A stretch of 64,000 nt of DNA from NCBI RefSeq assembly GCF_015751905.1, contig NZ_JADOUF010000001.1:1860001-1924000 (forward strand), read 5' to 3'. The notes beneath the pieces were generated by a model. That model worked only from the letters and a program-made list of their open reading frames with translations. It had not been told where the DNA came from and searched no databases. Within the stretch, counting starts at the first letter, position 1, and each line of letters opens with the position of its first letter. The DNA is from Longispora fulva. Lineage in GTDB: Bacteria; Actinomycetota; Actinomycetes; Mycobacteriales; Micromonosporaceae. The position numbers and the translations under genes are program-made. Below are positions 1 through 64,000 of the stretch, in pieces.

Positions 1-954
1 GTGCGCCCGCATCGCCGCGAGGGCTACGTCGGCCTCCGCCCCGTCGACGACGGCGACGAGCCGGCCCTCGCAGGCGACGTACAGCGGGTCGATGCCCAAC
101 AGCTCGCACGCGCCGCGCACGTCCCGGCGGACCGGAATCGCCTCCTCCCGCACGATCACGGCCGTCCCGGACGCGGCGGCGATCTCGTTGAGGACCGTCG
201 CGACGCCGCCCCGGGTGGCGTCGCGCAGGCAGCGCACCCCGTCAGTGGCGTCGAGCAGGGCGGCGACCAGGCCGTGCAGGGCTGCGGTGTCGGAGGTGAC
301 GTCGGAGGAGATGTCCAGCTCGCCCCGGGCCAGCATGACGGTCACGCCGTGCTCCCCGACCGGGCCGGACACCAGCACGACGTCGTCGGGCCGGGCGGCG
401 GCGGCGCTGAACGCGCCCTCGCGTTCGACCACCCCGACGCCGGCCGTGGTGATGTAACAGCCGTCGCCCTTGCCGCGCCCGACGACCTTGGTGTCGCCGG
501 TGACGATCGCGACCCCGGCGGCCGCGGCGGCCCTGGCCATCGAGGCGGCGATCCGGCGCAGGTCGGCCACCGGGAAACCCTCCTCGAGGATGAAGCCGGC
601 CGACAGGTACAGCGGGCGGGCCCCGCACACCGCCAGGTCGTTGACCGTGCCGTTGACCGCGAGGTCGCCGATGTCGCCGCCGGGGAAGAACAGCGGGGAC
701 ACCACGTAGGAGTCGGTGGTGAACGCCAGGCGCGCGCCGTCGACGGCGAACCGGGCCCCGTCCTCGAGGGGTTCGAGCAGCGGGTTGCGGAACTCCTCGA
801 GGAACACCGCGTCGATCAGGGTGTGGGTGGCCTTGCCGCCGGCCCCGTGCGCGAGGGTGATGCGTTCCTCGCGGACCGTCGGCCGGCGGCGGCGGGCCCT
901 CTCGATCCGGTCGAGGACCTGCTGTTCGCGGTTGATCAGGGGAAGTTCCCTCAT
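1..954 (-). CDS. hypE: Hydrogenase maturation factor HypE (3' end outside window)
   Basis: HypE dehydrates the carbamoyl group received from HypF on its C-terminal Cys to a thiocyanate, which supplies the CN ligands of the NiFe-site iron. The visible 318 residues read MRELPLINREQQVLDRIE at the start, followed by the PurM/AIR-synthase-type core with AHGAGGKATHTLID, FTTDSYVVSPLFFPGGDIG, NGTVNDLAV, TGDTKVV and RDATRGGVATVLNE, all typical of HypE. The ATG overlaps the hypD stop as ATGA (954-951), so the start is firm and translation is coupled. The C-terminal Cys segment is beyond the left edge and cannot be checked. It is the last visible gene of the hydrogenase operon; hypA, hypB and hypF are not in the window and may follow. 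Confidence 0.95.
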   Translation of the reverse strand, partial: MRELPLINREQQVLDRIERARRRRPTVREERITLAHGAGGKATHTLIDAVFLEEFRNPLLEPLEDGARFAVDGARLAFTTDSYVVSPLFFPGGDIGDLAVNGTVNDLAVCGARPLYLSAGFILEEGFPVADLRRIAASMARAAAAAGVAIVTGDTKVVGRGKGDGCYITTAGVGVVEREGAFSAAAARPDDVVLVSGPVGEHGVTVMLARGELDISSDVTSDTAALHGLVAALLDATDGVRCLRDATRGGVATVLNEIAAASGTAVIVREEAIPVRRDVRGACELLGIDPLYVACEGRLVAVVDGAEADVALAAMRAH

Positions 955-2078
955 GCGCGCGTCGCCTCCCGGACCCGGTCGCGGCTGAACCTGCCGAAGT
1001 TGTAGTACGCGGCGCAGGCCCCCTCCGAGGAGACCATGCACGTGCCGATCGGGGTCTCCGGCGTGCACGCGGTGCCGAACACCTTGCACTCCCACGGCTT
1101 GAGCACGCCCTTGAGCACCTCGCCGCACTGGCACGCCTTGGGGTCGGCGACCCGCACGCCGGGCACCTCGAAGAGCCGTTCGGCGTCGAACCGGGCGTAC
1201 TCCTCGCGCATCCGCAGCGCCGAGTGCGAGATGAAGCCGAGGCCGCGCCACTCGAAGTAGGGCCGCAGTTCCATCGTGCGGCCGATCGCGGCCAGGGCGA
1301 CCGGGTTGCCGTCCCAGGGCACAACCCGGGAGTACTGGTTCTCCACCTCGCACCGCCCCTCGGAAAGCTGGACGAGCAGTTGGTGGACGGACTGCAGGAT
1401 GTCCAGCGGCTCGAACCCTGCGCACACCAGGGGTTTGCCGTAGTCGCGCGCGATGAACTCGTACGGCCGGCAGCCGATCACCGTGGACACGTGCCCGGGG
1501 CCGATGAACCCGTCGAGGCGCAGGTCCGGGGAGTCGAGGATGGCCTTGATGGCCGGGATGATGGTGACGTGGTTGCAGAAGATCGCGAAGTTGTCGACGC
1601 CCTCGGCCTCGGCGCGCAGTACCGTCATCGCGGTGGACGGGGCGGTGGTCTCGAAGCCGATCGCCATGAACACCACCCGCCTGTCCGGGTTCTGTCGGGC
1701 GATCTTCAGGGCGTCCAGCGGCGAGTAGACCATCCGGATGTCGGCGCCGGCGGCCATGGCGTCGAGGAAGGAACCCTGGCCGCCGGGTACGCGCATCATG
1801 TCCCCGAACGAGGTCAGGATGACATCGGGCTGCTCGGCGATGTGCATCGCGTCGTCGACCCGGCCCATCGGGATCACGCACACCGGGCAGCCGGGGCCGT
1901 GCACGAGGGTCACGGACTCGGGCAGGTAGTCCTCCAGGCCGTGCTTGTAGATGGTGTGGGTGTGCCCGCCGCACACCTCCATGAACTTGTACTGCCGGCC
2001 CGGCTCGCACAGTGCCGCGATCCGGGCGGACAGGGCCCGGGCGACGTCGGCGTCGCGGTACTCGTCAACGAAACGCAC
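951..2078 (-). CDS. hypD: Hydrogenase maturation factor HypD
   Basis: HypD is the [4Fe-4S] scaffold on which, together with HypC, the Fe(CN)2CO unit is assembled before insertion into the large subunit. The 375 residues match full family length. CGGHTHT lies at residues 36-42 and GPGCPVC at 61-67 (Cys64, Cys67), the conserved redox and iron-handling motifs. Later Cys residues in PKACQCGEVLKG and GTACTPETPIGTCMVSSEGAC are the cluster ligands and C-terminal motif. Translation starts at GTG (2078) behind GGGAGG, 11 nt after hypC. The stop overlaps the hypE start. Confidence 0.97.
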   Translation of the reverse strand: MRFVDEYRDADVARALSARIAALCEPGRQYKFMEVCGGHTHTIYKHGLEDYLPESVTLVHGPGCPVCVIPMGRVDDAMHIAEQPDVILTSFGDMMRVPGGQGSFLDAMAAGADIRMVYSPLDALKIARQNPDRRVVFMAIGFETTAPSTAMTVLRAEAEGVDNFAIFCNHVTIIPAIKAILDSPDLRLDGFIGPGHVSTVIGCRPYEFIARDYGKPLVCAGFEPLDILQSVHQLLVQLSEGRCEVENQYSRVVPWDGNPVALAAIGRTMELRPYFEWRGLGFISHSALRMREEYARFDAERLFEVPGVRVADPKACQCGEVLKGVLKPWECKVFGTACTPETPIGTCMVSSEGACAAYYNFGRFSRDRVREATRA

Positions 2079-2089
2079 GCGAACCTCCC

Positions 2090-2416
2090 TTACTCGGCGG
2101 CGGACGCGGGGGCGGCCAGGTCGGCCGGGCGCGGGATGAACACGTCGTGCTCGACGATCCGGGAGTCGGCGAACGCCGCCAGCTCGTCGGCATAGGCCTG
2201 GCCGATGCCCTCCAGGAAGTCCAGCGCCGACCGCGCCTCGGCCTCGTCGATCCTGGACAGCGCGAAGCCGACGTGGATCAGGATCCAGTCGCCGGGCGCC
2301 AACGCCTCCTCGACGAGGCCGATGTTGATGGCCCGGCGGACGCCGCTCACGTCCACCAGGGCCAGGTCCGGTTCGGCGAGGATCTCCACGATCTCACCGG
2401 GAATGCCCAGGCACAT
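2090..2416 (-). CDS. hypC: Hydrogenase assembly chaperone HypC
   Basis: HypC binds the hydrogenase large-subunit precursor and HypD and carries the iron centre between them. The protein begins MCLGIPGEIVEI, the family signature in which the Cys after the initiator Met is essential. A small beta-barrel follows (GVRRAINIGL, GDWILIHVGFALSRID). The 108 residues exceed the usual 75-95, because an acidic and Ala/Pro-rich tail follows the core. AGAGAGG stands before the ATG. It lies between the YceI-like gene and hypD in the operon. A second, divergent HypC-like gene lies upstream at 10342-10605, so the operon carries two chaperones of this fold. Confidence 0.95.
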   Translation of the reverse strand: MCLGIPGEIVEILAEPDLALVDVSGVRRAINIGLVEEALAPGDWILIHVGFALSRIDEAEARSALDFLEGIGQAYADELAAFADSRIVEHDVFIPRPADLAAPASAAE

Positions 2417-2432
2417 CCGGGTACCACCTCTC

Positions 2433-2942
2433 TCAGTCGACTGCGCGTACCGCCAACAGACGGACGCGGACCGTCACGTCCGGGTGGACCCGGAGCATCA
2501 GGATCCTCGGCGGGTCGATCCCGAAGTCGCGGACGTCGAAGGCCCGCTCCCCCGTGATCTCCACCGTGTCGGGGTCGGGGAAGACGACCAGCACCTCGCC
2601 GTCGACCGTCCGGGTCACCCCGTGGAACGTCAGATCGCCGCGCACCCGGTAACCGCCGGCCGTCGCGGTGACCTCCCGGACCTCCGCCGTGATCTCCGGG
2701 TACCGGCGGGCGTCCACCCGGCGCAGCAGTTCGCCGTCGTAGAGCCGGTTGCCGGACCGCAGCCGACCGACCGCCAGCCGGAGCCGGCCGGTGGGCCGCG
2801 GTTCCAGGAGCACCGTGCCGCCGTCGACCTCCAGGTCCAGCGCGCCGGTCACCCCGTCGGCCTCGCCGTGGATCGGGTGCACGCTGGTCCGCGCGTCGAT
2901 CCACACCCGGGAGCGGTCCGGCAGGATCCGGAAGGTCGCCAC
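2433..2942 (-). CDS. YceI-like lipocalin-fold protein in hydrogenase operon
   Basis: The 169 residues resemble the YceI family, small beta-barrels that bind polyisoprenoid or quinone-like lipids. Supporting segments are ILPDRSRVWIDARTSVHPIHG near the N-terminus, the central GDLTFHGVTRTVDGEV strand pair (the family's usual 'G.LTI.GVT..V' motif) and a terminal string of beta strands ending MLRVHPDVTVRVRLLAV. There is no signal peptide, so it should be cytoplasmic, unlike E. coli YceI. The start is GTG at 2942, four nt after the stop of the small membrane-peptide gene. Its place inside a hydrogenase operon suggests a role with the electron acceptor or with assembly, but that is inference; the family assignment is fairly safe. 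Confidence 0.8.
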   Translation of the reverse strand: MATFRILPDRSRVWIDARTSVHPIHGEADGVTGALDLEVDGGTVLLEPRPTGRLRLAVGRLRSGNRLYDGELLRRVDARRYPEITAEVREVTATAGGYRVRGDLTFHGVTRTVDGEVLVVFPDPDTVEITGERAFDVRDFGIDPPRILMLRVHPDVTVRVRLLAVRAVD

Positions 2943-2946
2943 CGGC

Positions 2947-3051
2947 TCACATCCGGCGGATCCGCAGGTACCGCCGGATGTCGGGTAACGCGAGCACCAC
3001 GGCCACGACCGCGCCGGCGAGCACCACGCCGGCCACCACCCGTCCCATCAT
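2947..3051 (-). CDS. 34-residue single-span membrane peptide
   Basis: A short ORF sits exactly between hupD and the YceI-like gene. It starts ATG ATG (3051 or 3048); the first ATG forms ATGA with the hupD stop, and GGGGGAG lies 7 nt upstream. The product is MMGRVV, then a hydrophobic stretch (AGVVLAGAVVAVVLAL), then PDIRRYLRIRRM, a strongly basic tail that should stay in the cytoplasm. It resembles the tiny actinobacterial proteins labelled DUF6893 that I recall from such clusters. The size, coupling on both sides and clean membrane-peptide design argue that it is translated. It could tether the hydrogenase or a maturation factor to the membrane; function is unknown. Confidence 0.7.
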   Translation of the reverse strand: MMGRVVAGVVLAGAVVAVVLALPDIRRYLRIRRM

Positions 3052-3560
3052 CGGACTCCCCCTCTCGTGTGATCCTCTGCCGCCTCCGCGGCCAGGGCCC
3101 GGACCAGCAGCACCGCCTCGTCCACGGCCGCGGCGACGGGCGGGCTCAGGCCGATCCCGTCGCCCAGGTCCTCCGGTTCGCAGCCGACAAGCAGCACCCG
3201 GCCGATGTCGGCACCCATCCGGTGCAGCAGGGCCAGGACGGCGTCGGGCTGCATGCCGTGCGCGTCGAGCAGTACCTGCGGGGCGGACCCTGCCGGTGGT
3301 CCAGCCAACTCCGCCGACAGGTCCAGGGCGTAGACCGTGCCCGGGGGTTCGCCCCGCGACGTCGCGTCGACCAGGATCGCCGTGTCGTACCCGGACAGCA
3401 GCTCGTAGGCCAGGTGCACGCCCCGGATGCCGAAGTCCCCGACCTCGGCACCGGCGGGCAGGTCCCCTTCGGCGGTCAGCCTGCGGGCCACCTCGACCCC
3501 GAAGCCGTCGTCGCCGAGGAAGATGTTGCCGAGGCCGGCGACGAGCACCCGGGCGGTCAC
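3048..3560 (-). CDS. hupD: [NiFe]-hydrogenase maturation protease (HupD/HyaD family)
   Basis: This endopeptidase removes the C-terminal extension of the large subunit after nickel insertion. The 170 residues begin VTARVLVAGLGNIFLGDDGF with the family motif GxGNxxxxDDGxG. An Asp in LVDATSRGEPPGT and a His in LLDAHGMQP correspond to the Ni-sensing Asp and His of the HybD family, and the Glu in GFGVEVARR to the third. GCEPEDLGDGIGLSP near the C-terminus is also typical. The start is GTG at 3560, sharing GTGA with the upstream gene; the stop shares ATGA with the membrane-peptide gene. Its likely substrate is encoded at 6784-8571, which keeps a 21-residue tail after its last metal-site motif. Confidence 0.94.
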   Translation of the reverse strand: MTARVLVAGLGNIFLGDDGFGVEVARRLTAEGDLPAGAEVGDFGIRGVHLAYELLSGYDTAILVDATSRGEPPGTVYALDLSAELAGPPAGSAPQVLLDAHGMQPDAVLALLHRMGADIGRVLLVGCEPEDLGDGIGLSPPVAAAVDEAVLLVRALAAEAAEDHTRGGVR

Positions 3561-4948
3561 GGGGACACCCCGTCCGGTCGCAAGGGTTCGACCTCGTCCG
3601 GGGAGAAGTACAGGTATCGGCCGTGCCAGCGGTGCAGGTCCGCCGCCGGGTCGTCGTCGAGGGTGACGGCCAGGTAGCGCACGTCGTCCACGTCGAGGAG
3701 CACGGCCTCGACCGTGGCGTCGCGGCCGGCGAGGAAGATGTCCTGCGCGTCGGAGCGGCGTGCGCCCGGACGCAGCCGGACCCGGGTGCCCCTGGCCACG
3801 GCGACCCCGGCGACGGTGACGCTGTCGCGGTCCGGGTCCACGGCGGCGTCGGCGGCCGGGTCCCACCACGGGGCGGCGCCCGGGTCGAAGAGGCCGACCT
3901 GGGCGGTGGCGGAGGCGCGGTCGTGGGTCGGGGACGTGGTGCGGCGTAGGTAGCGGACCGCGCCGTGCAGCCGGTCCAGGACCTCGGCCGGCATCGTGTC
4001 GACCCGGTCCAGGATCGCCGCCGCCCGGTCGTCGGTGGCCCGCGCCTCCCGCTTCTCCGCGTCGGTGAGCGTCATCGTGCGCAGGGTCAGGATCTCGTCG
4101 ATCTCCAGCGCGTCGAACAGGTCCCCTGGGCTCTCCGGGGCGATGTGCGGGTGGTCGTACAGGATGATCGGGGAGGACAGGACGACCTCGTGGCCGGGTT
4201 CGCCGACGAGTACCGGATAGGTGTGTTCGTTGTGGCACGACGCCGCCGCCGGCCGGGCCCACTCCGGGGGTTCCAGAAGCGACACGAAGGTGCCGTTGCC
4301 AGCGGCGAGCAGGGTGTGCGCGGAGATCAGGGCGCGGCGCAGCGCCCGGTCCCGCCCGGGACGGCCGTCCCCCGCGGAGGCGTTGGCGACCCGGACCCGG
4401 AGCTTGAGCAGGCCGTACGGGCCGTCGAACCGCTCGGCGGACACATGCACGTCCAGCCGGACCGGCCACCGGCGCCGGACCAGCCGGCCGACCTCCGCAC
4501 CGGTGGCGTCGAGGACGGGTTCCACGTCGCGGCCCTCGGGGACGTCGAACCGGATCACCCGCTCCTCGTCGAGCAGGTCGTGCACCGACAGCGCGGCGTC
4601 GCACTGCCGGTCGACGGCCTCCTCCCAGGTGAGCACGTCGCGGCCGTCGACCGGCAACGACTCGACGGGTACGTACCCCGCCGGGTCGCGGCGCTCGACG
4701 GTGCGCGCCTGGAGCTGCAGGAACCGCACCCGCAGCCGCACGGTCGCGTCCGGGCGGGGTTCCAGCAGGCACTCGGTGACCGCGGCCGACGGCTCGCCGC
4801 TGGCCTCGGCGTAGCGGGGCGGGACGAGGACCCCGAACTGCCAGCGGGCCTGGTTCTTGGCCGCCGACGCCCGGTACGGGTACAGCAGGTACCCCTCGTA
4901 GAGCACGGCGTCGGCGACCCGCAGGGCCGCGTCGAACACGTCGGTCAC
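3557..4948 (-). CDS. Conserved hydrogenase-cluster protein of unknown function (463 aa)
   Basis: I do not recognise a functional family. The protein has 463 residues, no signal peptide and no membrane span. It begins VTDVFDAALRVADAVLYEGY and ends in a small beta-rich module (RVRLRPGARRSDAQDIFLAG, then YLAVTLDDDPAADLHRWHGR, YLYFSPDEVEPL). The segments HNEHTYPVLVGE and LSSPIILYDHPHIAPESPGD look like conserved surface or active-site loops rich in His, Asp and Glu. The start is GTG at 4948, coupled as GTGA to the gene before, and the stop couples to hupD. In actinomycete group 1h loci I recall such a long unannotated ORF between the DUF6084-like gene and the protease, so a role in assembly or electron transfer of this hydrogenase type is the best guess. 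Confidence 0.8.
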   Translation of the reverse strand: MTDVFDAALRVADAVLYEGYLLYPYRASAAKNQARWQFGVLVPPRYAEASGEPSAAVTECLLEPRPDATVRLRVRFLQLQARTVERRDPAGYVPVESLPVDGRDVLTWEEAVDRQCDAALSVHDLLDEERVIRFDVPEGRDVEPVLDATGAEVGRLVRRRWPVRLDVHVSAERFDGPYGLLKLRVRVANASAGDGRPGRDRALRRALISAHTLLAAGNGTFVSLLEPPEWARPAAASCHNEHTYPVLVGEPGHEVVLSSPIILYDHPHIAPESPGDLFDALEIDEILTLRTMTLTDAEKREARATDDRAAAILDRVDTMPAEVLDRLHGAVRYLRRTTSPTHDRASATAQVGLFDPGAAPWWDPAADAAVDPDRDSVTVAGVAVARGTRVRLRPGARRSDAQDIFLAGRDATVEAVLLDVDDVRYLAVTLDDDPAADLHRWHGRYLYFSPDEVEPLRPDGVSP

Positions 4949-5586
4949 GGCGCGGCTCCCTCGTGTTCGCCCAGCAGGGTCTCCACGGTCTCGTCCCAGC
5001 CGGTCAGCGCCGCCCGGGACCGGTAGTTCTGCAGGGCGCTGAGCGTGTCGCGGCGCAGCCGGATCCAGCCCTCGCCGGGGAAGTACCGGTCCATCAGGTC
5101 GCGCCAGACGGCGACCGGCAGCCGGTAGCGGGCCTCGTGGTGCCACGGGACCTGCTCCACGGACAGACCGCCCGGGCCGGTGGTGAACACCGTGCCGCTG
5201 AACAGGAACAACAGCGGGATCTCCCCGTCGTCGAGGGCGTGGAAGTACTTGGCGGCGGCGACGTCGAAGTCGTAGGTCACCGGCACGGCCAGGGTCACGT
5301 CCGTGGTGTCAGCGAAGCCGGCGACCAGGGTCGAGCTCTGGGCGAACTGGAGCGGTAGGAGGGTCTCGCCCCACCGGGCCGGCTCGCCGAACACGTCGTT
5401 GAGCAGTTCCGTCTCGGCCGGGGCGTAGTGCCGGCCCCGGGGTTCGATCCGCAGCTGGCAGCGCAGGGCCAGGGTGTGCACCCGGACGCCGGTGGACTCG
5501 CCGATCCGCAGGGTGAACAGGAGCGTGGGCGCCACGCCGTGGGGCTCGGGCCGGGCGTCGACGCAGGCGAAGGACAGGTCGCTCAT
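4945..5586 (-). CDS. DUF6084-like protein of the hydrogenase operon
   Basis: The 213-residue protein has unknown function and begins MSDLSFACVDARPEPHGVAP. It is beta-rich, with the segments LLFTLRIGESTG, VRVHTLALRCQLRIEPRGR and LAVPVTYDFDVAAAKYFHAL, and ends with an acidic WDETVETLLGEHEGAAP. I recall this family as DUF6084, restricted to actinobacteria and found beside DUF5947 in hydrogenase clusters; that label is memory, not a search. Cys residues are few, so it is unlikely to bind an Fe-S cluster itself. Both ends overlap neighbours by ATGA and GTGA, which suggests tight stoichiometry with the flanking proteins. Confidence 0.75.
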   Translation of the reverse strand: MSDLSFACVDARPEPHGVAPTLLFTLRIGESTGVRVHTLALRCQLRIEPRGRHYAPAETELLNDVFGEPARWGETLLPLQFAQSSTLVAGFADTTDVTLAVPVTYDFDVAAAKYFHALDDGEIPLLFLFSGTVFTTGPGGLSVEQVPWHHEARYRLPVAVWRDLMDRYFPGEGWIRLRRDTLSALQNYRSRAALTGWDETVETLLGEHEGAAP

Positions 5587-6200
5587 CCGGTGCCCACCAC
5601 CCGGCTGCGGGCGCGCAGGTCGGTGAAGAAGGTGTCGATCGCCGCCCACGCCTCGGTGCCACCGTCGAAGCCCTTCCAGTGCGTGCGGACCAGGCCGACG
5701 AGGCGGTAGCACGCGTCGATCGGGACCAGGAAGCACTCGAACCCGTCGGCGGTCCGGCGGACCAGGACGGCCTCCACGTCGTCGGCGGCCGGCGGCAGGT
5801 GCGGGTTGGCGGCCAGCACCCGGTCCCAGGAGTCCACGTCCAGCAGGGACTCCGTCGCGCCGGCCGGGCTCGGGTAGAACGCGACCGGGCGGCCCAGCGC
5901 GGAGTTGCGGAAGAAGAACGCCATCCGGACGGGGATCCGCAGCACCTCCCAGTCCGCGTCGGTGAGCACGAAACCGGCGGCGCGCACGTACCGGTCGGGC
6001 ACCCTGCGGTACCGGCCGCCCGCCGCGCCCTCCAGCGCGAACAGCGAGGCGCAGTCCGGGCAGGCGCACAGCAGGCCCCGGTTCTCGGTGTCCACGACGT
6101 GCGGGTGCCCGGCGAGCAGGGTCCTGGCGCACATCTCGCAGCGTTCCACCCGGGGCGTCGCCGGCAGGGGCGCGCGGAACCGGCGTAGTCCCGTGGTCAT
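5583..6200 (-). CDS. DUF5947-like double-CxxC protein of the hydrogenase operon
   Basis: The 205 residues carry two Cys pairs near the N-terminus: ERCEMCART and, about 25 residues on, LLCACPDCASLF. The spacing suits a zinc ribbon or a rubredoxin-like iron site. The rest is a compact alpha/beta domain (DWEVLRIPVRMAFFFRNSAL, RVLAANPHLPPAADDVEAV). I recall it as DUF5947 from actinobacterial hydrogenase loci. An upstream in-frame ATG at 6224 exists, but the ATG at 6200 overlaps the NifU-like stop as ATGA and is preferred. A redox or metal-delivery role is possible; rubredoxin-like HupI of other hydrogenase operons also carries two CxxC motifs, but sequence similarity to it is not evident. Confidence 0.78.
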   Translation of the reverse strand: MTTGLRRFRAPLPATPRVERCEMCARTLLAGHPHVVDTENRGLLCACPDCASLFALEGAAGGRYRRVPDRYVRAAGFVLTDADWEVLRIPVRMAFFFRNSALGRPVAFYPSPAGATESLLDVDSWDRVLAANPHLPPAADDVEAVLVRRTADGFECFLVPIDACYRLVGLVRTHWKGFDGGTEAWAAIDTFFTDLRARSRVVGTG

Positions 6201-6772
6201 GGCCGCGCCCCGGGTACAGGGCATTCCAGGCCGGACAAGGGCAGGTCGGGGAGCCTGGCCGCGACGTACCCGGGAGTGGGTTGGATCTGGAGGAGGTTTC
6301 CGCCGACCGGGGGCGGTGCCACGGTGCCCTCGACGTCGACCCGGGTCACCTCCGGCGCGGCCCGGCGCACCGCTGTCTCGATCGCCGTCGTCGCGGTGAC
6401 CGTGGACGACGGGCAGCCGTGGCAGGTGCCTTCCAGCCGGAGCCGGACCACGCCGTCGTCGTCCACGCCGAGGAGTTCCACGCCCCCGGCGTGCGAGCCG
6501 AGGTAGGGCCGGACCTCCTCCAGGGCGGCCGTTACCCGCTGCGTCGTGTCCCGCGGGTGCAGGTCGTGCACGACGAGCAGTTCGGACACCACGGGGTCGG
6601 CGGCGAGCCGTTCCAGGACCCCGGTGTCGCGGGCCACGGCGGCGATCCGGGTCAGGGCCTCGCCGTAGAGGCCGACGAGCAGGCGGACCAGCTCGTCGGC
6701 GCGCGCCGGGTCGGTGCTTTCGGCGACCAGCCGCTCGATCCGGGTACCGGTGGCCCCGACGTCATAGGTCAC
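6197..6772 (-). CDS. NifU-like Fe-S scaffold/carrier protein
   Basis: A 191-residue protein whose central part is a NifU C-terminal (Nfu) domain: ALEEVRPYLGSHAGGVELLG, then VRLRLEGTCHGCPSSTVTAT, where CxxC within GxCxGCxxS is the labile [4Fe-4S] ligand motif. An alpha-helical N-terminal part of about 90 residues precedes the domain. A tail of about 40 residues includes APPPVGGNLLQIQPTPG. Translation starts at GTG 6772 behind GGAGGG, 11 nt after the large-subunit gene. It probably supplies or repairs Fe-S clusters for the many cluster-binding Cys residues of the small subunit encoded two genes upstream. Confidence 0.88.
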   Translation of the reverse strand: MTYDVGATGTRIERLVAESTDPARADELVRLLVGLYGEALTRIAAVARDTGVLERLAADPVVSELLVVHDLHPRDTTQRVTAALEEVRPYLGSHAGGVELLGVDDDGVVRLRLEGTCHGCPSSTVTATTAIETAVRRAAPEVTRVDVEGTVAPPPVGGNLLQIQPTPGYVAARLPDLPLSGLECPVPGARP

Positions 6773-6783
6773 GTGCCCTCCGC

Positions 6784-8571
6784 TCAGACGGCGTTCATCA
6801 TCGTGGGCGAGTGCATCTTCTGTAGCGTCTTGCCGTCGCCGAGGTACATGTGCACTCCGCAGGGCAGGCACGGGTCGAAGCTGCGGACGGCGCGCATGAT
6901 GTCGATGCCCTTGAAGTTCTCCGGCGTGTTCTCCTCGAAGATCGGCGTGTTCTGCACCGCGTCCTCGTACGGCCCCGGCGTGCCGAACGAGTCGCGCACG
7001 CTGCCGTTCCACGGCGTCGGCGGGTACGGGTGGTAGTTGGCGATCTTCCCGTCCCGGATGACCATGTGGTGCGACAGGACGCCCCGCACGGCCTCGGTGA
7101 AGCCGACGCTGACCGCCTCGTCGGGCACGGTGAACGGCGACCAGGTGTCGGTGCGCCCGGCCCGGATCTCGACCAGCGCCTTCTCGACGAAGTGCAGGGC
7201 GGCGGCGGCCATGTACGCCTGGAAGTACGTCCGGGCCCGGTTGCGTTCGATGGCGTTGCTCCACTGCGGGATCTTCCACTCGAAGCTGACCTCGGGCTTG
7301 GTCATGGTCCTCGGCAGGTTGATCTGCACGCTGTGCCCGGTGGACACGACGTACCCGCCGATGTTCACCAGGCCTGCCAGGGCCGTGGACCACAGCCGGG
7401 CGATCGGACCGCCGCCGGTGTCCAGGGCCAGGTGGTCGGTGCCGTCGAACCAGCGCGGCGACATCACCCAGCTGTAGTTGTCGCCGAAGTCGCGCTTCTG
7501 CGGGTGCGGGATGGTGTGCTGGTTCCACGGGTGCCGGGGGTCGACCGGGTTGCCCAGCGGGTCGTGGGTGACGAACTGCTCGCGGCCGACCCAGTCGTCG
7601 TAGTAGGAGCTGCCCAGCAGGATCCGGATGCCCAGGTTGATGTCCACGAGATCGGTGGTCACCAGCCTGCCGTCGACCACGACCCCGGGGGTGACGAACA
7701 TCTTCCGGCCCCAGTTGGTCATGTTCTCGTACTTGAAGTCGCAGTGCTCCGGGTCGTTCAGGCTCCCCCAGCAGCCGAGGAGCACCCGGCGGCGGCCGAC
7801 CTCCTCGTAGCCGGGCAGCGCCTGGTAGAAGAAGTCGAACAGGTCGTCGTGCATGGGGACGACCTTCTTCATGAACTCCACGTAGCGCATCAGCCGGGAC
7901 AGGTAGTCGGTGAACAGCTGGATGGTGGCCACGGTGCCCACGCCGCCCGGGTACAGGGTGGAGGGGTGCACGTGGCGGCCCTCCATCAGGCAGAACATCT
8001 CCCGGGTCATCCGCGACACCTGCAACGCCTCGCGGTAGAACTCGCCCTCGAGCGGGTTGAGCGAGCGCATGATGTCGGCGATCGTCCGGTAGCCGTGCTC
8101 GGCGGCGTGCGGCGAGGCCGTGTTCTCTGCGAGCGCGAGGACGCCCGGGTTGGTCTCCTTGACCATCTTCTCGCAGTAGTCGACGCCGACCAGGTTCTCC
8201 TGGAAGATGTTGTGGTCGAACATGTACTCGGCCGACTCGCCCAGGTTGATGATCCACTCGGCGAGGTGGGGCGGGCGTACCCCGTAGGCCATGTTCTGGT
8301 TGTAGACCGAGCATGTGGCGTGGTTGTCCCCGCAGATGCCGCAGATCCGGCTCGTGATGAAGTGCGCGTCGCGCGGATCCTTGCCCTTCATGAAGATGCT
8401 GTAGCCCCTAAACACCGATGAGGTGCTGTAGCACTCGGCGACGGTCTTGTTCGCCCAGTCGATCTTCGTGTAGATGCCGAGGCTGCCGACGATCCGGGTG
8501 ATCGGGTCCCAGGCCATCTCGATGAGACCGTCGCCGGGCCGTTCGGGCGCCTTCCGCGTGGTACTGGTCAT
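6784..8571 (-). CDS. hhyL: Group 1h [NiFe]-hydrogenase large subunit
   Basis: The catalytic subunit holding the NiFe(CN)2CO site. In its 595 residues, the L1 motif RICGICGD lies at 75-82 (Cys77, Cys80) and the L2 motif DPCLPCGVH at 566-574 (Cys568, Cys571). These are the four metal-site Cys. After His574 come 21 residues (MYLGDGKTLQKMHSPTMMNA and a final Val), presumably removed by the protease encoded at 3048-3560. Features such as WDPITRIVGSLGIYTKID and the pairing with an Asp-ligand small subunit place it in group 1h (former group 5), used for oxidation of atmospheric or trace H2. Start ATG at 8571 overlaps the small-subunit stop (ATGA). The gene symbol follows the hhyL usage in Streptomyces. 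Confidence 0.96.
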   Translation of the reverse strand: MTSTTRKAPERPGDGLIEMAWDPITRIVGSLGIYTKIDWANKTVAECYSTSSVFRGYSIFMKGKDPRDAHFITSRICGICGDNHATCSVYNQNMAYGVRPPHLAEWIINLGESAEYMFDHNIFQENLVGVDYCEKMVKETNPGVLALAENTASPHAAEHGYRTIADIMRSLNPLEGEFYREALQVSRMTREMFCLMEGRHVHPSTLYPGGVGTVATIQLFTDYLSRLMRYVEFMKKVVPMHDDLFDFFYQALPGYEEVGRRRVLLGCWGSLNDPEHCDFKYENMTNWGRKMFVTPGVVVDGRLVTTDLVDINLGIRILLGSSYYDDWVGREQFVTHDPLGNPVDPRHPWNQHTIPHPQKRDFGDNYSWVMSPRWFDGTDHLALDTGGGPIARLWSTALAGLVNIGGYVVSTGHSVQINLPRTMTKPEVSFEWKIPQWSNAIERNRARTYFQAYMAAAALHFVEKALVEIRAGRTDTWSPFTVPDEAVSVGFTEAVRGVLSHHMVIRDGKIANYHPYPPTPWNGSVRDSFGTPGPYEDAVQNTPIFEENTPENFKGIDIMRAVRSFDPCLPCGVHMYLGDGKTLQKMHSPTMMNAV

Positions 8572-9623
8572 CGCGCGCTGCCTTTCGGACGCTGGTATCC
8601 GGTGTCGAGATCGGGGCCGGTGTGCCGCCAGTGCGGTTCCTTGTCGAGGGTGCGGGCCGTGAAGCCGCGCAGGAAGCGCACCATCCCGCCCGAGACGTTG
8701 CTGACCTTCGACGACACCTTCGCGCCCGGCGGCTCGTCCATGAACGGCATGAACTTGTCCGGGAACCCCGGCATCGTGCAGCCGATGCAGATCCCGCCCA
8801 CGTTGGGGCAGCCGCCGATGCCGTTGATCCAGCCGCGTTTGGGCACGTTGCACTTGACGACCGGGCCCCAGCAGCCGAGCTTGACGATGCACTTCGGGGA
8901 GCCGTACTCCGTGGCGAACTGGCCCTGCTCGTAGTACCCGGCACGGTCGCAGCCCTCGTGCACGGTCGCGCCGAACAGCCACCGCGGGCGAAGGTGCTCG
9001 TCCAGCGGGATCATCGGGGCCTGGCCGGTGGCCTGGTAGAGCAGGTAGAGGATCGTCTCGGACAGGTTGTCGGGCTGGATCGGGCAGCCGGGCACGCACA
9101 CGATCGGGATGCCGGCCTTCGACGTCCACTCCCAGCCGAGGTAGTCGGGCACGCCCATCGCCCCGGTCGGGTTACCGGCCATGGCGTGGATGCCGCCGTA
9201 CGTCGCGCAGGTGCCCACCGCGAGGACCACCAGCGCCTTCGGGGCGAGGCGGTCCAGCCACTCGCTCGTGGTCATGGGCTGGCCGGTGGCGGGGTTGTTG
9301 CCGAAGCCGCACCAGTACCCCTCGTCCTTGATCGCTTCGTTGGGGATCGACCCCTCGACGACCAGCACGAACGGCTCCAACTCGCCCCGGTCGGCCTTGT
9401 GGAACCACTCGATGAAGGTGTCGGCGCCGGTCTCCGGGCCGCACTCGTAGTCGATGAGCGGCCAGTGCACCGCCACTTTCGGCAGCCCCGGCAACGCGCT
9501 GAGCGCGATCTCCTCGATGCTCGGCTGGGTCGCCGCCGTCAGGGCCACCGAGTCGCCGTCGCAGCTCAGGCCGGCGTTGATCCACAGAATGTGGACGACC
9601 GGGTCCTCTGTCAGTGTCGCCAT
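8568..9623 (-). CDS. hhyS: Group 1h [NiFe]-hydrogenase small subunit
   Basis: The electron-transfer subunit with three Fe-S clusters; 351 residues from ATG 9623. The proximal-cluster motif reads LSCDGDS (Cys21, Asp24), where ordinary uptake hydrogenases have CxxC. The remaining ligands are Cys139 (VGTCATYGG) and Cys180 (VPGCPIQP). This Cys3Asp pattern is established for the actinobacterial hydrogenase structure from Ralstonia and goes with oxygen insensitivity. VHEGCDRAG, LGCWGPVVKC, GGCPNVGG and ICIGCTMPGF carry the medial and distal ligands. There is no Tat signal peptide and no C-terminal anchor, so the enzyme should be cytoplasmic or peripheral. The stop of the upstream SIS gene overlaps as TGATG; a GTG at 9626 is an alternative start. 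Confidence 0.96.
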   Translation of the reverse strand: MATLTEDPVVHILWINAGLSCDGDSVALTAATQPSIEEIALSALPGLPKVAVHWPLIDYECGPETGADTFIEWFHKADRGELEPFVLVVEGSIPNEAIKDEGYWCGFGNNPATGQPMTTSEWLDRLAPKALVVLAVGTCATYGGIHAMAGNPTGAMGVPDYLGWEWTSKAGIPIVCVPGCPIQPDNLSETILYLLYQATGQAPMIPLDEHLRPRWLFGATVHEGCDRAGYYEQGQFATEYGSPKCIVKLGCWGPVVKCNVPKRGWINGIGGCPNVGGICIGCTMPGFPDKFMPFMDEPPGAKVSSKVSNVSGGMVRFLRGFTARTLDKEPHWRHTGPDLDTGYQRPKGSAR

Positions 9624-10345
9624 CACACCTCACCCCCAGGGAGATGTCGTACTCGCGCCGCGGGCCGGGAGCCCGGGTCGCCGTGCGTGGGGAGGTCGCG
9701 CCGTGCGGGCAGCTGGTCGACGACCAGCTGCCACAGGACGTGGTAGAGGGTGGTCTGGGCCTCCTGGATCCGGTGCACCGAGGCGGACGGCACCACGAAA
9801 AGGTGGTCGATGGTGTCCAGCTCTGCCATCACGCCGCCCTGCCCGCCGGCGAGGCCCACGGTGCGCAGCCCGCGCCGGGCCGCCTCGTCGAACGCCCGGA
9901 CCAGGTTCTCGGAGTTGCCGCTGGTCGACAGGCCCAGGGCGATGTCACCGGGCCGGCCGAACGCCGCGATCTGCCGGGCGAACACCACCTCGAAACCGAC
10001 GTCGTTGGACAGCGCGGTCACGACGGCCACGTCGCTGGTCAGAGCGATGGCCGGCAGGGGACGGCGCCCGCCGCCCGGATGCATGAACAGCGTCGCCACG
10101 TCCTGGGCGTCGGTGCAGCTGCCGCCGTTGCCGAACGCGAGCAGCCGCGCGCCGGTCGCGAACGCCACGGCCAGGTCGTGCGCGCACGCGAGCAGCCGGT
10201 CGCCGTCGCGGGCGAACAGGGCGTGCCGCAGGGCCGTGATCTCCCGGGTCTTGTCGACCGTCGACTGCCGGACGGCGGCGAGGACGGACTGCAGGTCGCC
10301 GCTGGTGGCGTACAGGAACGGGTACAGGGCCTCGATCGACGTCAT
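9623..10345 (-). CDS. SIS-domain protein (GmhA-like), hydrogenase operon copy 2
   Basis: A 240-residue sugar-isomerase-fold protein similar to phosphoheptose isomerase GmhA. Phosphosugar-binding segments are LLAFGNGGSCTDAQDVATLF and LGLSTSGNSENLVRAFDEA, the usual GNGGSxxDAQ and STSGNS motifs. Here, by family knowledge, the Ser/Thr residues bind phosphate. The active-site Glu/His of GmhA cannot be confirmed by eye. It is coupled by ATGA to the short HypC-like gene and by TGATG to the hydrogenase small subunit, so it is an integral operon member and not a heptose gene. Its role with a hydrogenase is unknown. The last 25 residues are a basic, Pro-rich tail. Confidence 0.88.
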   Translation of the reverse strand: MTSIEALYPFLYATSGDLQSVLAAVRQSTVDKTREITALRHALFARDGDRLLACAHDLAVAFATGARLLAFGNGGSCTDAQDVATLFMHPGGGRRPLPAIALTSDVAVVTALSNDVGFEVVFARQIAAFGRPGDIALGLSTSGNSENLVRAFDEAARRGLRTVGLAGGQGGVMAELDTIDHLFVVPSASVHRIQEAQTTLYHVLWQLVVDQLPARRDLPTHGDPGSRPAARVRHLPGGEV

Positions 10346-10605
10346 GGCGTGGCCGCCTGTTCGGCGAGGACGGCGTCGGTCGCACGCGCGGGGGCCTCGT
10401 CCTCGCGTGGGAGGACCGCGATGGCCTCTTTCGCGTGCACCAGGACGGTGTCGCCGACCCTGGCGGTGACCAGGGCGACGCTGACCTCCTCCAGGTCCCC
10501 GCCGCCCGGGTCGACCAGGGCCAGCCCGTCGTCGAGGAGCTCGGCGATCCGGACCGGCACCGCCTGGTCGGAGCACGTGACGCAGACGTCGTCGTGGCAG
10601 TTCAC
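10342..10605 (-). CDS. Short divergent HypC/HupF-like protein
   Basis: An 87-residue protein with the small beta-barrel pattern of HypC (AVPVRIAELLDDGLALVDPG, then VALVTARVGDTVLVHAKEAI). Its N-terminus differs: it begins VNCHDDVCVTCSDQ, with Cys at 3, 8 and 11, and lacks the MCLGIPG signature. One of these Cys may replace the catalytic Cys2 of HypC. It starts at GTG 10605, forming GTGA with the preceding SIS gene, and its stop forms ATGA with the following SIS gene. It could be a chaperone specialised for group 1h large subunits, working beside the canonical HypC at 2090-2416. Confidence 0.78.
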   Translation of the reverse strand: MNCHDDVCVTCSDQAVPVRIAELLDDGLALVDPGGGDLEEVSVALVTARVGDTVLVHAKEAIAVLPREDEAPARATDAVLAEQAATP

Positions 10606-11222
10606 GACACCACCGCCGGGCCCAGAAGTCCCGGCTGCTCCAGGAAGACGTGGGTCAGTTCCCACAGGATGTGGTACGTCGTCACGTGCACCTCCTTGAC
10701 CACCCGCGGATCGCCGGACCGGGCCACCAGGGCGTGCGCGACGGCCGGGCTGACCGCGAGCGCCCCGCCGTCCCCGCCGGTGAGCGCGACGGTGAGCAGC
10801 CCGAGCCGGTGCGCCTCCTCCAGGCCGCGCCGCACGCTCGCGCACCGGCCGTCGGCGGAGATGCCGAGCGCGATGTCGCCCGGGTCGGCGAGCAGGCCCA
10901 GTTGCAGGGCGAACACCTCGTCGAGGCCCTCGTGGTCGGCGATGCCGGTGAGGGTGGCCACGTCGGCCGTCAGCGACAGTGCGGGCAGGGCCCGCTTCCC
11001 GACGATCACCGGGTGGACGAACTCGACGGAGACGTGCTGGGCGTCGGTGGCCCGCGGGCCGGTGCCGAAGACGATCAGTTTGCCGCCGCCGTGGAACCGG
11101 GCGGCCATCGCGTGGCAGGCCCCGGCGACCAGGGCCGCGTCGGCCGCCAGGTCCTCGACCGGGGCGTCCCGCTCGGCGAGTAGCCCGGTGAGGACGGACG
11201 CCGACGACGATGGTTGAGCCAT
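10602..11222 (-). CDS. SIS-domain protein (GmhA-like), hydrogenase operon copy 1
   Basis: First gene of the hydrogenase operon; 206 residues with the SIS fold. Motif equivalents are KLIVFGTGPRATDAQHVSVE and LGISADGRCASVRRGLEEA. Compared with the copy at 9623-10345, the GNGGS loop has become GTGPR and the STSGNS loop SADGRC, so the residues that normally grip phosphate are largely lost. It may therefore be a regulatory or structural partner, with the other copy binding a sugar phosphate. The chosen ATG (11222) has GAGGAAGG upstream; a longer reading to 11324 is open but has no better start. Confidence 0.82.
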   Translation of the reverse strand: MAQPSSSASVLTGLLAERDAPVEDLAADAALVAGACHAMAARFHGGGKLIVFGTGPRATDAQHVSVEFVHPVIVGKRALPALSLTADVATLTGIADHEGLDEVFALQLGLLADPGDIALGISADGRCASVRRGLEEAHRLGLLTVALTGGDGGALAVSPAVAHALVARSGDPRVVKEVHVTTYHILWELTHVFLEQPGLLGPAVVS

Positions 11223-11359
11223 CGCAAGCCTTCCTCGCAGGGGCATGACCCCTCGGCGGACATGGCCACTGCGATTCGTGCAGCTCAGGCGATAATATCG
11301 ACGAAATCCGGCCAAGGGGCGCAAACCGAGATTGCGACCGGAGCGTCCGATTCGGTGGG
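11223..11359 (-). promoter_or_regulatory. Leader/promoter region of the hydrogenase operon
   Basis: The 137 bp before the first SIS gene contain no ORF I would call. They include the locally AT-rich word GATAATATCG (about 11291-11300); on the minus strand its complement gives TATTAT, a possible -10 element about 70 bp from the ATG. I see no convincing -35 at normal spacing. As the only sizeable gap at the head of fifteen coupled genes, it is the obvious place for control of the operon. Confidence 0.4.
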
Positions 11360-12025
11360 TCAGCGATGCCGGGAGCAGTACTCGACGTGCAGTTCGGCGA
11401 ACGGACGGCGGCGGTCGGTCCCGGCCCTTCCCATCAGGATCTCCGCGCAGCAGTGCGTGTCGGGAACCTGCGCGATGTGCGCCGGGCAGTCCTCGGCGAG
11501 AGTCCGGATCTGCTCGCCCGCCAGCTCGAACGCCGCCCGGCTGCCGGTCAGGAACAACGTGTCGGCGGCGACATCCCAGCGCAGGTGGTCACGGAACCCG
11601 CGGTGGTGTCTCCGGTCGTGGGCCGCCGGCCCGAGTGCCGGGAGCACGGAGGACGGCAGTGTCACCTGGTGCGGGGTGCCGGGGCCGAGTCGGGCGCGGA
11701 CGTCCTTCCACCGCGACACCGGAAACGCGAGGCTGTGGTGCAGCAGTACGAGGTCGAGCGGGAGTTGACCGGGCTCCCGCTCGCTGTCGGGACGGGCGGC
11801 GCGGAGCGGCAGGTGGACCAGAGTGTGCGGCGAGCGGGCCGCGAGGGCCCAGGCCATCGCGAGATCGACCGTGGCGGCCTTGTCGACGGTGAGCTGCGCG
11901 CCGAGCCGGCCCTCGTAAAGCATCGCGTGCCGGATCGGACGGGCCGGCCTCAGGACGCGGTACTCTCGCGGCCCCAACCGCACCGTGTCGATCACCGTCC
12001 GCCAGGTCACATCCGCCAACCGCAC
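11360..12025 (-). CDS. Hypothetical protein, unknown function
   Basis: I do not recognise this 221-residue protein. It starts at GTG 12025 (product MRLADVTWRTVIDTVRLGPR) behind GGAGGGGG. There is no signal peptide or membrane span. A patch of His and Arg (AAHDRRHHRGFRDHLRWDV) lies in the middle and a double Cys (DTHCCAEILM) near the C-terminus. It lies on the same strand 137 bp upstream of the hydrogenase operon, so it is probably transcribed separately. Composition matches its neighbours; no sign of transfer. Confidence 0.65.
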   Translation of the reverse strand: MRLADVTWRTVIDTVRLGPREYRVLRPARPIRHAMLYEGRLGAQLTVDKAATVDLAMAWALAARSPHTLVHLPLRAARPDSEREPGQLPLDLVLLHHSLAFPVSRWKDVRARLGPGTPHQVTLPSSVLPALGPAAHDRRHHRGFRDHLRWDVAADTLFLTGSRAAFELAGEQIRTLAEDCPAHIAQVPDTHCCAEILMGRAGTDRRRPFAELHVEYCSRHR

Positions 12026-12042
12026 CCGTTGCCCCCTCCGTC

Positions 12043-12075
12043 GGCCGCCCCGGACTGTAGACGGCCGGGGCGGCC
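12043..12075 (-). terminator. Hairpin after the rmlB-like gene
   Basis: A perfect 11-bp inverted repeat: GGCCGCCCCGG (12043-12053) pairs with CCGGGGCGGCC (12065-12075) around an 11-nt loop. It begins 14 nt past the stop of the dehydratase gene and before the start of the next minus-strand gene, so it fits a GC-rich actinobacterial terminator without a T tract. Confidence 0.6.
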
Positions 12076-12088
12076 GGGGGCGAGCGGG

Positions 12089-13078
12089 TTACGTCCAGGC
12101 GTTCTCGTTCACGGCCGCGCGGTCGAGGAGGGGCCGCCACCAGGCCTGGTTCTCCGCGTACCAGGTCACCGTGTCGGCCAGGCCGCTGTCGAAGTCCACG
12201 GCCGGCGCCCAGCCCAGCTCGGTGCGCAGCCGGCTGGAGTCCAGCAGGTAGCGGCGGTCGTGGCCGGGCCGGTCGGGCACCGTCTCCACCTGGGTGCGGG
12301 GCAGGCCGAGCTGGTCGAGGATCCGGGTGGCCAGGTCGGCCACGCTGGCCTCCACCCCGGAGCCGATGTTGTACGTCTCCCCCACTCGCCCGTCGGCGAG
12401 CACCCGGTCGATCGCCGAGCAGTGGTCGTCCACGTGCAGCCATTCGCGGCGGTTGGCGCTGGACGCATACACCGGCAGGGGCAGGCCCGACAGTGCCCGG
12501 CTGACGAACAGGGGGATGACCTTCTCCGGGAACTGGTACGGGCCGTAGTTGTTCGCGCAGTTGGAGATGGTCACGGGCAGGCCGAACGTCTCGTGGTAGG
12601 CGCGCACCGCGTGGTCGGCCCCGGCCTTGCTGGCGTTGTAGGGGGTGCGCGGACGGTACGGCGATTCCTCCGTGAAAGCGCCGGGGTCGTCGAGGGCCAG
12701 GTCGCCGTACACCTCGCAGGTGGAGACGTGGTGGAACCTGGCCACGCCGACCCGCCGGCAGGCCTCGAGGAGGCGCTGGGTGCCGAGCACGTTGGTGCGG
12801 AAGAACAGCTCCGGGTCGAGGACGGCGAGGCTGTTGTGCGACTCGGCGGCGAAGTTGACCACCACGTCGATCCGGTGCTCGCGGAGCAGGGCCTCCACGA
12901 CGGGCAGGTCGCCGATGTCGGCGTGCGCGAAGGTCAGAGCCGGGTCGAGGTTGGCGGCGTTGCCGGCGTAGGTGAGGGCGTCGAGGGCGAGGATGTGGTC
13001 GGCGGGGTGGGTGCTGGCCCAGTACCGGGTGAAGTTGGTGCCGATGAAGCCGGCCGCGCCGGTGATCAGGATGTTCAT
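12089..13078 (-). CDS. dTDP-glucose 4,6-dehydratase-like SDR enzyme
   Basis: A 329-residue extended SDR of the RmlB type, which converts dTDP-glucose to dTDP-4-keto-6-deoxyglucose. The Rossmann motif TGAAGFIGTNF is at residues 6-16, NFAAESHNS at 75-83, and YNASK at 147-151 (catalytic Tyr and Lys). NCANNYGPYQFPEKVIPLFV and NRREWLHVDDHC are hallmarks of RmlB. One oddity: the RmlB catalytic triplet Thr-Asp-Glu reads Thr120-Cys121-Glu122 here (VSTCEVYGDL). The start ATG follows AAGGACGG and lies 8 nt after the GntR gene, so the two form an operon. No other deoxysugar gene is adjacent. Substrate may differ from the textbook enzyme because of the Asp-to-Cys change. Confidence 0.85.
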   Translation of the reverse strand: MNILITGAAGFIGTNFTRYWASTHPADHILALDALTYAGNAANLDPALTFAHADIGDLPVVEALLREHRIDVVVNFAAESHNSLAVLDPELFFRTNVLGTQRLLEACRRVGVARFHHVSTCEVYGDLALDDPGAFTEESPYRPRTPYNASKAGADHAVRAYHETFGLPVTISNCANNYGPYQFPEKVIPLFVSRALSGLPLPVYASSANRREWLHVDDHCSAIDRVLADGRVGETYNIGSGVEASVADLATRILDQLGLPRTQVETVPDRPGHDRRYLLDSSRLRTELGWAPAVDFDSGLADTVTWYAENQAWWRPLLDRAAVNENAWT

Positions 13079-13086
13079 GTCCGTCC

Positions 13087-13842
13087 TTACGCGATGGGTG
13101 TCATGCCGGGTGGGTCGGTGGCCGCCGTGCCCGGCCAGCCACGGAACTCCACGTCGAGGCGGAACCGGTGGCCCAGGTAGCGGTGTTCGGACAGTGCGAG
13201 GGGCCGGGAGTCGGCCAGCAGCGCCAGCCGGCGGACCAGGAGCACCGGGGTGCCCTCGGCGACGTCGAGGAGCGGCGCCACGGTGGCGCTGGCGGCGGTC
13301 GCGGCGATGCTCTGCCGGACGACGTCGATGTCGTGGCCGTTGCGGCGCAGGGTCTCCCATACGCCCGGGTCCTCGGCGTCGGCCCGGCTGACCGGGGCGG
13401 CGAATTCGAGGGGCACCCACTCGGTGACGACGTCGAGCGGGTGCGAGCCGGCGAACCGCACGGCCTGCACCCGCAGGGTCTCCACCTGCCCGAGCAGCCG
13501 GGCCACGTCCGCCGGGGCCGGGCGGTACTCGTAGCCGGAGACCCGGCGGATGAGGGGCACGCCGGCCTCGGACACCGCCGAGCCGGCGTGCTGGAAGCTG
13601 CCGAGCGCGATGGACTGGCCGAACGAGGCCCCGGAGATGACGAACCAGCCGGAGCCCCGCCGGGCCGCGATCAGCCCCTCGTCGCGGAGCTGTTCGAGGG
13701 CCCGGCGGACGGTGACCCGGCTGACGTCGTGCCGGCGGCCGAGTTCGGCCTCGCTCTCCAGGCCACCGGAGGCGGCGTAGTCGCCGAGGGAGATGCGTTC
13801 GCGCAGCTCGGCGGCGAGCCGGAGGAACCGTGGACCTGTCAT
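13087..13842 (-). CDS. GntR-family regulator with UTRA (HutC-type) effector domain
   Basis: 251 residues from ATG 13842 (MTGPRFLRLAAELRERISLG). The winged helix-turn-helix includes SEAELGRRHDVSRVTVRRAL and a wing with GSGWFV. The C-terminal UTRA domain includes the usual ALSEHRYLGHRFRLDVEF ending. An in-frame start 45 nt earlier is possible, but it would place the candidate operator inside the gene. It precedes the dehydratase gene by 8 nt and follows the TmpAB-like fusion by 54 nt, so it may control either. The UTRA domain usually binds a small phosphorylated or amino-group ligand. Confidence 0.88.
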   Translation of the reverse strand: MTGPRFLRLAAELRERISLGDYAASGGLESEAELGRRHDVSRVTVRRALEQLRDEGLIAARRGSGWFVISGASFGQSIALGSFQHAGSAVSEAGVPLIRRVSGYEYRPAPADVARLLGQVETLRVQAVRFAGSHPLDVVTEWVPLEFAAPVSRADAEDPGVWETLRRNGHDIDVVRQSIAATAASATVAPLLDVAEGTPVLLVRRLALLADSRPLALSEHRYLGHRFRLDVEFRGWPGTAATDPPGMTPIA

Positions 13843-13847
13843 GGATT

Positions 13848-13858
13848 TGTATCGTACA
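13848..13858. promoter_or_regulatory. Candidate GntR operator TGTA-N3-TACA
   Basis: The palindrome TGTATCGTACA lies 6 nt upstream of the ATG of the GntR gene. Its arms TGTA and TACA around three bases fit the general GntR half-site layout. Short, so chance is possible, but the position suits autoregulation. Confidence 0.4.
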
Positions 13859-13896
13859 GGTGGCGTCAGATATCGCAAGACCACCATGCAGGTGTA

Positions 13897-15468
13897 CTAG
13901 TAGCGCAGCACCCGCTCCAGTACCGGGCGGAAGTGGGCGAAGTCCCTGGTCAGGGCCTCCGGGTCCTTCGCCTCGTCGTCCCACCGGCGCAGCGCCACGG
14001 CCGCCATCGCGTGCGGCCCCGCCTCGAACTCGGCGACCTCCCCGGCGGACATCGGCCCGCCCTGCACGCCGAGGGTGTACACCGAGGCCTCGGACAGCCG
14101 GCCGAGATACTCCGGCTGCACCGCGCACAGGTACCGCTTCGCCGCGACGTGCAGCCGGACCGGCTCCGTGACGGCCGGCGGGAACCACCGGGCCAGCCAG
14201 TCCGCGCCGGTGTGGCTGTGCCGGTTGTCCGTGCCGGCCATCAGGTCCGCGCCGCTCACCTCGCCGGTGAAGTGCCCGACGTCGTGCAGCAGGGCCGCTG
14301 CGATCAGGGCGTCGGAGGCGCCGGCGGCCTCGGCGAGGGTCGCGGCCTGGATCATGTGGACGGCCTGGGTGACGGCCTCGCCCAGGTAGTCGGCGGCCCC
14401 GGCCCCGGCGAACAGGTCGGCCAGGGTGTCCAGGGGCGCGCGGCGGCGCAGGACGGCCAGGTCGCTGGCCACCGCGTCCAGGTCGGCGTAGCAGCCCTGC
14501 AGGTGCCGGGCGCCGCTCTCCGTGAACGCCGTGCGCGCGTGCAGCATCCGGGTGTTGTCGAAGACCAGGCAGTCGCCGGGTACGAGCCGGAAGTCCAGCC
14601 TGCCGGCGGGGCGCGCCAGGATCGCGGCGAACGCCCGGTACGCGGCGTAGAAGGCGACGAGCTCGTCGTGCGGGGCGCGCGGCGGTCGGGCCGAGCGGTT
14701 GTTGAACCGCACCTCCCGGATCCGGCCGCGCGGGTCGAGCCCGATCAGGGGACGGCTGGCGGTCAGCTCGGTGTCGGGGTCGGCGTACCGGAAGGTGACC
14801 GGGGTGCCGGCCAGGACCGAGAACGCCGCGGGGTCCTCGGTTCGGAGCAGGGCCGCCGCCGCGAAGCCGTCGACCAGCCCGGAGTCCCCACCGGTCGAGC
14901 CGTTGACCAGGCAGTGCAACAGCTGGACGGTGGGCACCGGGTCGCGGTACGGGTTGTCGGTGTGCGGGGCGATCGCCAGGCCCGTGAACGCGAGGTTGTG
15001 CGGGTTCTCCTCGACCCGGACCTCGAAGAGGGTGCCGTAGTTGGTCTCCCGGACGTACCCGAAGCCGCGCGCGACGTCGAGGACCTTCCGGTCGGCGGTG
15101 GGCACGTCGCGGAGCAGCACGAACCCGCGCAGCATGAGGGCGTCGAGCGCCGCGGTGCGGTCGGCCTGGAAATCGGCCCACGCGACCTCCGTGATCCGCA
15201 GGTCGAACTCCTTGCCGTCCTCGGTGCGGTCGTCGGGGGCTGGCGGGGCGAGCAGCCGGTCGCGGGCGTAGGTCGACACGTGCCCGTCGGGGGCGAAGGT
15301 GACGGTCACCGTGGTCCCGTCGTCGTGCGAGTCGGCCACGGCCAGGTCGGCGGGCAGGTCGGTGACGCCGAACAGTTTCTGGCCGCTGCGCGGGTCGGCG
15401 CACTCGGGGCAGCCGCAGTGGTCGCGGAGCCAGACGGCGGGGAGGGCGTGGCCGTCGAGGTACAACAT
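13897..15468 (-). CDS. TmpA-TmpB-like fusion: 2OG/Fe(II) oxygenase + HD-domain diiron oxygenase (phosphonate catabolism)
   Basis: 523 residues, two enzymes in one chain. Residues 1-345 are a gamma-butyrobetaine-hydroxylase-like oxygenase: N-terminal Zn-type LRDHCGCPEC (Cys18, 20, 23), then the Fe(II) triad His169-x-Asp171 (APHTDNPYRDP) and His310 (NTRMLHART), with Arg321 a likely 2-oxoglutarate ligand. Residues 355-523 are an HD-domain oxygenase like PhnZ and TmpB: YLGE (Tyr361, Glu364), His371, LLHDVGH (His395, Asp396), His417, His440 and Asp497/498. This spacing follows the PhnZ ligands as I recall them. TmpA hydroxylates 2-(trimethylammonio)ethylphosphonate and TmpB cleaves it to glycine betaine and phosphate. 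Here both steps would be joined. Start ATG 15468 forms TGATG with the upstream GntR gene. Substrate is inferred, not shown. Confidence 0.88.
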   Translation of the reverse strand: MLYLDGHALPAVWLRDHCGCPECADPRSGQKLFGVTDLPADLAVADSHDDGTTVTVTFAPDGHVSTYARDRLLAPPAPDDRTEDGKEFDLRITEVAWADFQADRTAALDALMLRGFVLLRDVPTADRKVLDVARGFGYVRETNYGTLFEVRVEENPHNLAFTGLAIAPHTDNPYRDPVPTVQLLHCLVNGSTGGDSGLVDGFAAAALLRTEDPAAFSVLAGTPVTFRYADPDTELTASRPLIGLDPRGRIREVRFNNRSARPPRAPHDELVAFYAAYRAFAAILARPAGRLDFRLVPGDCLVFDNTRMLHARTAFTESGARHLQGCYADLDAVASDLAVLRRRAPLDTLADLFAGAGAADYLGEAVTQAVHMIQAATLAEAAGASDALIAAALLHDVGHFTGEVSGADLMAGTDNRHSHTGADWLARWFPPAVTEPVRLHVAAKRYLCAVQPEYLGRLSEASVYTLGVQGGPMSAGEVAEFEAGPHAMAAVALRRWDDEAKDPEALTRDFAHFRPVLERVLRY

Positions 15469-16202
15469 CAGGATTTCTGCCTTTCGAGAACGCTGGCGGA
15501 GACGGAGTTGCGGATGGTGACGGCGACGGCGTCGCCCAGGTAGCGGTCCTCTGACCATTCGAGGGGTCGGCCGTCGGGGTCGGTGGCGCGGCGGCGTTCG
15601 CGGAGCAGCGGGGTGCCGGGGGCCGTGCCGAGCAGGTCGGCGTCCTCGTCGTCGGCGGGCACCGCGTCGAGGGTGTGTTCGGCGTGCGCGAAGACGATGC
15701 CGAGTTCCTCGAGGCGCTCGCAGATCGACTCGGTGTCGGTGTCGATGCCGGCGACCAGCGCGCCGATCCGTTCGACGTAGGCGGTGCGCTCGATCATCAC
15801 CGGCCGGCCGGACAGCAGCCGGACCCGGGTCAGGTGGTAGATCCGGTCCTCGCCGAGCGCCTCGCGCTCCCCCGGGCTGGCCTCGCGGCGGACGAGGGCG
15901 ACCTTGCGGCCGGCCGGCACCTCGCCGAGCGAGCGGGCCCACAGCGAGAAGCTGCGCAGTTCGGCGAAGCTCTGTACCCGGGGGGCCGCGAGCACGATCC
16001 GGCGGGCGCCCTGCTGGGAGGCGATCAGGCCGTCGGCGCGGAGCAGGGCGAACGTCTGGCGGACCGTGCCCCGGGACACGGCGTAGCGCTCGGCGAGTTC
16101 GCTCTCCGAGGGGAGCTTGGAACCCGGTGGGAAGGTGCCGTCGGTGATCGCGGCCCGGATCTCGGCCGCGAGGTCGCGGAATCTGGCTGACATGGCAGCC
16201 AT
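15468..16202 (-). CDS. GntR/UTRA regulator of the phosphonate oxygenase fusion
   Basis: 244 residues from ATG 16202; an ATG three codons later (16193) is an alternative. The DNA-binding domain shows SESELAERYAVSRGTVRQTF and a wing (SQQGARRIVLA). The UTRA domain ends with SEDRYLGDAVAVTIRNSVS. Its stop overlaps the start of the oxygenase fusion as TGATG, so the two are one transcript. PhnF-like GntR/UTRA proteins control phosphonate uptake and degradation genes in other bacteria, which fits. A perfect palindrome just upstream of the start is the expected operator, and implies autoregulation. Confidence 0.9.
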   Translation of the reverse strand: MAAMSARFRDLAAEIRAAITDGTFPPGSKLPSESELAERYAVSRGTVRQTFALLRADGLIASQQGARRIVLAAPRVQSFAELRSFSLWARSLGEVPAGRKVALVRREASPGEREALGEDRIYHLTRVRLLSGRPVMIERTAYVERIGALVAGIDTDTESICERLEELGIVFAHAEHTLDAVPADDEDADLLGTAPGTPLLRERRRATDPDGRPLEWSEDRYLGDAVAVTIRNSVSASVLERQKS

Positions 16203-16206
16203 GTTT

Positions 16207-16226
16207 CAACTTGGCTGACCAAGTTG
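16207..16226. promoter_or_regulatory. Perfect operator palindrome before gntR-tmpAB
   Basis: CAACTTGG (16207-16214) and CCAAGTTG (16219-16226) form a perfect 8-bp inverted repeat around CTGA. It starts 5 nt before the GntR start codon, where bound repressor would block initiation of transcription or early elongation of the two-gene operon. No second copy was seen upstream of other genes in the window. Confidence 0.75.
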
Positions 16227-16295
16227 CAAGGGGTATCGCGCGGAGTTCATCCGAGGTTCACTCCCGCCGGTGTGCTTCACCCTCCCCGGTGCGGT

Positions 16296-16997
16296 TCACC
16301 GCAGGCCGGTGTAGGCCGCCATCGCGCGCACCTGGTGGTCGAACCACGCGTCCCGCTCGAGGATCGTGTTGTTGAGCCGGCCGAACAGTTCGAAGCTCAG
16401 CGCGCCGAACAGTTCGGTCCACGCGATCAGGCCGCGCACCATCGCGTCCTGCGGCACGTCCACCGCCGCGGTGAACTCCGCGATCCGGCGCACCTCCGCG
16501 GCGAGGGCCGCCGGCAGCGGCGGATCGCCCCGGTCGATCAGCAGGCCGGCGCGCCCGGCGTCGGCGAGGATCCCGCCGAGCAGCACGACGGGCCGGGTGG
16601 ACGGCTCGACGGTGTCCTGCGGGGCCGCGTACCCGGGGACCGGGCTGCCGTAGATCAGCGCGTACTCCTCCGGGTGGGCCAGGACCCAGCCGCGCAACCC
16701 GTGCGCGACGGCCAGCCACCGGCCGAGCAGGTCGCCCCGGGGCACCGCGGCCTCGGCGCGCTCGGCCGCGTCGCCCAGCGCGTTGTAAGCGTCGAGGATC
16801 AGCGCGGTGAGCAGGTCGTCGCGGCTGGCGAAGTACCGGTAGACGGCGGAGGACACCATGCCCAGGTCGCGGGCCACGGCGCGCAGCGACAGGTTCGCGC
16901 CGTCAGCGGCGAGGTGCCGGCGGGCCACGTGCTTGATCTCGTCGACCATCTCGGCGCGGACCCGGGCCCGCAGCGAGGCCGCCTTCTGCTCTGCCAT
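16296..16997 (-). CDS. TetR-family repressor (WHG-type C-terminal domain)
   Basis: 233 residues. The N-terminal TetR helix-turn-helix covers about residues 15-65 (SLRAVARDLGMVSSAVYRYF, ASRDDLLTAL). The C-terminal part has WLAVAHGLRGWVLAHPEEYA and GLIAWTELFGALSFELFG, as in TetR proteins with the WHG ligand domain. It is divergent from an NAD-dependent epimerase-like gene. Two perfect and one degenerate copy of AGAGCA-N-TGCTCT lie between them, so the regulator should repress both itself and that oxidoreductase. Confidence 0.92.
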   Translation of the reverse strand: MAEQKAASLRARVRAEMVDEIKHVARRHLAADGANLSLRAVARDLGMVSSAVYRYFASRDDLLTALILDAYNALGDAAERAEAAVPRGDLLGRWLAVAHGLRGWVLAHPEEYALIYGSPVPGYAAPQDTVEPSTRPVVLLGGILADAGRAGLLIDRGDPPLPAALAAEVRRIAEFTAAVDVPQDAMVRGLIAWTELFGALSFELFGRLNNTILERDAWFDHQVRAMAAYTGLR

Positions 16998-17011
16998 GCG
17001 GGCAGTATGTC

Positions 17012-17079
17012 AGAGCAGTGCTCTTGACAGCGAGCACCGGACCGAGAGAGCATGACTCTTATCAGAGAGCACTGCTCTC
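17012..17079. promoter_or_regulatory. Triple TetR operator cluster
   Basis: Perfect 13-bp palindromes AGAGCAGTGCTCT (17012-17024) and AGAGCACTGCTCT (17066-17078, extendable to 15 bp at 17065-17079). A degenerate copy AGAGCATGACTCT lies at 17047-17059. All share AGAGCA-N-TGCTCT. A TTGACA box at 17024-17029 could be a -35 element for the rightward gene. The cluster fills the divergent gap. Confidence 0.75.
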
Positions 17080-17102
17080 ATATTGGGACGAGGAGCACCA
17101 CG

Positions 17103-17990
17103 ATGCACGTCATCATCGGCGCGGGCGCGGTCGGCAGCACGGTCGCGACCCAGCTGGCCGCGCGCGGCGAACAGGTCCGGATCCTCAGCCGGCGCGGCTC
17201 GGGCCCCGAGCACCCGGCGATCGAACGGGTCGCCGCCGACGCCACCGACGCCTCCCGGCTCAGCGCGCTGTCGGCCGGGGCCGTGGCGCTCTACAACTGC
17301 GCGAGCCCGGAGTACCACCGTTGGCTCACCGACTGGCCGCCGATCGCCACCGCGATCCTCACCGCCGCCGAGCGCACCGGCGCCGTGCTCGCCACGACCA
17401 GCAATCTCTACGGGTACGGACCGGTCACCGGCCCGATCACCCCGGCCACCACCCTGGCCGCCACCCACCCGAAGCTGCGCCTGCGCGCCCAGATGTGGCG
17501 GGACGCCCTCGCCCTGCACCAGGCCGGCCGGATCCGCGCCACCGAGGTCCGGGGCAGCGACTACATCGAGGCAAACTCGATCTTCTCGTACGTCGCCCGG
17601 CCGGTCCGGGCCGGCAAACGCGCCCAGGTGCCGACCCCCCTCGACGTGCCGCACAGCTGGACGTCGATCGCCGACGTCGCGCGGACCCTGATCGCTGCGG
17701 CCGGCGACGAGCGCGCCTGGGGGCAGGGCTGGCTCGTGCCGACCCACGCGCCCATGACGGTGCGGGAGCTGACCACCCGGTTCGCGAAGGTGATCGGCGC
17801 GCCGGAGCCGAGGTTGCGCCAGCTGCCCTGGCCGGTGCTGTGGACGATGGGGCTGTTCTCGCCGGTCATCCGGGAACTGCGGGCGACCCGGTACCAGTTC
17901 GTGCGGCCCTTCGTCATCGACTCGGACCTGACCGAACGCACGTTCGGACTGAGCCCCACAGACCTGGATGACGCGCTGCTGGTCGCATGA
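17103..17990 (+). CDS. NAD(P)-dependent epimerase/dehydratase-like protein
   Basis: 295 residues from ATG 17103, behind GAGGAG. Atypical SDR: the N-terminus MHVIIGAGAVGSTVATQLAA holds GxGxxG, followed by VRILSRRGSG (likely cofactor-phosphate contacts). SNLYGYGPVTGP occupies the place of the catalytic region, and VPHSWTSIADVARTLIAAAG is the usual epimerase 'W..V.D.A' segment. No clear YxxxK is seen, so it may be a reductase or a cofactor-binding protein. An open reading to 17052 would run through the TetR operator and is rejected. TetR control suggests a response to a toxic compound. Confidence 0.85.
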   Translation: MHVIIGAGAVGSTVATQLAARGEQVRILSRRGSGPEHPAIERVAADATDASRLSALSAGAVALYNCASPEYHRWLTDWPPIATAILTAAERTGAVLATTSNLYGYGPVTGPITPATTLAATHPKLRLRAQMWRDALALHQAGRIRATEVRGSDYIEANSIFSYVARPVRAGKRAQVPTPLDVPHSWTSIADVARTLIAAAGDERAWGQGWLVPTHAPMTVRELTTRFAKVIGAPEPRLRQLPWPVLWTMGLFSPVIRELRATRYQFVRPFVIDSDLTERTFGLSPTDLDDALLVA

Positions 17991-18004
17991 CCTGGCCGGG
18001 CGCG

Positions 18005-18010
18005 TAGCGT
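18005..18010 (+). promoter_or_regulatory. Possible -10 element TAGCGT
   Basis: TAGCGT lies 35 nt before the start of the PLP dehydratase gene. It is one of several TANNNT hexamers of similar wording and distance in this window. No good -35 is visible. Confidence 0.3.
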
Positions 18011-18045
18011 ACGAAGTAGTCGATCACGCGCCCTGAGGAGCCAGG

Positions 18046-18987
18046 ATGATCAGCCGTTCCGATGTCGAGGCCGCCGCCGCCCGGATCGCCGGCCGGGTGC
18101 GGACCACGCCCGTCGCCCGGGTCGAGCCGGGCGCGTTCGGTGCGACCCCGGATCTGTGGCTGAAGCTGGAGTTCCTCCAGCACACCGGCTCGTTCAAGGC
18201 CAGGGGCGCGTTCAACCGGATCCTCGAGGCTGCCGAGGCGGGGGCGTTGCCGGCTGCGGGCGTCGTGGCCGCGTCCGGGGGCAACGCGGGGCTGGCCGTG
18301 GCGTACGCGGCGGCGAGCGTGGGCGTGCCGGCCATGGTGTACGTGCCCACCACCGCCCCCCAGGTGAAGGTCGCCAAGCTGCACAAGCTCGGCGCGACGG
18401 TCCGCCAGGTCGGCGCGGAGTACGCCGAGGCCTACGCGGCGGCCGTCGCGCACGCGGAGTGGGCCGGTGCCCTGTTCTGCCACGCATACGACCAGCCGGA
18501 GATCTGCGCCGGGCAGGGCACCCTCGGCCTGGAGTTGCTCGACCAGCTCGGCGGCGAACTCGACACGGTTCTGGTCGCGGTCGGAGGCGGCGGCCTGTTC
18601 GCCGGGGTGGCCGGGGCGCTGGACGGGCACGCCCGGGTGGTGGCCGTGGAGCCCGAGGGCATTCCGACGCTGCACGAGGCCCTGGCCGCCGGCCGGCCGG
18701 TCGACATCGCGGTCGGCGGCGTCGCCGTGGACTCCCTCGGGGCGCGCAGGATCGGGGACATCGCCTTCGACGTGGCCACCCGGACGAAGGCCACCAGCCT
18801 GCTGGTCTCCGACCAGGCGATCGTCGACGCGCGCCGGCTGCTGTGGGACCGGTGCCGGGTGGCCGTCGAGCACGGCACGGCCGCGGCGCTGGCGGCACTG
18901 ACGACCGGCGGGTACGTGCCGGCCGACGGCGAGCGGGTCGCGGTGCTGCTCTGCGGGGCGAACACGGACCCGTCCGACCTGGCCTGA
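18046..18987 (+). CDS. Threonine/serine dehydratase-like PLP enzyme
   Basis: 313 residues of the fold-type II PLP family that deaminates Thr or Ser to 2-oxo acids. The lysine motif is TGSFKARGAFNR, in which Lys forms the Schiff base. ASGGNAGLAVAYAA binds the substrate carboxylate, VAVGGGGLFAG binds the phosphate of PLP, and LLCGANTD near the end contacts the pyridine nitrogen. There is no C-terminal ACT regulatory domain, so it is of the catabolic, serine-racemase-like length and not full biosynthetic IlvA. GAGGAGCC precedes the ATG. The gene appears to stand alone. Confidence 0.9.
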   Translation: MISRSDVEAAAARIAGRVRTTPVARVEPGAFGATPDLWLKLEFLQHTGSFKARGAFNRILEAAEAGALPAAGVVAASGGNAGLAVAYAAASVGVPAMVYVPTTAPQVKVAKLHKLGATVRQVGAEYAEAYAAAVAHAEWAGALFCHAYDQPEICAGQGTLGLELLDQLGGELDTVLVAVGGGGLFAGVAGALDGHARVVAVEPEGIPTLHEALAAGRPVDIAVGGVAVDSLGARRIGDIAFDVATRTKATSLLVSDQAIVDARRLLWDRCRVAVEHGTAAALAALTTGGYVPADGERVAVLLCGANTDPSDLA

Positions 18988-19147
18988 CGCGTGCACCCGG
19001 CGGTGCCGACGCGCGCCGGTCCGGGGACCACCGTAATCGGAGAATGTTTCTCGTTCTTCGTGCCGTGGCCGGTTCACCCGGCGTTCACGGACCGGACACT
19101 ATGGAGCCCCATCCTGTCGTCATGACATCTACGGGGATGGCGGTACC

Positions 19148-20176
19148 GTGCGGCGTGCTCTGAGTGTGCTGCTGGCGGTGGTGCTGGTCGGCGGCGTGGT
19201 GGCCGCGGTGCTCCTGGGCCGCGACGACGACAGTGGGGCCGGCCCCGGATCCACGACGACCGTGCACGGGGTGATCGGTTCGGAGAAGCTGCCGTTCTTC
19301 ACCGATCCCGACGTGGTGGTCGCGTTCGCCCGGCACGGGCTGACGGTGAAGGTCGACCCGCTGGGTTCGCGGGAGATGACGACCAGGGACCCGAAGACCT
19401 ACGACTTCGCGTTCCCGTCCAGCGCGCCCACGGCCGAGCGGATCGAACGCCAACTCGGCACCAGCCGGCACTACACGCCCTTCTCCTCACCCCTCGCCGT
19501 GGCCACGTTCGCGCCGGTCGCCGAACTGCTGGCCACCCAGCGGCTGGCCGCCAAGGGCGCCGACGGGCACTGGACCCTGGACATGAAGGCCTACGTCGAG
19601 GCGGCGGGCCACGGGTTGCGCTGGGGCGACATCCCCAACAGCTCGGCGGTCGCCCTGCCGTCCCGGCACGTGCTGATCACGACCACGACGCCCCGCGCGT
19701 CGAACTCGGCGGCCATGTACGCCGCCGTCGCCGGCTACCTCGCCAACAACGAACGCGTCCTCGGCGACGAGACCCAGGCCAAGGCCGTCCTCGACCGGGT
19801 CGCGCCGCTGTTCCGCGACCAGGGCTACCTGGAGACGTCCAGCGAGTACCCGTTCGAGAGCTACCTGTCGCAGGGCATGGGCTACTCGCCGCTGGTCTGG
19901 ATCTACGAGGCCCAGTTCCTCGGCGCGAAGGTCAAGCCCGACATGGCCCTGCTGTACCCGTCGCCGACGGTGCTCTCCCAGCACACGGTCGTGCCGCGCA
20001 CCGACGCCGGCGACAAGGTCGGCGACCTGCTCGTCAACGATCCGGAGCTGCGGAAACTGGCCGCCAGGCACGGGTTCCGCACCCCCGACACGGGCACGCT
20101 GCCGGCGCTGACCCAGACCGTGCCGCCGCCGTCGTACGACGTGCTGGAGGCCCTCCTCGACGCGCTGCAACACTGA
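19148..20176 (+). CDS. Membrane-anchored substrate-binding-like protein
   Basis: 342 residues from GTG 19148. An N-terminal hydrophobic segment (LSVLLAVVLVGGVVAAVLLG) is followed by a Ser/Thr/Gly linker, so the protein is exported and either anchored or cleaved. The body looks like a periplasmic type 2 binding fold: VIGSEKLPFFTDPDVVVAFA, YDFAFPSSAPTAERI and VLITTTTPRASNSAAMYAAV. It is followed 8 nt later by a lipoprotein that combines a similar domain with a VWA domain. No ABC permease or ATPase is nearby, so the pair may act in envelope sensing and not in import. Confidence 0.8.
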   Translation: MRRALSVLLAVVLVGGVVAAVLLGRDDDSGAGPGSTTTVHGVIGSEKLPFFTDPDVVVAFARHGLTVKVDPLGSREMTTRDPKTYDFAFPSSAPTAERIERQLGTSRHYTPFSSPLAVATFAPVAELLATQRLAAKGADGHWTLDMKAYVEAAGHGLRWGDIPNSSAVALPSRHVLITTTTPRASNSAAMYAAVAGYLANNERVLGDETQAKAVLDRVAPLFRDQGYLETSSEYPFESYLSQGMGYSPLVWIYEAQFLGAKVKPDMALLYPSPTVLSQHTVVPRTDAGDKVGDLLVNDPELRKLAARHGFRTPDTGTLPALTQTVPPPSYDVLEALLDALQH

Positions 20177-20184
20177 GGACACCG

Positions 20185-21783
20185 ATGCGACGCACCCTGA
20201 CCGCGACCCTGCTGACCGCGGCGCTGCTGCTGGCCGGCTGCACCGACAACCACCCGGTCGCGCCCGACGACGCCCACAAGGCCCCCGGCGGCACCCTGCG
20301 GGTCCTGGCCGGCAGCGAGCTGGCCGACCTGGAGCCGATCCTCGCCGACATGACCAGGACGACCGGGGTGAAGATCGAACTCGACTACACCGGCACCCTC
20401 GACGGCGTCGAGCAGGTCACCACCGGCACGGCCGGCAAGAACCACCAGGCGGTGTGGTTCTCCGCCAACCGGTACCTGGAACTGCACCCGGACGCCGGAT
20501 CCCGGATCGGCACCCAGACGAAGGTGATGAGTTCCCCCGTCGTCCTCGGGCTCAAGCAGTCGGTGGCGAAGTCGCTGGGCTGGGACACGAAGCGGCCCTC
20601 GTGGAGCGAGGTCGCCGACGCCGCCGCCGCGCGGAGGTTCAGCTACGGCATGACCAACCCGGCCGCGTCCAACTCCGGATTCTCCGCCCTCGTCGCGCTG
20701 GCCACCGCGCTGACCGGTAAGGGCACGGCGCTCACCGCCGAGCAGGTCGGGCAGGTGACGCCGAGGCTGCGGCAGTTCTTCGAGGCACAGTCGCTCACGT
20801 CGGGATCCTCGGGCTGGCTCGCGGACACGTTCATGCGCAAGGGCGGCGTGGACGGCCTGGTCAACTACGAGTCGGTGCTGCTGTCGCTGAACGCCGGCGG
20901 CAAGCTCGCCGAACCGCTCACCGTGGTGTACCCGACGGACGGGGTCGTCACGGCCGACTACCCGCTGACCCTGCTCGCCGGGGCCGACCCGGCGGTGAAG
21001 GACCGCTACCAGGCCGTGGTGGACTACCTGCGCCGGCCGGAGACCCAGAAGGCCCTGATGGAGCGCACCTTCCGCCGGCCGGCGGTGCCCGGGGTGGGCA
21101 TGAATGAGAAGTTCGGCGGCAGCACACTGTTCGAGCTGCCGTTCCCGGTGAAGCTGGACACCGCCGACGCGCTGATCGACGCGTACAACAACGTCGCCCG
21201 GCGGCCGTCCACCACCATCTACGTGCTGGACCTGTCCGGTTCGATGAACGACGACAACCGGCTCACCGGACTCAAGGCCGCACTGCTGGGCCTCACCGGG
21301 GCCGACACCAGCCTCTCGGGGCGGTTCTCCGGCTTCCACCAGCGCGAACAGGTGACGCTGCTGCCGTTCTCCAGCGCGCCCATGGCACCGCGGACGTTCA
21401 CCGTGCCGCCGGACACCCCCGGGCCGGTCCTCGACCAGATCAAGGGCACGGTGAACGGCTTCACCGCCAACGGGTCGACCGCGATCTACGACGCGTTGCG
21501 GGAGGCCTACAAGCTGGCCGCCGAGGCCGATCCCGGCCGGGTGACCACGATCGTGCTGCTCACCGACGGGGAGGTGACGGCGGGGGCGAGCCTGAAGGAC
21601 TTCACCGGGCGGTACCAGAACCTGCCGCCCGGCACGAAGGCCGTGCCGGTGTTCCCGGTGCTGTTCGGCGAGAGCGCCGTCGACGAGATGAAGCAGCTCG
21701 CCGCGCTGACCGGCGGACGGACCTTCGACGGCAGGACCGGCACCCTGTCGGCGGTGTTCAAGGAGATCCGTGGGTATCAGTAG
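20185..21783 (+). CDS. Lipoprotein: binding-protein domain fused to a VWA domain
   Basis: 532 residues. The signal peptide ends in LLLAGC with lipid-modified Cys19. Residues about 35-330 resemble an extracellular solute-binding protein (LRVLAGSELADLEPILADMT, YGMTNPAASNSGFSALVALA). From about residue 340 a von Willebrand A domain begins, with the MIDAS motif DLSGSMN (Asp349, Ser351, Ser353), a conserved Thr in ANGSTAIYDALREA and Asp in VLLTDGEVT, so it should bind Mg2+ and a protein partner. Its stop is 14 nt inside the next gene, so translation is coupled. I recall such SBP-VWA proteins near stress or tellurite-type genes in actinomycetes, but no ter gene is here. Confidence 0.85.
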   Translation: MRRTLTATLLTAALLLAGCTDNHPVAPDDAHKAPGGTLRVLAGSELADLEPILADMTRTTGVKIELDYTGTLDGVEQVTTGTAGKNHQAVWFSANRYLELHPDAGSRIGTQTKVMSSPVVLGLKQSVAKSLGWDTKRPSWSEVADAAAARRFSYGMTNPAASNSGFSALVALATALTGKGTALTAEQVGQVTPRLRQFFEAQSLTSGSSGWLADTFMRKGGVDGLVNYESVLLSLNAGGKLAEPLTVVYPTDGVVTADYPLTLLAGADPAVKDRYQAVVDYLRRPETQKALMERTFRRPAVPGVGMNEKFGGSTLFELPFPVKLDTADALIDAYNNVARRPSTTIYVLDLSGSMNDDNRLTGLKAALLGLTGADTSLSGRFSGFHQREQVTLLPFSSAPMAPRTFTVPPDTPGPVLDQIKGTVNGFTANGSTAIYDALREAYKLAAEADPGRVTTIVLLTDGEVTAGASLKDFTGRYQNLPPGTKAVPVFPVLFGESAVDEMKQLAALTGGRTFDGRTGTLSAVFKEIRGYQ

Positions 21784-22327
21784 GTACCTGCAGTCGACCC
21801 GCAACCTGGTCGGCTCGGGCCTCGGCCTCCTCGCGCTGGGCCTGCACGCCCTGTCCCTGGCCGGCCGGTACTGGCCCCTGGTCGTCGCCGGCTCCTACCT
21901 CGCCGGGGCCCTGTCCACCCCGCCGGACCGTCGGGTGGCGCTCCGCGAGCCGGAGCCGGCCGAGGAGCTGCGGACCAGTCTCACCCGGCTCACCACCACC
22001 GTCGGGCAGCACGAGGTGCGGCTGCCGCTCAGCGCCCTGGAACACGTCCGGCGCACGGTCGCGATGCTCGACGAGCTGCTCAAGGTGCCGGTGGACCTGG
22101 CGGCGAACCCGGAGAACTGGTTCACGGTGCACACCGTGATCGGCGTCGAGCTGCCGACGGCGGTGCTGACGTTCCTGAACCAGCCGCGCTGGCACTCCGC
22201 GCTCCCCGGGGTCCGGCCCGGGGAGATGACGCTGATCGACGAGCTGGAGGCGATCGAGACGAAGGTGGCGGCGGTCTCCGACGCGGTGTACGAGGTGTCG
22301 GTGCGGCGGGCCGCCAACGAACTCTGA
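21770..22327 (+). CDS. Small membrane protein of the SBP-VWA operon
   Basis: 185 residues from GTG 21770; AAGGAGATC, an excellent ribosome site, lies inside the end of the upstream gene. Residues about 12-48 form one long or two short membrane spans (LVGSGLGLLALGLHALSLAG, YWPLVVAGSYLAGAL). The remaining 135 residues are cytoplasmic and helical, with coiled-coil-like heptads (LRTSLTRLTTTVGQHEVRLP, LEAIETKVAAVSDAVYEVSV). Function unknown. The 14-nt overlap implies it works with the exported VWA lipoprotein across the membrane. Confidence 0.8.
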   Translation: MGISRYLQSTRNLVGSGLGLLALGLHALSLAGRYWPLVVAGSYLAGALSTPPDRRVALREPEPAEELRTSLTRLTTTVGQHEVRLPLSALEHVRRTVAMLDELLKVPVDLAANPENWFTVHTVIGVELPTAVLTFLNQPRWHSALPGVRPGEMTLIDELEAIETKVAAVSDAVYEVSVRRAANEL

Positions 22328-22369
22328 CCGGGGTGCCACACCGTCCGTTTCGCCTGGAATGATGGCACC

Positions 22370-23737
22370 GTGGACAGAGAAGAAGCACGAGTCAGGGGCG
22401 CGCGGGCCGCAGCGGAATTGTCCGCACGCGACATCCGCGCCGTCGCGGTGACCTGGGTGGACAACGCCGGGGTGACCCGGGTCAAGGGGGTGCCGACCGG
22501 CCGGCTCGCCCAGGCCGCGGCGTGGGGCGTGGGGGCCTCCCCGGTGTTCGACGTGTTCCTGGTCGACGACTCCACCACGACCAGCGCGCACGTCGGCGGC
22601 CCGGTCGGCGACCTGCGGCTGCACCCGGACCTCGACCAGCTCACCCCGCTCGCGGCGCAGCCGGGCTGGGCGTGGGCGCCGGCCGACAAGTGGACCCAGG
22701 AGGGCGTGGCCTCCCCGACCTGCCAGCGCGGGTTCGCCCGCCGGGCGGTCGAGCGGGCCGCGGCCGCCGGTCTCACGTTCAGCATGGCCTTCGAGGTGGA
22801 GTGGTTCGTCGGCGCGCCCGACGGCACGCCGGCCTGCGCCGGCTCCGCCTACGGGATGAACCGGCTGGTCGCCGTCTCCGACTACCTCACGGACCTGCTC
22901 GAAACCCTCGACCATCAGGGGGTACCGGTGGAGCAGCTGCACCCCGAGTACGCCGCCGGCCAGTTCGAGCTGTCCGTCGCCCCCGCCGACCCGGTGGCCG
23001 CCGCCGACCTGATGGTCCTCGTCCGCCAGACCATCCGGGCGGTGTCGGCGCGGCACGGCTTCGGGGCGTCGTTCGCGCCCGTCGTGGTGCCCGACCGGGT
23101 GGGCAACGGCGCGCACCTGCACTTCTCGGCGCACGCCGACGGGGTGAACCTGTTCGCCGGCGGCCCCGGGCCGCACGGGATGACCGCGCGCGGGGAGGGC
23201 CTGCTGGCGGCCGTGCTGTCCCGGGTGCCGGCCCTCGTCGCGATCGGCGCGCCCAGTGTGTCCAGTCACCTGCGGTTGGTGCCGCAGCGGTGGGCGGGGG
23301 CGTACCAGTGCTGGGGGCTGGAGAACCGGGAGGCGGTGCTGCGGTTCGTGACCGGGCCCGTCGGGGCGCGCGACACCGCGGCGAACGCGGAGCTCAAGTG
23401 CGTGGACGGGTCGGCGAACCCGTATCTGGTGGTGGGGGCCGTGATCGCGGCGGCGCTGGGTGCCGGGGCCGCAGGTGCGGGTGCCGGTGGTGGCGCGGCC
23501 GGTGGGGTGCTGCCCCAGGAGGTGACCGTGGATCCGGCGACCCTCGCCGCGCCGCCGCCCAGGCTGCCCGAGTCCGTGGCCGCGGCCCTCGACGCGCTCG
23601 ACGCCGACGACGCGCTCCCGGCCGCCCTCGGCCCCGAGCTGTACGCGGCCTACGTCGCCGTGCACCGCGCCGAGGCGGAGCTCTTCGACGGCTGGGCACG
23701 CGCGGAGATCGCGGAGGCGGTCCGGTGGACGTACTGA
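22370..23737 (+). CDS. Glutamine-synthetase-like ligase (FluG C-terminal type)
   Basis: 455 residues of the glutamine synthetase fold, but divergent from GlnA. Metal and ATP motifs are FEVEWFV, HPEYAAGQFELSV, NGAHLHFSAH and QCWGLENREAVLR. Such proteins ligate glutamate to amines (gamma-glutamylation) or belong to the FluG group. The stop lies 13 nt inside the start of an amidohydrolase gene. In fungal FluG an amidohydrolase and this ligase are one chain, so the two products probably act together. GTG 22370 is the first reasonable start; no ribosome site is obvious. A run of Gly/Ala (ALGAGAAGAGAGGGAAGG) near residue 370 is a likely disordered loop. Confidence 0.87.
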   Translation: MDREEARVRGARAAAELSARDIRAVAVTWVDNAGVTRVKGVPTGRLAQAAAWGVGASPVFDVFLVDDSTTTSAHVGGPVGDLRLHPDLDQLTPLAAQPGWAWAPADKWTQEGVASPTCQRGFARRAVERAAAAGLTFSMAFEVEWFVGAPDGTPACAGSAYGMNRLVAVSDYLTDLLETLDHQGVPVEQLHPEYAAGQFELSVAPADPVAAADLMVLVRQTIRAVSARHGFGASFAPVVVPDRVGNGAHLHFSAHADGVNLFAGGPGPHGMTARGEGLLAAVLSRVPALVAIGAPSVSSHLRLVPQRWAGAYQCWGLENREAVLRFVTGPVGARDTAANAELKCVDGSANPYLVVGAVIAAALGAGAAGAGAGGGAAGGVLPQEVTVDPATLAAPPPRLPESVAAALDALDADDALPAALGPELYAAYVAVHRAEAELFDGWARAEIAEAVRWTY

Positions 23738-24771
23738 TCGACGGGCACTGCCACTCCGTCCTCGCCGACGACGACGTCGACCTGGGCCGGTGGGCCACCG
23801 AGGCCGCGCACAGCACCCTCGACGGCGCCCTCGGGCTGGCGCTGCGCCGGTGGTGCGCGCCGGTGGTCGACCTGGAGCCGCACGTACCCGTCGAGGTCTA
23901 CGCCGCCCGGCGGCGTGAACTCGGCGCGGCGGAGGTGAACCGGCGGATGCTGGCCGCCGCCCGGCTCGACACGCTGCTCGTCGACACCGGACTGGACGCC
24001 CCGGGCCTGGTGCCCATGAGCGAACTCGCCCGGGTCCGGGAGGTCGTCCGGCTCGAACACGTCGCCGAGCACGCGACCGGGGACTGGGCCGAGGCGTTGC
24101 ACGCGGCGACCCGGGGCGCGGTGGCGGTGAAGTCCATCGCCGCGTACCGGTGCGGGCTCGATCTGGATCCGCGCCGCCCCACCGCGGCCGAGGTGCGCCG
24201 CGCGCTGGCCGGGCGCTCGGGCAGGCTGGCGGATCCGGTGCTGCACCGGCATCTGCTGTGGCTGGCCGTGGACCTCGGGCTGCCGATCCAGCTGCACACC
24301 GGGTTCGGCGACTCCGACGTGCCCCTGGCGCGCGCCGACCCCGCGCTGCTCCAGCCCTGGCTGGTGGCCGTCGAGCCGTACGGCGTGCCGGTGGTCCTGC
24401 TGCACTGCTACCCGTTCCACCGGCAGGCAGGCTGGCTGGCCCAGGTGTTCGAGCACGTCTACGTCGACGTCGGCCTGACCGTGGCGCAGACCGGCACCCG
24501 GGCGACGGCCGTGCTGGGCGAGTTCTGCGAGCTGACCCCGTTCGACCGGCTGCTGTTCTCCACGGACGCGTTCGGCCTCGCCGAGCTGTACCTGGTCGGG
24601 GCGGCGCAGTTCCGGCACTCGTGGCGGATCCTGGTCGACGGCTGGCTGGCCGACGGGGCGCTGTCCCCCGCCGACGCGGCCGCGATCGGCGACCGGGTCG
24701 GGGCGGGCAACGCGCGACGGCTCTACCGCCTGGGGCAACCCGACCCGCCGGTCGGCCGCGTGAATGAATAG
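23725..24771 (+). CDS. Amidohydrolase (FluG N-terminal type)
   Basis: 348 residues from GTG 23725, with GGAGGCGG upstream inside the previous gene. TIM-barrel metal ligands: IDGHCHSVL (HxH), AVKSIAAYR (Lys, possibly carboxylated), IQLHTGFGD (His), VLLHCYPFH (His) and LLFSTDAFGL (Asp). It is the amidohydrolase_2 type. Together with the preceding ligase-like enzyme it forms a two-gene equivalent of FluG in reversed order. A plausible scheme is that the ligase attaches glutamate to an amine and the hydrolase acts on the conjugate, but the substrate is unknown. Confidence 0.88.
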   Translation: MDVLIDGHCHSVLADDDVDLGRWATEAAHSTLDGALGLALRRWCAPVVDLEPHVPVEVYAARRRELGAAEVNRRMLAAARLDTLLVDTGLDAPGLVPMSELARVREVVRLEHVAEHATGDWAEALHAATRGAVAVKSIAAYRCGLDLDPRRPTAAEVRRALAGRSGRLADPVLHRHLLWLAVDLGLPIQLHTGFGDSDVPLARADPALLQPWLVAVEPYGVPVVLLHCYPFHRQAGWLAQVFEHVYVDVGLTVAQTGTRATAVLGEFCELTPFDRLLFSTDAFGLAELYLVGAAQFRHSWRILVDGWLADGALSPADAAAIGDRVGAGNARRLYRLGQPDPPVGRVNE

Positions 24772-24860
24772 TACCGATTATGCGGTTTCTCCAATTTTGA
24801 TATGTCGGAAATTCAATACTGTGCCCTGACCCTAATTTCGGGGGGATCAGGGAGGAAGAC

Positions 24861-25430
24861 ATGCGAAAGACACTCACAGCCATCCTCGGCGCGGCACTGT
24901 TCGCGCTGACGTTCGCGCCGACGGCGGCCTTCGCCGAACCCGTGGCCGGCCCGCACTGTGCGGTCCAGCTCACCGCGGCCGGCCCCGTCCAGCACTGTTT
25001 CCCGACGTTCCGACAGGCGATCGCCTTCGGCACCAACGGGGCGGTCGCCGACGCACCCGACGAGCACGCGGCAGCCACGGACCCGGCGTTCGCCGCGAAG
25101 GTGCAGAGCCCCGTGGCCCGCCAGGTGTTCACACTGATCGGCGTGGAGTACGACGCCGCCAACTACACCGGCAACACGTTCTCCGTGTTCCGCGCCGCCG
25201 CGTGCACCGGGCCGACCACCGACGTCGACAAGCAGGTCAGCGACCTGGACGTGATCGGCTGGAACGACAAGGTGTCCTCGTTCGCCACGTACAACAACTG
25301 CCTGGCCGACCACTTCTTCCTGGCGGACTTCCAGAGCGTGCACACCGGCTACCTGTCCTCGCGGGCGACGATGCCCATCGTCAACGGCACCAACATGAAC
25401 GACAACGCCCGCTCCATCCGGTGGAGCTGA
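24861..25430 (+). CDS. Secreted beta/gamma-crystallin-like protein
   Basis: 189 residues with a Sec signal peptide (MRKTLTAILGAALFALTFAP, cleavage near AFA-EP). The mature part holds VFTLIGVEYDAANYTGNTF, whose Tyr/Phe pattern resembles a crystallin Greek key, and GWNDKVSSFATYNNC, which contains the N/D-D-x-x-S-S calcium-binding motif of microbial betagamma-crystallins. Four or five Cys suggest disulphides. GGGAGGAAG precedes the ATG. It could be a calcium-stabilised extracellular protein or a protease-inhibitor-like protein of family I36; the fold assignment rests on motifs only. Confidence 0.75.
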   Translation: MRKTLTAILGAALFALTFAPTAAFAEPVAGPHCAVQLTAAGPVQHCFPTFRQAIAFGTNGAVADAPDEHAAATDPAFAAKVQSPVARQVFTLIGVEYDAANYTGNTFSVFRAAACTGPTTDVDKQVSDLDVIGWNDKVSSFATYNNCLADHFFLADFQSVHTGYLSSRATMPIVNGTNMNDNARSIRWS

Positions 25431-25864
25431 CCGTCCCCGGTGGACTGTGCCCTGTGCCGGGAGCCACCCGTCGCGGGGCACAGACGCACAATCCGTCCGA
25501 TCCCGCCCGGACCGGCCTGACACGATGGCTCCGGAGCGGAGTTCAAGGAAGTAACCGCCCTGTGCGGCGGCGAACACGTCCGGTCCGCCGGCACCACCGC
25601 GGCCGCCCCGGGCCCAGCCCCCGGGGCGGCCACCGCCCCCGCATACCCGGACCCGGGCCGCTCGCGCGTTCGGGGCCCGGGACCGCATTCAGGATCCGGA
25701 CCGGCACCACGCTCACGCTTTCCGGGCCCCAGACCGCATTCGGGGTCACGGGCCGGCACTTTCGGGACCTGGGAGGGGGACCGCTCTCGATATTCGGGCC
25801 CCGGCGGGGCGGCGCAGACACTACGCTGCGGGGGACGACATCGGCCCGCCCCGAGGAGTGACCG
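25431..25864. repeat. 434-bp gap with degenerate direct repeats, no gene seen
   Basis: No ORF here has a credible start or protein-like composition. A direct repeat of about 27 bp beginning GACCGCATTC occurs at 25681-25708 and again at 25732-25758, with the second copy reading GACCGCATTCGGGGTC where the first has GACCGCATTCAGGATC. Each is preceded by GGGCCC-type words, and a third partial GGGCCCCGG word lies near 25798. The promoter of the carbonic anhydrase gene is presumably at the right end. Confidence 0.55.
25822..25827 (+). promoter_or_regulatory. Possible -10 element TACGCT
   Basis: TACGCT stands 37 nt before the carbonic anhydrase ATG, in the same position as TAGNNT words before other genes here. 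No -35 was found. Confidence 0.3.
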
Positions 25865-26491
25865 ATGGTGGAGACGGACCAGCCCTGGCCATCGACCCCG
25901 GCCGACGCGCTGCGGCTGCTGTTGGAGGGCAACCAACGTTTCGTCGACGGGGAGCGGCTGCACCCGCACCAGGACGCCGACCACCGCACCGCCCTCGCCC
26001 CCGGCCAGCGACCTTTCGCCGTCCTGTTCGGCTGCTCGGACTCCCGGCTCGCCGCCGAGATCATCTTCGACCGGGGCCTGGGCGACCTGTTCGTGGTCCG
26101 CACCGCCGGGCACGTGGTGGGCCCCGAGGTCCTGGGCAGCATCGAGTACGGCGTCGCCATTCTCGACGCCCCCCTGGTCGCGGTCCTCGGCCACGACTCG
26201 TGTGGGGCGATCGCCGCCACCCTCGACGCGCTCCGCGACGGCAAGACCCCTGGCGGGTTCATCCGCGACGTTGTCGAACGGGTGATGCTGAGCGTGGTGA
26301 CCGTGCACGAGGAGGCCATGGCGGACTCGGAGGCCGCCGTCGAGGAGCACGTCCGGTACACGGTGGAGATGCTCACCCAGCGGTCCACGGTGATCGCCGA
26401 ACGCCTGGCCCAGGGCCGGGTCGGCGTGATCGGGCTGTCCTACCGGCTCGCGGAGGGCAGCGTGCGGCGGGTCGCGGGCCACGGCGTGTGA
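25865..26491 (+). CDS. Beta-class carbonic anhydrase
   Basis: Interconverts CO2 and bicarbonate. In the 208 residues the zinc ligands are Cys57 (FGCSDSR), His110 and Cys113 (LGHDSCGA), with the catalytic Asp59-Arg61 dyad. FVVRTAGHVV and GSIEYGVAIL are conserved family blocks. No signal peptide, so cytoplasmic. The 5' end has AGGAGTG shortly before the ATG. It stands alone between a repeat-bearing gap and a GNAT gene. Confidence 0.95.
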   Translation: MVETDQPWPSTPADALRLLLEGNQRFVDGERLHPHQDADHRTALAPGQRPFAVLFGCSDSRLAAEIIFDRGLGDLFVVRTAGHVVGPEVLGSIEYGVAILDAPLVAVLGHDSCGAIAATLDALRDGKTPGGFIRDVVERVMLSVVTVHEEAMADSEAAVEEHVRYTVEMLTQRSTVIAERLAQGRVGVIGLSYRLAEGSVRRVAGHGV

Positions 26492-26564
26492 CATCGCCCG
26501 TCACGGCGTGCGCTGTCGCCTGCCGCGGCTGGACGGGATCGCATGCCACGGCGGGTGGGCCGGG

Positions 26565-26581
26565 CCTCCGGCGGCCGGAGG
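26565..26581. terminator. Possible hairpin terminator after carbonic anhydrase
   Basis: CCTCCGG (26565-26571) and CCGGAGG (26575-26581) form a perfect 7-bp stem with a CGG loop, 74 nt past the stop. Short, and close to the next start (26619), so it could also be chance or part of that leader. Confidence 0.4.
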
Positions 26582-26618
26582 GGCAGCCGGGCGGGGCGCG
26601 CGCAGGTACCGTTCCGGC

Positions 26619-27146
26619 ATGGCATCCGCTGACTTCGCCGGCCCCCGCGTGACCTTCCGCGAGTGGACCCCCGACCTCCTCCCCGCCTTCATGGCCATCG
26701 CCACCCACCCGCTGGTCGTGGAGACCCTCCGCGACGACGAGCAGCCCACCGCCGAGGCCATCGAGCAGTCGCTCGACCTGTGGCGGACGACCACGCCCCG
26801 CAACCGGTACGAGTTCGCGATCATGGTCGGCGGCCAGGCGGTCGGCACCTGCGGCCTGGCCCGGGTGGGCATCCCCGGCCGCCACGCCCAGCTCGGCTAC
26901 GCGCTGCACCCCGACCACTGGGGACGCGGGCTGGCCACCGAGGCCGCGGCGCTGCTGCTCGACTTCGGCTTCGGCGAACTCGGGCTGCACAGGATCGAGG
27001 CGGACACCGTCGGCCTACCGGCGTCGGACCGGGTGCTGGAGAAGATCGGCATGCGCCGCGAGGGCGTGTCCCGGCGGAGTGCCTGGGTGCGGGGCGCATG
27101 GCACGACCAGAACAATTTCGCGGTACTGGCCGGGGACGCCCGGTAG
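26619..27146 (+). CDS. GNAT-family N-acetyltransferase (RimJ/RimL-like)
   Basis: 175 residues from ATG 26619. The acetyl-CoA motif A is YALHPDHWGRGLATEAAALL (the Q/RxxGxG/A site reads GRGLAT). LHRIEADTVGLPASDRVLEK and IGMRREGVSRRSAWVRG are the usual end of RimJ/RimL proteins that acetylate N-terminal or small-molecule amines. Substrate unknown. An upstream reading to 26508 overlaps the hairpin and lacks a better start. The neighbourhood gives no clue to its job. Confidence 0.88.
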   Translation: MASADFAGPRVTFREWTPDLLPAFMAIATHPLVVETLRDDEQPTAEAIEQSLDLWRTTTPRNRYEFAIMVGGQAVGTCGLARVGIPGRHAQLGYALHPDHWGRGLATEAAALLLDFGFGELGLHRIEADTVGLPASDRVLEKIGMRREGVSRRSAWVRGAWHDQNNFAVLAGDAR

Positions 27147-27193
27147 CCGACGCGGATTGGTCGTCGTCCGGCCAGGGCGGTGGGTCGCCGGAC

Positions 27194-27370
27194 TCACTGG
27201 CCCGGGCGGCCCACGTCCTCCGTGTCGTCCGTCCCGTCGTCGGGCAACCACCGCCGGTCGGTGAACTCGTCGGCGTCGTCGAGTTCGCCCGGGTCGGGGT
27301 CGAGGACCGGCACCCGGATACGGCCGCCCTCGGCCACCCCGTCGGGTTCGAGATCGAAGTACGCGGCCAT
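27194..27370 (-). CDS. Small acidic protein, unknown
   Basis: 58 residues from ATG 27370, which has GGGGAGG 6 nt upstream, a strong reason to call it. The product (MAAYFDLEPDGVAEGGRIRV, then VLDPDPGELDDADEF) is very acidic, with many Asp and Glu and no Cys, and should be soluble and perhaps disordered. It is divergent from another tiny ORF at 27557-27706. It does not look like a known toxin, antitoxin or RiPP precursor. Confidence 0.5.
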   Translation of the reverse strand: MAAYFDLEPDGVAEGGRIRVPVLDPDPGELDDADEFTDRRWLPDDGTDDTEDVGRPGQ

Positions 27371-27556
27371 GGTGACCTCCCCGCTTGTCCCATAGATAGA
27401 TTGCCCCTTTTGTTCATTATGTGTTAGGCATTCTCGCCGCCAACTTTCGGGCATACCACCCAGAACATCCCACGATTGCCCTTCTCGGGTGGCCAGACCG
27501 GCCATCGCCCCGGTCGGCGCCGGGTAAGTGTCGTACCCGTCGATGAGACTGGTCGG

Positions 27557-27706
27557 GTGTCAGACGTCGCCGCGCGTTACACCACCCCGCCCGACTTCGA
27601 GGACATGGGCCGGCCCGACGTCAACTTCGCGCCGGAGCGCGAGGCGCCGGCCGGGGCGTCCGCAGCGGATCTGCTGGCCGCCTACCTGGGCAGGGAGGTC
27701 CACTAA
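27557..27706 (+). CDS. Possible 49-residue protein, unknown
   Basis: A GTG-started ORF giving VSDVAARYTTPPDFEDMGRP and ending ADLLAAYLGREVH, an amphipathic helix. A reading from 27476 is open but starts in promoter-like DNA. There is no clear ribosome site, so it would need leaderless or weak initiation. Listed because codon usage follows the GC-rich third position of real genes here; it may not be expressed. Confidence 0.35.
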   Translation: MSDVAARYTTPPDFEDMGRPDVNFAPEREAPAGASAADLLAAYLGREVH

Positions 27707-27885
27707 CGACCCACCTCTCCGAAAACCTCCCGCTGGCGGGCGGCCACGCCGGTGTGCCCGGGCCAATTGGGCACGGACTGTTCCGTGGTGCCCCACCGGG
27801 ATCCCTGCCCCGTCCGGCACCTGTCGGGGCCGGGTGGGCACGGACTCGGCTTCGTCGTGTGCCCCGCTGGGGTGTCCGGGCCGCG

Positions 27886-27891
27886 TAGGCT
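27886..27891 (+). promoter_or_regulatory. Possible -10 element TAGGCT of a leaderless gene
   Basis: TAGGCT ends 7 nt before the GTG start at 27899. That spacing places the transcription start at the start codon, the leaderless arrangement common in actinobacteria. Confidence 0.4.
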
Positions 27892-27898
27892 CGGGCGG

Positions 27899-29026
27899 GT
27901 GGAGAGCTTCGACGTCGCGGTGGTCGGTGCCGGGCCCGCCGGTTCCACAGCGGCGCTCGCCGCCCGGCGCGGCGGGGCGGACGTCGTCCTCCTCGACCGG
28001 TCGGACTTCCCGCGCGACAAGCCGTGCGGCGACGGCCTGGCCCCCGAGGTGTTCGACGTGCTGGCGGCACTGGGCGTCGGGGACGCCGCTGCCGGGTACC
28101 CTGCGGTGCCGACGCTGCGTCTCGTGTCCCCTGGGGGCGAGGTGGTCGCCCGTGCGCTGCACGCCGGCACCCGCACCATCCCCCGCCAGGTGTTCGACCA
28201 CAGGCTCGTCGCGGCGGCCGTCGACGCCGGGGTCCGGTTCCGCCGGCACCGGGTCCGGTCGGTCGAGCAGCTCGGCGACCGGGTCGTGATCGACGGGACG
28301 TTCACCGCCCGGGTCGTGGTCGGCGCCGACGGGGCGGGTTCCGTGGTGCGCCAGGCGCTCGGACACCCCGGCAACCCGCCCGGCCACGTGGCGCTCGCGA
28401 TCCGGGGCTACGCTCCCGCGCCGGCAGGCCCGCCCGAGCAGCGGATCGTGACCATCCCCGGGCGCTGGCCGGCGTACGCGTGGTCGTTCCCGATCGGGGA
28501 CGGGCGGGCGAACGTGGGCTACGGCGAGCTGTTGCGCGGTGAGGCGCTGACCCGGGGGTACCTGTTGGCGCAGCTCGGAGCCCTGCTGCCCGACCTCGAG
28601 CTGGACGCCGCCACCGACTGGCGCGGCCACCACCTGCCGCTGTCGACCCGCCGGCCGGCCCCGGGCCGTGGTCGGCTGGTGCTGGCCGGCGACGCGCTGT
28701 CCCTGATCAACCCGTTCACCGGCGAGGGCATCTACTACGCCGTCGTGTCGGGCACCCTGGCCGGGGCGGCGGCCGCCGGTGCGGTCTCGGCCACGGGCGG
28801 GGCGGACGTGGCGGACCGGTACCGCCGGGCCCTCACCCGCCGGCTCGGCGGCCATCTGCGGCACACGGCCGTCGCGGCCCGGCTCGGCCGCTGGCCCCGG
28901 CTGGCGGACGCGGCCGTGCGGGCCGCCAGGGACGACCAGCGGGTGTTCGACACGCTGCTCGCGGTGGGGCTGGCCGACGGCCGCCTGACCCCGGCGGCCC
29001 TGTGGCGGATCGCCCGCCGCCTCTGA
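27899..29026 (+). CDS. Geranylgeranyl-reductase-family FAD oxidoreductase
   Basis: 375 residues from GTG 27899. The FAD-binding Rossmann motif is DVAVVGAGPAGSTAALAARR. DFPRDKPCGDGL is the 'PRxKxCGxGL' block of geranylgeranyl reductases, and VVGADGAGSVVR and LVLAGDALSLINPFTGEGIY are the GD and GxGP-type FAD motifs. Members saturate isoprenoid chains, including those of menaquinone and lipids, with reduced flavin. The open frame extends to 27752, but that part has no family match. There is no leader to the start, see the TAGGCT element. No isoprenoid gene is adjacent. Confidence 0.9.
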   Translation: MESFDVAVVGAGPAGSTAALAARRGGADVVLLDRSDFPRDKPCGDGLAPEVFDVLAALGVGDAAAGYPAVPTLRLVSPGGEVVARALHAGTRTIPRQVFDHRLVAAAVDAGVRFRRHRVRSVEQLGDRVVIDGTFTARVVVGADGAGSVVRQALGHPGNPPGHVALAIRGYAPAPAGPPEQRIVTIPGRWPAYAWSFPIGDGRANVGYGELLRGEALTRGYLLAQLGALLPDLELDAATDWRGHHLPLSTRRPAPGRGRLVLAGDALSLINPFTGEGIYYAVVSGTLAGAAAAGAVSATGGADVADRYRRALTRRLGGHLRHTAVAARLGRWPRLADAAVRAARDDQRVFDTLLAVGLADGRLTPAALWRIARRL

Positions 29027-29076
29027 CCGACGGCTCGGCGCGGTGCGGCCCCGGGCGGGTGCCGACACGGTCCGGG

Positions 29077-29191
29077 CCGCCCGCCGGCCTCAGCCAGCCA
29101 ACGGTGCGACCACCGCCCAGGTCCCAGCGATCCCGTTCGACCCCCACGGACCGCCCGCCGGCCTCAGCCAGCGAACGGTGCGACGACCGCC
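29077..29191. repeat. 41-bp imperfect direct repeat: duplicated 3' end of a gene
   Basis: 29077-29117 and 29151-29191 match at 39 of 41 positions (unit begins CCGCCCGCCGGCCTCAGCCA), 74 bp apart. The right copy encodes the last residues of the DUF2785-like protein (VVAPFAG, stop). The left copy would encode the same ending with one conservative change (VVAPLAG, stop) but has no gene in front, so it looks like a remnant of a partial duplication. Confidence 0.75.
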
Positions 29192-29946
29192 AGGGTCGCG
29201 GCGAGCGCTTCCAGCACCGCCTCGCGGTGCGCGACCCGCACCGGAGCCCCGTTCCGTTCGGCCCGCACCCCTCGGTCGACCAGCACGTACAACGCCCGCA
29301 GGGTGCGCATCGCGTTCGAGGCGTGGGCCGGCGGCGGGCCGGGCTTCCCCGCGCGGAAGTCGGCCGCGACCGGTTCCAGCCACGCCCCGGCCCCGTCGGC
29401 GGTGAGCTCCGGGTGGGTCAGCGTCACCGCGACGGCGTGCGCCAGCCGGTCGTCCTCCTGGTCGCGCCAGACCAGCGCCGCCGGCGCGATCAGGCGGCGG
29501 GCCGCCACGTCGAGCATCCGGGTCGGTTCGGTGCGGCCGTACACGCCGAGCAGGTCCGCGCCGTGCGCGACCGCGTGCAGCCAGCCGAGGTCGGGGTCGT
29601 GTCCGCGCAGGTCCTCCTCCGCCGGGTACCAGCGCTCGAACGCCGTCACCCACGCCGGGGCCGCGCCCCGCCGGTCGACGATCCAGGCCAGCACCAGGGG
29701 CGCGAAGGTCCTGGCCTGCACCTCCGGGTGGTCGAACCGGGCGGCCATCGCGTCGCCGAGTGCCGGGAGCTCCGCGTCGAGGACGCCCCGCCTGATCCAG
29801 GTGCCCAGCACCCGGTACGGCGCGCCGTCGCGGATCAGCGGGTCCGGATCGGCGAGCGCGGCGCTCAGCTCGGCGGTCAGTGCGGTGAGGTCCCGGTCCC
29901 CGGGGACGGCGTAGTCGGATTCGACGATCTTGTTCCAGTCGGTCAC
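29164..29946 (-). CDS. DUF2785-like protein
   Basis: 260 residues without signal peptide. Segments DPLIRDGAPYRVLGTWIRRG, FAPLVLAWIVDRRG, and especially DLGWLHAVAHGADLLGVYGR fit DUF2785, a helical family found in Firmicutes and actinobacteria, of unknown function. The paired His in HAVAHG could bind a metal. The gene ends inside the right copy of a 41-bp direct repeat. It is 30 nt downstream of the winged-helix gene on the same strand and may share its transcript. Confidence 0.8.
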   Translation of the reverse strand: MTDWNKIVESDYAVPGDRDLTALTAELSAALADPDPLIRDGAPYRVLGTWIRRGVLDAELPALGDAMAARFDHPEVQARTFAPLVLAWIVDRRGAAPAWVTAFERWYPAEEDLRGHDPDLGWLHAVAHGADLLGVYGRTEPTRMLDVAARRLIAPAALVWRDQEDDRLAHAVAVTLTHPELTADGAGAWLEPVAADFRAGKPGPPPAHASNAMRTLRALYVLVDRGVRAERNGAPVRVAHREAVLEALAATLAVVAPFAG

Positions 29947-29976
29947 AGGGTCACGGTAGTGACGACCGCAAGTGGT

Positions 29977-31020
29977 TTACCCGACGAGATCGACCGGGGT
30001 GCCGACGAACGCCGCGTACCGGTAGACGGCGTCGCGGAGGGCCCGGTGCGCGGGGGCGGCCAGCGTGCGGCGCACCGTGGCCTCCACGGTCTTCCCCGCC
30101 GGCCGCCAGTACCCGACGAGCTGGCCGTCGAGCAGGATCGCGTGCGGCAGCGTCGGTGTGCCGTCCGCCTCGCCGCCGAGCACGTCGCGGCTCTCGCTGT
30201 AGGACATCACCACCTCGTCGTAGCACTGCACGAGGTCCACCCGCGGTGATGGCGGCGGCGTGCCCCGCGAGCCCGGTGCGTACCGGTAGATCCGCCCGTC
30301 GAGGGTTTCGTCGACCAGGGCCGACCCGACCATCTCCAGGCCGGCCCGGCACTCGGCGACGGTCAGGCTCGACCAGCGCGCGAAGTCCTTGACCGTCGCC
30401 GGGCCCCGGCTGGTGAAGTATCTCCGGGTCAGCTCGGCCAGTGCCGCGTCGCGGTCGACGGGCGGGCCGGGCGGCACCCGCTCGTCGAACAGCGCGTAGG
30501 TGTGCTGGCGGCCCCTGCGCGCGCCGCTGCAGATCACGGCGTCCAGCTCGGCGCGCATCAGGATGTACCCCATCCGCAGGCCGGCGGCGACGATCCCCTC
30601 CCCGGCCAGGAACGCGGCGAGTTCCTGGCGGGTCAGGTGGTTACCGCCGGCCAGCACGCCGGCCAGCAGCGCGTTCGTCCGCGCGAACACGGCGTCGTCG
30701 AGTTCGGTCCTGCGGTAGTAGTAGGCGTTGAGGGCGTGCACCCGGGGCGCGGTCAGGGCAAGGAGCCACCGCAGGTCCGCCGGAAGGGCGAAGTGCCAGG
30801 TCGGGCGGAGCAGATGGGTACGAAGGATCTCCCCTGCGTCGTACGCCGCGTCCATCGCCGCGGCCGTGACCCCCGTGCACCGTTGGGCCACCGACCAGCG
30901 CGCGACGGCGAACTCCTGGGCCTGCATCGCGGCCAGCCCGGCGACGACCTCGGCGGGGGTGGCCCGCGGGTCGCCCCAGAGCCGCTGGTTGTGCATCCGC
31001 CAGGCCGCGATCACGTGCAC
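29977..31020 (-). CDS. HTH_42 winged-helix protein with QxQ motif (AlkZ-like)
   Basis: 347 residues of the HTH_42 family, three tandem winged helices, which includes the DNA glycosylases AlkZ and YcaQ/AlkX that unhook interstrand crosslinks. Residues 33-35 read Gln-Ala-Gln (MQAQEFAVARWSV), the place and form of the catalytic QxQ motif of AlkZ. LRPTWHFALPADLRWLLALT and YCYDE-like DLVQCYDEVVMSYSESRD are family blocks. So it may be an active glycosylase for alkylated DNA. Start ATG 31020. It contrasts with the related gene at 32831-33988, which lacks the motif. Confidence 0.83.
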   Translation of the reverse strand: MHVIAAWRMHNQRLWGDPRATPAEVVAGLAAMQAQEFAVARWSVAQRCTGVTAAAMDAAYDAGEILRTHLLRPTWHFALPADLRWLLALTAPRVHALNAYYYRRTELDDAVFARTNALLAGVLAGGNHLTRQELAAFLAGEGIVAAGLRMGYILMRAELDAVICSGARRGRQHTYALFDERVPPGPPVDRDAALAELTRRYFTSRGPATVKDFARWSSLTVAECRAGLEMVGSALVDETLDGRIYRYAPGSRGTPPPSPRVDLVQCYDEVVMSYSESRDVLGGEADGTPTLPHAILLDGQLVGYWRPAGKTVEATVRRTLAAPAHRALRDAVYRYAAFVGTPVDLVG

Positions 31021-31200
31021 CGGACCTCCCAGATGTCCATGTCTCGTCCCACACCATTGACCCTACGGCCGCCACGGGCCGGTACCGGGAGAAACGGACG
31101 CGCACGTGTCCAACCGACGAATTCTGTCCGACCCGGCCGGATTCGGATAACACTTCCGCGCTGGCACCGATACACGAGAGTCCGAAGTAGACGCTCACGT

Positions 31201-32742
31201 ATGGAGAGCCTTGTGACCGAAGACAACGCAGTACCCCGCAGAGGGTTCCTGGCCGGGGTCGGGGCCGGCGCCGCCGGCCTCGCCCTGTCCGGCCACGGCA
31301 CCGCCTACGCCGCCCCGGCGTCCGGCGGCGCCCCCGACACCACGTTCAGCCGGATGTTCCCGTCCCTGCCGGCGTTCGGGGCCAACACGAACGCGATGCA
31401 GGCCGCGCTCCTCGACATCGGCAGGCGTGGAGGCCCGCTCGACGCCGCGGACGACCTGGCGGCCGGGCCGGTCGCGCTGATCACCGACCCCGCCAAGAGC
31501 CTGAACAACCCGGACAACCCCACGCACACGGCCGGGACGACGTTCCTCGGCCAGTTCCTCGACCACGACATGACCTTCGACGCCGCGTCCCGGCTCGGGG
31601 TCGCCACCGACCCGGCGACCAGCCCCAACGGCCGGGTGCCCCTGTTCGACCTCGACTCCGTGTACGGCGGCGGCCCCGTCACCACGCCGATGTTCTACGA
31701 CCCGGCCGACCGGGCGAAGTTCCTCGTCGAGTCCGGCGGCCTGTTCGAGGACCTGCCCCGGGGCTCCGGCGGCGCGGCGATCATCGCGGAGCCCCGCAAT
31801 GACGAGAACATGGTCATCTCGGGGCTGCACGCGGCGTTCCTGCTGTTCCACAACCGGGTCGTCGACTGGCTCCGCGACCGGCCCGAGCCGCCGGAGGAGG
31901 TGTTCGCCGCCGCGCGCCGGCTCGTCACCCGGCACTACCACTGGATCATCCTGAAGGAGTTCCTGCCCCAGATCGTGGGCCAGGCCGTCGTCGACCGGAT
32001 CCTCACGGCCGGACGGCAGTTCTACAAGCCGAACCACGCGGGGATGCCGGTGGAGTTCCAGGGCGCGGCGTACCGGTTCGGGCACAGCATGGTCCGGCCG
32101 TCCTACCGGGCCAACCTCGCCGGCGACCAGGGGCAGCCGTTCTTCGGGTTCGTGTTCGACCCGGCCGGCGAGGGCCAGGCCGACCCGGTGGACCTGCGCG
32201 GCGGGACCCGGGCCGCGCGGCGGTTCATCGGCTGGCAGACGTTCTTCGACTTCAACGACGGCCAGGTCAAGCGGAACAAGCGGATCGACACCCGGATCTC
32301 CACCCCGCTGTTCACCCTGCCGCTCGGCATCATCCCCGGCCACACCTCGCCGACGTCCCTCGCCCAGCGCAACCTGCTGCGGCACCTGACCTGGTCCATG
32401 CCGTCCGGGCAGGCGATCGCCGCGTACATGGGCACGCCGGTCCTGGGTGACGCTGCCTTCCCGGAGCTGACGGCCTACAACCTGAAACTGCAGAAGAACA
32501 CTCCCTTGTGGTACTACGTCCTCCGCGAGGCCCAGCTCCAGCAGGACGGCCTGCGCCTCGGCGCGGTCGGCGGCACGATCGTCGCCGAGGTGTTCCTCGG
32601 GCTCCTGGAGCTGGACCCGTCGTCGTGGCTGAACCAGCGGCCGGACTGGCGGCCCACGCTGCCCAGTCGGGTGGCCGGGGACTTCCGGATGGTGGACCTG
32701 CTGACCTTCGCCGGGGTCGACCCGGCCAGCCGGGGCCAGTAG
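31201..32742 (+). CDS. Tat-exported animal-type haem peroxidase
   Basis: 513 residues. The N-terminus has a twin-arginine signal (PRRGFLAGVGAGAAGLALSG, cleavage near AYA-AP). The haem peroxidase fold shows the distal His122 in FLGQFLDHDMTFD and the proximal His295 in YRFGHSMVRPSY. RNDENMVISGLHAAFLLFHN and SMPSGQAIAAYMG are conserved in the family, which in animals includes myeloperoxidase. It probably oxidises organic or halide substrates outside the cell. ATG 31201 is used; GTG 31213 has a better ribosome site (GGAGAG) and would shorten the protein by four residues. Confidence 0.9.
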   Translation: MESLVTEDNAVPRRGFLAGVGAGAAGLALSGHGTAYAAPASGGAPDTTFSRMFPSLPAFGANTNAMQAALLDIGRRGGPLDAADDLAAGPVALITDPAKSLNNPDNPTHTAGTTFLGQFLDHDMTFDAASRLGVATDPATSPNGRVPLFDLDSVYGGGPVTTPMFYDPADRAKFLVESGGLFEDLPRGSGGAAIIAEPRNDENMVISGLHAAFLLFHNRVVDWLRDRPEPPEEVFAAARRLVTRHYHWIILKEFLPQIVGQAVVDRILTAGRQFYKPNHAGMPVEFQGAAYRFGHSMVRPSYRANLAGDQGQPFFGFVFDPAGEGQADPVDLRGGTRAARRFIGWQTFFDFNDGQVKRNKRIDTRISTPLFTLPLGIIPGHTSPTSLAQRNLLRHLTWSMPSGQAIAAYMGTPVLGDAAFPELTAYNLKLQKNTPLWYYVLREAQLQQDGLRLGAVGGTIVAEVFLGLLELDPSSWLNQRPDWRPTLPSRVAGDFRMVDLLTFAGVDPASRGQ

Positions 32743-32750
32743 CGCGGACC

Positions 32751-32775
32751 GGGGCGGTCGGCCCGCGGCCGCCCC
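32751..32775 (+). terminator. Hairpin after the peroxidase gene
   Basis: GGGGCGG (32751-32757) pairs with CCGCCCC (32769-32775) around an 11-nt loop, starting 8 nt past the stop. A plausible GC-only terminator of moderate strength. Confidence 0.45.
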
Positions 32776-32798
32776 TCCGCCGGACCCGCACCGCGTGT

Positions 32799-32804
32799 TA
32801 GCGT
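32799..32804 (+). promoter_or_regulatory. Possible -10 element TAGCGT
   Basis: TAGCGT lies 26 nt before ATG 32831, identical to the word before the PLP dehydratase gene. No clear -35 is visible. Confidence 0.3.
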
Positions 32805-32830
32805 GAGTGGATCATGGACTGGGAGGTCGG

Positions 32831-33988
32831 ATGGCCACGCCCCGCGTCACCCCGCAGCAGCGCCAGGCCCGCCTCGGACGCCGGCACCTGCTCGCCGCCC
32901 GCGCCGACACCCCCGAGGACGTCACGGCCGCGATCGTCGCCCTGCACGGCACCGACGCGGCCACCGTGCACCTGTCCGCGTGCGCCCGCCTCACCACCCC
33001 CGACCCGGCCCTCCTCGAGGACGCCCTGTACGAGCGGCGCAGCCTCGTCCGGATGACCGGCATGCGCCGCACCATGTTCGTCGTCGACGCCGGACTGGCC
33101 CCCGTCGTGCACGCCTCCACGACCGTGGCCCTCGCCGCCACCGAGCGCCGCCGCCTCCTCCAGACGCTGCACGAGGCGCGCGGCTGGGACGAGCAGTGGC
33201 TGGTCTCCGTCGAGAACGGGGTCCTGGCCTCCCTCGCGGCGCGCGGCCAGGCCACCGCCGCGGAACTCGCCGCCGACGAGCCCCGCCTACGGGAGAAGAT
33301 CGTCGTCTCGCCCGGCAAGTCCTACGAGGCCACGGTCACGATCTCCAGCCGGATCCTGTACCACCTGGCGATGCGCGACAGAATCGTCCGGGGCCGCCCG
33401 ACCGGCGCGTGGACCGCGAGCCAGTACCGGTGGCGGCTCGCCGGGCCGCTCCCCGAGCTGCCGGCCGCCGAGGCCCGCCGCGACCTGGTGCACCGCTGGC
33501 TGCGCGCGTTCGGGCCGGGCACGGAGGCGGACCTGAAGTGGTGGACCGGCTGGACGCTCGGCCATGTCCGCGCGGCGCTCGGCGCTGTCGGGGCCGTGCC
33601 GGTGACCCTGGACGAGGGCACCGGGTATGTGCTGCCCGACGACGTCGGACCCGACGCCGCACCCGCCCCGTGGGCCGCGCTGCTCCCCGCGCTGGACCCG
33701 ACCCCGATGGGCTGGCAGCTCCGCGACTTCTACCTCGATCCGGACCACCGGCCGGCCCTGTTCGACCGGAGCGGCAACATCGGCCCGACCGTGTGGTGGA
33801 ACGGCCGGATCGTCGGCGGTTGGGCGCAGCGCCCGGACGGCGAGCTGCGCTGGCGGCTGCTCGCCGACCCCGGGGCCGCGGCCCGGGCGGCGATCGAGGT
33901 GGAGGCCGCCCGGCTGAGCGGCTGGCTCGGCGACGTCCGGGTCACGCCGAGCTTCCGCACCCCGCTGGAACGCGAACTGTCCGCCTGA
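32831..33988 (+). CDS. HTH_42 winged-helix protein without catalytic motif
   Basis: 385 residues from ATG 32831 with GGGAGG 5 nt upstream. Same family as the gene at 29977-31020, with ALHGTDAATVHLSACARLTT where the other has the Gln-x-Gln segment, so the catalytic glutamines are absent. MTGMRRTMFVVDAGL, SYEATVTISSRILYHLAMRD and VWWNGRIVGGWAQRPDGE are typical of the large actinobacterial subfamily. It likely binds DNA; enzyme activity is doubtful. The stop codon lies in a hairpin shared with the convergent HEAT gene. Confidence 0.85.
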   Translation: MATPRVTPQQRQARLGRRHLLAARADTPEDVTAAIVALHGTDAATVHLSACARLTTPDPALLEDALYERRSLVRMTGMRRTMFVVDAGLAPVVHASTTVALAATERRRLLQTLHEARGWDEQWLVSVENGVLASLAARGQATAAELAADEPRLREKIVVSPGKSYEATVTISSRILYHLAMRDRIVRGRPTGAWTASQYRWRLAGPLPELPAAEARRDLVHRWLRAFGPGTEADLKWWTGWTLGHVRAALGAVGAVPVTLDEGTGYVLPDDVGPDAAPAPWAALLPALDPTPMGWQLRDFYLDPDHRPALFDRSGNIGPTVWWNGRIVGGWAQRPDGELRWRLLADPGAAARAAIEVEAARLSGWLGDVRVTPSFRTPLERELSA

Positions 33989-34011
33989 CCGCCGCCAGCG
34001 GCGGGTCAGGC
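33983..34011. terminator. Shared hairpin over two convergent stop codons
   Basis: GCCTGACC (33983-33990) pairs with GGTCAGGC (34004-34011), with an inner GCCG/CGGC stem. The TGA codons of both convergent genes are embedded in the outer stem, so one element may terminate both transcripts. Confidence 0.55.
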
Positions 34012-35187
34012 GAGGAACGAGGTCAGCGCCTCCGGGTCGTCCGGCAGGCCGTAGGACCGGACCAGGGTCGACACGTTGCCGAACGTGGCGTCCCCGATCC
34101 GCCACGGCCCGGCGTGCTCCGCCAGGATCCGCGCCAGGTGGCGCTGCCGGTCGTCGAGGTCGCCGGCCGGCGCGCCCTCGGGCAGCGGGCCGGCCGGGAA
34201 CGCCAGCCGCAGCGCCTCGGCGAGCACCGGCAACGTCTCCGTCCCCGACACGTCCGGGATCCGGACGAGCAGCGCCTCGTACGCCACATCGGAGTGTTGC
34301 GGGCCGGCCTGGCACAGCGCCATCCCCGCGTACCCCGCGAGGTCGCCGTCCAGGAACGGGATCTCCTCCCGGGACCCTCCCCCGCCACGGGCCCAGGACA
34401 GCAACTCGGCCACGATGTCGGGCCCGGCGTCGTGGCCGAGCACGCACGCGCCGGCGACGGCCGCCGCCCAGCGGACCGCTGGCCGCTCGTCGGTCAGGAG
34501 GTCCGGGGCCGGCCCGCCGAGGAGCCCGATCGCGACCAGCGCGGTGGCGACGACGTCCTCGTTCTCCTCCGTGGCCGCGAGGGCCGCGAGCGCCGGCACG
34601 GAACCGGCGGCGTCCTCGGAGAACCACGCCAGCGTGTAGGCCGCCATCGTGCGCACCCCCTGCTCCGGCGCGCCCAGCAGGTCACGGAGCAGCGGCACGC
34701 CGGCCCGGACGGCGTCATACGCCTCGACCGCCACGTGGCCTTCGAGCTGGAGATCCTCCTCGGGGGTCAGCCGCTCCAGGTAGGTGTGGTCGCCGTCCTC
34801 GTCGTAGCCCGGGTCTCCCGGGTGCGGGGCCGCGGCCAGCAGCGCGGCGCCGCCGACCGCGTCGTCGCGGAACTGGGCGATCGGGATCGGGTCGGGCAGC
34901 CACGACTCGTCGTACCCCACGGTGATGGCGGCGAGCAGGCCCAGCAGCTCGGCGCGGTCGCGGGCCCCGGGCTCGGCGAGCACCTCGAGGAGGAACGGCA
35001 CCGCGTACGCCGTCGCCTCGTAGCGGGTGCCCTGGTGGTAGATGTTGCCGTACAACTGGTCCAGGGCGGCGGCGCGGTCCTTCTCCTCGGGCGAGCGCAG
35101 GGCCCGGATCAGGGCGGGCACGTCGTCGGCGGGGCCGTAGGCGTGGCCCAGCCGGGCCCAGTTCACGGTGTCGAGTCCATCCAGCAT
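34006..35187 (-). CDS. HEAT-repeat-like protein
   Basis: 393 residues, mostly paired helices. YGPADDVPALIRALRSPEEK, AAALDQLYGNIYHQGTRYEA and YAVPFLLEVLAEPGARDRAE near the N-terminus, and VRAGVPLLRDLLGAPEQGVR, TMAAYTLAWFSEDAAGSVPA later, look like HEAT repeats, which bind proteins. A long acidic loop (HPGDPGYDEDGDHTYLERLT) divides them. No catalytic motif was seen. Related proteins with this start (LYGNIYHQGTRYEAT) are common in actinomycetes, without known function. The gene is convergent with the winged-helix gene. Confidence 0.8.
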   Translation of the reverse strand: MLDGLDTVNWARLGHAYGPADDVPALIRALRSPEEKDRAAALDQLYGNIYHQGTRYEATAYAVPFLLEVLAEPGARDRAELLGLLAAITVGYDESWLPDPIPIAQFRDDAVGGAALLAAAPHPGDPGYDEDGDHTYLERLTPEEDLQLEGHVAVEAYDAVRAGVPLLRDLLGAPEQGVRTMAAYTLAWFSEDAAGSVPALAALAATEENEDVVATALVAIGLLGGPAPDLLTDERPAVRWAAAVAGACVLGHDAGPDIVAELLSWARGGGGSREEIPFLDGDLAGYAGMALCQAGPQHSDVAYEALLVRIPDVSGTETLPVLAEALRLAFPAGPLPEGAPAGDLDDRQRHLARILAEHAGPWRIGDATFGNVSTLVRSYGLPDDPEALTSFLA

Positions 35188-35215
35188 CCGGCCATCCTGC
35201 CACCCGGGTACGACA

Positions 35216-36067
35216 TCAGTGCGCGCTGCGCAGGTCCGCCCAGGCCCGGCCGGGCGCGGCCAGCAGCCACGCGTCGAGCAGCCCGTCGAGCGCGGCGGCC
35301 GGCCCGGCGAGCCAGACCAGCTGGGTGCCCGGCGCGACCACCCGTTCCTGGTCCACGGGGCCCTCGCTGCAACAGCGGCACAGCGCGCGGGTGTTGCTCG
35401 CCGGTTCCGCGCAGTACCCGCGGTCCTCGAACAGGTCGACGAGCGCGTCGAGGTCGGGTCCGTGCGGGGCGGTGACGGTCACGGTCCACGAGGGCAGGTC
35501 GGAGGTGCGCCACAGCAGGATCTCGTCGAACACCGGGAACGTCTGGTCGCCGACGACGCGTTCGCCGTTGGGGGCGCCGTCGTGCAGCACGATCTCGCCG
35601 AACCGGCGCTCGGAGCCGGTCGGGATGCTGACCACCCGGGCCCTGGTCGGGCAGATCCGCCGGGCCCAGACCACCTCGGAGCCGTCGGCCTCGTCGAGGC
35701 GCACGCAGGTCAGGCCGAAGTCCTCGACGATCTCGCCGTCGCCGGGGGCGAGGTCGACGCCGAAGCCCCGCCAGGCGTCGCGGGCCGTGGCCCACTCGCC
35801 GAGGACGGTGGCGGCGATGCCCAGGTTCCAGTACGCCGGCTCCTGCACCCCGCGCCGCACCAGCGCCGCCGCGCGCATCCCCATCGTGTAAGCCCGCGCC
35901 CAGTCCCGGCTGAACTTGTGCGCCAGGGCCGCGTCGAACAGCCACGCCGGGCGACCGGGGTGGTCGGGGAACTCGGCGGCGACTTCCTCCAACAGCTCTG
36001 CGGCGGTCTTCCAGTCCTGGGTCTCCCAGGCCGCGTACGCCTGCTCCAACCGCCCCACCGAGCCCAC
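35216..36067 (-). CDS. TPR-like protein, unknown function
   Basis: 283 residues from GTG 36067, behind GGGGAG; GTG 36058 is an alternative. The N-terminal third is tetratricopeptide-like (LEQAYAAWETQDWKTAAELL, AAEFPDHPGRPAWLFDAALA, YWNLGIAATVLGEWATARDA). The rest is a beta-rich part with RRICPTRARVVSIPTGSERR and a Cys cluster (ASNTRALCRCCSEG) that might bind a metal. No signal peptide. The intact frame continues upstream into the hairpin after the GH31 gene, so the start must be internal. Probably single-gene. Confidence 0.75.
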   Translation of the reverse strand: MGSVGRLEQAYAAWETQDWKTAAELLEEVAAEFPDHPGRPAWLFDAALAHKFSRDWARAYTMGMRAAALVRRGVQEPAYWNLGIAATVLGEWATARDAWRGFGVDLAPGDGEIVEDFGLTCVRLDEADGSEVVWARRICPTRARVVSIPTGSERRFGEIVLHDGAPNGERVVGDQTFPVFDEILLWRTSDLPSWTVTVTAPHGPDLDALVDLFEDRGYCAEPASNTRALCRCCSEGPVDQERVVAPGTQLVWLAGPAAALDGLLDAWLLAAPGRAWADLRSAH

Positions 36068-36173
36068 CCACTCCCCGTCGCAACAGACACAGGCGGCCCA
36101 CCCTAGAGGATCAGGGTGGGCCGAAGCGACAGTGGACGTGGATGCGCTGTTCAGCACAGCGCGTCGGGAAAGT

Positions 36174-36210
36174 GGGGGTTCCGGGCCGGCCCGACCGGCC
36201 CGGAACCCCC
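36174..36210 (-). terminator. Strong hairpin after the GH31 gene
   Basis: A perfect 16-bp stem (36174-36189 with 36195-36210) and a 5-nt loop CCCGA, starting 10 nt past the stop of the glycosidase gene. Among the strongest hairpins in the window. Confidence 0.85.
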
Positions 36211-36219
36211 GGTCTGTGG

Positions 36220-39200
36220 CTACCCGCAGGTGAACCGGGCCGCGGCCCAGTCGGCGTGGTCGCCGCCCTTGCCGTCGCCTCCGTCGGTCACCACGAGGTC
36301 GACGAGCCGGCCGCCGGTCACGTCGACGGAGACCGGCACCGGCGCGGAGACCCCGGTCATCAGAGGCGAGCGGTACTTCTCCACCCCGTCGACCCGCACG
36401 GCGAACACCACGGAGCCGTAGTCGGCGATCTCGTCGTCCACGCCGACGGTGGCCGTGAACCGGCCGCACCGCTTGTCGAGGTGGTAGGTGACGGTGGAGT
36501 CGGCGTGCGCGCCGAGGCCCTTCGGGTAGACGGTGCCGGCCAGGGTGATCGGCGCTCCGTCGCCGCCGTCGTCCTCGCCGTTGCTGTGGTCGCGTTCCAC
36601 CGGGCCCCAGCCGTTGGACGACTCGACCCAGGTCAGGTCGCTCGCCCAGCTGTCACCGGTCGGGGCCGGCGGCAGCGGCACGGTGGTCACGGTCGCGGCG
36701 AACAGGTGCAGGGCCGGCGCGTCGGGCAGGGTGATCGCCTGCACCGTCTTCCCGGGGTCGACCCGGACCTGCTGGTAGAACACCCGGTAGGTCACCGTCG
36801 GATACTGGTGCGGCCCGGCCGCCGTGTTCTTCCCCTGGGTGGCCAGCGCGACGGACGCGCCGAATCCGCCCGGGTCCGCGCAGCACCAGTTCGGCACTCC
36901 GAGGTCGCGGGTCTCCGTGGAGCCGTCGGTGTAGCGGACGGTCACCGGCCCGTTGGCCTGGCCTGTGCCGGTGGCCAGGACCGCCAGGTGCGTGCCCTGC
37001 CCGGTCAACGAGATGGTCTGGCCCTTGGCTGTCACGTTGTCGGGCTGGCCGGCGGCCACGTTCGGCCACGTGAAGGACGTGCCCTTCGCCGTGACCGTGG
37101 CGCCCGGGGCCGCTCCGGCGGCGGCCAGGGACTGGGCGGAGAAGCTGGACCCGGAGCCGTCGATGTTGCCGGCCGTCGTCGCGCCGTCGTCGCTGGTGGC
37201 GACGTTGTTGCGGGCCGCTGCCAGGGACCCGTAGGGCACCTGGGTGGTGGCGTTGCCGGCGGCGGACTGCTGTCGGCCCCGTACCGTATAGGTGGCTTTT
37301 CCTGTGGTGGTCTTGTCGCCCGGTCCCTCGGCCGGGGTGACCCGGAAACGGACCTCGAACACCTTGCCGGGCAGCACCAGGTCGGACGTGGGCCGGCCCA
37401 CCGGGGTCGCGGTCCAGCCGGCCGGCACCTGCAGGCTCAGCGCCACGTCCTTGACCGGCTGGCCGGTCAGGTTGCGGAACAGCACGCTCTCCTCGTGCAC
37501 CTGGCCGGGCGGCGCGAAGCCGGGCGCGCCGACCTCGACCCGGCCGAGGCCGTCGGTCGGGAACAGGCCGCCCAGGGCGGTGCCGCCGACGAGCTCGACG
37601 GTCATGGAAGCCGTGACCGCGACAGACGCCGTCTTGACCCGCACGACGCCGGCGCGGTCGGCCGGGTCGTAGAACCATCCCACGGACGCGGCGTCGTAGG
37701 CGGCCCGGTCGGCCAGCTTCGGGAGGGCGTCGTGTTCCACCATCACCGCGGAAGGGGCGGACCCCGTGTGCAGGGTCAGCTCGTAGGGCCGGGCGGCGGG
37801 GCTGCCGGTGTAGGCGCCCACCGACGGGCCGATCCGCACGGACACGTTCCCCGCGCCGTCCTTCGGGGCGGTGACCGTGAACTCCTGCGACGCCGACGCC
37901 GTCGAGCGGGTCACGCCGTCGTCCTCGTGCAGGGTGAACGACGAGTTCCCGGCCGGGTACACGTCCAGTGTCAATCTGTCGGTCGGCGCGTGCTCGCGGT
38001 GGTTGTTGATGCCCTCGGTCCACATCGGCACGACCGCGCCGGCCTTGACGAACAGCGGCAGCTTGGCCAGCGGCGCCTGGTAGCTCTCGATGGTGGTCGG
38101 GCCCTGGTAGAGCCGGCCGGACCAGTAGTCGACCCAGGTGCCCTTCGGCAGGTAGATGCCGCTGCGGGACTCTCCGGTCGTGTAGACGGGCGCGACGAGG
38201 AAGTCCTCGCCGGCCAGGAACTCCTCGGCCGCCGCGCTCCCCCACGTCTTCGGGTCGTCGGGGTATTCCAGAACCAGGGACCGCGCGATCGGGGTACCGG
38301 TCCGGTGCGCCTCGGCCGCGTAGGTGTAGAAGTACGGCAGCAGCCGCTCGCGGAGCTTCAGGTAGTCCCGGTTGATGCTGGTGTAGGGCTCCCCGCGCGT
38401 CCACGGCTGCTTGTCGTACTCGGCCCAGCCCGACATGCTCATCAGGGCCGGGGTGAACGTCTTCCACTGCAGGTCGCGCACGTAGCTCTCGGCGGAACCG
38501 CCGAAGATGCCGTCCACGTCACCGGCCGCGTACGCCTGGCCCGACAGTCCGGAGCCGTGGATCGCCGGCACCTGCCAGCGGATCGCGTCGAGGGAACCGG
38601 CGTGGTCACCGGTCCACGTCACCGCGCAGCGCTGCGAGCCGGCCCAGCCCTCGACCATCCAGACGAAGCCGCGCGCGTCGGAGTGCCGTTCGATGCCGTC
38701 GTGGGCGTCCTCGCAGCCCGACAGCGCCTGCCGGTAGCCCTCGCCGACCCAGGCGACGTCGAGCTTGCGGACCCGGACGCCGGCCGTGCCGACCTCGTAG
38801 GGCTGATTGGTCAGGGCGCGCTCGGTCCACAGCCCCATGTCGATGTTCCGGTCCCGCAGGGCCGTGCCGACCGTGTCCAACGAGGTGTACTCGCACCCGT
38901 AGCCGTCGTTGACGAGCATCCAGCCGCGCGGCATGTCGTGGTCGACGAAGCCCTGGGCGACCCTGACCGCGTCGGGGGTGTGCAGCTTGTCGGGGTCGCG
39001 GGAGCCCTGGTAGGCCGGGTTGGACCGGTTGTAGCAGTCCGCGTCGCCGTACTCCAGGCCGTACACCGGGGGCATGAACGGCCGCCCGGTCAGCTCCGTG
39101 TACCGGTCCAGGGACGTCTTCAGGTCGCCCACGAAGAAGTACGCGTCGTAGCGGCGCTCCTCGTGCGTCGTCTTCACAGGGGCGGTGAACGCGTAGCTGC

Positions 39201-39840
39201 CGGGGGCGAAGGTGTTGCGGAAGACGCCGTAGCCGGCGGTGCTCATGTAGTACGGGACGGCGTTGGGGTTGCCGCCGTCCTCCCAGTTGTAGTCGGTGGA
39301 CACCTGCACGGTCTGGTCGCGGTGCGAGAACCGGCCGTTCTGCATGCCGCCGCCGAAGAACTGCTCCTTGTCGCCCCGGCTCAGGCTCTGGGTGGCGCTG
39401 CCGGGCGTCCAGGACAGCGGCGCGGTCTCCTGCCACACCTTGGCGCCGTCGGCCTTGTAGAGCGTGAAGGTCAGCGGGTTCTTGCGCGCGACGAGCCGCG
39501 CCGAGGCGGTGCGCAGCTCGTAGGAGTCGCGGGTCTCCTTCCACGTGGTCGCCGGTACCGGATAATCGGTCTTCACCACCGTCTTCGCCCCCGCGCCGGT
39601 GTTGGCGGGGTCGGTGAACTCGCCGTCCGGGGCGAGCCAGAGCCGGAACACGTCGGCCTTCTGGAAGACGACCCGGACCTTAGCGGGACCGGAGGTGAAC
39701 GTGTACGTCGCGCCGTCGGCCGTGAAGCCGGTGACCGCGCCGAGCTGGCCCGGGTCGGCCGCCACGGCGGGGGTTGCCGACAGTGCCGAGCTGGCGAGAA
39801 CCAGCCCGACGACCGCCGTCCACAGGGGTTTCCTACGCAT
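36220..39840 (-). CDS. Secreted GH31-family alpha-glycosidase with NEW3- and NPCBM-like domains
   Basis: 1206 residues. Signal peptide MRRKPLWTAVVGLVLASSAL, cleavage near AVA-AD. GH31 catalytic barrel at about 170-650: nucleophile Asp361 in VRKLDVAWVGEG and acid/base Asp412 in VTWTGDHAG. EQFFGGGMQNGRF is also typical of the family. A middle part (about 775-870, VLFRNLTGQPVKDVALSLQV) resembles the NEW3 domain, and the last 130 residues (VYPKGLGAHADSTVTYHLDK) are an NPCBM sugar-binding module. Specificity is open; alpha-galactosidase or alpha-N-acetylgalactosaminidase is suggested by the domain partners. It ends the DeoR-ABC operon, so its products should be imported by that transporter. Confidence 0.92.
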   Translation of the reverse strand: MRRKPLWTAVVGLVLASSALSATPAVAADPGQLGAVTGFTADGATYTFTSGPAKVRVVFQKADVFRLWLAPDGEFTDPANTGAGAKTVVKTDYPVPATTWKETRDSYELRTASARLVARKNPLTFTLYKADGAKVWQETAPLSWTPGSATQSLSRGDKEQFFGGGMQNGRFSHRDQTVQVSTDYNWEDGGNPNAVPYYMSTAGYGVFRNTFAPGSYAFTAPVKTTHEERRYDAYFFVGDLKTSLDRYTELTGRPFMPPVYGLEYGDADCYNRSNPAYQGSRDPDKLHTPDAVRVAQGFVDHDMPRGWMLVNDGYGCEYTSLDTVGTALRDRNIDMGLWTERALTNQPYEVGTAGVRVRKLDVAWVGEGYRQALSGCEDAHDGIERHSDARGFVWMVEGWAGSQRCAVTWTGDHAGSLDAIRWQVPAIHGSGLSGQAYAAGDVDGIFGGSAESYVRDLQWKTFTPALMSMSGWAEYDKQPWTRGEPYTSINRDYLKLRERLLPYFYTYAAEAHRTGTPIARSLVLEYPDDPKTWGSAAAEEFLAGEDFLVAPVYTTGESRSGIYLPKGTWVDYWSGRLYQGPTTIESYQAPLAKLPLFVKAGAVVPMWTEGINNHREHAPTDRLTLDVYPAGNSSFTLHEDDGVTRSTASASQEFTVTAPKDGAGNVSVRIGPSVGAYTGSPAARPYELTLHTGSAPSAVMVEHDALPKLADRAAYDAASVGWFYDPADRAGVVRVKTASVAVTASMTVELVGGTALGGLFPTDGLGRVEVGAPGFAPPGQVHEESVLFRNLTGQPVKDVALSLQVPAGWTATPVGRPTSDLVLPGKVFEVRFRVTPAEGPGDKTTTGKATYTVRGRQQSAAGNATTQVPYGSLAAARNNVATSDDGATTAGNIDGSGSSFSAQSLAAAGAAPGATVTAKGTSFTWPNVAAGQPDNVTAKGQTISLTGQGTHLAVLATGTGQANGPVTVRYTDGSTETRDLGVPNWCCADPGGFGASVALATQGKNTAAGPHQYPTVTYRVFYQQVRVDPGKTVQAITLPDAPALHLFAATVTTVPLPPAPTGDSWASDLTWVESSNGWGPVERDHSNGEDDGGDGAPITLAGTVYPKGLGAHADSTVTYHLDKRCGRFTATVGVDDEIADYGSVVFAVRVDGVEKYRSPLMTGVSAPVPVSVDVTGGRLVDLVVTDGGDGKGGDHADWAAARFTCG

Positions 39841-39876
39841 TGTCTTTCCGCCCGTCTCTGGAGGGATGAGGCAGTG

Positions 39877-40689
39877 CTACTTGGAACCGGTGAAAGCGAT
39901 GCCCTGGATGAGGTGCTTCTGGGCGACAACGAAGATCACGATGACCGGAAGGGTGGCCATCAGGGACCCGGCCATCAGGACCGGGTACTCGGTGAGGTGC
40001 TCGCCCTGCAACGTCGCCAGCCCGGCCGACAGGGTCATCGACTCCGGCGACGTGTTGACGACCAGCGGCCACATCAGGTCGTTCCAGGACCACAGCACGG
40101 TGAGGATGCCCAGGGCGAGCAGCCCGGGGCGGGCCAGCGGCAGCATCACGTGCCAGAAGATCCGCAGCGGGTTCGCGCCGTCGATCCGGGCGGCCTCCTC
40201 GATGTCGTTGGGCAGCCCGAGGAAGAACTGCCGCAGCAGGAACGTCCCGAACGCGCTGAACATCCCGGGCACGATGAGCGCCGCGAGGGTGTTGAGCCAC
40301 CCCAGTTCCGACACGATCTGGTACTGCGGGATCAGGAACAGCTGACTGGGCACCATCAGCACGGACAGGAACAGCACGAACAGGAAGCCCCGGCCAGGGA
40401 ACTTGAGCCGTGCGAACGCGTAGCCGGCCAGGGCGCAGAAGATCAGCTGCGCGATGGTCCGGCCGGCGGTCATCAGCACCGTGTTGAGGAACTGCCGCCC
40501 GAACGGCAGCGAGTCGAAGACCCGGGTGTAGTTGGACCACTCCCACGACGGCACGAACGTCGGCGGGATCCGGGTGGACTCGCCGAACGACTGCACCGAC
40601 GTGAGGAACTCCCAGAAGAACGGGGCCACCATCGCCGCCGCGCCGATCGCGAGCACCAGGTGCACCGGCCAGAGTCGGCTCCTACTCAT
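39877..40689 (-). CDS. Carbohydrate ABC transporter permease (MalG type)
   Basis: 270 residues with six membrane spans. The cytoplasmic EAA loop, which docks the ATPase, reads EEAARIDGANPLRIFWHVML. It starts 8 nt inside the upstream permease gene, so the two are coupled. As usual for CUT1 importers in actinomycetes, no ATPase gene is in the operon; a shared MsiK-type ATPase elsewhere would be needed. Confidence 0.95.
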   Translation of the reverse strand: MSRSRLWPVHLVLAIGAAAMVAPFFWEFLTSVQSFGESTRIPPTFVPSWEWSNYTRVFDSLPFGRQFLNTVLMTAGRTIAQLIFCALAGYAFARLKFPGRGFLFVLFLSVLMVPSQLFLIPQYQIVSELGWLNTLAALIVPGMFSAFGTFLLRQFFLGLPNDIEEAARIDGANPLRIFWHVMLPLARPGLLALGILTVLWSWNDLMWPLVVNTSPESMTLSAGLATLQGEHLTEYPVLMAGSLMATLPVIVIFVVAQKHLIQGIAFTGSK

Positions 40690-41611
40690 AGTGCACCCAC
40701 TTCTTCTGCAGCCGGAACTGCACCACGGTCAGGCTCAGGATCACGGCGAGCAGCACGACGGCGATGCAGGCCGCGTACCCGCGCTGGTTGTTGACGAACG
40801 CCGCCTCGTAGAACAGGTAGACGATGGTCCGGTTGTCGGTGAGGGCCGGATTGTTGCGGTCCATCATCATGTAGATCAGGTCGAACATCTGCAGCGAACC
40901 GATCACGGTCAGCACGGTCACGAAGAAGATGCTCGGACTGAGCAGCGGCAACGTGATCGAGAAGAACTGCCGGACCCTGCCCGCCCCGTCGATCGCCGCC
41001 GCCTCGTAGTAGTGCTGCGGGATGCACTGCAGGCCGGCGAGGAAGATGACGGCGTTGTAGCCGATCAGGGTCCACACGCCGACGACGGCCATCGCGTACA
41101 GCACGACCCGGCCGTCGGAGACCCAGTAGGGGCCGTCGACGCCGAACAGGGACAGCCCGTAGTTGAGCAGGCCGTAGTCCCCGTTGTAGATCCACCGCCA
41201 GAGCATCGCCACGGCCGCCGGCATGGTGACCACCGGCAGGAAGTAGAGCGTGCGGTAGACGCTGACGCCCCTCAGCTTGGGCGTGTTCAGCAGCACCGCG
41301 AGCACGATGGACAGCGGCACGCCGAGCAGCACGAGGCCGGAGTAGACGAACGTGTTCCTCAGCGCGTGCCCGACCGCCGGATCGTGGATCAGGGTCTGGT
41401 AGTTGGCCAGCCCGACCCAGGTGTGGCCGCCGAACGCGCCCCACTCGGTGAAGCTGAAGTACACGGTCTGCACGACCGGCCACAGGTAGAACACCGCCAG
41501 GCCGAGACCGGTCGGCGCGATCATCAGGTACGCCCAGGGCCAGTCGCCACGGGGACGGCGGCCCGGGGCCCGGGTGGCCGCGCGGGCCACCCGGGTCTCG
41601 GTGGTGGTCAC
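40682..41611 (-). CDS. Carbohydrate ABC transporter permease (MalF type)
   Basis: 309 residues; a basic, Arg-rich N-terminus precedes the first of about six spans (WAYLMIAPTGLGLAVFYLWP). The EAA loop is YYEAAAIDGAGRVRQFFSIT. It pairs with the MalG-type subunit to form the channel of a CUT1 importer. Start GTG at 41611 overlaps the binding-protein stop as GTGA. Confidence 0.95.
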   Translation of the reverse strand: MTTTETRVARAATRAPGRRPRGDWPWAYLMIAPTGLGLAVFYLWPVVQTVYFSFTEWGAFGGHTWVGLANYQTLIHDPAVGHALRNTFVYSGLVLLGVPLSIVLAVLLNTPKLRGVSVYRTLYFLPVVTMPAAVAMLWRWIYNGDYGLLNYGLSLFGVDGPYWVSDGRVVLYAMAVVGVWTLIGYNAVIFLAGLQCIPQHYYEAAAIDGAGRVRQFFSITLPLLSPSIFFVTVLTVIGSLQMFDLIYMMMDRNNPALTDNRTIVYLFYEAAFVNNQRGYAACIAVVLLAVILSLTVVQFRLQKKWVHYE

Positions 41612-42846
41612 TCTTTCGCCAGCGCCGCGTTCATGCCGGCGGCCAGCTCCTTGGACACGCCCGCCAGGTCACGGGAACCGTCCCACGCGGTCGGCAGCAG
41701 CTTGCGCTCCTGGTCGGCCCACGCCGCCGTGTTCTTCGAGATCGGGTAGGGCTTCGCGTAGGCGACCTCGTCGAGGAAGATCTTCAACTGGTACTGCGGC
41801 ATCGAGCTCACCCAGGTCTGCTGGGTGCCCTCGAAGGCGGGGATCACGGTACCCGTCTCGGCCTGGATCTTGTGCGCCTGCTCGGAACCGAGGAAGGTCG
41901 CGAACTCCAGGGCCTCCTTCGGGTGCTTGCTCTTGGCGTACACCACGTTGCCGAGGCCGTGGATGACGACGGCGCGCTGGTCGCCCTTCGGCAGTACCGC
42001 GACGTCGATCTTGCCCTTGAGGGTGTCGTCCTTGGCGAAGCCGACGGCCTCCCACGAGCCGCCGTACATCATGGCGACCTTGCCCGAGGTGAACAGCTGG
42101 GTCGGCTCCGTGTCCGACATCTGCTGCACGGTCGGGGACACCTTCTGCTTGTTGATCAGGTCCACCCAGAACTGCAGGCCCTTGACCGTGGCAGCGTCGT
42201 CGTAGCCGGACTTCTTCTTGTCCGCCGACACGACGCTGCCGCCGGCCTGGAAGATCGTGTTGTAGTAGTTCTCCTGGCTGTAGGCCGGCGCCGCGATGCC
42301 GAACTGCCCCTTCGCCGGGTCGGTCAGCTTCTTCGCCGCCTCGGTCAGGGTGTCCCAGGTCCAACTGTCATCGGGGTACTTCACGCCCGCCGCGTCGAAC
42401 AGCGCCTTGTTGTACCAGAGCCCGATGGTGTCGTAGTCCTTCGGCAGCGCGTACTGCTTGCCCTGCCAGTTGTAGGTGTCCACCAACGACTTCGGGTACT
42501 TGGACAGGTCCGCCTTCTTGTCCATCGGCGCGAGCACCCCGGAGGAGGCGTAGAGGCCGAAGCGGGGCGCGTTCATCCAGAACACGTCGGGGGCACTGCC
42601 ACCGGTGACGGAGGTCTGCAACTTCGTCCAGTACTCCTTGGACGGCGTCAGCTCTACCTTCACCGTGACGGTCGGGTGCGCCTTGGTGAACTCCCCGGCG
42701 ATCTTCTCCATCGCCGGGACCTGGTTCTTGTCCCACACCCCGTACGTCAGGGTGACGTCGCCGCCCTTGTCCGACGCCGACGAGCAGCCCGCCATCGCCA
42801 GCAAAGCGGCCGTGGCCAGGCCCGCCAGCACTCTTCTCCGCAACAT
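41608..42846 (-). CDS. Sugar-binding lipoprotein of the ABC importer
   Basis: 412 residues from ATG 42846, behind GGAAGG. The lipobox is AMAGC, so it is tethered to the outer face of the membrane. The body is a class I extracellular solute-binding protein (VTLTYGVWDKNQVPAMEKIA, SAPDVFWMNAPRFGLYASSG, YYNTIFQAGGSVVSADKKKS). It should deliver oligo- or monosaccharides released by the GH31 enzyme of the same operon. Candidate regulator sites lie in the 100-bp leader. Confidence 0.95.
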   Translation of the reverse strand: MLRRRVLAGLATAALLAMAGCSSASDKGGDVTLTYGVWDKNQVPAMEKIAGEFTKAHPTVTVKVELTPSKEYWTKLQTSVTGGSAPDVFWMNAPRFGLYASSGVLAPMDKKADLSKYPKSLVDTYNWQGKQYALPKDYDTIGLWYNKALFDAAGVKYPDDSWTWDTLTEAAKKLTDPAKGQFGIAAPAYSQENYYNTIFQAGGSVVSADKKKSGYDDAATVKGLQFWVDLINKQKVSPTVQQMSDTEPTQLFTSGKVAMMYGGSWEAVGFAKDDTLKGKIDVAVLPKGDQRAVVIHGLGNVVYAKSKHPKEALEFATFLGSEQAHKIQAETGTVIPAFEGTQQTWVSSMPQYQLKIFLDEVAYAKPYPISKNTAAWADQERKLLPTAWDGSRDLAGVSKELAAGMNAALAKE

Positions 42847-42904
42847 TGTCCGTCCTTCCGCGGTGCGTGGCCCCCGATGAGGGAGGAGCCTAGCGCGCAC
42901 TTAT

Positions 42905-42941
42905 GCAAGAAGGAAGCATAATTCTTGCCGAACTTTGCAAG
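42905..42941. promoter_or_regulatory. Candidate DeoR operators before the ABC operon
   Basis: GCAAGAA (42905-42911) and TTCTTGC (42922-42928) form a perfect inverted repeat, followed by CTTTGCAAG (42933-42941). The same words, TTCTTGCA and TGCAAAG, recur upstream of the regulator gene (43805-43825), which argues that they are the regulator's sites. The segment is AT-richer than its surroundings. Confidence 0.6.
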
Positions 42942-42946
42942 CGCCG

Positions 42947-43732
42947 TCAGACAGTGATCACCGTGACTCCCAGATCCTCGAACGCGCGCACCGCGTCGGC
43001 CGGCGCGTCGCGGTCCGTGATCAGCAGGTTCACCTCGCGGGTGTGACAGATCCGGGCGAACGACCGGCGCATCAACTTGGAGCTGTCGGTGACCACGACG
43101 ACCTGCCGGGCCAACTCCGCCATCAGATGGTTGATGCTCGCCTCCCCGTCATGGTGCGCCGACGCCCCGAACGCCGGCTCGATCCCGTCCACGCCGAGGA
43201 ACGCGATGTCGAAGGTCAGCTCGGAAATGATCCGGGTCGCCAGGGGCCCGATCAGCTCGTAGGACTGCGGCAGCGCCACGCCTCCGGTGGCGACCACCCG
43301 GACGTTCGGCCGCATGATCAGCTCGGAGGCGATGTTCAGCGCGTTGCTGACCACGGTCACGACCTGCCCGCCGCCCGGGTCGGCGAGGGCCGGACTGGTC
43401 GCGATGGCCCGCGCCACGGCCGTCGTGGTGGTACCACCGTTGAGGGCCACGACCATGTCCCGCTTGACCAGGGCGGCAGCCGCGGCCGCGATCCGCTCCT
43501 TCTCGGGCACGTGCCGGGCCGACTTGTACCGCATCGGCAGGTCGTAGGACACCTGGTTGGCCACGGCCCCGCCCCGGGTCCGGGTGACGAGCTGCTGGGC
43601 CGCGAGCTGGTCGAGGTCGCGGCGCACGGTCGCGGCGGACATCCCGAGCCGCTCGGCGGCCTCCTCGATCTCGACCTGGCCCTGGGTCGCCAGGATGTCC
43701 AGCAGGGCGCTCAGCCGTTCGTGACGGTTCAC
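42947..43732 (-). CDS. DeoR-family sugar regulator
   Basis: 261 residues from GTG 43732, behind AAAGGA. N-terminal DeoR helix-turn-helix: HERLSALLDILATQGQVEIE, and SAATVRRDLDQLAAQQLVTR. The C-terminal sugar-phosphate-binding domain has VVALNGGTTTTAVARAI, TVVSNALNIASEL, VVATGGV and LGVDGIEP, the usual DeoR blocks. A longer reading to 43813 is open but starts within operator-like DNA. It precedes the ABC-GH31 genes by 100 bp and should repress them until a sugar phosphate accumulates. Confidence 0.93.
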   Translation of the reverse strand: MNRHERLSALLDILATQGQVEIEEAAERLGMSAATVRRDLDQLAAQQLVTRTRGGAVANQVSYDLPMRYKSARHVPEKERIAAAAAALVKRDMVVALNGGTTTTAVARAIATSPALADPGGGQVVTVVSNALNIASELIMRPNVRVVATGGVALPQSYELIGPLATRIISELTFDIAFLGVDGIEPAFGASAHHDGEASINHLMAELARQVVVVTDSSKLMRRSFARICHTREVNLLITDRDAPADAVRAFEDLGVTVITV

Positions 43733-43804
43733 GGGGTCCTTTCGTGGTACGCGTTGTCGACAGACTCCACCATGAGTCCACACGAATCTACGCTCCACGC
43801 ACCA

Positions 43805-43842
43805 TTCTTGCAATAAGCTGCAAAGTCTGTCGGCAATATTGC
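43805..43842. promoter_or_regulatory. Candidate DeoR autoregulatory operators
   Basis: TTCTTGCAATAAGCTGCAAAG (21 bases spanning 43805-43825, here named by its inner arms TTGCA and TGCAA) and the perfect palindrome GCAATATTGC (43833-43842). The words match those in front of the ABC operon. Confidence 0.55.
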
Positions 43843-43983
43843 AGTCTCACTGACGGATGGTTCCGGCTGACGAGACCTGGAGTGGAGCCGGGAAAAATTC
43901 TTCGAGCGGGGTGTCGAGAACCGGCGGGCGGCTCCGACCCACTCGGAAAGCGTCCGCTGGACGCGTCGGATCAAGGAGTCGTC

Positions 43984-44544
43984 ATGCGTACCCTCAAGTA
44001 CTTCGTCCACAGCTCCGTCGACGGCCACATCGAGGGTCCCAACGGCGAGTTCGACTGGCCGGAGCTCGGACCGGAGCTGTCGGCCTACTCGTTCGTGCTC
44101 GGCGACTCCGTCGACACCTTCCTCTACGGCCGCAAGGTCTGGGAGATGATGGCCGGCTTCTGGCCGCACGCCGAGTCGATGTCCGACGACCCGCACGACC
44201 TGCGGTTCGCGCCGATCTGGCGGCGGACCCCGAAGATCGTGTTCTCCCGGACCCTGGCCAGCGCCGAGCACGCCGCGCGGGTGATCGGCGGGGACCTCGC
44301 CGAGCAGGTCGGGGCGCTCAAGGCCGAGCCGGGTGGGGACCTGTTGCTGACCGGGGGCTCGGAACTGGCCGGGGCGCTGACGGCGTTGGGGCTGATCGAC
44401 GAGTACCACGTGGTGGTGCACCCGGTGCTCCTCGGCGGCGGCAAGCCCCTGTTCGTGGAGCAGAAGGACCGCACGGCACTGGAGCTGGTGGAGTCCCGCC
44501 CGCTCGACGGCCGCACCGTGCTCCTCCGTTACCGCCGGGCCTGA
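43984..44544 (+). CDS. Dihydrofolate-reductase-fold protein (RibD C-terminal type)
   Basis: 186 residues from ATG 43984, with AAGGAG 8 nt upstream. MRTLKYFVHSSVDGHIEGPN, FLYGRKVWEMMAGFWP and LLTGGSELAGALTALGLIDE are the blocks of the dihydrofolate-reductase-like RibD_C family, common single-gene NADPH reductases of unknown substrate. VHPVLLGGGKPLF is the conserved end. Divergent from the DeoR regulator, followed by a strong hairpin, so monocistronic. Confidence 0.9.
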   Translation: MRTLKYFVHSSVDGHIEGPNGEFDWPELGPELSAYSFVLGDSVDTFLYGRKVWEMMAGFWPHAESMSDDPHDLRFAPIWRRTPKIVFSRTLASAEHAARVIGGDLAEQVGALKAEPGGDLLLTGGSELAGALTALGLIDEYHVVVHPVLLGGGKPLFVEQKDRTALELVESRPLDGRTVLLRYRRA

Positions 44545-44553
44545 GCCCGGGGA

Positions 44554-44607
44554 GGGCGGGTCCGCCGGCTGGTCCGACACGGGGCGGAACCAGCCGGCGG
44601 CCCGCCC
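44554..44607 (+). terminator. Long hairpin after the DHFR-fold gene
   Basis: Arms 44554-44573 and 44589-44607 pair over about 19 bp with one unpaired base, around a 15-nt loop. The stem begins 10 nt past the stop codon. Confidence 0.75.
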
Positions 44608-44735
44608 CGTGTGCGGCGCCGGAACCCGGTGTCATCGGGTGGTCGGCGCGCGGAGGAGACTCCCAGCGTCAGGTGACCGAGACCGGGCGGGGGCCGACCA
44701 CCGGCAGGCTGGCTCGCGCGCGGCGGGACCCGTCC

Positions 44736-45710
44736 TCAGGGGTACAGGCGCAGCTCCGTCACCACGGCCGTGACCAGCTCCGCCGGGGTCACGTCGAACG
44801 CCGGGTTGTACACCCGGGTCCCCGGCACCGTGGCCAGCTCCCCCGCCCAGTCGGTCACCTCGGCGGCGTCGCGCTGCTCGATCACGATCTGCGCGCCGGT
44901 CGGGGTGGCCGCGTCGATCGTCGACTCCGGCGCCACGACCAGGAACGGCACCCCGCTGCGGGCGGCGGCGCAGGCCAGGGCGTAGGTGCCGACCTTGTTG
45001 GCGACGTCGCCGTTGGCCGCGACCCGGTCGGCGCCCACGATCACGGCGTCGATCAGCCCGGCCCCGATCGCAGCCGGGCCGGCGGAGTCCACGCACAGCA
45101 TGTGCGGGATGCCCTCGGCCGCCAGCTCCCACACGGTCAACCGGGCGCCCTGCCGCAGGGGGCGGGTCTCGGTGGCCAGCACCGACTCGACCCGGCCGGC
45201 CGCGGCGAGTTCGCGGACCGCGCCCAGGGCCGTGCCCCAGGCGACCGTGGCCAGCGCGCCGGCGTTGCAGTGCGTGAGTAGGCGCAGGGGCCGGTCGCCG
45301 TACCGCTCCGCGAGCAGGTCGGCGGTCCGCTTGCCGGCCGCCCGGTTGACCCGCTCGTCCTCGTCGACCATGACGAGGGCCTCGGCGAGCACCGCGTCGG
45401 GGCCCTCGGGGAGCCTGGCCAGGGCCCGGCGGACGCCCCAGTCCAGGTTCACTGCCGTGGGCCGGGCCGCGGCGAGCCGGGCGGCGTCGGCGCGCACGGC
45501 CGCCGCGTCGCCGGGGTGCGCAAACGCCGCCAGGGCGACACCGAGGCCGCCGGCCACGCCGATCGCCGGCGCGCCCCGGATCGCGAGGCGTTGCAGGGCC
45601 GCGATCAGGGCGTCGACGGTGTCGAGGCGGATCATGCGGTACTCGGCGGGCAGGGCGCACTGGTCGATGGCCACGATCGCGCCGTCGTTCCAGTCAAGGG
45701 TCCGGTCCAT
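44736..45710 (-). CDS. mtnA: S-methyl-5-thioribose-1-phosphate isomerase (MtnA)
   Basis: Isomerises 5-methylthioribose-1-phosphate (and, in known relatives, 5-deoxyribose-1-phosphate) to the ribulose form. In its 324 residues: RGAPAIG at 45-51, LLTHCNAGALAT with Cys148, TETRPLRQGARLT, and GADRVAANGDVANKVGT with Asp228. Cys and Asp are the catalytic pair of MtnA. Start ATG 45710. The divergent neighbour is an aldolase fused to a dehydrogenase, not the classic MtnB/C/D enzymes, so the pathway may be the DHAP shunt and not the full methionine salvage cycle. Confidence 0.94.
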   Translation of the reverse strand: MDRTLDWNDGAIVAIDQCALPAEYRMIRLDTVDALIAALQRLAIRGAPAIGVAGGLGVALAAFAHPGDAAAVRADAARLAAARPTAVNLDWGVRRALARLPEGPDAVLAEALVMVDEDERVNRAAGKRTADLLAERYGDRPLRLLTHCNAGALATVAWGTALGAVRELAAAGRVESVLATETRPLRQGARLTVWELAAEGIPHMLCVDSAGPAAIGAGLIDAVIVGADRVAANGDVANKVGTYALACAAARSGVPFLVVAPESTIDAATPTGAQIVIEQRDAAEVTDWAGELATVPGTRVYNPAFDVTPAELVTAVVTELRLYP

Positions 45711-45767
45711 CCGTCCAGCCTAGGCGACGGCCCACGACACCGCCCCGGGTCAGGGTCCGGCACCCCG

Positions 45768-45773
45768 TAGCAT
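45768..45773 (+). promoter_or_regulatory. Possible -10 element TAGCAT
   Basis: TAGCAT lies 35 nt before the aldolase/dehydrogenase ATG (45809), like the other TAGNNT words in the window. Confidence 0.35.
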
Positions 45774-45808
45774 CAGCGGCGAAGATCCACCGAGGCGAAG
45801 AGGGCACG

Positions 45809-47758
45809 ATGCGCGACCGTTGGAACGACGCCGAGGCCCCCGCCGACCCCCTGGGCCAGTGCGTGTACGGCTCGCGGCTGCTCGGCGCCGAACCGGGCCT
45901 CGTCCTGCACGGCGGCGGCAACACCTCGGTGAAGACCACGACCACGGACCTCGACGGCTCCGAGGTCGAGGTGCTGCACGTCAAGGGCAGCGGCTGGAAC
46001 CTGGCCACCATCGAACCGGCCGGATTCGCCCCACTGCGGATGGCGCGGCTCCGCGAGCTGCTGACCCTGCCGGCGCTGAGCGACCCGGACATGATGAACG
46101 CGCTGCGCTGCTCGTCCCTGGACGCCGGCGCGCCTGACCCGAGCGTCGAGTCGCTGCTGCACGCGCTGCTGCCGTACCCGGCGGTGCTGCACAGCCACGC
46201 CGACGCGCTGATCGCGTGGACGAACCAGCCGGACGGGGCGGCCCGGGTGCGCGAGCTGTTCGGGAAGGCCGTGGTGGTCGTGCCGTACGTGATGCCGGGG
46301 TTCGACCTGGCCCGGCGGTGCGCGGACACCGTCCTCGACGAGCTCACCGACGAGACCGTGGGCATCGTGCTACTCAACCACGGGCTGTTCACGTTCGGCG
46401 CGGACACCCGCGAGGCCTACCGGCGCCACGTGGACCTGATCAGCCGGATCGAGGCGGCGCTGCCCGTGCCCCCGGTGTCCGACTCCCCCGCGCCGGAGTT
46501 CCCGGCCCTGGAGCAGGCCCGGCTGCGGGCCGAGCTGTCCGGGCTGGTCGGCGCGCCGGTGATCCTCCGCCGGCACGAGGACCCGGCGGTGCGGGCGTTC
46601 GTCGAGCACCCGGAGCTGGCGGCGCTGGCCGGCCGGGGGCCGCTCACCCCCGACCACGTGATCCGGACCAAGCGGGTGCCGCTGGTGGGCCGCGACCTCG
46701 ACGGCTACACCCGCGACTACCGGGCGTACTTCGCGGCGAACGCCGACCGGCGGGGCACGGAACTGACCATGCTCGACCCGGCGCCCCGGGTGCTCCTCGA
46801 TCGCGCGTTCGGGCTGCTCACGGCTGGGCGGCGGGCGGCGGACGCGCAGATCGCCGCCGACATCTACCGGCACACCGTGGCCGTGATCGGCCAGGCCGAA
46901 CAGCTCGACGGGTACCGGGCGCTGCCGGCCCCGGACATCTTCGACGTGGAGTACTGGGACCTGGAGCAGGCCAAGTTGCGCATGGCGGGCGCGCCGGCCG
47001 AGTTCACGGGCGAGGTCGCGCTGGTCACCGGGGCCGCGTCGGGCATCGGCCGGGCCTGTGCGGAGGCTCTGCTGGCCCGGGGTGCCGCCGTGCTGGCCGT
47101 GGACGTCGACCCGGGCGTGTCCGACCTGTTCGCCGGGTCCGACCGGCTCGGCGTCCTCGCCGACGTGACCGACGCCGACGCCCTGGCCGCGGCGGTCGCC
47201 GCCGGGGTCGACCGGTTCGGCGGGATCGACATGGTCGTCGCCTCGGCCGGGGTGTTCCCGGCCAGCCGGCCCCTGGCCGACTGGGACCAGGCGGAGTGGC
47301 GGCGCACGATGGCCGTCAACGCCGACGCGACCGCAGCACTGTTCGCGCTGGTCCATCCCTATCTGGCGCTCGCGCCCCGGGGCGGGCGGGTCGTGCTGGT
47401 CGCGTCGAAGAACGTGCCGGCGCCGGGGCCGGGTGCCGCGGCGTACTCGGCGTCGAAGGCCGCCGCGACCCAGCTCGCCCGGATCGCGGCCCTGGAGTGG
47501 GCAGCCGACGGGATCCGGGTCAACCTGGTGCACCCCGACGCGGTGTTCGACACCGGCCTGTGGAGCCCGGAGCTGCTGGCCCAGCGGGCGGCGCACTACG
47601 GGATGACCGTGCAGGCGTACCGGCGGCGCAACCTGCTGGGCACGGAACTGACCAGCGCCCGGGTCGGGGCGCTGGTCGCGACGATGTGTTCCGACGTCTT
47701 CTCCGGCACGACCGGGACGCAGGTGCCGATCGACGGCGGCAACGAGCGGGTGATCTGA
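45809..47758 (+). CDS. Bifunctional class II aldolase / short-chain dehydrogenase
   Basis: 649 residues, two enzymes. Residues 1-about 400 are a class II aldolase like rhamnulose-1-phosphate aldolase: phosphate loop LHGGGNTSVKTT, Zn ligands in AVLHSHADAL and a His in VLLNHGLFTFG. From about residue 405 an SDR follows: VALVTGAASGIGRACAEALL (cofactor) and YSASKAA (catalytic Tyr, Lys). The aldolase should split a 1-phospho-ketose into DHAP and an aldehyde, which the SDR reduces or oxidises. Divergent from mtnA by 98 bp: 5-deoxyribulose-1-phosphate or methylthioribulose-1-phosphate are candidate substrates; L-rhamnulose-1-phosphate is the textbook one. A hairpin ends the transcript. Confidence 0.92.
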   Translation: MRDRWNDAEAPADPLGQCVYGSRLLGAEPGLVLHGGGNTSVKTTTTDLDGSEVEVLHVKGSGWNLATIEPAGFAPLRMARLRELLTLPALSDPDMMNALRCSSLDAGAPDPSVESLLHALLPYPAVLHSHADALIAWTNQPDGAARVRELFGKAVVVVPYVMPGFDLARRCADTVLDELTDETVGIVLLNHGLFTFGADTREAYRRHVDLISRIEAALPVPPVSDSPAPEFPALEQARLRAELSGLVGAPVILRRHEDPAVRAFVEHPELAALAGRGPLTPDHVIRTKRVPLVGRDLDGYTRDYRAYFAANADRRGTELTMLDPAPRVLLDRAFGLLTAGRRAADAQIAADIYRHTVAVIGQAEQLDGYRALPAPDIFDVEYWDLEQAKLRMAGAPAEFTGEVALVTGAASGIGRACAEALLARGAAVLAVDVDPGVSDLFAGSDRLGVLADVTDADALAAAVAAGVDRFGGIDMVVASAGVFPASRPLADWDQAEWRRTMAVNADATAALFALVHPYLALAPRGGRVVLVASKNVPAPGPGAAAYSASKAAATQLARIAALEWAADGIRVNLVHPDAVFDTGLWSPELLAQRAAHYGMTVQAYRRRNLLGTELTSARVGALVATMCSDVFSGTTGTQVPIDGGNERVI

Positions 47759-47759
47759 C

Positions 47760-47789
47760 GGGGCGGGGCGACCGGAGCCGCCCCGCCCC
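47760..47789. terminator. Bidirectional terminator hairpin
   Basis: GGGGCGGGGCG (47760-47770) pairs perfectly with CGCCCCGCCCC (47779-47789) around 8 nt, between the convergent aldolase fusion and Asp-box genes (stops at 47758 and 47796). Confidence 0.85.
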
Positions 47790-47795
47790 TCGTCA

Positions 47796-49013
47796 CTAGC
47801 TGACGCCGCCGCCCGGCTCCAGGGCGAGGCCCAGGTACATCGCCGACGGGTACTTCGGGTTGAACGCGATCGCGTTGAGGCCGTGGTAACCGTTGTGCGT
47901 CTTGGTGAGCGACGCGGTGGTGCTGTCGTACCTGAACAGGTCGGTGCCGTAGTTCTGGTAGCTCGTGCCGTACACGAAGTACAGGACGTTGGCGTCCGAC
48001 GCGCTCGGGTACAGCGGGGTGCCGTTGATCAGCGTGATCTGGCCCGGCACGTGGTGCACGATCGCCGGGTCGAAGGTGAGCCCGCCGTCGGTGGACCTGC
48101 GGATCTGCCGGCCCTCGTCACCGTCGGAGGTGGCCTGGCTGACGTCGATGCTCTGCACGTACACGACGTTGGAGTCGACCGGGGAGATCGCCACCGACAT
48201 CGCGTTGACGCCGTACGCGCTGTTGGGGTGGGTGGTCTCGTCGTAGGCGACCTTGGTCCAGGTCACGCCGCCGTCGAAGGTGGTCTCCACGCCCTCGGAC
48301 ATGGTGCCGGCGACCGCGTGCAGCGGGTTCTTCTTGTCGAAGGCCATCTCGTAGACGTACACGCCCCAGGGCATGGTGCCGCCCGGGATCTTGACGCCGC
48401 TGGTGGCCCAGGTCGCGCCGCCGTCGGTGGACTCGAAGATCTGGCCGTCCTTGCGCGCGCCGTACACGTGCAGGCCGTTGTTCGGGTCGGTGCCGACGCC
48501 GACGAGGCCGGAGCCGCCCTCGATCGGCGGGTTGGCCACGGTCGGGTCGGTGTAGGACGTGACCGTGGTGCCGCTGACCTTGTAGAACGCGCCGTCGCCG
48601 CCCTGCGACCACAGGTAGGCCCGGCCGCCCTTGGCCGCCGTCGTCTTGTTCAGGTAGCCGTTGGGCAGCGTGGTCAGGGCCGTCCAGGTGCAGCCGGCGT
48701 TGGTGGACCGGTACAGGGTCCTGGTGGTGACGTGGGTGGTGTTGTTGAGGACCTCCTGCACGGACAGCAGGGTGTTCGCGGTGTCCAGGGCCACGAGCCC
48801 GTAGGTGTACGTCACCGGGGCGGGCGTCCCGGTCGTCGCGTGCAGGGTCGCGCCTTCGTCGGTGGTGTAGGTGAGGGCGCCGGGGCCGTTCACCGTGGCA
48901 CACGTCGGGTTGATCGTCCAGGTGGTGGCCGCTGTGGCGGTCGCCCCCGTCATGGACAGGGTCGCCACGGTCGCGGTCAGCGCCGTGAACAGCCCGGTTG
49001 CGAGCTTGCGCAT
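47796..49013 (-). CDS. Secreted Asp-box (BNR) beta-propeller protein
   Basis: 405 residues from ATG 49013. Signal peptide MRKLATGLFTALTATVATLS, cleavage near ATA-AT. At least four Asp-box motifs (S-x-D/N-x-G-x-T-W/F): STNAGCTW, STDGGATW, TFDGGVTW and STDGGLTF, which mark blades of a sialidase- or VPS10-like beta-propeller. The Arg triad of true sialidases is not visible, so a binding or structural role, or another glycan-active function, is more likely. The gene sits alone, convergent with the aldolase fusion. Confidence 0.85.
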   Translation of the reverse strand: MRKLATGLFTALTATVATLSMTGATATAATTWTINPTCATVNGPGALTYTTDEGATLHATTGTPAPVTYTYGLVALDTANTLLSVQEVLNNTTHVTTRTLYRSTNAGCTWTALTTLPNGYLNKTTAAKGGRAYLWSQGGDGAFYKVSGTTVTSYTDPTVANPPIEGGSGLVGVGTDPNNGLHVYGARKDGQIFESTDGGATWATSGVKIPGGTMPWGVYVYEMAFDKKNPLHAVAGTMSEGVETTFDGGVTWTKVAYDETTHPNSAYGVNAMSVAISPVDSNVVYVQSIDVSQATSDGDEGRQIRRSTDGGLTFDPAIVHHVPGQITLINGTPLYPSASDANVLYFVYGTSYQNYGTDLFRYDSTTASLTKTHNGYHGLNAIAFNPKYPSAMYLGLALEPGGGVS

Positions 49014-49239
49014 GATCTTCGTACTCCCAGGTGAGAGGGTGACTGAGAACCTCTCCATCCTTGATCAACTAGCGCCCGCGAAGATCCTTTAGGGACTGTG
49101 AGAGATCTCAAACATTTACCTGGACCTACAAGTAAACCGGATCCCTTCTTTCATGATCATCAATGGTCCGGGTCTCGGCGGCCCGGCGAAAGGGGCGGAT
49201 CGGCGGCGCGCGGCCCAGCCCGCGTGTGATCCTGGTGCG

Positions 49240-50358
49240 GTGATCGTCGTGATGGCGCTGTCGTGGCTGCTCACAGCGGTACTGGCCGTGAGCGTGCTGG
49301 TGGTCGCCACCGCCCGGATCCCGGTCCGGCTGATCATCCTGAGCGCCCTGCTCGACCGGTACGGCCTGTACCTGATCCCCCTCGGCCTGCTGGCTCTGGT
49401 CCTCGCCGGGTGGGCGTACGCGGGCGGAGCCCGGATCACCGGCTCACTGGCCGCCCTGGTGGCCTGCGCGGCGGTGGTCGCCGGCGTGGTCCTGTTGGCT
49501 TCGGCGCTGCGGGCCGCCCGTCGCGCCGGGGCGCGGCTGTCGCTTCGGCGGTACGTCGCCGGCGGGCGTAACGAGGGCCGCCCCGTGCAGGAGCGCAGCG
49601 TCGAGTACCGCGAGGGCCTGCCGCTGGACGTGAAGCTGCCCGCTGGCCCGGCGGCCGGCCCGTACCCGGCCGTCATCTGGGTGCACGGCGGCGGCTGGAA
49701 CGAGGGCGACCGCGGTGAGGCGCCCCTGTGGCACCGCTGGCTCAACGAGCGCGGCTACGCGGTCTTCGCGATCGAGTACCGACTGGCCCCGCCGCCCCGC
49801 TGGGACCAGGCTCCCGAGGACGTGCGCGCCGCGGTGGCCTGGGTCCGCGCGCACGCCGCCGAGTACGGGGTCGACCCCGGGCGGGTGATGCTCGCCGGCG
49901 GTTCGGCCGGCGGAAACCTGGCCCTGCTCGCCGCCTACACCACCCCCGACGTACGGGCCGTCGCCGCCTTCTACCCGCCGACCGACATCGCCGAGGCGTG
50001 GCGGGACACCGGGTTTCCGCCGGTGCGCGTCATGGCCGAGAACTACACCGGCGGCACACCCGTCGAGGTGCCCGACCGTTACCGGGCGGCGTCCCCCGTC
50101 ACGCACGTGCGTCCCGGGCTGCCACCCACCCTGTTGATGCACGGCGATCGCGACCACGTCGCCCCGTACGCCGGCTCCCCGCGCCTCGCCCGCCTGCTCG
50201 GCGAGGCGGGAGTGCCACACCGCCTGGTCAGGCTGCCGTTCGCCGAGCACGTGTTCGACTTCTCCTGGGGCGCGTGGTCCACGCAGATCTGCCGGCACGT
50301 GTTCGCCGAGTTCCTGGACGAGCACTCTCCTCCCCACGCCGGTCCCGCCGGCCACTGA
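49240..50358 (+). CDS. Membrane-anchored alpha/beta hydrolase (HSL type)
   Basis: 372 residues from GTG 49240; an ATG at 49153 is open but its extension is not membrane-like. Three hydrophobic spans occupy the first 110 residues (LSWLLTAVLAVSVLVVATAR, YGLYLIPLGLLALVLAGWAY, LAALVACAAVVAGVVLLASA). The hydrolase domain has the oxyanion motif WVHGGGWN, the nucleophile in GGSAGGNLAL, Asp in HGDRDHVAPY and His in FAEHVFDF. This is the hormone-sensitive-lipase group of carboxylesterases. The active site should lie outside or inside depending on topology, which I cannot fix. Substrate unknown. Confidence 0.85.
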   Translation: MIVVMALSWLLTAVLAVSVLVVATARIPVRLIILSALLDRYGLYLIPLGLLALVLAGWAYAGGARITGSLAALVACAAVVAGVVLLASALRAARRAGARLSLRRYVAGGRNEGRPVQERSVEYREGLPLDVKLPAGPAAGPYPAVIWVHGGGWNEGDRGEAPLWHRWLNERGYAVFAIEYRLAPPPRWDQAPEDVRAAVAWVRAHAAEYGVDPGRVMLAGGSAGGNLALLAAYTTPDVRAVAAFYPPTDIAEAWRDTGFPPVRVMAENYTGGTPVEVPDRYRAASPVTHVRPGLPPTLLMHGDRDHVAPYAGSPRLARLLGEAGVPHRLVRLPFAEHVFDFSWGAWSTQICRHVFAEFLDEHSPPHAGPAGH

Positions 50359-50385
50359 TCAGGGCAGGTGCCGCCTGGCCTCTTG

Positions 50386-52371
50386 TCAGCCCGTGGTCAG
50401 GGTGACGTCGTCGAGGACGAAGCTGGTCTGCAGATCGTCGTCCTCGGTCCCGGTGAACGCCAGGGTCACGGTCGCGCCCGCCAGCGCCGACACGTCCACG
50501 GAGTGCCGGACGTAGCCGAACCGGGCGTCGAGGTCGCTGTGGCTGGCCACGGTCTGACCGCCCAGCGTGACCGTCAGGCGGTCATCGGCGGCGTGTCGCC
50601 ACTCGAACGTGTCGACGTGCAGGAAGTACACCAACGTCGCCGTGCAGCCGGGCGCGATCCTGACCTGCTGGGACAGCTGTTCGGTACCGGCCTCGCCGGT
50701 CCCGTTCAGCCAGGCGACCCGGTGGCCGGCGTGCGGGCGTCGCAGGAGGAAGTGGCCGATCGCGTCGGTGTCCCCGGCCCAGGGCGCGGTGCCGTCCTCG
50801 AAGCCGGGGTTGCCGACGAGTTGCCGGGCGATGCAGCCACGGGTGGTCCAGGTGAACGTCGCCGCGCCCTGGTCTCCGCCGGGATCGGTGGCCGTCACGG
50901 TGACGGTCGAGGTGCCGGCCTCCGTCGGCGTGCCCGAGATCAGGCCGGTCGACGCGGCGATCGCCAGGCCGGCGGGCAGGCCGGTCGCGGCGTACGTGAG
51001 CGGGTCGCCCTGCGGATCCGACGCCTGAACCTGCAGGGACGTGGCCGTGCCGACCGGCGAATCCTGGTCGGCCGGCCGGGTCACGGTCGGGGTGGGTTCC
51101 GCCACGTACAGCAGCCGGTTGGGCGAGCCGGCGCCGACGTCGGTGAGCACGTCGCGGGTCGCGACGGCGACGAGCTGGTCGCGGGCCTGGGCCATGGTGA
51201 GCGCCGGGTTGTCGTGCAGGGCGAGCGCGACCTGGCCGGTGGCCAGCGGCGCGGCGAACGACGTGCCGTAGAAGTGCTCGACGGTGGCGGTGTCGCTGCC
51301 GGGCGCCGCACCGGTCACGTCGGCCCCGGGGGCGAACGCCGTCACGCACGGCCCGTAGCTCGACGCGTTGGCGATCGTGTTGCGCGCGTCGGTGCGGTCG
51401 GTGGCGGCCATGATGATCGCGCGCGGGTCCTTGGGCGAGTTCTGGCAGTCGCCCCTGTTGAAGTTGCCGGCGATCAGCACCAGGATCAGCCCGCCGTCGA
51501 TCATGCCCTTGGCCGCGTCGTCCATCGCCTGGTCGCCGTTGCCGCCGCCGCTCTGGATGCTCAGGTTCACCACGGCCGGCCGCACGGCGTGCGCGGCGGT
51601 CCAGTCCATGCCGTCGACGATCTCGTCGGTGGAGGCGGAGTTGTCGCAGTGCAGGATGCGGACCGCGTGCAGGGTGGCCTTCTTCGCCACCCCGAAGGTC
51701 TTCCCGCCGACGTGGCTGGCGACGAACGTGCCGTGCCCGGCGCAGTCGTTCGTGCCGTTGCCGTCGTTGATCGCGGTGTACTCCCCCGTCGCCCGGCCCT
51801 CGAACTCCGCGTGGCTGGCCCGGATGCCGGAGTCCACCACGTACACGTCGGTGCCGGCCGCGTCGCCCGGGTAGGTGTAGCTCCCGTCGAGGGGCAGGTG
51901 GCGCTGGTCGACCCGGTCGAGGTGCCACGGGGGGTCAGGTTGAGCGCCCCGTTGGTAAGGCTGTTCCATCCGGTGCGTGCGGACCGACTGGACGTACGCG
52001 ACCGTCGGGTCGGCCCGCAGCCGGGCGAGGGCGTCGGGCGGCAGGTCGGCGGAGAAGCCGCGCAGCGCGGACGTGTACCGCCGCAGGACCGTGCCGCCGG
52101 CCGCCCGGGTGGTGGCCAGCGGGCCGGCCAGCGCCTGTTGCGGGTCGGAGCGGGGGCCGCCCTTGTCGGGGCGGCGCAGGACGACGACGTAGCGGCCGGG
52201 GACCTCGCCGGACTCGGCCCGCAGGAGCGGCGCGATTCCGCCGGGGCGGGCCGTGTCCTCCGACGCGGTGGACGGCGGGGTGGTGTGGCCGGGTGCGGCT
52301 GAGGCCGGGGTCGCGGCGAGGCCGACGGACACGGCCAGGGCGGCGACGCCGGCGCGCAACAGGACAGTCAT
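50386..52371 (-). CDS. Secreted subtilisin-family serine protease (S8) with C-terminal modules
   Basis: 661 residues from ATG 52371, behind GGGGAG. Signal peptide to about residue 25 (ASA-AP). Residues 58-130 resemble the I9 propeptide ([34 protein letters not shown]). Catalytic triad Asp180 (VYVVDSGI), His213 ([10 protein letters not shown]) and Ser371 ([11 protein letters not shown]), with oxyanion Asn303. An Ig-like domain ([20 protein letters not shown]) and a jelly-roll module follow the protease domain. It is probably a scavenging exoprotease. Divergent from the aminotransferase gene. Confidence 0.94.
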
Positions 52372-52487
52372 GTCTCCCCTATCAGGTCGATGCCTAGGAG
52401 ACCGTATCTCATGGAATATTGGTAAATGCCCTAAATGGTGCTCGCGGCTCCTCGCGCCGGGTCGCCCACCCGTGACGCTCCGTCTCC

Positions 52488-52493
52488 TAGACT
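52488..52493 (+). promoter_or_regulatory. Possible -10 element TAGACT
   Basis: TAGACT lies 36 nt before the aminotransferase ATG (52530). It is the same distance and wording class as the other TAGNNT elements here. Confidence 0.35.
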
Positions 52494-52529
52494 GCTGGGG
52501 ACGCGCACCCGGCACCGAAGGGGTCACCG

Positions 52530-53873
52530 ATGACCGATTCCGCCTACCGCGACGACCGCGCCCACGTCTTCCACTCCTGGTCGGCGCAACGCGCCCTCAC
52601 TCCGACCGTGCTGGCCGGCGGCGAGGGCTCCTGGTTCTGGGACGGCGAGGGACGCCGCTATCTGGACTTCTCCTCGCAGCTGGTCAATCTGAACCTGGGC
52701 CACCAGCACCCCAGGGTGGTGGCCGCGATCCAGGAGCAGGCCGCGAAGCTGTGCACCGTCGCGCCGACGTTCGCCAACGACGCGCGCAGCGAGGCAGCCC
52801 GGCTGATCGCCGAGGTCGCGCCCGGGGACCTGTCGCACGTGTTCTTCACCAACGGCGGCACCGAGGCCGTCGAGCACGCGCTGCGGATGGCCCGGCTGAC
52901 CACCGGCCGGCACAAGATCCTCTCGGCGTACCGGTCCTATCACGGGGCGACCGCCGGGGCGATCACGCTCACCGGGGATCCGCGCCGCTGGGGCAGCGAG
53001 CCGAGCATCCCGGGCGTGGTGAGGTTCTTCGGGCCGTACCCGTACCGGTCGGCGTTTCACGCCACCACCGTGCGGGAGGAGTGCGACCGGGCGCTGGAGC
53101 ACCTCGAGCAGGTGTTCACCCTGGAGGGCCCGCACACGGTCGCCGCCGTGATCCTGGAGACCGTGGTCGGCACCAACGGCATCCTGGTGCCGCCGGACGG
53201 CTACCTGGCCGGCGTCCGCGACCTGTGCGACCGGTACGGGGCACTGCTGATCTGCGACGAGGTGATGAGCGGGTTCGGCAGGTGCGGCGAGTGGTTCGCG
53301 GCCGACCGGTGGGGCGTGGTCCCCGACCTGATCACGTTCGCCAAGGGCGTCAACTCCGGGTACGTGCCCCTCGGCGGCGTCGTCCTCGGCCCCCGCGTCT
53401 ACGAGGCGTTCGCCGAGCGGCCCTACCCGGGCGGGCTCACCTACTCCGGGCATCCCCTGGCCTGTGCGGCGGCCGTGGCGACCATCGGGGCGATGCGCGA
53501 CGAGGGCGTCCTGGAACGGGTCCGCGACCTGGGCTCCACGCTCATCGGGCCCCGGCTCGCGGAGATCGCCGCGCGGCACCCCAGCGTGGGCGACGTGCGC
53601 GGCCTCGGGTTCTTCTGGGCGATCGAGCTGGTCCGTGACCGCGACACCCGGGAGATGCTGGTGCCGTACAACGCCGCCGGGGCCGACGCCGCACCGATGG
53701 CGGAGCTGGTCGCGGCGTGCAAGGAGCGCGGGCTGTGGCCGTTCACGCACTTCAACCGGGTGCACGTGGTGCCGCCGTGCGTGACGTCGGAGGCGGATCT
53801 CGACACCGGGCTCGACATCCTCGACGAGGTGCTGACCCTGGCCGACCGGCACTACACCGGCAAGGAGGCGTAG
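52530..53873 (+). CDS. Class III PLP aminotransferase
   Basis: 447 residues. [20 protein letters not shown] and [20 protein letters not shown] are the PLP-binding blocks of class III (omega) transaminases, [20 protein letters not shown] holds the Asp that contacts PLP, and [16 protein letters not shown] carries the Schiff-base Lys. Related enzymes transaminate beta-alanine, taurine or other omega-amino acids with pyruvate. The pyrimidine-degradation operon lying 3 kb to the right makes beta-alanine, so a beta-alanine:pyruvate role is plausible though not adjacent. Monocistronic in appearance. Confidence 0.9.
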
Positions 53874-53893
53874 CGCGGCCGGCCCGCAGCCGG

Positions 53894-54226
53894 TCAGCGG
53901 CAGGTCACCGACCCGGACAGCGAGTGGGTGGCGTGGTTGACGTCGACGACCGTGACCGTGGCGCCCACCCGGACGCCCTCGACGCAGTCGCCCCACACGT
54001 AGTCCCCGTCGGGATGGACCGAGGTGGCGCCGTTCACGGCCCAGGTGACCGACAGCGGGGCCCAGCGGTTGTTCTCGAACTCGCAGTCGTAGGTCTTCAG
54101 GGACGAGGTGCAGACCACCCGGGTGGGCAGGACCGCGGCGTCGGCCTGGCCGGCGAGGGCGAGCCCACCGGCGGCGAGGGCCAGGACCGTCGCGGCCCGA
54201 GCGATGTTCCACAGTGCACCGGACAT
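53894..54226 (-). CDS. Small secreted protein, unknown
   Basis: 110 residues from ATG 54226, with GGAGG 8 nt upstream. Signal peptide MSGALWNIARAATVLALAAG, cleavage near ADA-AV. The mature part, about 75 residues, has four Cys (VVCTSSLKTYDCEF, YVWGDCVEG, SGSVTCR) that could form two disulphides, and a beta-rich pattern. No family recognised. Convergent with the aminotransferase gene. Confidence 0.78.
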   Translation of the reverse strand: MSGALWNIARAATVLALAAGGLALAGQADAAVLPTRVVCTSSLKTYDCEFENNRWAPLSVTWAVNGATSVHPDGDYVWGDCVEGVRVGATVTVVDVNHATHSLSGSVTCR

Positions 54227-54385
54227 GGACTGCCTCCGTTCACGCGCCGGGTCCACCACCTGGTCGGGGCCCGGTCGCGGCGCTGGACAGCCGGGCCCTG
54301 GCAGCCTAGGAGTCCACAGTGGCCGGAAACAGCCCGCCTGAACTGGCTACTGGTGCCGGCCCGCCGGGTCGCGTATAAGAGCGGG

Positions 54386-55510
54386 ATGACCGGACGACAA
54401 CGCGCTGAGGTGTTCATGGTGGTGGCCACCGGCTGCTACCGGCTGAGCCATGTCGTCGCAGGTCTGCTGCTGCTCGTCCAGGACGCGGTCGCCGGCCGGG
54501 CCACGCCCCGGGAGTACGTGATCTGCGCGGTCGGCGCGGTGTGGAGCGCGGCGCTGTTCGCGCACACCTGGCGGCGCGGCTGGTTCGCCACCGGCGCTGT
54601 GTGGACGGACGTGGCCCTGTGCGGACTGCTCGCGCCGGCCACCGCCGCGATCTGGCCGGCGGCGGTCAAGTTGCCGTGGGCGGTCCCGCTGGGCAACTCG
54701 GCCGCGGCGATCGTCGGGGTCCGCCTCCGGCCCGTACCGGCGGCACTCGTCGTGGCGGGGATCGCGGCCGTCGACTGTTTCGTGCTGTACCGCAGCGGGG
54801 TCGCCCCCGGCGGGGTGGCCGTGCACGCCAACTCCGTGATCTTCTCCGCCGTGCTGACCCGGGTCTTCTGGTGGTACCTGAGCCGCCAGGGCGAGCTCCT
54901 CGACGCCGCCACCCGCCGGGCCCTGGACGCCGAGGCGACCCGCAGCGCCGAGCGAGCCCGGTTCGCCGAGCGGGCGGCACAGTACCGCGCACTGCACGAC
55001 ACGGTGCTGTCCACGCTGACCGCGATCGCGCGGGGCGGGGTCGACGTCAACGCCGGCGCGGTGCGCGAACGCTGCGCCCGGGAGGCCGACTACCTGCGCC
55101 GCCTGCTGGTCCGGGGCGCGCAGGAGGACCCCGGCGGGCTCACCGAGCACCTGGAGCGAGTGATCCGGTCGGTGGAGTGCCTGGGTCTGCGGGTCGTCGC
55201 GCAGTACGGGGAGCTGCCAGGGGAGCTGCCCCCGGCCGTGGCCGCCGCGCTCGGCGAGGCCGCCGGGGAGGCGCTGAACAACGTGCTGCGGCACTCGGGT
55301 ACCCCCGAGGCGTGGGTCAGCGCCAGCGGCGGCGCCGGCGGGGTCGTCGTGACGGTGACCGACCGGGGTCGGGGTTTCGCCGCCGACGCGACCCCCGGGC
55401 TGGGGCTGCGCGCCTCCGTGCACGACCGGGTCGCCGAGGTCGGCGGTGGGGTGCGGATCGACAGCGCGCCCGGGGACGGCACCTGGGTCGAACTGCGGTG
55501 GCCGGCGTGA
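54386..55510 (+). CDS. Membrane sensor histidine kinase (NarL/DesK class)
   Basis: 374 residues from ATG 54386. The first 180 residues hold about five membrane spans (YVICAVGAVWSAALFAHTWR, TDVALCGLLAPATAAIWPAA, VPAALVVAGIAAVDCFVLYR). The kinase core has the phosphoacceptor His in YRALHDTVLSTLTAIA, the N-box Asn in GEALNNVLRHSG and the G-box DRGRGF...GLGLRASV. This is the HisKA_3 class that pairs with LuxR-type regulators. The stop overlaps the response-regulator start (GTGA), so they form one two-component system. Signal unknown; no periplasmic sensing domain. Confidence 0.92.
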   Translation: MTGRQRAEVFMVVATGCYRLSHVVAGLLLLVQDAVAGRATPREYVICAVGAVWSAALFAHTWRRGWFATGAVWTDVALCGLLAPATAAIWPAAVKLPWAVPLGNSAAAIVGVRLRPVPAALVVAGIAAVDCFVLYRSGVAPGGVAVHANSVIFSAVLTRVFWWYLSRQGELLDAATRRALDAEATRSAERARFAERAAQYRALHDTVLSTLTAIARGGVDVNAGAVRERCAREADYLRRLLVRGAQEDPGGLTEHLERVIRSVECLGLRVVAQYGELPGELPPAVAAALGEAAGEALNNVLRHSGTPEAWVSASGGAGGVVVTVTDRGRGFAADATPGLGLRASVHDRVAEVGGGVRIDSAPGDGTWVELRWPA

Positions 55511-56112
55511 TCCGGGTGGCGGCCGTCGACGACGACCGGATGCTGCTGGAGGGGCTGCGGTCCTGGCTGGCCGACGTGCCCGGTCTGCGTCTGGTGGCGA
55601 CGGTGGGCACCGTGGCGGAGTTGACGGCTCCGGCCGACGTGGTGCTGCTGGACCTGCGGCTGCGCGACGGCACCCTGCCGGCCGACAACATCCGCCGGCT
55701 GGTGGCCGACGGGAACCGGGTGCTGGTGATCAGCACGGTCCCGGACCGCGACCAGGTCATCGCCGCGATCCGGGCCGGTGCCGGCGGCTACCTGACGAAG
55801 GACAACGACCTGGCCACCCTCGTCGGGGCGCTGCACGCCGTGGCCGCCGGGGACACGGCGTACTCGCCGGAGCTCGCGCACGCCCTCGCCAACGACCCGG
55901 CCGGCCCGCCGCTGTCGGCACAGGAGCGGGCCGTGCTGGTCGCCTACGCGTCCGGCCTGACCCTGACGGCGGCGGCCCGCCGGGCCGGGGTGTCCCCGCA
56001 CACGGCGAAGGCGTACCTGGACCGGGTCAAGGACAAGTACCGGCAGGCGGGCCGGCCCACCTGGACGAAGCTGGACCTGGCCAACCGGGCCCGCGAGGAC
56101 GGGCTGCTCTAG
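55507..56112 (+). CDS. LuxR/NarL-type response regulator
   Basis: 201 residues from GTG 55507. Receiver: AAVDDDRMLLEGLRSWL with the acidic pocket, phosphoacceptor Asp in VVLLDLRLRDG, and conserved Thr and Lys in LVISTVPD and GGYLTKDND. The output helix-turn-helix is PLSAQERAVLVAYASGLTLT with AARRAGVSPHTAKAYLDRVK, the LuxR pattern. Its stop overlaps the convergent lipoprotein stop by CTAG. Target genes are unknown. Confidence 0.93.
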   Translation: MIRVAAVDDDRMLLEGLRSWLADVPGLRLVATVGTVAELTAPADVVLLDLRLRDGTLPADNIRRLVADGNRVLVISTVPDRDQVIAAIRAGAGGYLTKDNDLATLVGALHAVAAGDTAYSPELAHALANDPAGPPLSAQERAVLVAYASGLTLTAAARRAGVSPHTAKAYLDRVKDKYRQAGRPTWTKLDLANRAREDGLL

Positions 56113-56849
56113 TAGCTGCTGGCGTCCACCGGGCCGAAGATGGCGTGCGGATGCCCGAGTGCCGAGGTGTGCAGCTGGAGGAGGAACTTCGGCCCGGTCG
56201 GCGGGTGCACGTACACCGGGCTGATGCCGGTGCCGCCGCCGTCGATCTTCTCCAGGGTGAAGGTGTCCGGCCGGGTGTCGTGGGTGGTGATGTACGTCAG
56301 GGCGTCGCCCACTGACAGGGTGGCCATCCGGGGCTGGTTGCCGGCCTGCCACGCCTCGAGGAACGCCTTGGCGTACTCCCCGGCGTCAGTGGGCGTCCTG
56401 GTCGGGTCGAACGTGCCGCCGCGCAGGGCCTGCGGGTGGCCGAGCAGCTCGTTGCGCAACTGGAGGGTCAGTTCGTCGCCGTAGGTGTTGCGGAACACGC
56501 AGTAGGAGGAGCCGGCGGCCCCCTCGCAGCGCACGTGGCTGAAGTGCGTGTCGTAGCAGGCGCACAGGTCCATCGAGTGGAACAGCTCGCTGGTGTTGAG
56601 CTGGGCCAGGCGGGCGGTGTCGTGTCCGGTCCACGCGGCCAGCGCCGCCTCGGCGTACGCGCGCGCCTCGGTGGGGTATCCGGCGGGGGCTGCCGTGGCC
56701 GGTGGGGCCGCTGACCCGGTCGGCGCCGGGGCGGGGGCGGCGGTGACCGTCGTGGCGGCGGTCGGGGCGGGGGCCGGTGCGGGCGAAGGGGTGCACCCGG
56801 CCAGTGCGACCGACGCCAGGATCGCGAGCACGGTGAGTCGACGGCGCAT
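56109..56849 (-). CDS. Lipoprotein with two repeated domains, unknown
   Basis: 246 residues from ATG 56849. Lipobox ALAGC near residue 20. A Pro/Ala/Thr-rich linker (SPAPAPAPTAATTV) follows. Then two similar blocks: YAEAALAAWTGHDTARLAQL...LLGHPQAL and YAKAFLEAWQAGNQPRMATL...ALGHPHAI, each ending in a GHP-type strand, so the mature part is an internal duplication. The first block contains extra Cys (DLCACYD, RCEGAAGSSYCVFR). Function unknown. Its stop overlaps the two-component gene by 4 nt. Confidence 0.82.
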   Translation of the reverse strand: MRRRLTVLAILASVALAGCTPSPAPAPAPTAATTVTAAPAPAPTGSAAPPATAAPAGYPTEARAYAEAALAAWTGHDTARLAQLNTSELFHSMDLCACYDTHFSHVRCEGAAGSSYCVFRNTYGDELTLQLRNELLGHPQALRGGTFDPTRTPTDAGEYAKAFLEAWQAGNQPRMATLSVGDALTYITTHDTRPDTFTLEKIDGGGTGISPVYVHPPTGPKFLLQLHTSALGHPHAIFGPVDASSY

Positions 56850-56929
56850 GTTCCTACTCCTCGGTACAAGGGAGCCGAAGCTAGCACGCCGCCGCAATCG
56901 CCGCCGTGGATGTGTCGGAGAGCCGTCAG

Positions 56930-57925
56930 CTACGCCAGGGACGGGATGACCGTCTCCGCGTACGCGGCCAGGGTCTCCCCCTTCGCGTCGTGCTGCAGAT
57001 ACACCGCGAACTGGTCCACACCCAGGTCACGCAACTCTTTCAGCCGCCGGACGTGCTCAGAGGGCGGCCCGAGCACGCAGAACCGGTCGACGATCTCGTC
57101 GGGCACGAACGTGGTGTGGGTGTTGCCGGCCCGGCCGTGTTCGGCGTAGTCGTAGTCCTGCCGGCCCCGGATGTAGTCGGTGAGCGCCTTGGGGACGGCC
57201 CCGGTGTCGCCGTAGCGGGCCACGATGTCGGCCACGTGGTTGCCGACCATGCCGCCGAACCAGCGGGTCTGGTCGCGCTGGTGCGCCAGGTCGTCGCCGA
57301 CGTAGGCGGGCGCTGCGACACAGATCTTCACGGCGTCCGGGTCGCGGCCGGCGCGCTCGGCGGCGGTGCGCACCGCGCCGATCATCCACGCGGCGATCTC
57401 GGGGTCGGCGAGTTGCAGGATGTACCCGTCGCCGACCTCGCCGGCCACCGCGAGGGCCTTGGGGCCGTAGGCGGCGACCCACACCTCCAGGCTGCCGCCG
57501 GTGTACCAGGGGAAGTGCAGGTCCTGGCCCCGGTAGCGGACGGTGCGGCCGTTGGCCAGGCCCCGGACGACCTCGACGCACTCCCGCAGCTCTTTCAGAC
57601 TGGAGGGCTGCAGACCGAGGGTGCGCATCGCCGAGTCGCCCCGGCCCATGCCGCAGACGGTCCGGTTGCCGTACATCTCGTTGAGGGTCGCGAACAGCGA
57701 CGCGGTGACCGTCCAGTCCCGGGTGCCGGGGCTGGTGACCATCGGGCCGACCATGACGCGTTCGGTGGTGGCGAGGATCTGGCTGTAGATGACGAACGGT
57801 TCCTGCCACAGCAGGTGCGAGTCGAAGGTCCACACGTGGCTGAACCCGGCCCGTTCGGCCCGCTGGGCCAGCGCGACGACGTCGCGGGCCGGCGGGTCGC
57901 ACTGCAGGACGACGCCGATGTCCAT
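56930..57925 (-). CDS. F420-type LLM-class oxidoreductase of the pyrimidine operon
   Basis: 331 residues from ATG 57925, 2 nt after the dehydrogenase gene. Luciferase-like monooxygenase fold: MDIGVVLQCDPPARDVVALA, WTFDSHLLWQEPFVIYSQIL, MVTSPGTRDWTVTASLFATL, NRTVCGMGRGDSAMR and EVWVAAYGPKALAVAGEVGD. I recall this group as the TIGR03842 family, F420-dependent, found beside dihydropyrimidinases. Its reaction is unknown; reduction of a pyrimidine ring or oxidation of a product is possible. No NADPH-type dihydropyrimidine dehydrogenase is in the window. Confidence 0.88.
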   Translation of the reverse strand: MDIGVVLQCDPPARDVVALAQRAERAGFSHVWTFDSHLLWQEPFVIYSQILATTERVMVGPMVTSPGTRDWTVTASLFATLNEMYGNRTVCGMGRGDSAMRTLGLQPSSLKELRECVEVVRGLANGRTVRYRGQDLHFPWYTGGSLEVWVAAYGPKALAVAGEVGDGYILQLADPEIAAWMIGAVRTAAERAGRDPDAVKICVAAPAYVGDDLAHQRDQTRWFGGMVGNHVADIVARYGDTGAVPKALTDYIRGRQDYDYAEHGRAGNTHTTFVPDEIVDRFCVLGPPSEHVRRLKELRDLGVDQFAVYLQHDAKGETLAAYAETVIPSLA

Positions 57926-57927
57926 CG

Positions 57928-59403
57928 TCACCTCACCTTCGGGAAGCCGAGGTCGACCGCGCTGGTCGCGGGGTCGGGCCACCGGGACGTGACGACCTTG
58001 GCCCGGGTGTAGAAGGCGATGCCCTCGGGGCCGTACATGTGCAGGTCGCCGAACAGGGAGGACTTCCAGCCGCCGAAGGAGTAGTAGGCGACGGGCACCG
58101 GGATGGGCACGTTGATCCCGACCATCCCGCACACCGCGTCGTACTGGAACTGCCGCGCCGCCCCGCCGTCGCGGGTGAACAACGCCGTCCCGTTGCCGTA
58201 CGGGTTGGCGTTGACGAGCGCGAGGGCCTCCTCGTAGGTGTCGACCCGCACGACGGACAGCACGGGGCCGAAGATCTCGTCGGTGTAGAACACCGAGTCG
58301 GTGCCGACGTGGTCGACGAGGCACGGGCCGAGGAAGAACCCGGGCCCGTCGTGGGCGTCGCGGCCGTCGATGACGACCTGCCCGCCGGCGGCGTCGAGGT
58401 AGCCGGCGACCCGGTCGCGGTGCTCGCGGCTGATCAGGGGGCCCATCTCGGCGTCGGGGTCGCTGGCCGGGCCGACCCGGATCTGCCGGATCCGCTCGGC
58501 GATCGCGTCGACGAGGGTGTCGCCGACGGAACCGACGGCCACGACGACGGAGACGGCCATGCACCGCTCCCCCGCCGAGCCGAACCCGGCGGACACGGCC
58601 GCGTCGGCGGCGGCCGGCACGTCCGCGTCGGGCAGCACCACCATGTGGTTCTTCGCCCCGCCGAGCGCCTGGACGCGTTTGCCGGCCCGGGTGCCCGCCT
58701 CATAGACGTGCCGTGCGACGGGAGTGGAGCCGACGAAGCTCAGCGCGGCGATGTCGGGGTCGGCGATCAGCGCGTCGACCGCCTCCCTGTCGCCCTGCAC
58801 GACGTTGAACGCGCCCGGCGGCAGCCCGGCCTGCATGAGCAGGTCGGCGAGCAGCAGCGACACCGACGGGTCCTTCTCGCTGGGCTTGAGGACGAACGTG
58901 TTGCCGCAGACCAGGGCGTTGCAGAACATCCACATCGGCACCATGGCCGGGAAGTTGAACGGGGTGACGCCGGCGACGACGCCGAGGGGCTGGCGGATGG
59001 AGTACACGTCGACGCCGGTGGCGGCCTGTTCACTGAACCCGCCCTTGAGCAGGTGCGGCGCGCCGGTGGCGAACTCGATGTTCTCCAGGCCGCGGGCGAC
59101 CTCGCCGAGCGCGTCGGCGACGGTCTTGCCGTGCTCGGCCGACAGCAGGGACGCGATCTCCTTGCGTTGGGCGTCGACGAGCTCGCGGAACCGGAACATC
59201 ACCTCCGCGCGCCGCGACAGCGACGCCGCCCGCCAGCCGGGCTGGGCCGCCAGGGCGCTCTCGACCGCCGCGCGGACCTCGGCGGGGGTGGCGGCGAGGA
59301 CCTCCGCCTGCTGGGTCCCGGTCGCCGGGTCCCACACGGGCAGGCGCCGGGTCCCCGCGCCGGACACCGCCGCGTTGTCGATCCAGTGCTTGACCTGCTT
59401 CAT
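57928..59403 (-). CDS. mmsA: CoA-acylating (methyl)malonate-semialdehyde dehydrogenase
   Basis: 491 residues from ATG 59403, behind AGGAGG. Aldehyde dehydrogenase fold with catalytic Cys281 (GSAGERCMAVS) and oxyanion Asn150 (VTPFNFPAMVPMWM). FTRDGGAARQFQ and VGINVPIPVPVAYYSFGGWK are hallmarks of MmsA, which turns malonate or methylmalonate semialdehyde into acetyl- or propionyl-CoA with release of CO2. In this operon it should finish the breakdown of beta-alanine from uracil (or beta-aminoisobutyrate from thymine). Confidence 0.94.
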   Translation of the reverse strand: MKQVKHWIDNAAVSGAGTRRLPVWDPATGTQQAEVLAATPAEVRAAVESALAAQPGWRAASLSRRAEVMFRFRELVDAQRKEIASLLSAEHGKTVADALGEVARGLENIEFATGAPHLLKGGFSEQAATGVDVYSIRQPLGVVAGVTPFNFPAMVPMWMFCNALVCGNTFVLKPSEKDPSVSLLLADLLMQAGLPPGAFNVVQGDREAVDALIADPDIAALSFVGSTPVARHVYEAGTRAGKRVQALGGAKNHMVVLPDADVPAAADAAVSAGFGSAGERCMAVSVVVAVGSVGDTLVDAIAERIRQIRVGPASDPDAEMGPLISREHRDRVAGYLDAAGGQVVIDGRDAHDGPGFFLGPCLVDHVGTDSVFYTDEIFGPVLSVVRVDTYEEALALVNANPYGNGTALFTRDGGAARQFQYDAVCGMVGINVPIPVPVAYYSFGGWKSSLFGDLHMYGPEGIAFYTRAKVVTSRWPDPATSAVDLGFPKVR

Positions 59404-59414
59404 CGCGGCTCCTC

Positions 59415-60824
59415 CTACATAAGGTACTGCGACAGGCCCCGCCGCAGGTAGCGACCGTGCCCCTTGCGCCCGTGGTACCCCGCGCCGTCGACGATCACGC
59501 TGCCCCGGGAGATGACGGTGTCGACCCGGCCGTCGATCCGGGTGCCCTCGTAGGCGGAGTGGTCCATGTTCATGTGGTGGGTCTCGACGCCGATCGTGGT
59601 GTGCCCGGCCGGGTCGTAGACGACGATGTCGGCGTCGGAACCGGGGGCCAGGACGCCCTTGCGCGGGTAGAGGCCGAACATCCGGGCCGGGGTGGTCGCC
59701 ACCGTCTCGACCCAGCGCCGCAGGGACAGCTGTCCGTCGACGACGCCCTGGTAGATCAGGTCCATCCTGTGTTCGACGCCGCCGATCCCGTTGGGGATCT
59801 TGGAGAAGTCGCCGACGCCCAGTTCCTTCTGGTCCTTGAAGCAGAACGGGCAGTGGTCGGTGGACACCACGGCCAGGTCGTTGGTGCGCAGCCCGCGCCA
59901 CAGGTCGCGGCCGTGCGGCTCGAACTTGCTGCGCAGCGGGGTCGAGCACACCCACTTGGCCCCTTCGAACCCGGGCGCGCCGAGCTGGTCCTCCAACGTC
60001 AGATACAGGTACTGCGGGCAGGTCTCCGCGAACACGTTGCGCCCGGCGTCGCGGGCGGCGGCGACCTGTTCGAGGGCCTCGCTGGCCGACAGGTGCACGA
60101 TGTAGAGCGGGCAGTCCCTGGCGACCTCGGCGAGCCGGATGGCCCTGTGCACCGCCTCGGCCTCCAGGGCCGGGGGCCGGGTGAGGCCGTGGTAGATCGG
60201 GTCGGTCTCGCCCCGGGCCAGGGCCTGCTGGATCAGGACGTCGATGGCGATGCCGTTCTCTGCGTGCATCATGATCGTGGCGCCGTTGTCGCGGGCCCGC
60301 TGCATGGCGCGCAGGATCTGGCCGTCGTCGCTGTAGAACACGCCGGGGTAGGCCATGAACAGCTTGAAGCTGGTGATGCCCTCGGTCTCGACCAGTTGGT
60401 CCATGGCCGCCAGGGCCGCGTCGTCGACCCCGCCGAGGATCATGTGGAAGCCGTAGTCGATGTGGCATTCGCCGTCGGCCTTGGCGTGCCAGGCGGCGAG
60501 CCCGTCGGCGACCACCTCGCCGGTGCGCTGCACCGCGAAGTCGACGATCGTGGTGGTGCCCCCGAAGGCCGCGGCCCGGGTGCCGGTGTCGAACGTGTCG
60601 CTGGCGCTGGTGCCGCCGAACGGGAGCTGCATGTGGGTGTGCACGTCGACGCCGCCCGGGATGACGTACTTGCCGGTGGCGTCGATCTCGCGTCGGGCGG
60701 TGTCTTCGGGGGCGCGGCCGGGGGCGAACAGGGCCGCGATGGTCTCGCCCTCGACGAGGACGTCGGCGAACGTGGCCCCGGAGGGGCCGATGACCGTGCC
60801 GCCCTTGATCAGTAGGCCGGTCAC
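59415..60824 (-). CDS. hydA: Dihydropyrimidinase (D-hydantoinase family)
   Basis: Hydrolyses dihydrouracil to N-carbamoyl-beta-alanine. 469 residues from GTG 60824, overlapping the ureidopropionase stop (GTGA). Binuclear zinc ligands: His62 and His64 (VDVHTHMQLP), the carboxylated Lys154 (TSFKLFMAYP), His in YIVHLSASEA and Asp in VVSTDHCPF. VFYSDDGQILRAM and ETHHMNMDHSAYEG are typical of the family. Flanking genes supply the next steps. Confidence 0.94.
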   Translation of the reverse strand: MTGLLIKGGTVIGPSGATFADVLVEGETIAALFAPGRAPEDTARREIDATGKYVIPGGVDVHTHMQLPFGGTSASDTFDTGTRAAAFGGTTTIVDFAVQRTGEVVADGLAAWHAKADGECHIDYGFHMILGGVDDAALAAMDQLVETEGITSFKLFMAYPGVFYSDDGQILRAMQRARDNGATIMMHAENGIAIDVLIQQALARGETDPIYHGLTRPPALEAEAVHRAIRLAEVARDCPLYIVHLSASEALEQVAAARDAGRNVFAETCPQYLYLTLEDQLGAPGFEGAKWVCSTPLRSKFEPHGRDLWRGLRTNDLAVVSTDHCPFCFKDQKELGVGDFSKIPNGIGGVEHRMDLIYQGVVDGQLSLRRWVETVATTPARMFGLYPRKGVLAPGSDADIVVYDPAGHTTIGVETHHMNMDHSAYEGTRIDGRVDTVISRGSVIVDGAGYHGRKGHGRYLRRGLSQYLM

Positions 60825-61663
60825 GGCGTCACCAGCGGCCCGTAGGCGTCCGGGCGGCGGTCGCGGTAGAACTGCCAGCGGTCGCGCACCTCGGCCAGCA
60901 GGCCCATGTCCAGGTCGCGCACGATCAGCTCCGGGTCGTGGTCGTGCCCGACGTCGCCGACGAACTTGCCCTCGGGGTCCACGAAGTAGGAGGTGCCGTA
61001 GAAGTCGTTGTCGCCCAGGTCGCTCTCGACGCCGACCCGGTTGATCGCCCCGACGAAGAACTCGTTGGCCACGGCCGCCGCCGGCTGTTCGAGCTTCCAC
61101 AGGTACGCCGACAGACCCCGGCTGGTCGCCGACGGGTTGAACACCAGCTGCGCGCCGGCCAGGCCCAGGGCGCGCCAGCCCTCGGGGAAGTGCCGGTCGT
61201 AGCAGATGTACACGCCGACCTTGCCGACGGCGGTGTCGAACACCGGGTACCCCAGATTGCCGGGTTTGAAGTAGAACTTCTCCCAGAAGCCCTTGACCTG
61301 GGGGATGTGGGTCTTGCGGAACTTGCCGAGGTAGCGGCCGTCGGCGTCGAGGACGGCCGCGGTGTTGTAGAGGACGCCGGGTTGTTCCTGCTCGTACACC
61401 GGGAGCACCATGACCATCCCGAGTTCGCGCGCGAGTGCCTGGAACCGCTCGACCGTCGGGCCGGGGACCGATTCGGCGTAGGAGTAGTAGGCGGCGTCCT
61501 GCACCTGGCAGAAGTACGGGCCGTAGAACAGTTCCTGGAAGCAGATGACCTTCGCGCCCCGCGCGGCGGCCTGCCGGGCGTACTCCTCGTGCGCCTTGAT
61601 CATGGATTCCTTGTCGCCGGTCCACGTCGTCTGCACGAGTGCCGCGCGAATGATGTCCGCCAT
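60821..61663 (-). CDS. Nitrilase-superfamily beta-ureidopropionase
   Basis: 280 residues from ATG 61663, behind GGAGGGA. Catalytic triad of the nitrilase fold: Glu44 (CFQELFYGPYF), Lys117 (KFRKTHIP) and Cys154 (VYICYDRHFPE). NPSATSRGLSAYLWKLEQPA is characteristic of the beta-alanine synthase branch, which cleaves N-carbamoyl-beta-alanine to beta-alanine, CO2 and ammonia. First gene of the four-gene operon; a frame upstream to 61711 is open but has no better start. Divergent from the GntR regulator. Confidence 0.92.
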   Translation of the reverse strand: MADIIRAALVQTTWTGDKESMIKAHEEYARQAAARGAKVICFQELFYGPYFCQVQDAAYYSYAESVPGPTVERFQALARELGMVMVLPVYEQEQPGVLYNTAAVLDADGRYLGKFRKTHIPQVKGFWEKFYFKPGNLGYPVFDTAVGKVGVYICYDRHFPEGWRALGLAGAQLVFNPSATSRGLSAYLWKLEQPAAAVANEFFVGAINRVGVESDLGDNDFYGTSYFVDPEGKFVGDVGHDHDPELIVRDLDMGLLAEVRDRWQFYRDRRPDAYGPLVTP

Positions 61664-61817
61664 GCTCAGTCCCTCCGTCGTGCCGCGTGGGCGGTGTGGA
61701 GAACTCACCATCTGTATCAGGTTCGCGGCGCCCAGTCACGCATACCGGGCGCCGATTCCTGGAACGCGAAAACCCCGCCTTTCGGGTACCCGTGGCGGGG
61801 TCGCCCGAAGCTAGAAT

Positions 61818-61830
61818 ATTGTTGAACAAT
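61818..61830. promoter_or_regulatory. GntR/FCD operator palindrome
   Basis: A perfect 13-bp palindrome ATTGTTGAACAAT lies in the divergent gap, 19 nt before the GntR gene and 155 bp before the ureidopropionase gene. It resembles the TTGT-N-ACAA sites of FadR-type regulators, and it is the only AT-rich stretch in the gap. Confidence 0.65.
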
Positions 61831-61848
61831 TCTGGGCTGGGGGTGACC

Positions 61849-62511
61849 ATGGATCTGCCCGGCGACCTCCGGCTCCTCGACCGGTCGAGTACGGCCGACC
61901 GGGTGGCCCAGGTGCTGCGCGCCCGGATCGCGGCCGGCGAGCTGCCACCGGGCACCCGGCTGTCGGAGAGGGCGCTCACCGACGGGCTGGGCGTCTCCCG
62001 CAACACCCTGCGCGAGGCGTTCCGGCTGCTCGCCCACGAACACCTGCTGCGGTACGAGCTCCATCACGGCGTGCACGTCCGTCAGCTCTCGTCCGCCGAC
62101 GTGACCGACATCTACCGGGTGCGGCGCGCGCTGGAGTGCGCCGGCGTCCGGGCCGCGGCCGGCTCGACCGGCGGGCAGGGCGAGGTTCTCGAGGCCGTCG
62201 GTGCCGGGGAGCTGGCCGCGGCGGCCGGGGACTGGGCCGCCGTGGGGACCGCCGACATCTCCTTCCACCGCGCCGTGGCCGGGCTGGCAGGCAGCGCGCG
62301 GATCGACCGGCACATGGACGTGGTGCTCGCCGAGCTGCGGTTGGCGTTCCTGGAGATGGCGGACCCGCGCGCGTTCCACGAGCCGTACCTGCGCCGCAAC
62401 CGGGTCATCGCCGACCTGCTCACCGCCGGGGACCTCGCCGGGGCCGAGACCGAGCTGCTCGGCTACCTCGACGCCGCCGAACACCAGATCCTCAGCCGGA
62501 TGTCCGGATGA
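61849..62511 (+). CDS. GntR-family regulator (FCD domain)
   Basis: 220 residues from ATG 61849; GTG 61843 is an alternative. HTH: RIAAGELPPGTRLSERALTD, GLGVSRNTLREAFRLLAHEH. The FCD helical domain begins near VTDIYRVRRALECAGVRAAA and shows metal- or ligand-binding His residues in DISFHRAVAGLAG and FHEPYLRRNRVIADLL. The stop overlaps the pxpB start (ATGA), so it is cotranscribed with oxoprolinase genes, and it faces the pyrimidine operon across a shared gap with one operator. It may sense a degradation product common to nitrogen catabolism. Confidence 0.9.
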   Translation: MDLPGDLRLLDRSSTADRVAQVLRARIAAGELPPGTRLSERALTDGLGVSRNTLREAFRLLAHEHLLRYELHHGVHVRQLSSADVTDIYRVRRALECAGVRAAAGSTGGQGEVLEAVGAGELAAAAGDWAAVGTADISFHRAVAGLAGSARIDRHMDVVLAELRLAFLEMADPRAFHEPYLRRNRVIADLLTAGDLAGAETELLGYLDAAEHQILSRMSG

Positions 62512-63116
62512 GGATCCGATCCGTGGGCGCGCACGCACTGCTCCTGGAGGTGGACTCCACCGCGGCGGTGGCGGCCCTGCACACCGAGCTCGTCCGACGC
62601 CGCGCGGCCGGCCTGCTGGCGGGGGTGACCGAGATCGTGCCCGCGGCCCGTACCGTGCTGCTGGACGGGGTCAGCGCACCGGAGCCCCTGGCCCGCGACC
62701 TCGCCGGGCTCGTGGTGCCGCCGGTCGGCCCGGCCGAGGGGCCGCTGATCGAGGTGCCGGTCGTCTACGACGGGGCCGACATCGACGAGGTCACCGCGCT
62801 GTGGGGAGCACCGGTGGCGGCGGTGCACCCTTCGTTCGAGTACCGGGTCGCGTTCTGCGGGTTCTCCCCCGGATTCGGGTACCTGACCGGGCTGCCCGAG
62901 GGTCTGCACGTGCCCCGGCGGGCATCGCCCCGGACCGTCGTGCCGGCGGGAGCCGTGGCGGTCGGCGGCGAGTTCACCGGGGTGTACCCGCGCCCCTCGC
63001 CCGGAGGTTGGCAGCTGATCGGGCACACCTCGGCCGTGGCGTGGGACCCGGACCGGGAGCCGGCGGCACTGTTCACGCCCGGTACCCGCGTCCGATTCGT
63101 GGCGGTGTCCCCATGA
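62508..63116 (+). CDS. pxpB: 5-oxoprolinase subunit PxpB
   Basis: 202 residues, the KipI-like subunit of ATP-dependent 5-oxoprolinase PxpABC, which opens pyroglutamate to glutamate. VPVVYDGADIDEVTALWG, FCGFSPGFGYLTGLPEGLHV and the following PRTVVPAGAVAVGGEFTGVY are conserved. It begins inside the GntR stop (ATGA). Unusually, pxpC does not follow directly; a 17-codon micro-ORF bridges the two. Confidence 0.92.
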   Translation: MRIRSVGAHALLLEVDSTAAVAALHTELVRRRAAGLLAGVTEIVPAARTVLLDGVSAPEPLARDLAGLVVPPVGPAEGPLIEVPVVYDGADIDEVTALWGAPVAAVHPSFEYRVAFCGFSPGFGYLTGLPEGLHVPRRASPRTVVPAGAVAVGGEFTGVYPRPSPGGWQLIGHTSAVAWDPDREPAALFTPGTRVRFVAVSP

Positions 63117-63166
63117 CCGGGACACGGATCCGGTGCCGTGCCGGTGCCCGGGTCGGGTTCCCGTGA
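63113..63166 (+). CDS. 17-residue bridging micro-ORF between pxpB and pxpC
   Basis: ATG 63113 overlaps the pxpB stop (ATGA) and its own TGA overlaps the pxpC GTG (GTGA at 63163-63166). The product is MTGTRIRCRAGARVGFP. It could keep ribosomes moving from pxpB to pxpC or may be a chance frame in a 46-bp spacer. Confidence 0.3.
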   Translation: MTGTRIRCRAGARVGFP

Positions 63167-64000
63167 TCGCCGTGGTCCGGGCCGGGGCTCTGACCACCGT
63201 GCAGGACCTGGGCCGGCCGGGACTCGCACACCTCGGGGTGCCGCGCTCCGGGGCGCTGGACCTGCCGGCGCATCTCCTCGCCAACCGCCTCGTCGGGAAC
63301 CCCGCGACGGCCGCGACCCTGGAAACCACCCTGACCGGTGTCGCGGTCCGGTGCGCGCGGGCCACACTCGTCGCCGTCACCGGAGCGCCGGCCGCCGTCC
63401 GGTGCGACGGCCGGCCCGTCGCGTGGGGCGCCGCGGTCCGGGTGCCCGCCGGGGCGGTACTCGACGTCGGCCCCGCCCGGCACGGCGTCCGCAGTTACGT
63501 CGCCTTCAGCGGCGGCGTCGACGTCGCCCCCGTGCTGGGGAGCCGCGCCACGGACCTGCTGTCCGGCCTCGGGCCGGCCAAGCTCGCCACCGGAGACACC
63601 CTCCCCCTCGGGCCGGCCGCAATCACAGCCGGGGCCGCACCGCCCCTCGGGCGGGCCGATTCCACGCCGGTCACCGTGGTCCCGACACTCGGCGCGTCCG
63701 ACAGTCTCGTGTTGCGGGTCCGGCTGGGTCCCCGGGACGACTGGTTCCACGACGCGGCCGGGGCGCTGCGGCGGGGGGAGTACGTGGCCTCCACGGCCAG
63801 TAACCGGATCGCGCTGCGGACGCGGGGGGCGGCGCTGATGCGTACCGCTGAGGCCGCGGGGCGGGAGTTGCCCAGCGAGGGGATGGTGCTCGGCGCGGTA
63901 CAGGTGCCGGCGGACGGGGCGCCGATCGTGTTCCTGGCGGACCATCCGACCACCGGCGGGTACCCGGTGATCGGGGTGGTCGTCGAGGAGGACCTGGCCG
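63163..64000 (+). CDS. pxpC: 5-oxoprolinase subunit PxpC (3' end outside window)
   Basis: The visible 279 residues from GTG 63163 match the KipA-like subunit: VVRAGALTTVQDLGRPGLAH, VPRSGALDLPAHLLANRLVG, and GVRSYVAFSGGVDVAPVLGS, the usual start of PxpC. ADHPTTGGYPVIGVV at the end of the window is a further conserved block. Works with PxpB and with PxpA, which is not seen and may lie to the right. The right edge cuts the gene before its expected end of about 290-330 residues. Confidence 0.9.
   Translation, partial: MIAVVRAGALTTVQDLGRPGLAHLGVPRSGALDLPAHLLANRLVGNPATAATLETTLTGVAVRCARATLVAVTGAPAAVRCDGRPVAWGAAVRVPAGAVLDVGPARHGVRSYVAFSGGVDVAPVLGSRATDLLSGLGPAKLATGDTLPLGPAAITAGAAPPLGRADSTPVTVVPTLGASDSLVLRVRLGPRDDWFHDAAGALRRGEYVASTASNRIALRTRGAALMRTAEAAGRELPSEGMVLGAVQVPADGAPIVFLADHPTTGGYPVIGVVVEEDLA

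Follow-up and report, generated by a model that had tools for sequence, protein, structure and literature searches.

The stretch of Longispora fulva DNA analyzed here (64,000 nucleotides, hereafter the window) carries on its minus strand a tmpA-tmpB-like fusion gene flanked by two GntR/UTRA regulator genes, with a palindromic operator candidate upstream (Table 1). A preliminary description of this DNA had proposed that two oxygenases are fused in frame in one 523-residue protein with its own GntR/UTRA regulator coupled upstream, and both observations hold: the reading frame begins with ATG, ends in a stop codon that falls within its coordinates and encodes GBBH-like_N (residues 7-70), TauD (96-327; 4.6e-49) and HD (371-430) domains in that order, and the regulator's TGA and the ATG that starts the fusion overlap by one base. 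The second GntR/UTRA gene is possibly co-transcribed with the fusion; its sequence cluster does not reach the level of three or more loci among the tmpAB loci compared. Downstream of it, positions 10602-13078 encode a SIS-domain protein, a 221-aa protein that matches no Pfam family and an RmlB-like nucleotide-sugar dehydratase, genes in which no phosphonate link was seen, and a minus-strand gene run at 1-10605 resembles, judged by its translations, a cluster of [NiFe]-hydrogenase and accessory genes.

Table 1. Features at the fusion locus, in window coordinates.
Feature	Position	Strand	Basis or remark
tmpA-tmpB-like fusion gene, 523 aa	13897..15468	minus	ORF, profile, PDB and residue comparison
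N-half, TmpA-like Fe(II)/2OG hydroxylase, residues 1-344	14437..15468	minus	alignment columns
C-half, TmpB/PhnZ-type HD oxygenase, residues 336-523	13897..14463	minus	TIGR03276 and alignments
GntR/UTRA regulator gene, overlaps fusion start by 1 nt	15468..16202	minus	start ATG at 16202 or 16193
Second GntR/UTRA gene, 9 nt past fusion stop	13087..13887	minus	gene list, Pfam
Palindromic operator candidate AACTTGGCTGACCAAGTT	16208..16225		5 or 14 nt before GntR start codon

Both metal sites had been described as apparently complete, and every residue named for them is in place, by index and by alignment to PhnZ and TmpB. The iron site of the N-half consists of H169, D171 and H310 (checked by index and against PDB chains), and the HD site of the C-half comprises Y361, E364, H371, H395, D396, H399, H417, H440 and D497. 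Aligned with PhnZ, residues Y361, E364, H371, H395, D396, H417, H440 and D497 correspond to Y24, E27, H34, H58, D59, H80, H104 and D161, whose roles are set out in the accessible part of PMC7916636, and H399 is the retained counterpart of PhnZ H62. The last ligand had been given as Asp497/498; Asp497 is the ligand counterpart, and position 498 aligns instead with PhnZ Glu162. The HD half thus carries both the TIGR03276 family signature (H...HD...H...H...D) and the YxxE loop described for PhnZ and TmpB (PMC8177086, accessible text), and the ten HD-site residues examined are kept in 40/40 fused rows of the alignment. The halves adjoin nearly without a linker (YADLDAVASDLAVLRRRAPLDTLADLFAGAGAADYLGE), and because four genomes of the organism's own family encode the same fusion at 76, 75, 74 and 72% identity, a sequencing slip is discounted. 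A structure predicted from seven fused sequences reached a mean pLDDT of 72.2 and a pTM of 0.53, values at which the domain interface is left without a claim, and was poor near the N-half metal site (pLDDT 45-60 over residues 141-180); a Foldseek ranking with this model placed TmpA first, followed by BBOX, DfmD, TmpB and PhnZ.

Profile searches of both halves, a check that the preliminary description had proposed along with its TmpA-TmpB-like assignment, agree with that assignment, as do PDB searches, the tree and the arginine R258 discussed below. The N-half scored 400.1 bits against the TmpA model NF049936 (cut-off 400, a marginal pass by 0.1 bit), and a related fused copy (L126) scored 414.5 bits. 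The HD half passes the phosphonate HD oxygenase model TIGR03276 (223.2 bits; cut-off 214.6) and is filed as TmpB-like rather than as TmpB because its score against NF049941 was 216.5 bits (cut-off 300). By PDB sequence comparison the fusion matched TmpA (3e-84), TmpB (1.6e-48), human BBOX (5e-42) and PhnZ (about 1e-28). In a control scan of seven contrast rows (L026, L028, L032, L135, L137, L138 and L139), none passed the carnitine (BBOX) cut-off, the best reaching 373.6, and L032 passed the trimethyllysine dioxygenase model (280.8; cut-off 268.3). The TmpA model outranked the carnitine model in L026, L028 and L139 even though these lack the arginine (scores of 279-333, none reaching 400), so the rank of one model over the other is a weak, non-specific sign; the TmpA-like assignment of the N-half, a sequence-based one, is carried by score, arginine and tree together.

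In TmpA the phosphonate is held by N187, N287 and R288, and human BBOX has only the two Asn (PMC9296572, accessible text). The counterparts in the fusion are, by alignment, N158, N257 and R258, and human BBOX carries Ala in the R258 column. Across the 85-row N-half alignment, Arg occupies this column in 71/71 rows paired with a TmpB-type HD protein (40/40 fused, 29/29 split and 2/2 reversed-fused) and in only 1/12 other rows, which indicates that it tracks the TmpB-type pair and not HD partners generally. Those 12 rows were first set apart by automatic pairing, which had found no HD partner for them; when their flanks were searched (over 1.4-4 kb for most sides, but 0.2-0.5 kb for one side of two rows), five proved to have a divergent HD gene next to them, namely L136 (Arg) and L028, L029, L030 and L050 (Gln), while the seven with no HD gene in the fetched stretch have Ala, Gly, His, His, Phe, Trp and Trp (Arg in 0/7). 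The idea that Arg marks any HD-partnered oxygenase was rejected on the strength of the four Gln rows, and an HD partner alone is therefore no proof of a 2-(trimethylammonio)ethylphosphonate (TMAEP) substrate.

The divergent pair at L028, L029, L030, L050 and L136 (L136:3926-5651), a TmpA-related oxygenase beside an HD protein, is an observation in its own right. Its HD protein keeps the six metal ligands and is without the YxxE loop and the stretch around PhnZ H62; the L028 oxygenase has His at two cage positions, and in L136 genes for choline-binding, choline dehydrogenase and aldehyde dehydrogenase proteins lie downstream.

Two further sets of N-half residues are shared with human BBOX. The columns Y144, F148, F161 and Y327 presumably form an aromatic cage, a role carried over from human BBOX; they are alike in 40/40 fused rows and read Y/F/Y/Y in Leisingera caerulea TmpA, with Tyr where the fusion has F161, and Y/W/Y/Y in human BBOX. 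Likewise, C18, C20, C23 and H63, which are taken to be a zinc site as in human BBOX, are kept in 40/40 fused rows and in human BBOX and are absent from L. caerulea TmpA. Such likeness to BBOX, which extends to the fold and the Fe site, together with an E-value of 7e-93 against the carnitine model TIGR02409, is what would be expected of a carnitine-metabolism hydroxylase of the gamma-butyrobetaine/trimethyllysine type joined to an unrelated HD hydrolase. That reading is nonetheless highly improbable: the N-half reaches only 311.5 bits and misses the carnitine cut-off of 414.75 by 103 bits, it has R258 where human BBOX has Ala, and the HD half, with its YxxE loop, scores above the phosphonate HD cut-off. 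The N-half tree (83 rows drawn from 111 tblastn rows, with 27 second copies and the non-duplicate fused locus L077 left out, plus TmpA and human BBOX as references) is divided by a 98/94 branch into two parts, one with the 40 fused, 29 split and 2 reversed-fused rows plus TmpA and L136, the other with human BBOX and the remaining 11 rows. Clustering with true gamma-butyrobetaine or trimethyllysine hydroxylases, which the preliminary description had named as grounds against its proposal, was thus not what was found: the N-half groups with neither human BBOX nor L032, in a comparison set without a bacterial protein over the carnitine cut-off.

The 523-aa protein is most likely a single-chain TmpA-TmpB that would release phosphate and glycine betaine from TMAEP or a near relative, a reading to which a probability of about 0.78 is assigned. 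In the first step, the N-half would use Fe(II), O2 and 2-oxoglutarate to hydroxylate the carbon next to phosphorus in TMAEP or a less methylated 2-aminoethylphosphonate, the cation being seated in the aromatic cage and the phosphonate gripped by N158, N257 and R258. In the second, a mixed-valent diiron HD site in the C-half would cut the C-P bond with a second O2; the products would be phosphate along with glycine betaine (or the glycine matching the substrate) and may serve as a source of phosphorus or betaine. The fusion gene would be the second in an operon headed by its own GntR/UTRA regulator acting on the palindromic operator, from which the phosphonate or a product would presumably free it. 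In the same genome, searches found no other carnitine-family oxygenase (next match 42 bits) and no C-P lyase PhnJ; searches for PEP mutase and PhnD-type proteins gave broad-family matches only, which are uninformative either way.

The closest characterized counterparts are TmpA and TmpB of L. caerulea (PDB 6NPB/6NPC and 6NPA), which have the same enzyme types, metal ligands, N/N/R counterparts and YxxE loop and align with the fusion in Foldseek at about 44% and 45% identity, but which are two separate proteins, with a TmpA that lacks the zinc-type CCC/H site of the fusion. Moreover, at the three annotated alphaproteobacterial loci compared that resemble tmpAB, a LysR-type gene adjoins the pair or lies close to it, where the fusion locus has GntR. 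In the PhnY*/PhnZ system, PhnZ shares the ligand set and YxxE loop with the HD half, again as separate proteins, and the HD half is closer to TmpB than to PhnZ. The fungal protein PhoF likewise combines the two oxidative steps of C-P cleavage in a single polypeptide; the HD half of the L. fulva protein agrees with the PhnZ-type part of its description, but the first half of PhoF is described as being of the PhnY type and that of L. fulva is of the TmpA/BBOX (TauD) type. The view in the preliminary description that the two steps are separate proteins in known systems must consequently be corrected, as PhoF of Fonsecaea multimorphosa is a published PhnY-PhnZ fusion acting on 2-aminoethylphosphonate (AEP) and 3-aminopropylphosphonate (PMC10574752, accessible text). 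A fused two-step C-P cleaving oxygenase is therefore already known, from a fungus, and was found described only there; no description of a bacterial or TmpA-type fusion was found in the open-access literature searched. The substrate range of PhoF also bears on whether the L. fulva protein carries out the same two-step chemistry on plain AEP or another aminophosphonate, in the manner of PhnY/PhnZ or PhoF. A PhnS/AepS-like transporter adjoining related loci and an HD half that passes the Phn-HD model and fails the TmpB model would fit this, but the betaine-hydroxylase type of the N-half with its full aromatic cage (40/40 fused rows), its pass of the TmpA model and the greater distance of PhnZ than of TmpB make this reading unlikely.

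A survey for the same fusion in other actinomycetes, also proposed in the preliminary description, scored no more than the three or four top candidates in each genome, and all counts are hence lower bounds. The G352 (Streptomyces-type) family, here taken for Streptomycetaceae and with rows that mingle with Streptomyces and Kitasatospora in the N-half tree, had matches at 1e-30 in at least 109/394 genomes; the pair is fused in at least 85 (84 with one place across both halves and G767, judged from DNA) and tandem in at least 15, or present in either form in at least 100/394, and nine of the 109 are partial, broken or single-domain. In the own family at least 7/300 genomes matched, five fused (L. 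fulva included) and two tandem, with no match among the top candidates from G434, the one genus-mate listed. A phylum-wide sample matched in at least 26/396 genomes at 1e-20; within it the N-C fusion occurred in the L. fulva genome only, a tandem pair in G352 and reversed fusions in G263 and G069. A plasmid search matched 54 records, in eight of which a single place covered >80% of the query, each time as two pieces: L130-L134 and L140 are tandem genes, and H5 and H6 are listed with two separate genes. Separately, a tblastn impression of fusions in Candidatus Thioglobus (L015) and at L011-L014 and L016 was rejected, as these are tandem genes in different frames. Related bacteria keep the pair either on one chain or as two adjacent genes, and the L. 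fulva fusion accordingly appears to be a bacterial form of a known pathway.

The fused forms are not one clade. The L. fulva fusion and four fused relatives from its own family form a clade (100/99), tandem pairs of Nocardiopsis, Amycolatopsis and Kribbella fall between these and the Streptomyces fusions, and a single grouping of the 40 fused rows is rejected (p-AU 2.8e-71). The N-half tree requires five fused/split changes, four of them forced by starred branches; the HD-half tree is poorly resolved, and its starred branches force only two changes for the fused label. Because the outer branches of the N-half tree (alphaproteobacteria, Thioglobus and several actinobacteria) are split, repeated fusion is likelier than repeated splitting, though splitting and gene transfer may have played a part. 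In 17/29 split pairs the tmpA stop overlaps the closest tmpB start by 4 bases, and in nine more the overlap is 1, 7 or 8, counts that use the start codon nearest the stop and are biased towards short overlaps; a small indel at such an overlap would fuse tmpA and tmpB. The fusion may accordingly be incidental, the loss of a stop between overlapping tandem genes without channelling or kinetic gain, which would be compatible with a single-chain TmpA-TmpB. Besides these overlaps and the scatter of fused rows over the tree, the stability of the hydroxy intermediate speaks for this: the preliminary description had supposed that fusion would channel an unstable hydroxy-phosphonate, but (R)-1-hydroxy-TMAEP has been synthesized and recrystallized as a crystalline solid with a melting point of 269-272 C (PMC10590968, accessible text), so that protection of an unstable intermediate is without support. 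Two domain orders kept across many genomes suggest, conversely, some advantage, perhaps only fixed stoichiometry, and the odds that there is no channelling are put at even.

The L. fulva genome also contains a second, degenerate copy of the HD half (C1:2865545-2866104; L002, L003 and L150:9049-9555), in two pieces in different frames, 76% and 71% identical, the second with a TAG; YLGE reads YLDE, the stretch after the HD motif is altered, and the oxygenase half was not found alongside.

The reversed fusions add a third domain. In G263 (L025/L129, 780 aa; L025:151-2493) an AlkP-type phosphodiesterase, HD and TmpA domains are joined in one frame, and L051:1-2384 from G069, a genome of a different family, has the same AlkP-HD-TmpA order in a protein truncated where the contig ends (the AlkP assignment comes from a PF01663 search for L025 and from inspection by eye for the N-part of L051). 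The phosphonate Arg and the HD ligands are intact in both proteins, and in Labrenzia AlkP (PF01663), HD and TmpA are three adjacent separate genes.

The regulator and operator were compared across 50 N-C loci (26 fused and 24 split, second copies left out). The upstream GntR/UTRA regulator belongs to a cluster, C1, that is present at 37/50 tmpAB loci, and a palindrome, AAGTTG-N6-CAACTT, precedes the oxygenase gene and at some loci also the transporter; its conserved form, AASTTG-N6-CAASTT, goes with the tmpAB-linked GntR gene. With outer bases free and within 350 nt upstream of an oxygenase, GntR or binding-protein gene, the palindrome was matched in 36/37 loci with C1 vs. 3/13 without (Fisher p 2.9e-7, shared ancestry ignored), and the 39 strict matches in 832 kb all lie, by the rows listed, at such upstream positions. 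The pattern was found after the fact, from word counts upstream of these same genes. In the window, AACTTGGCTGACCAAGTT matches with 0 mismatches, where 0.04 sites would be expected if up to 2 were allowed, and is the only perfect match in the 8.68-Mb genome; at up to 2 mismatches the genome has 12 places vs. 15 for a reversed-pattern control. The own-family relatives L110-L113 have neither the C1 regulator nor the palindrome.

As for uptake, the preliminary description had seen no phosphonate ABC transporter in the window, and a reading of the 64-kb gene list likewise revealed none of phosphonate type, the binding protein and permeases at 39877-42831 being SBP_bac_1/BPD_transp_1. At 21/50 tmpAB loci (12 fused and 9 split), at least two components of a single ABC transporter are present. 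The adjoining binding protein at the L126 locus belongs to PF13343 and shows weak PhnS similarity, and the locus ATPase scored 398 bits against a PhnT2 cut-off of 457.7, the transporter falling under every 2-AEP equivalog cut-off; PF13343 is the Pfam family of the 2AEP transporter proteins AepX/AepS (PMC8316502, accessible text). The L. fulva genome itself encodes a complete PhnS/AepS-like ABC set at C1:5360934-5364697 (L147:6435-10198), about 3.5 Mb from the fusion, a homologue of the locus-linked transporter with a 66% identical binding protein. Upstream of this set, which lies at 5.36 Mb, stands a perfect palindrome, TGGTCTAGACCA, which is unlike the window operator and is taken to be DasR-type; given this different palindrome, the fusion and the transporter have no more than a suggested link. 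That this transporter and the window operon belong to one regulon was considered and found unsupported, as the palindrome is another one and operator matches are no commoner than in the control.

What is new, relative to the fungal fusion, is the presence of fused forms in at least 85/394 genomes of one family (15 tandem), their failure to form one clade in the tree, the AlkP-HD-TmpA order in two genomes, and, at other loci, a palindrome and GntR gene that the pair has in common with an adjacent PhnS/AepS-like transporter. Taken further, and tentatively, at slightly under even odds, oxidative phosphonate degradation in actinobacteria may have been packed into one chain several times and in both domain orders, as TmpA-HD in the Streptomyces family and the own family and as AlkP-HD-TmpA in two other lineages, where the triple fusion might convert a phosphonate ester fully into phosphate and glycine betaine, with GntR and the shared palindrome constituting a dedicated phosphonobetaine-use regulon.

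The operator offers a handle for finding the regulon and testing the cargo of the linked transporter. If the proposed function is right, the fusion would be a single-gene biocatalyst for cleavage of choline-like phosphonates, close relatives that differ in having the fused or the split form would provide a natural experiment on what is gained from enzyme fusion, and oxidative cleavage of a choline-like phosphonate would be a common trait of the Streptomyces-type family.
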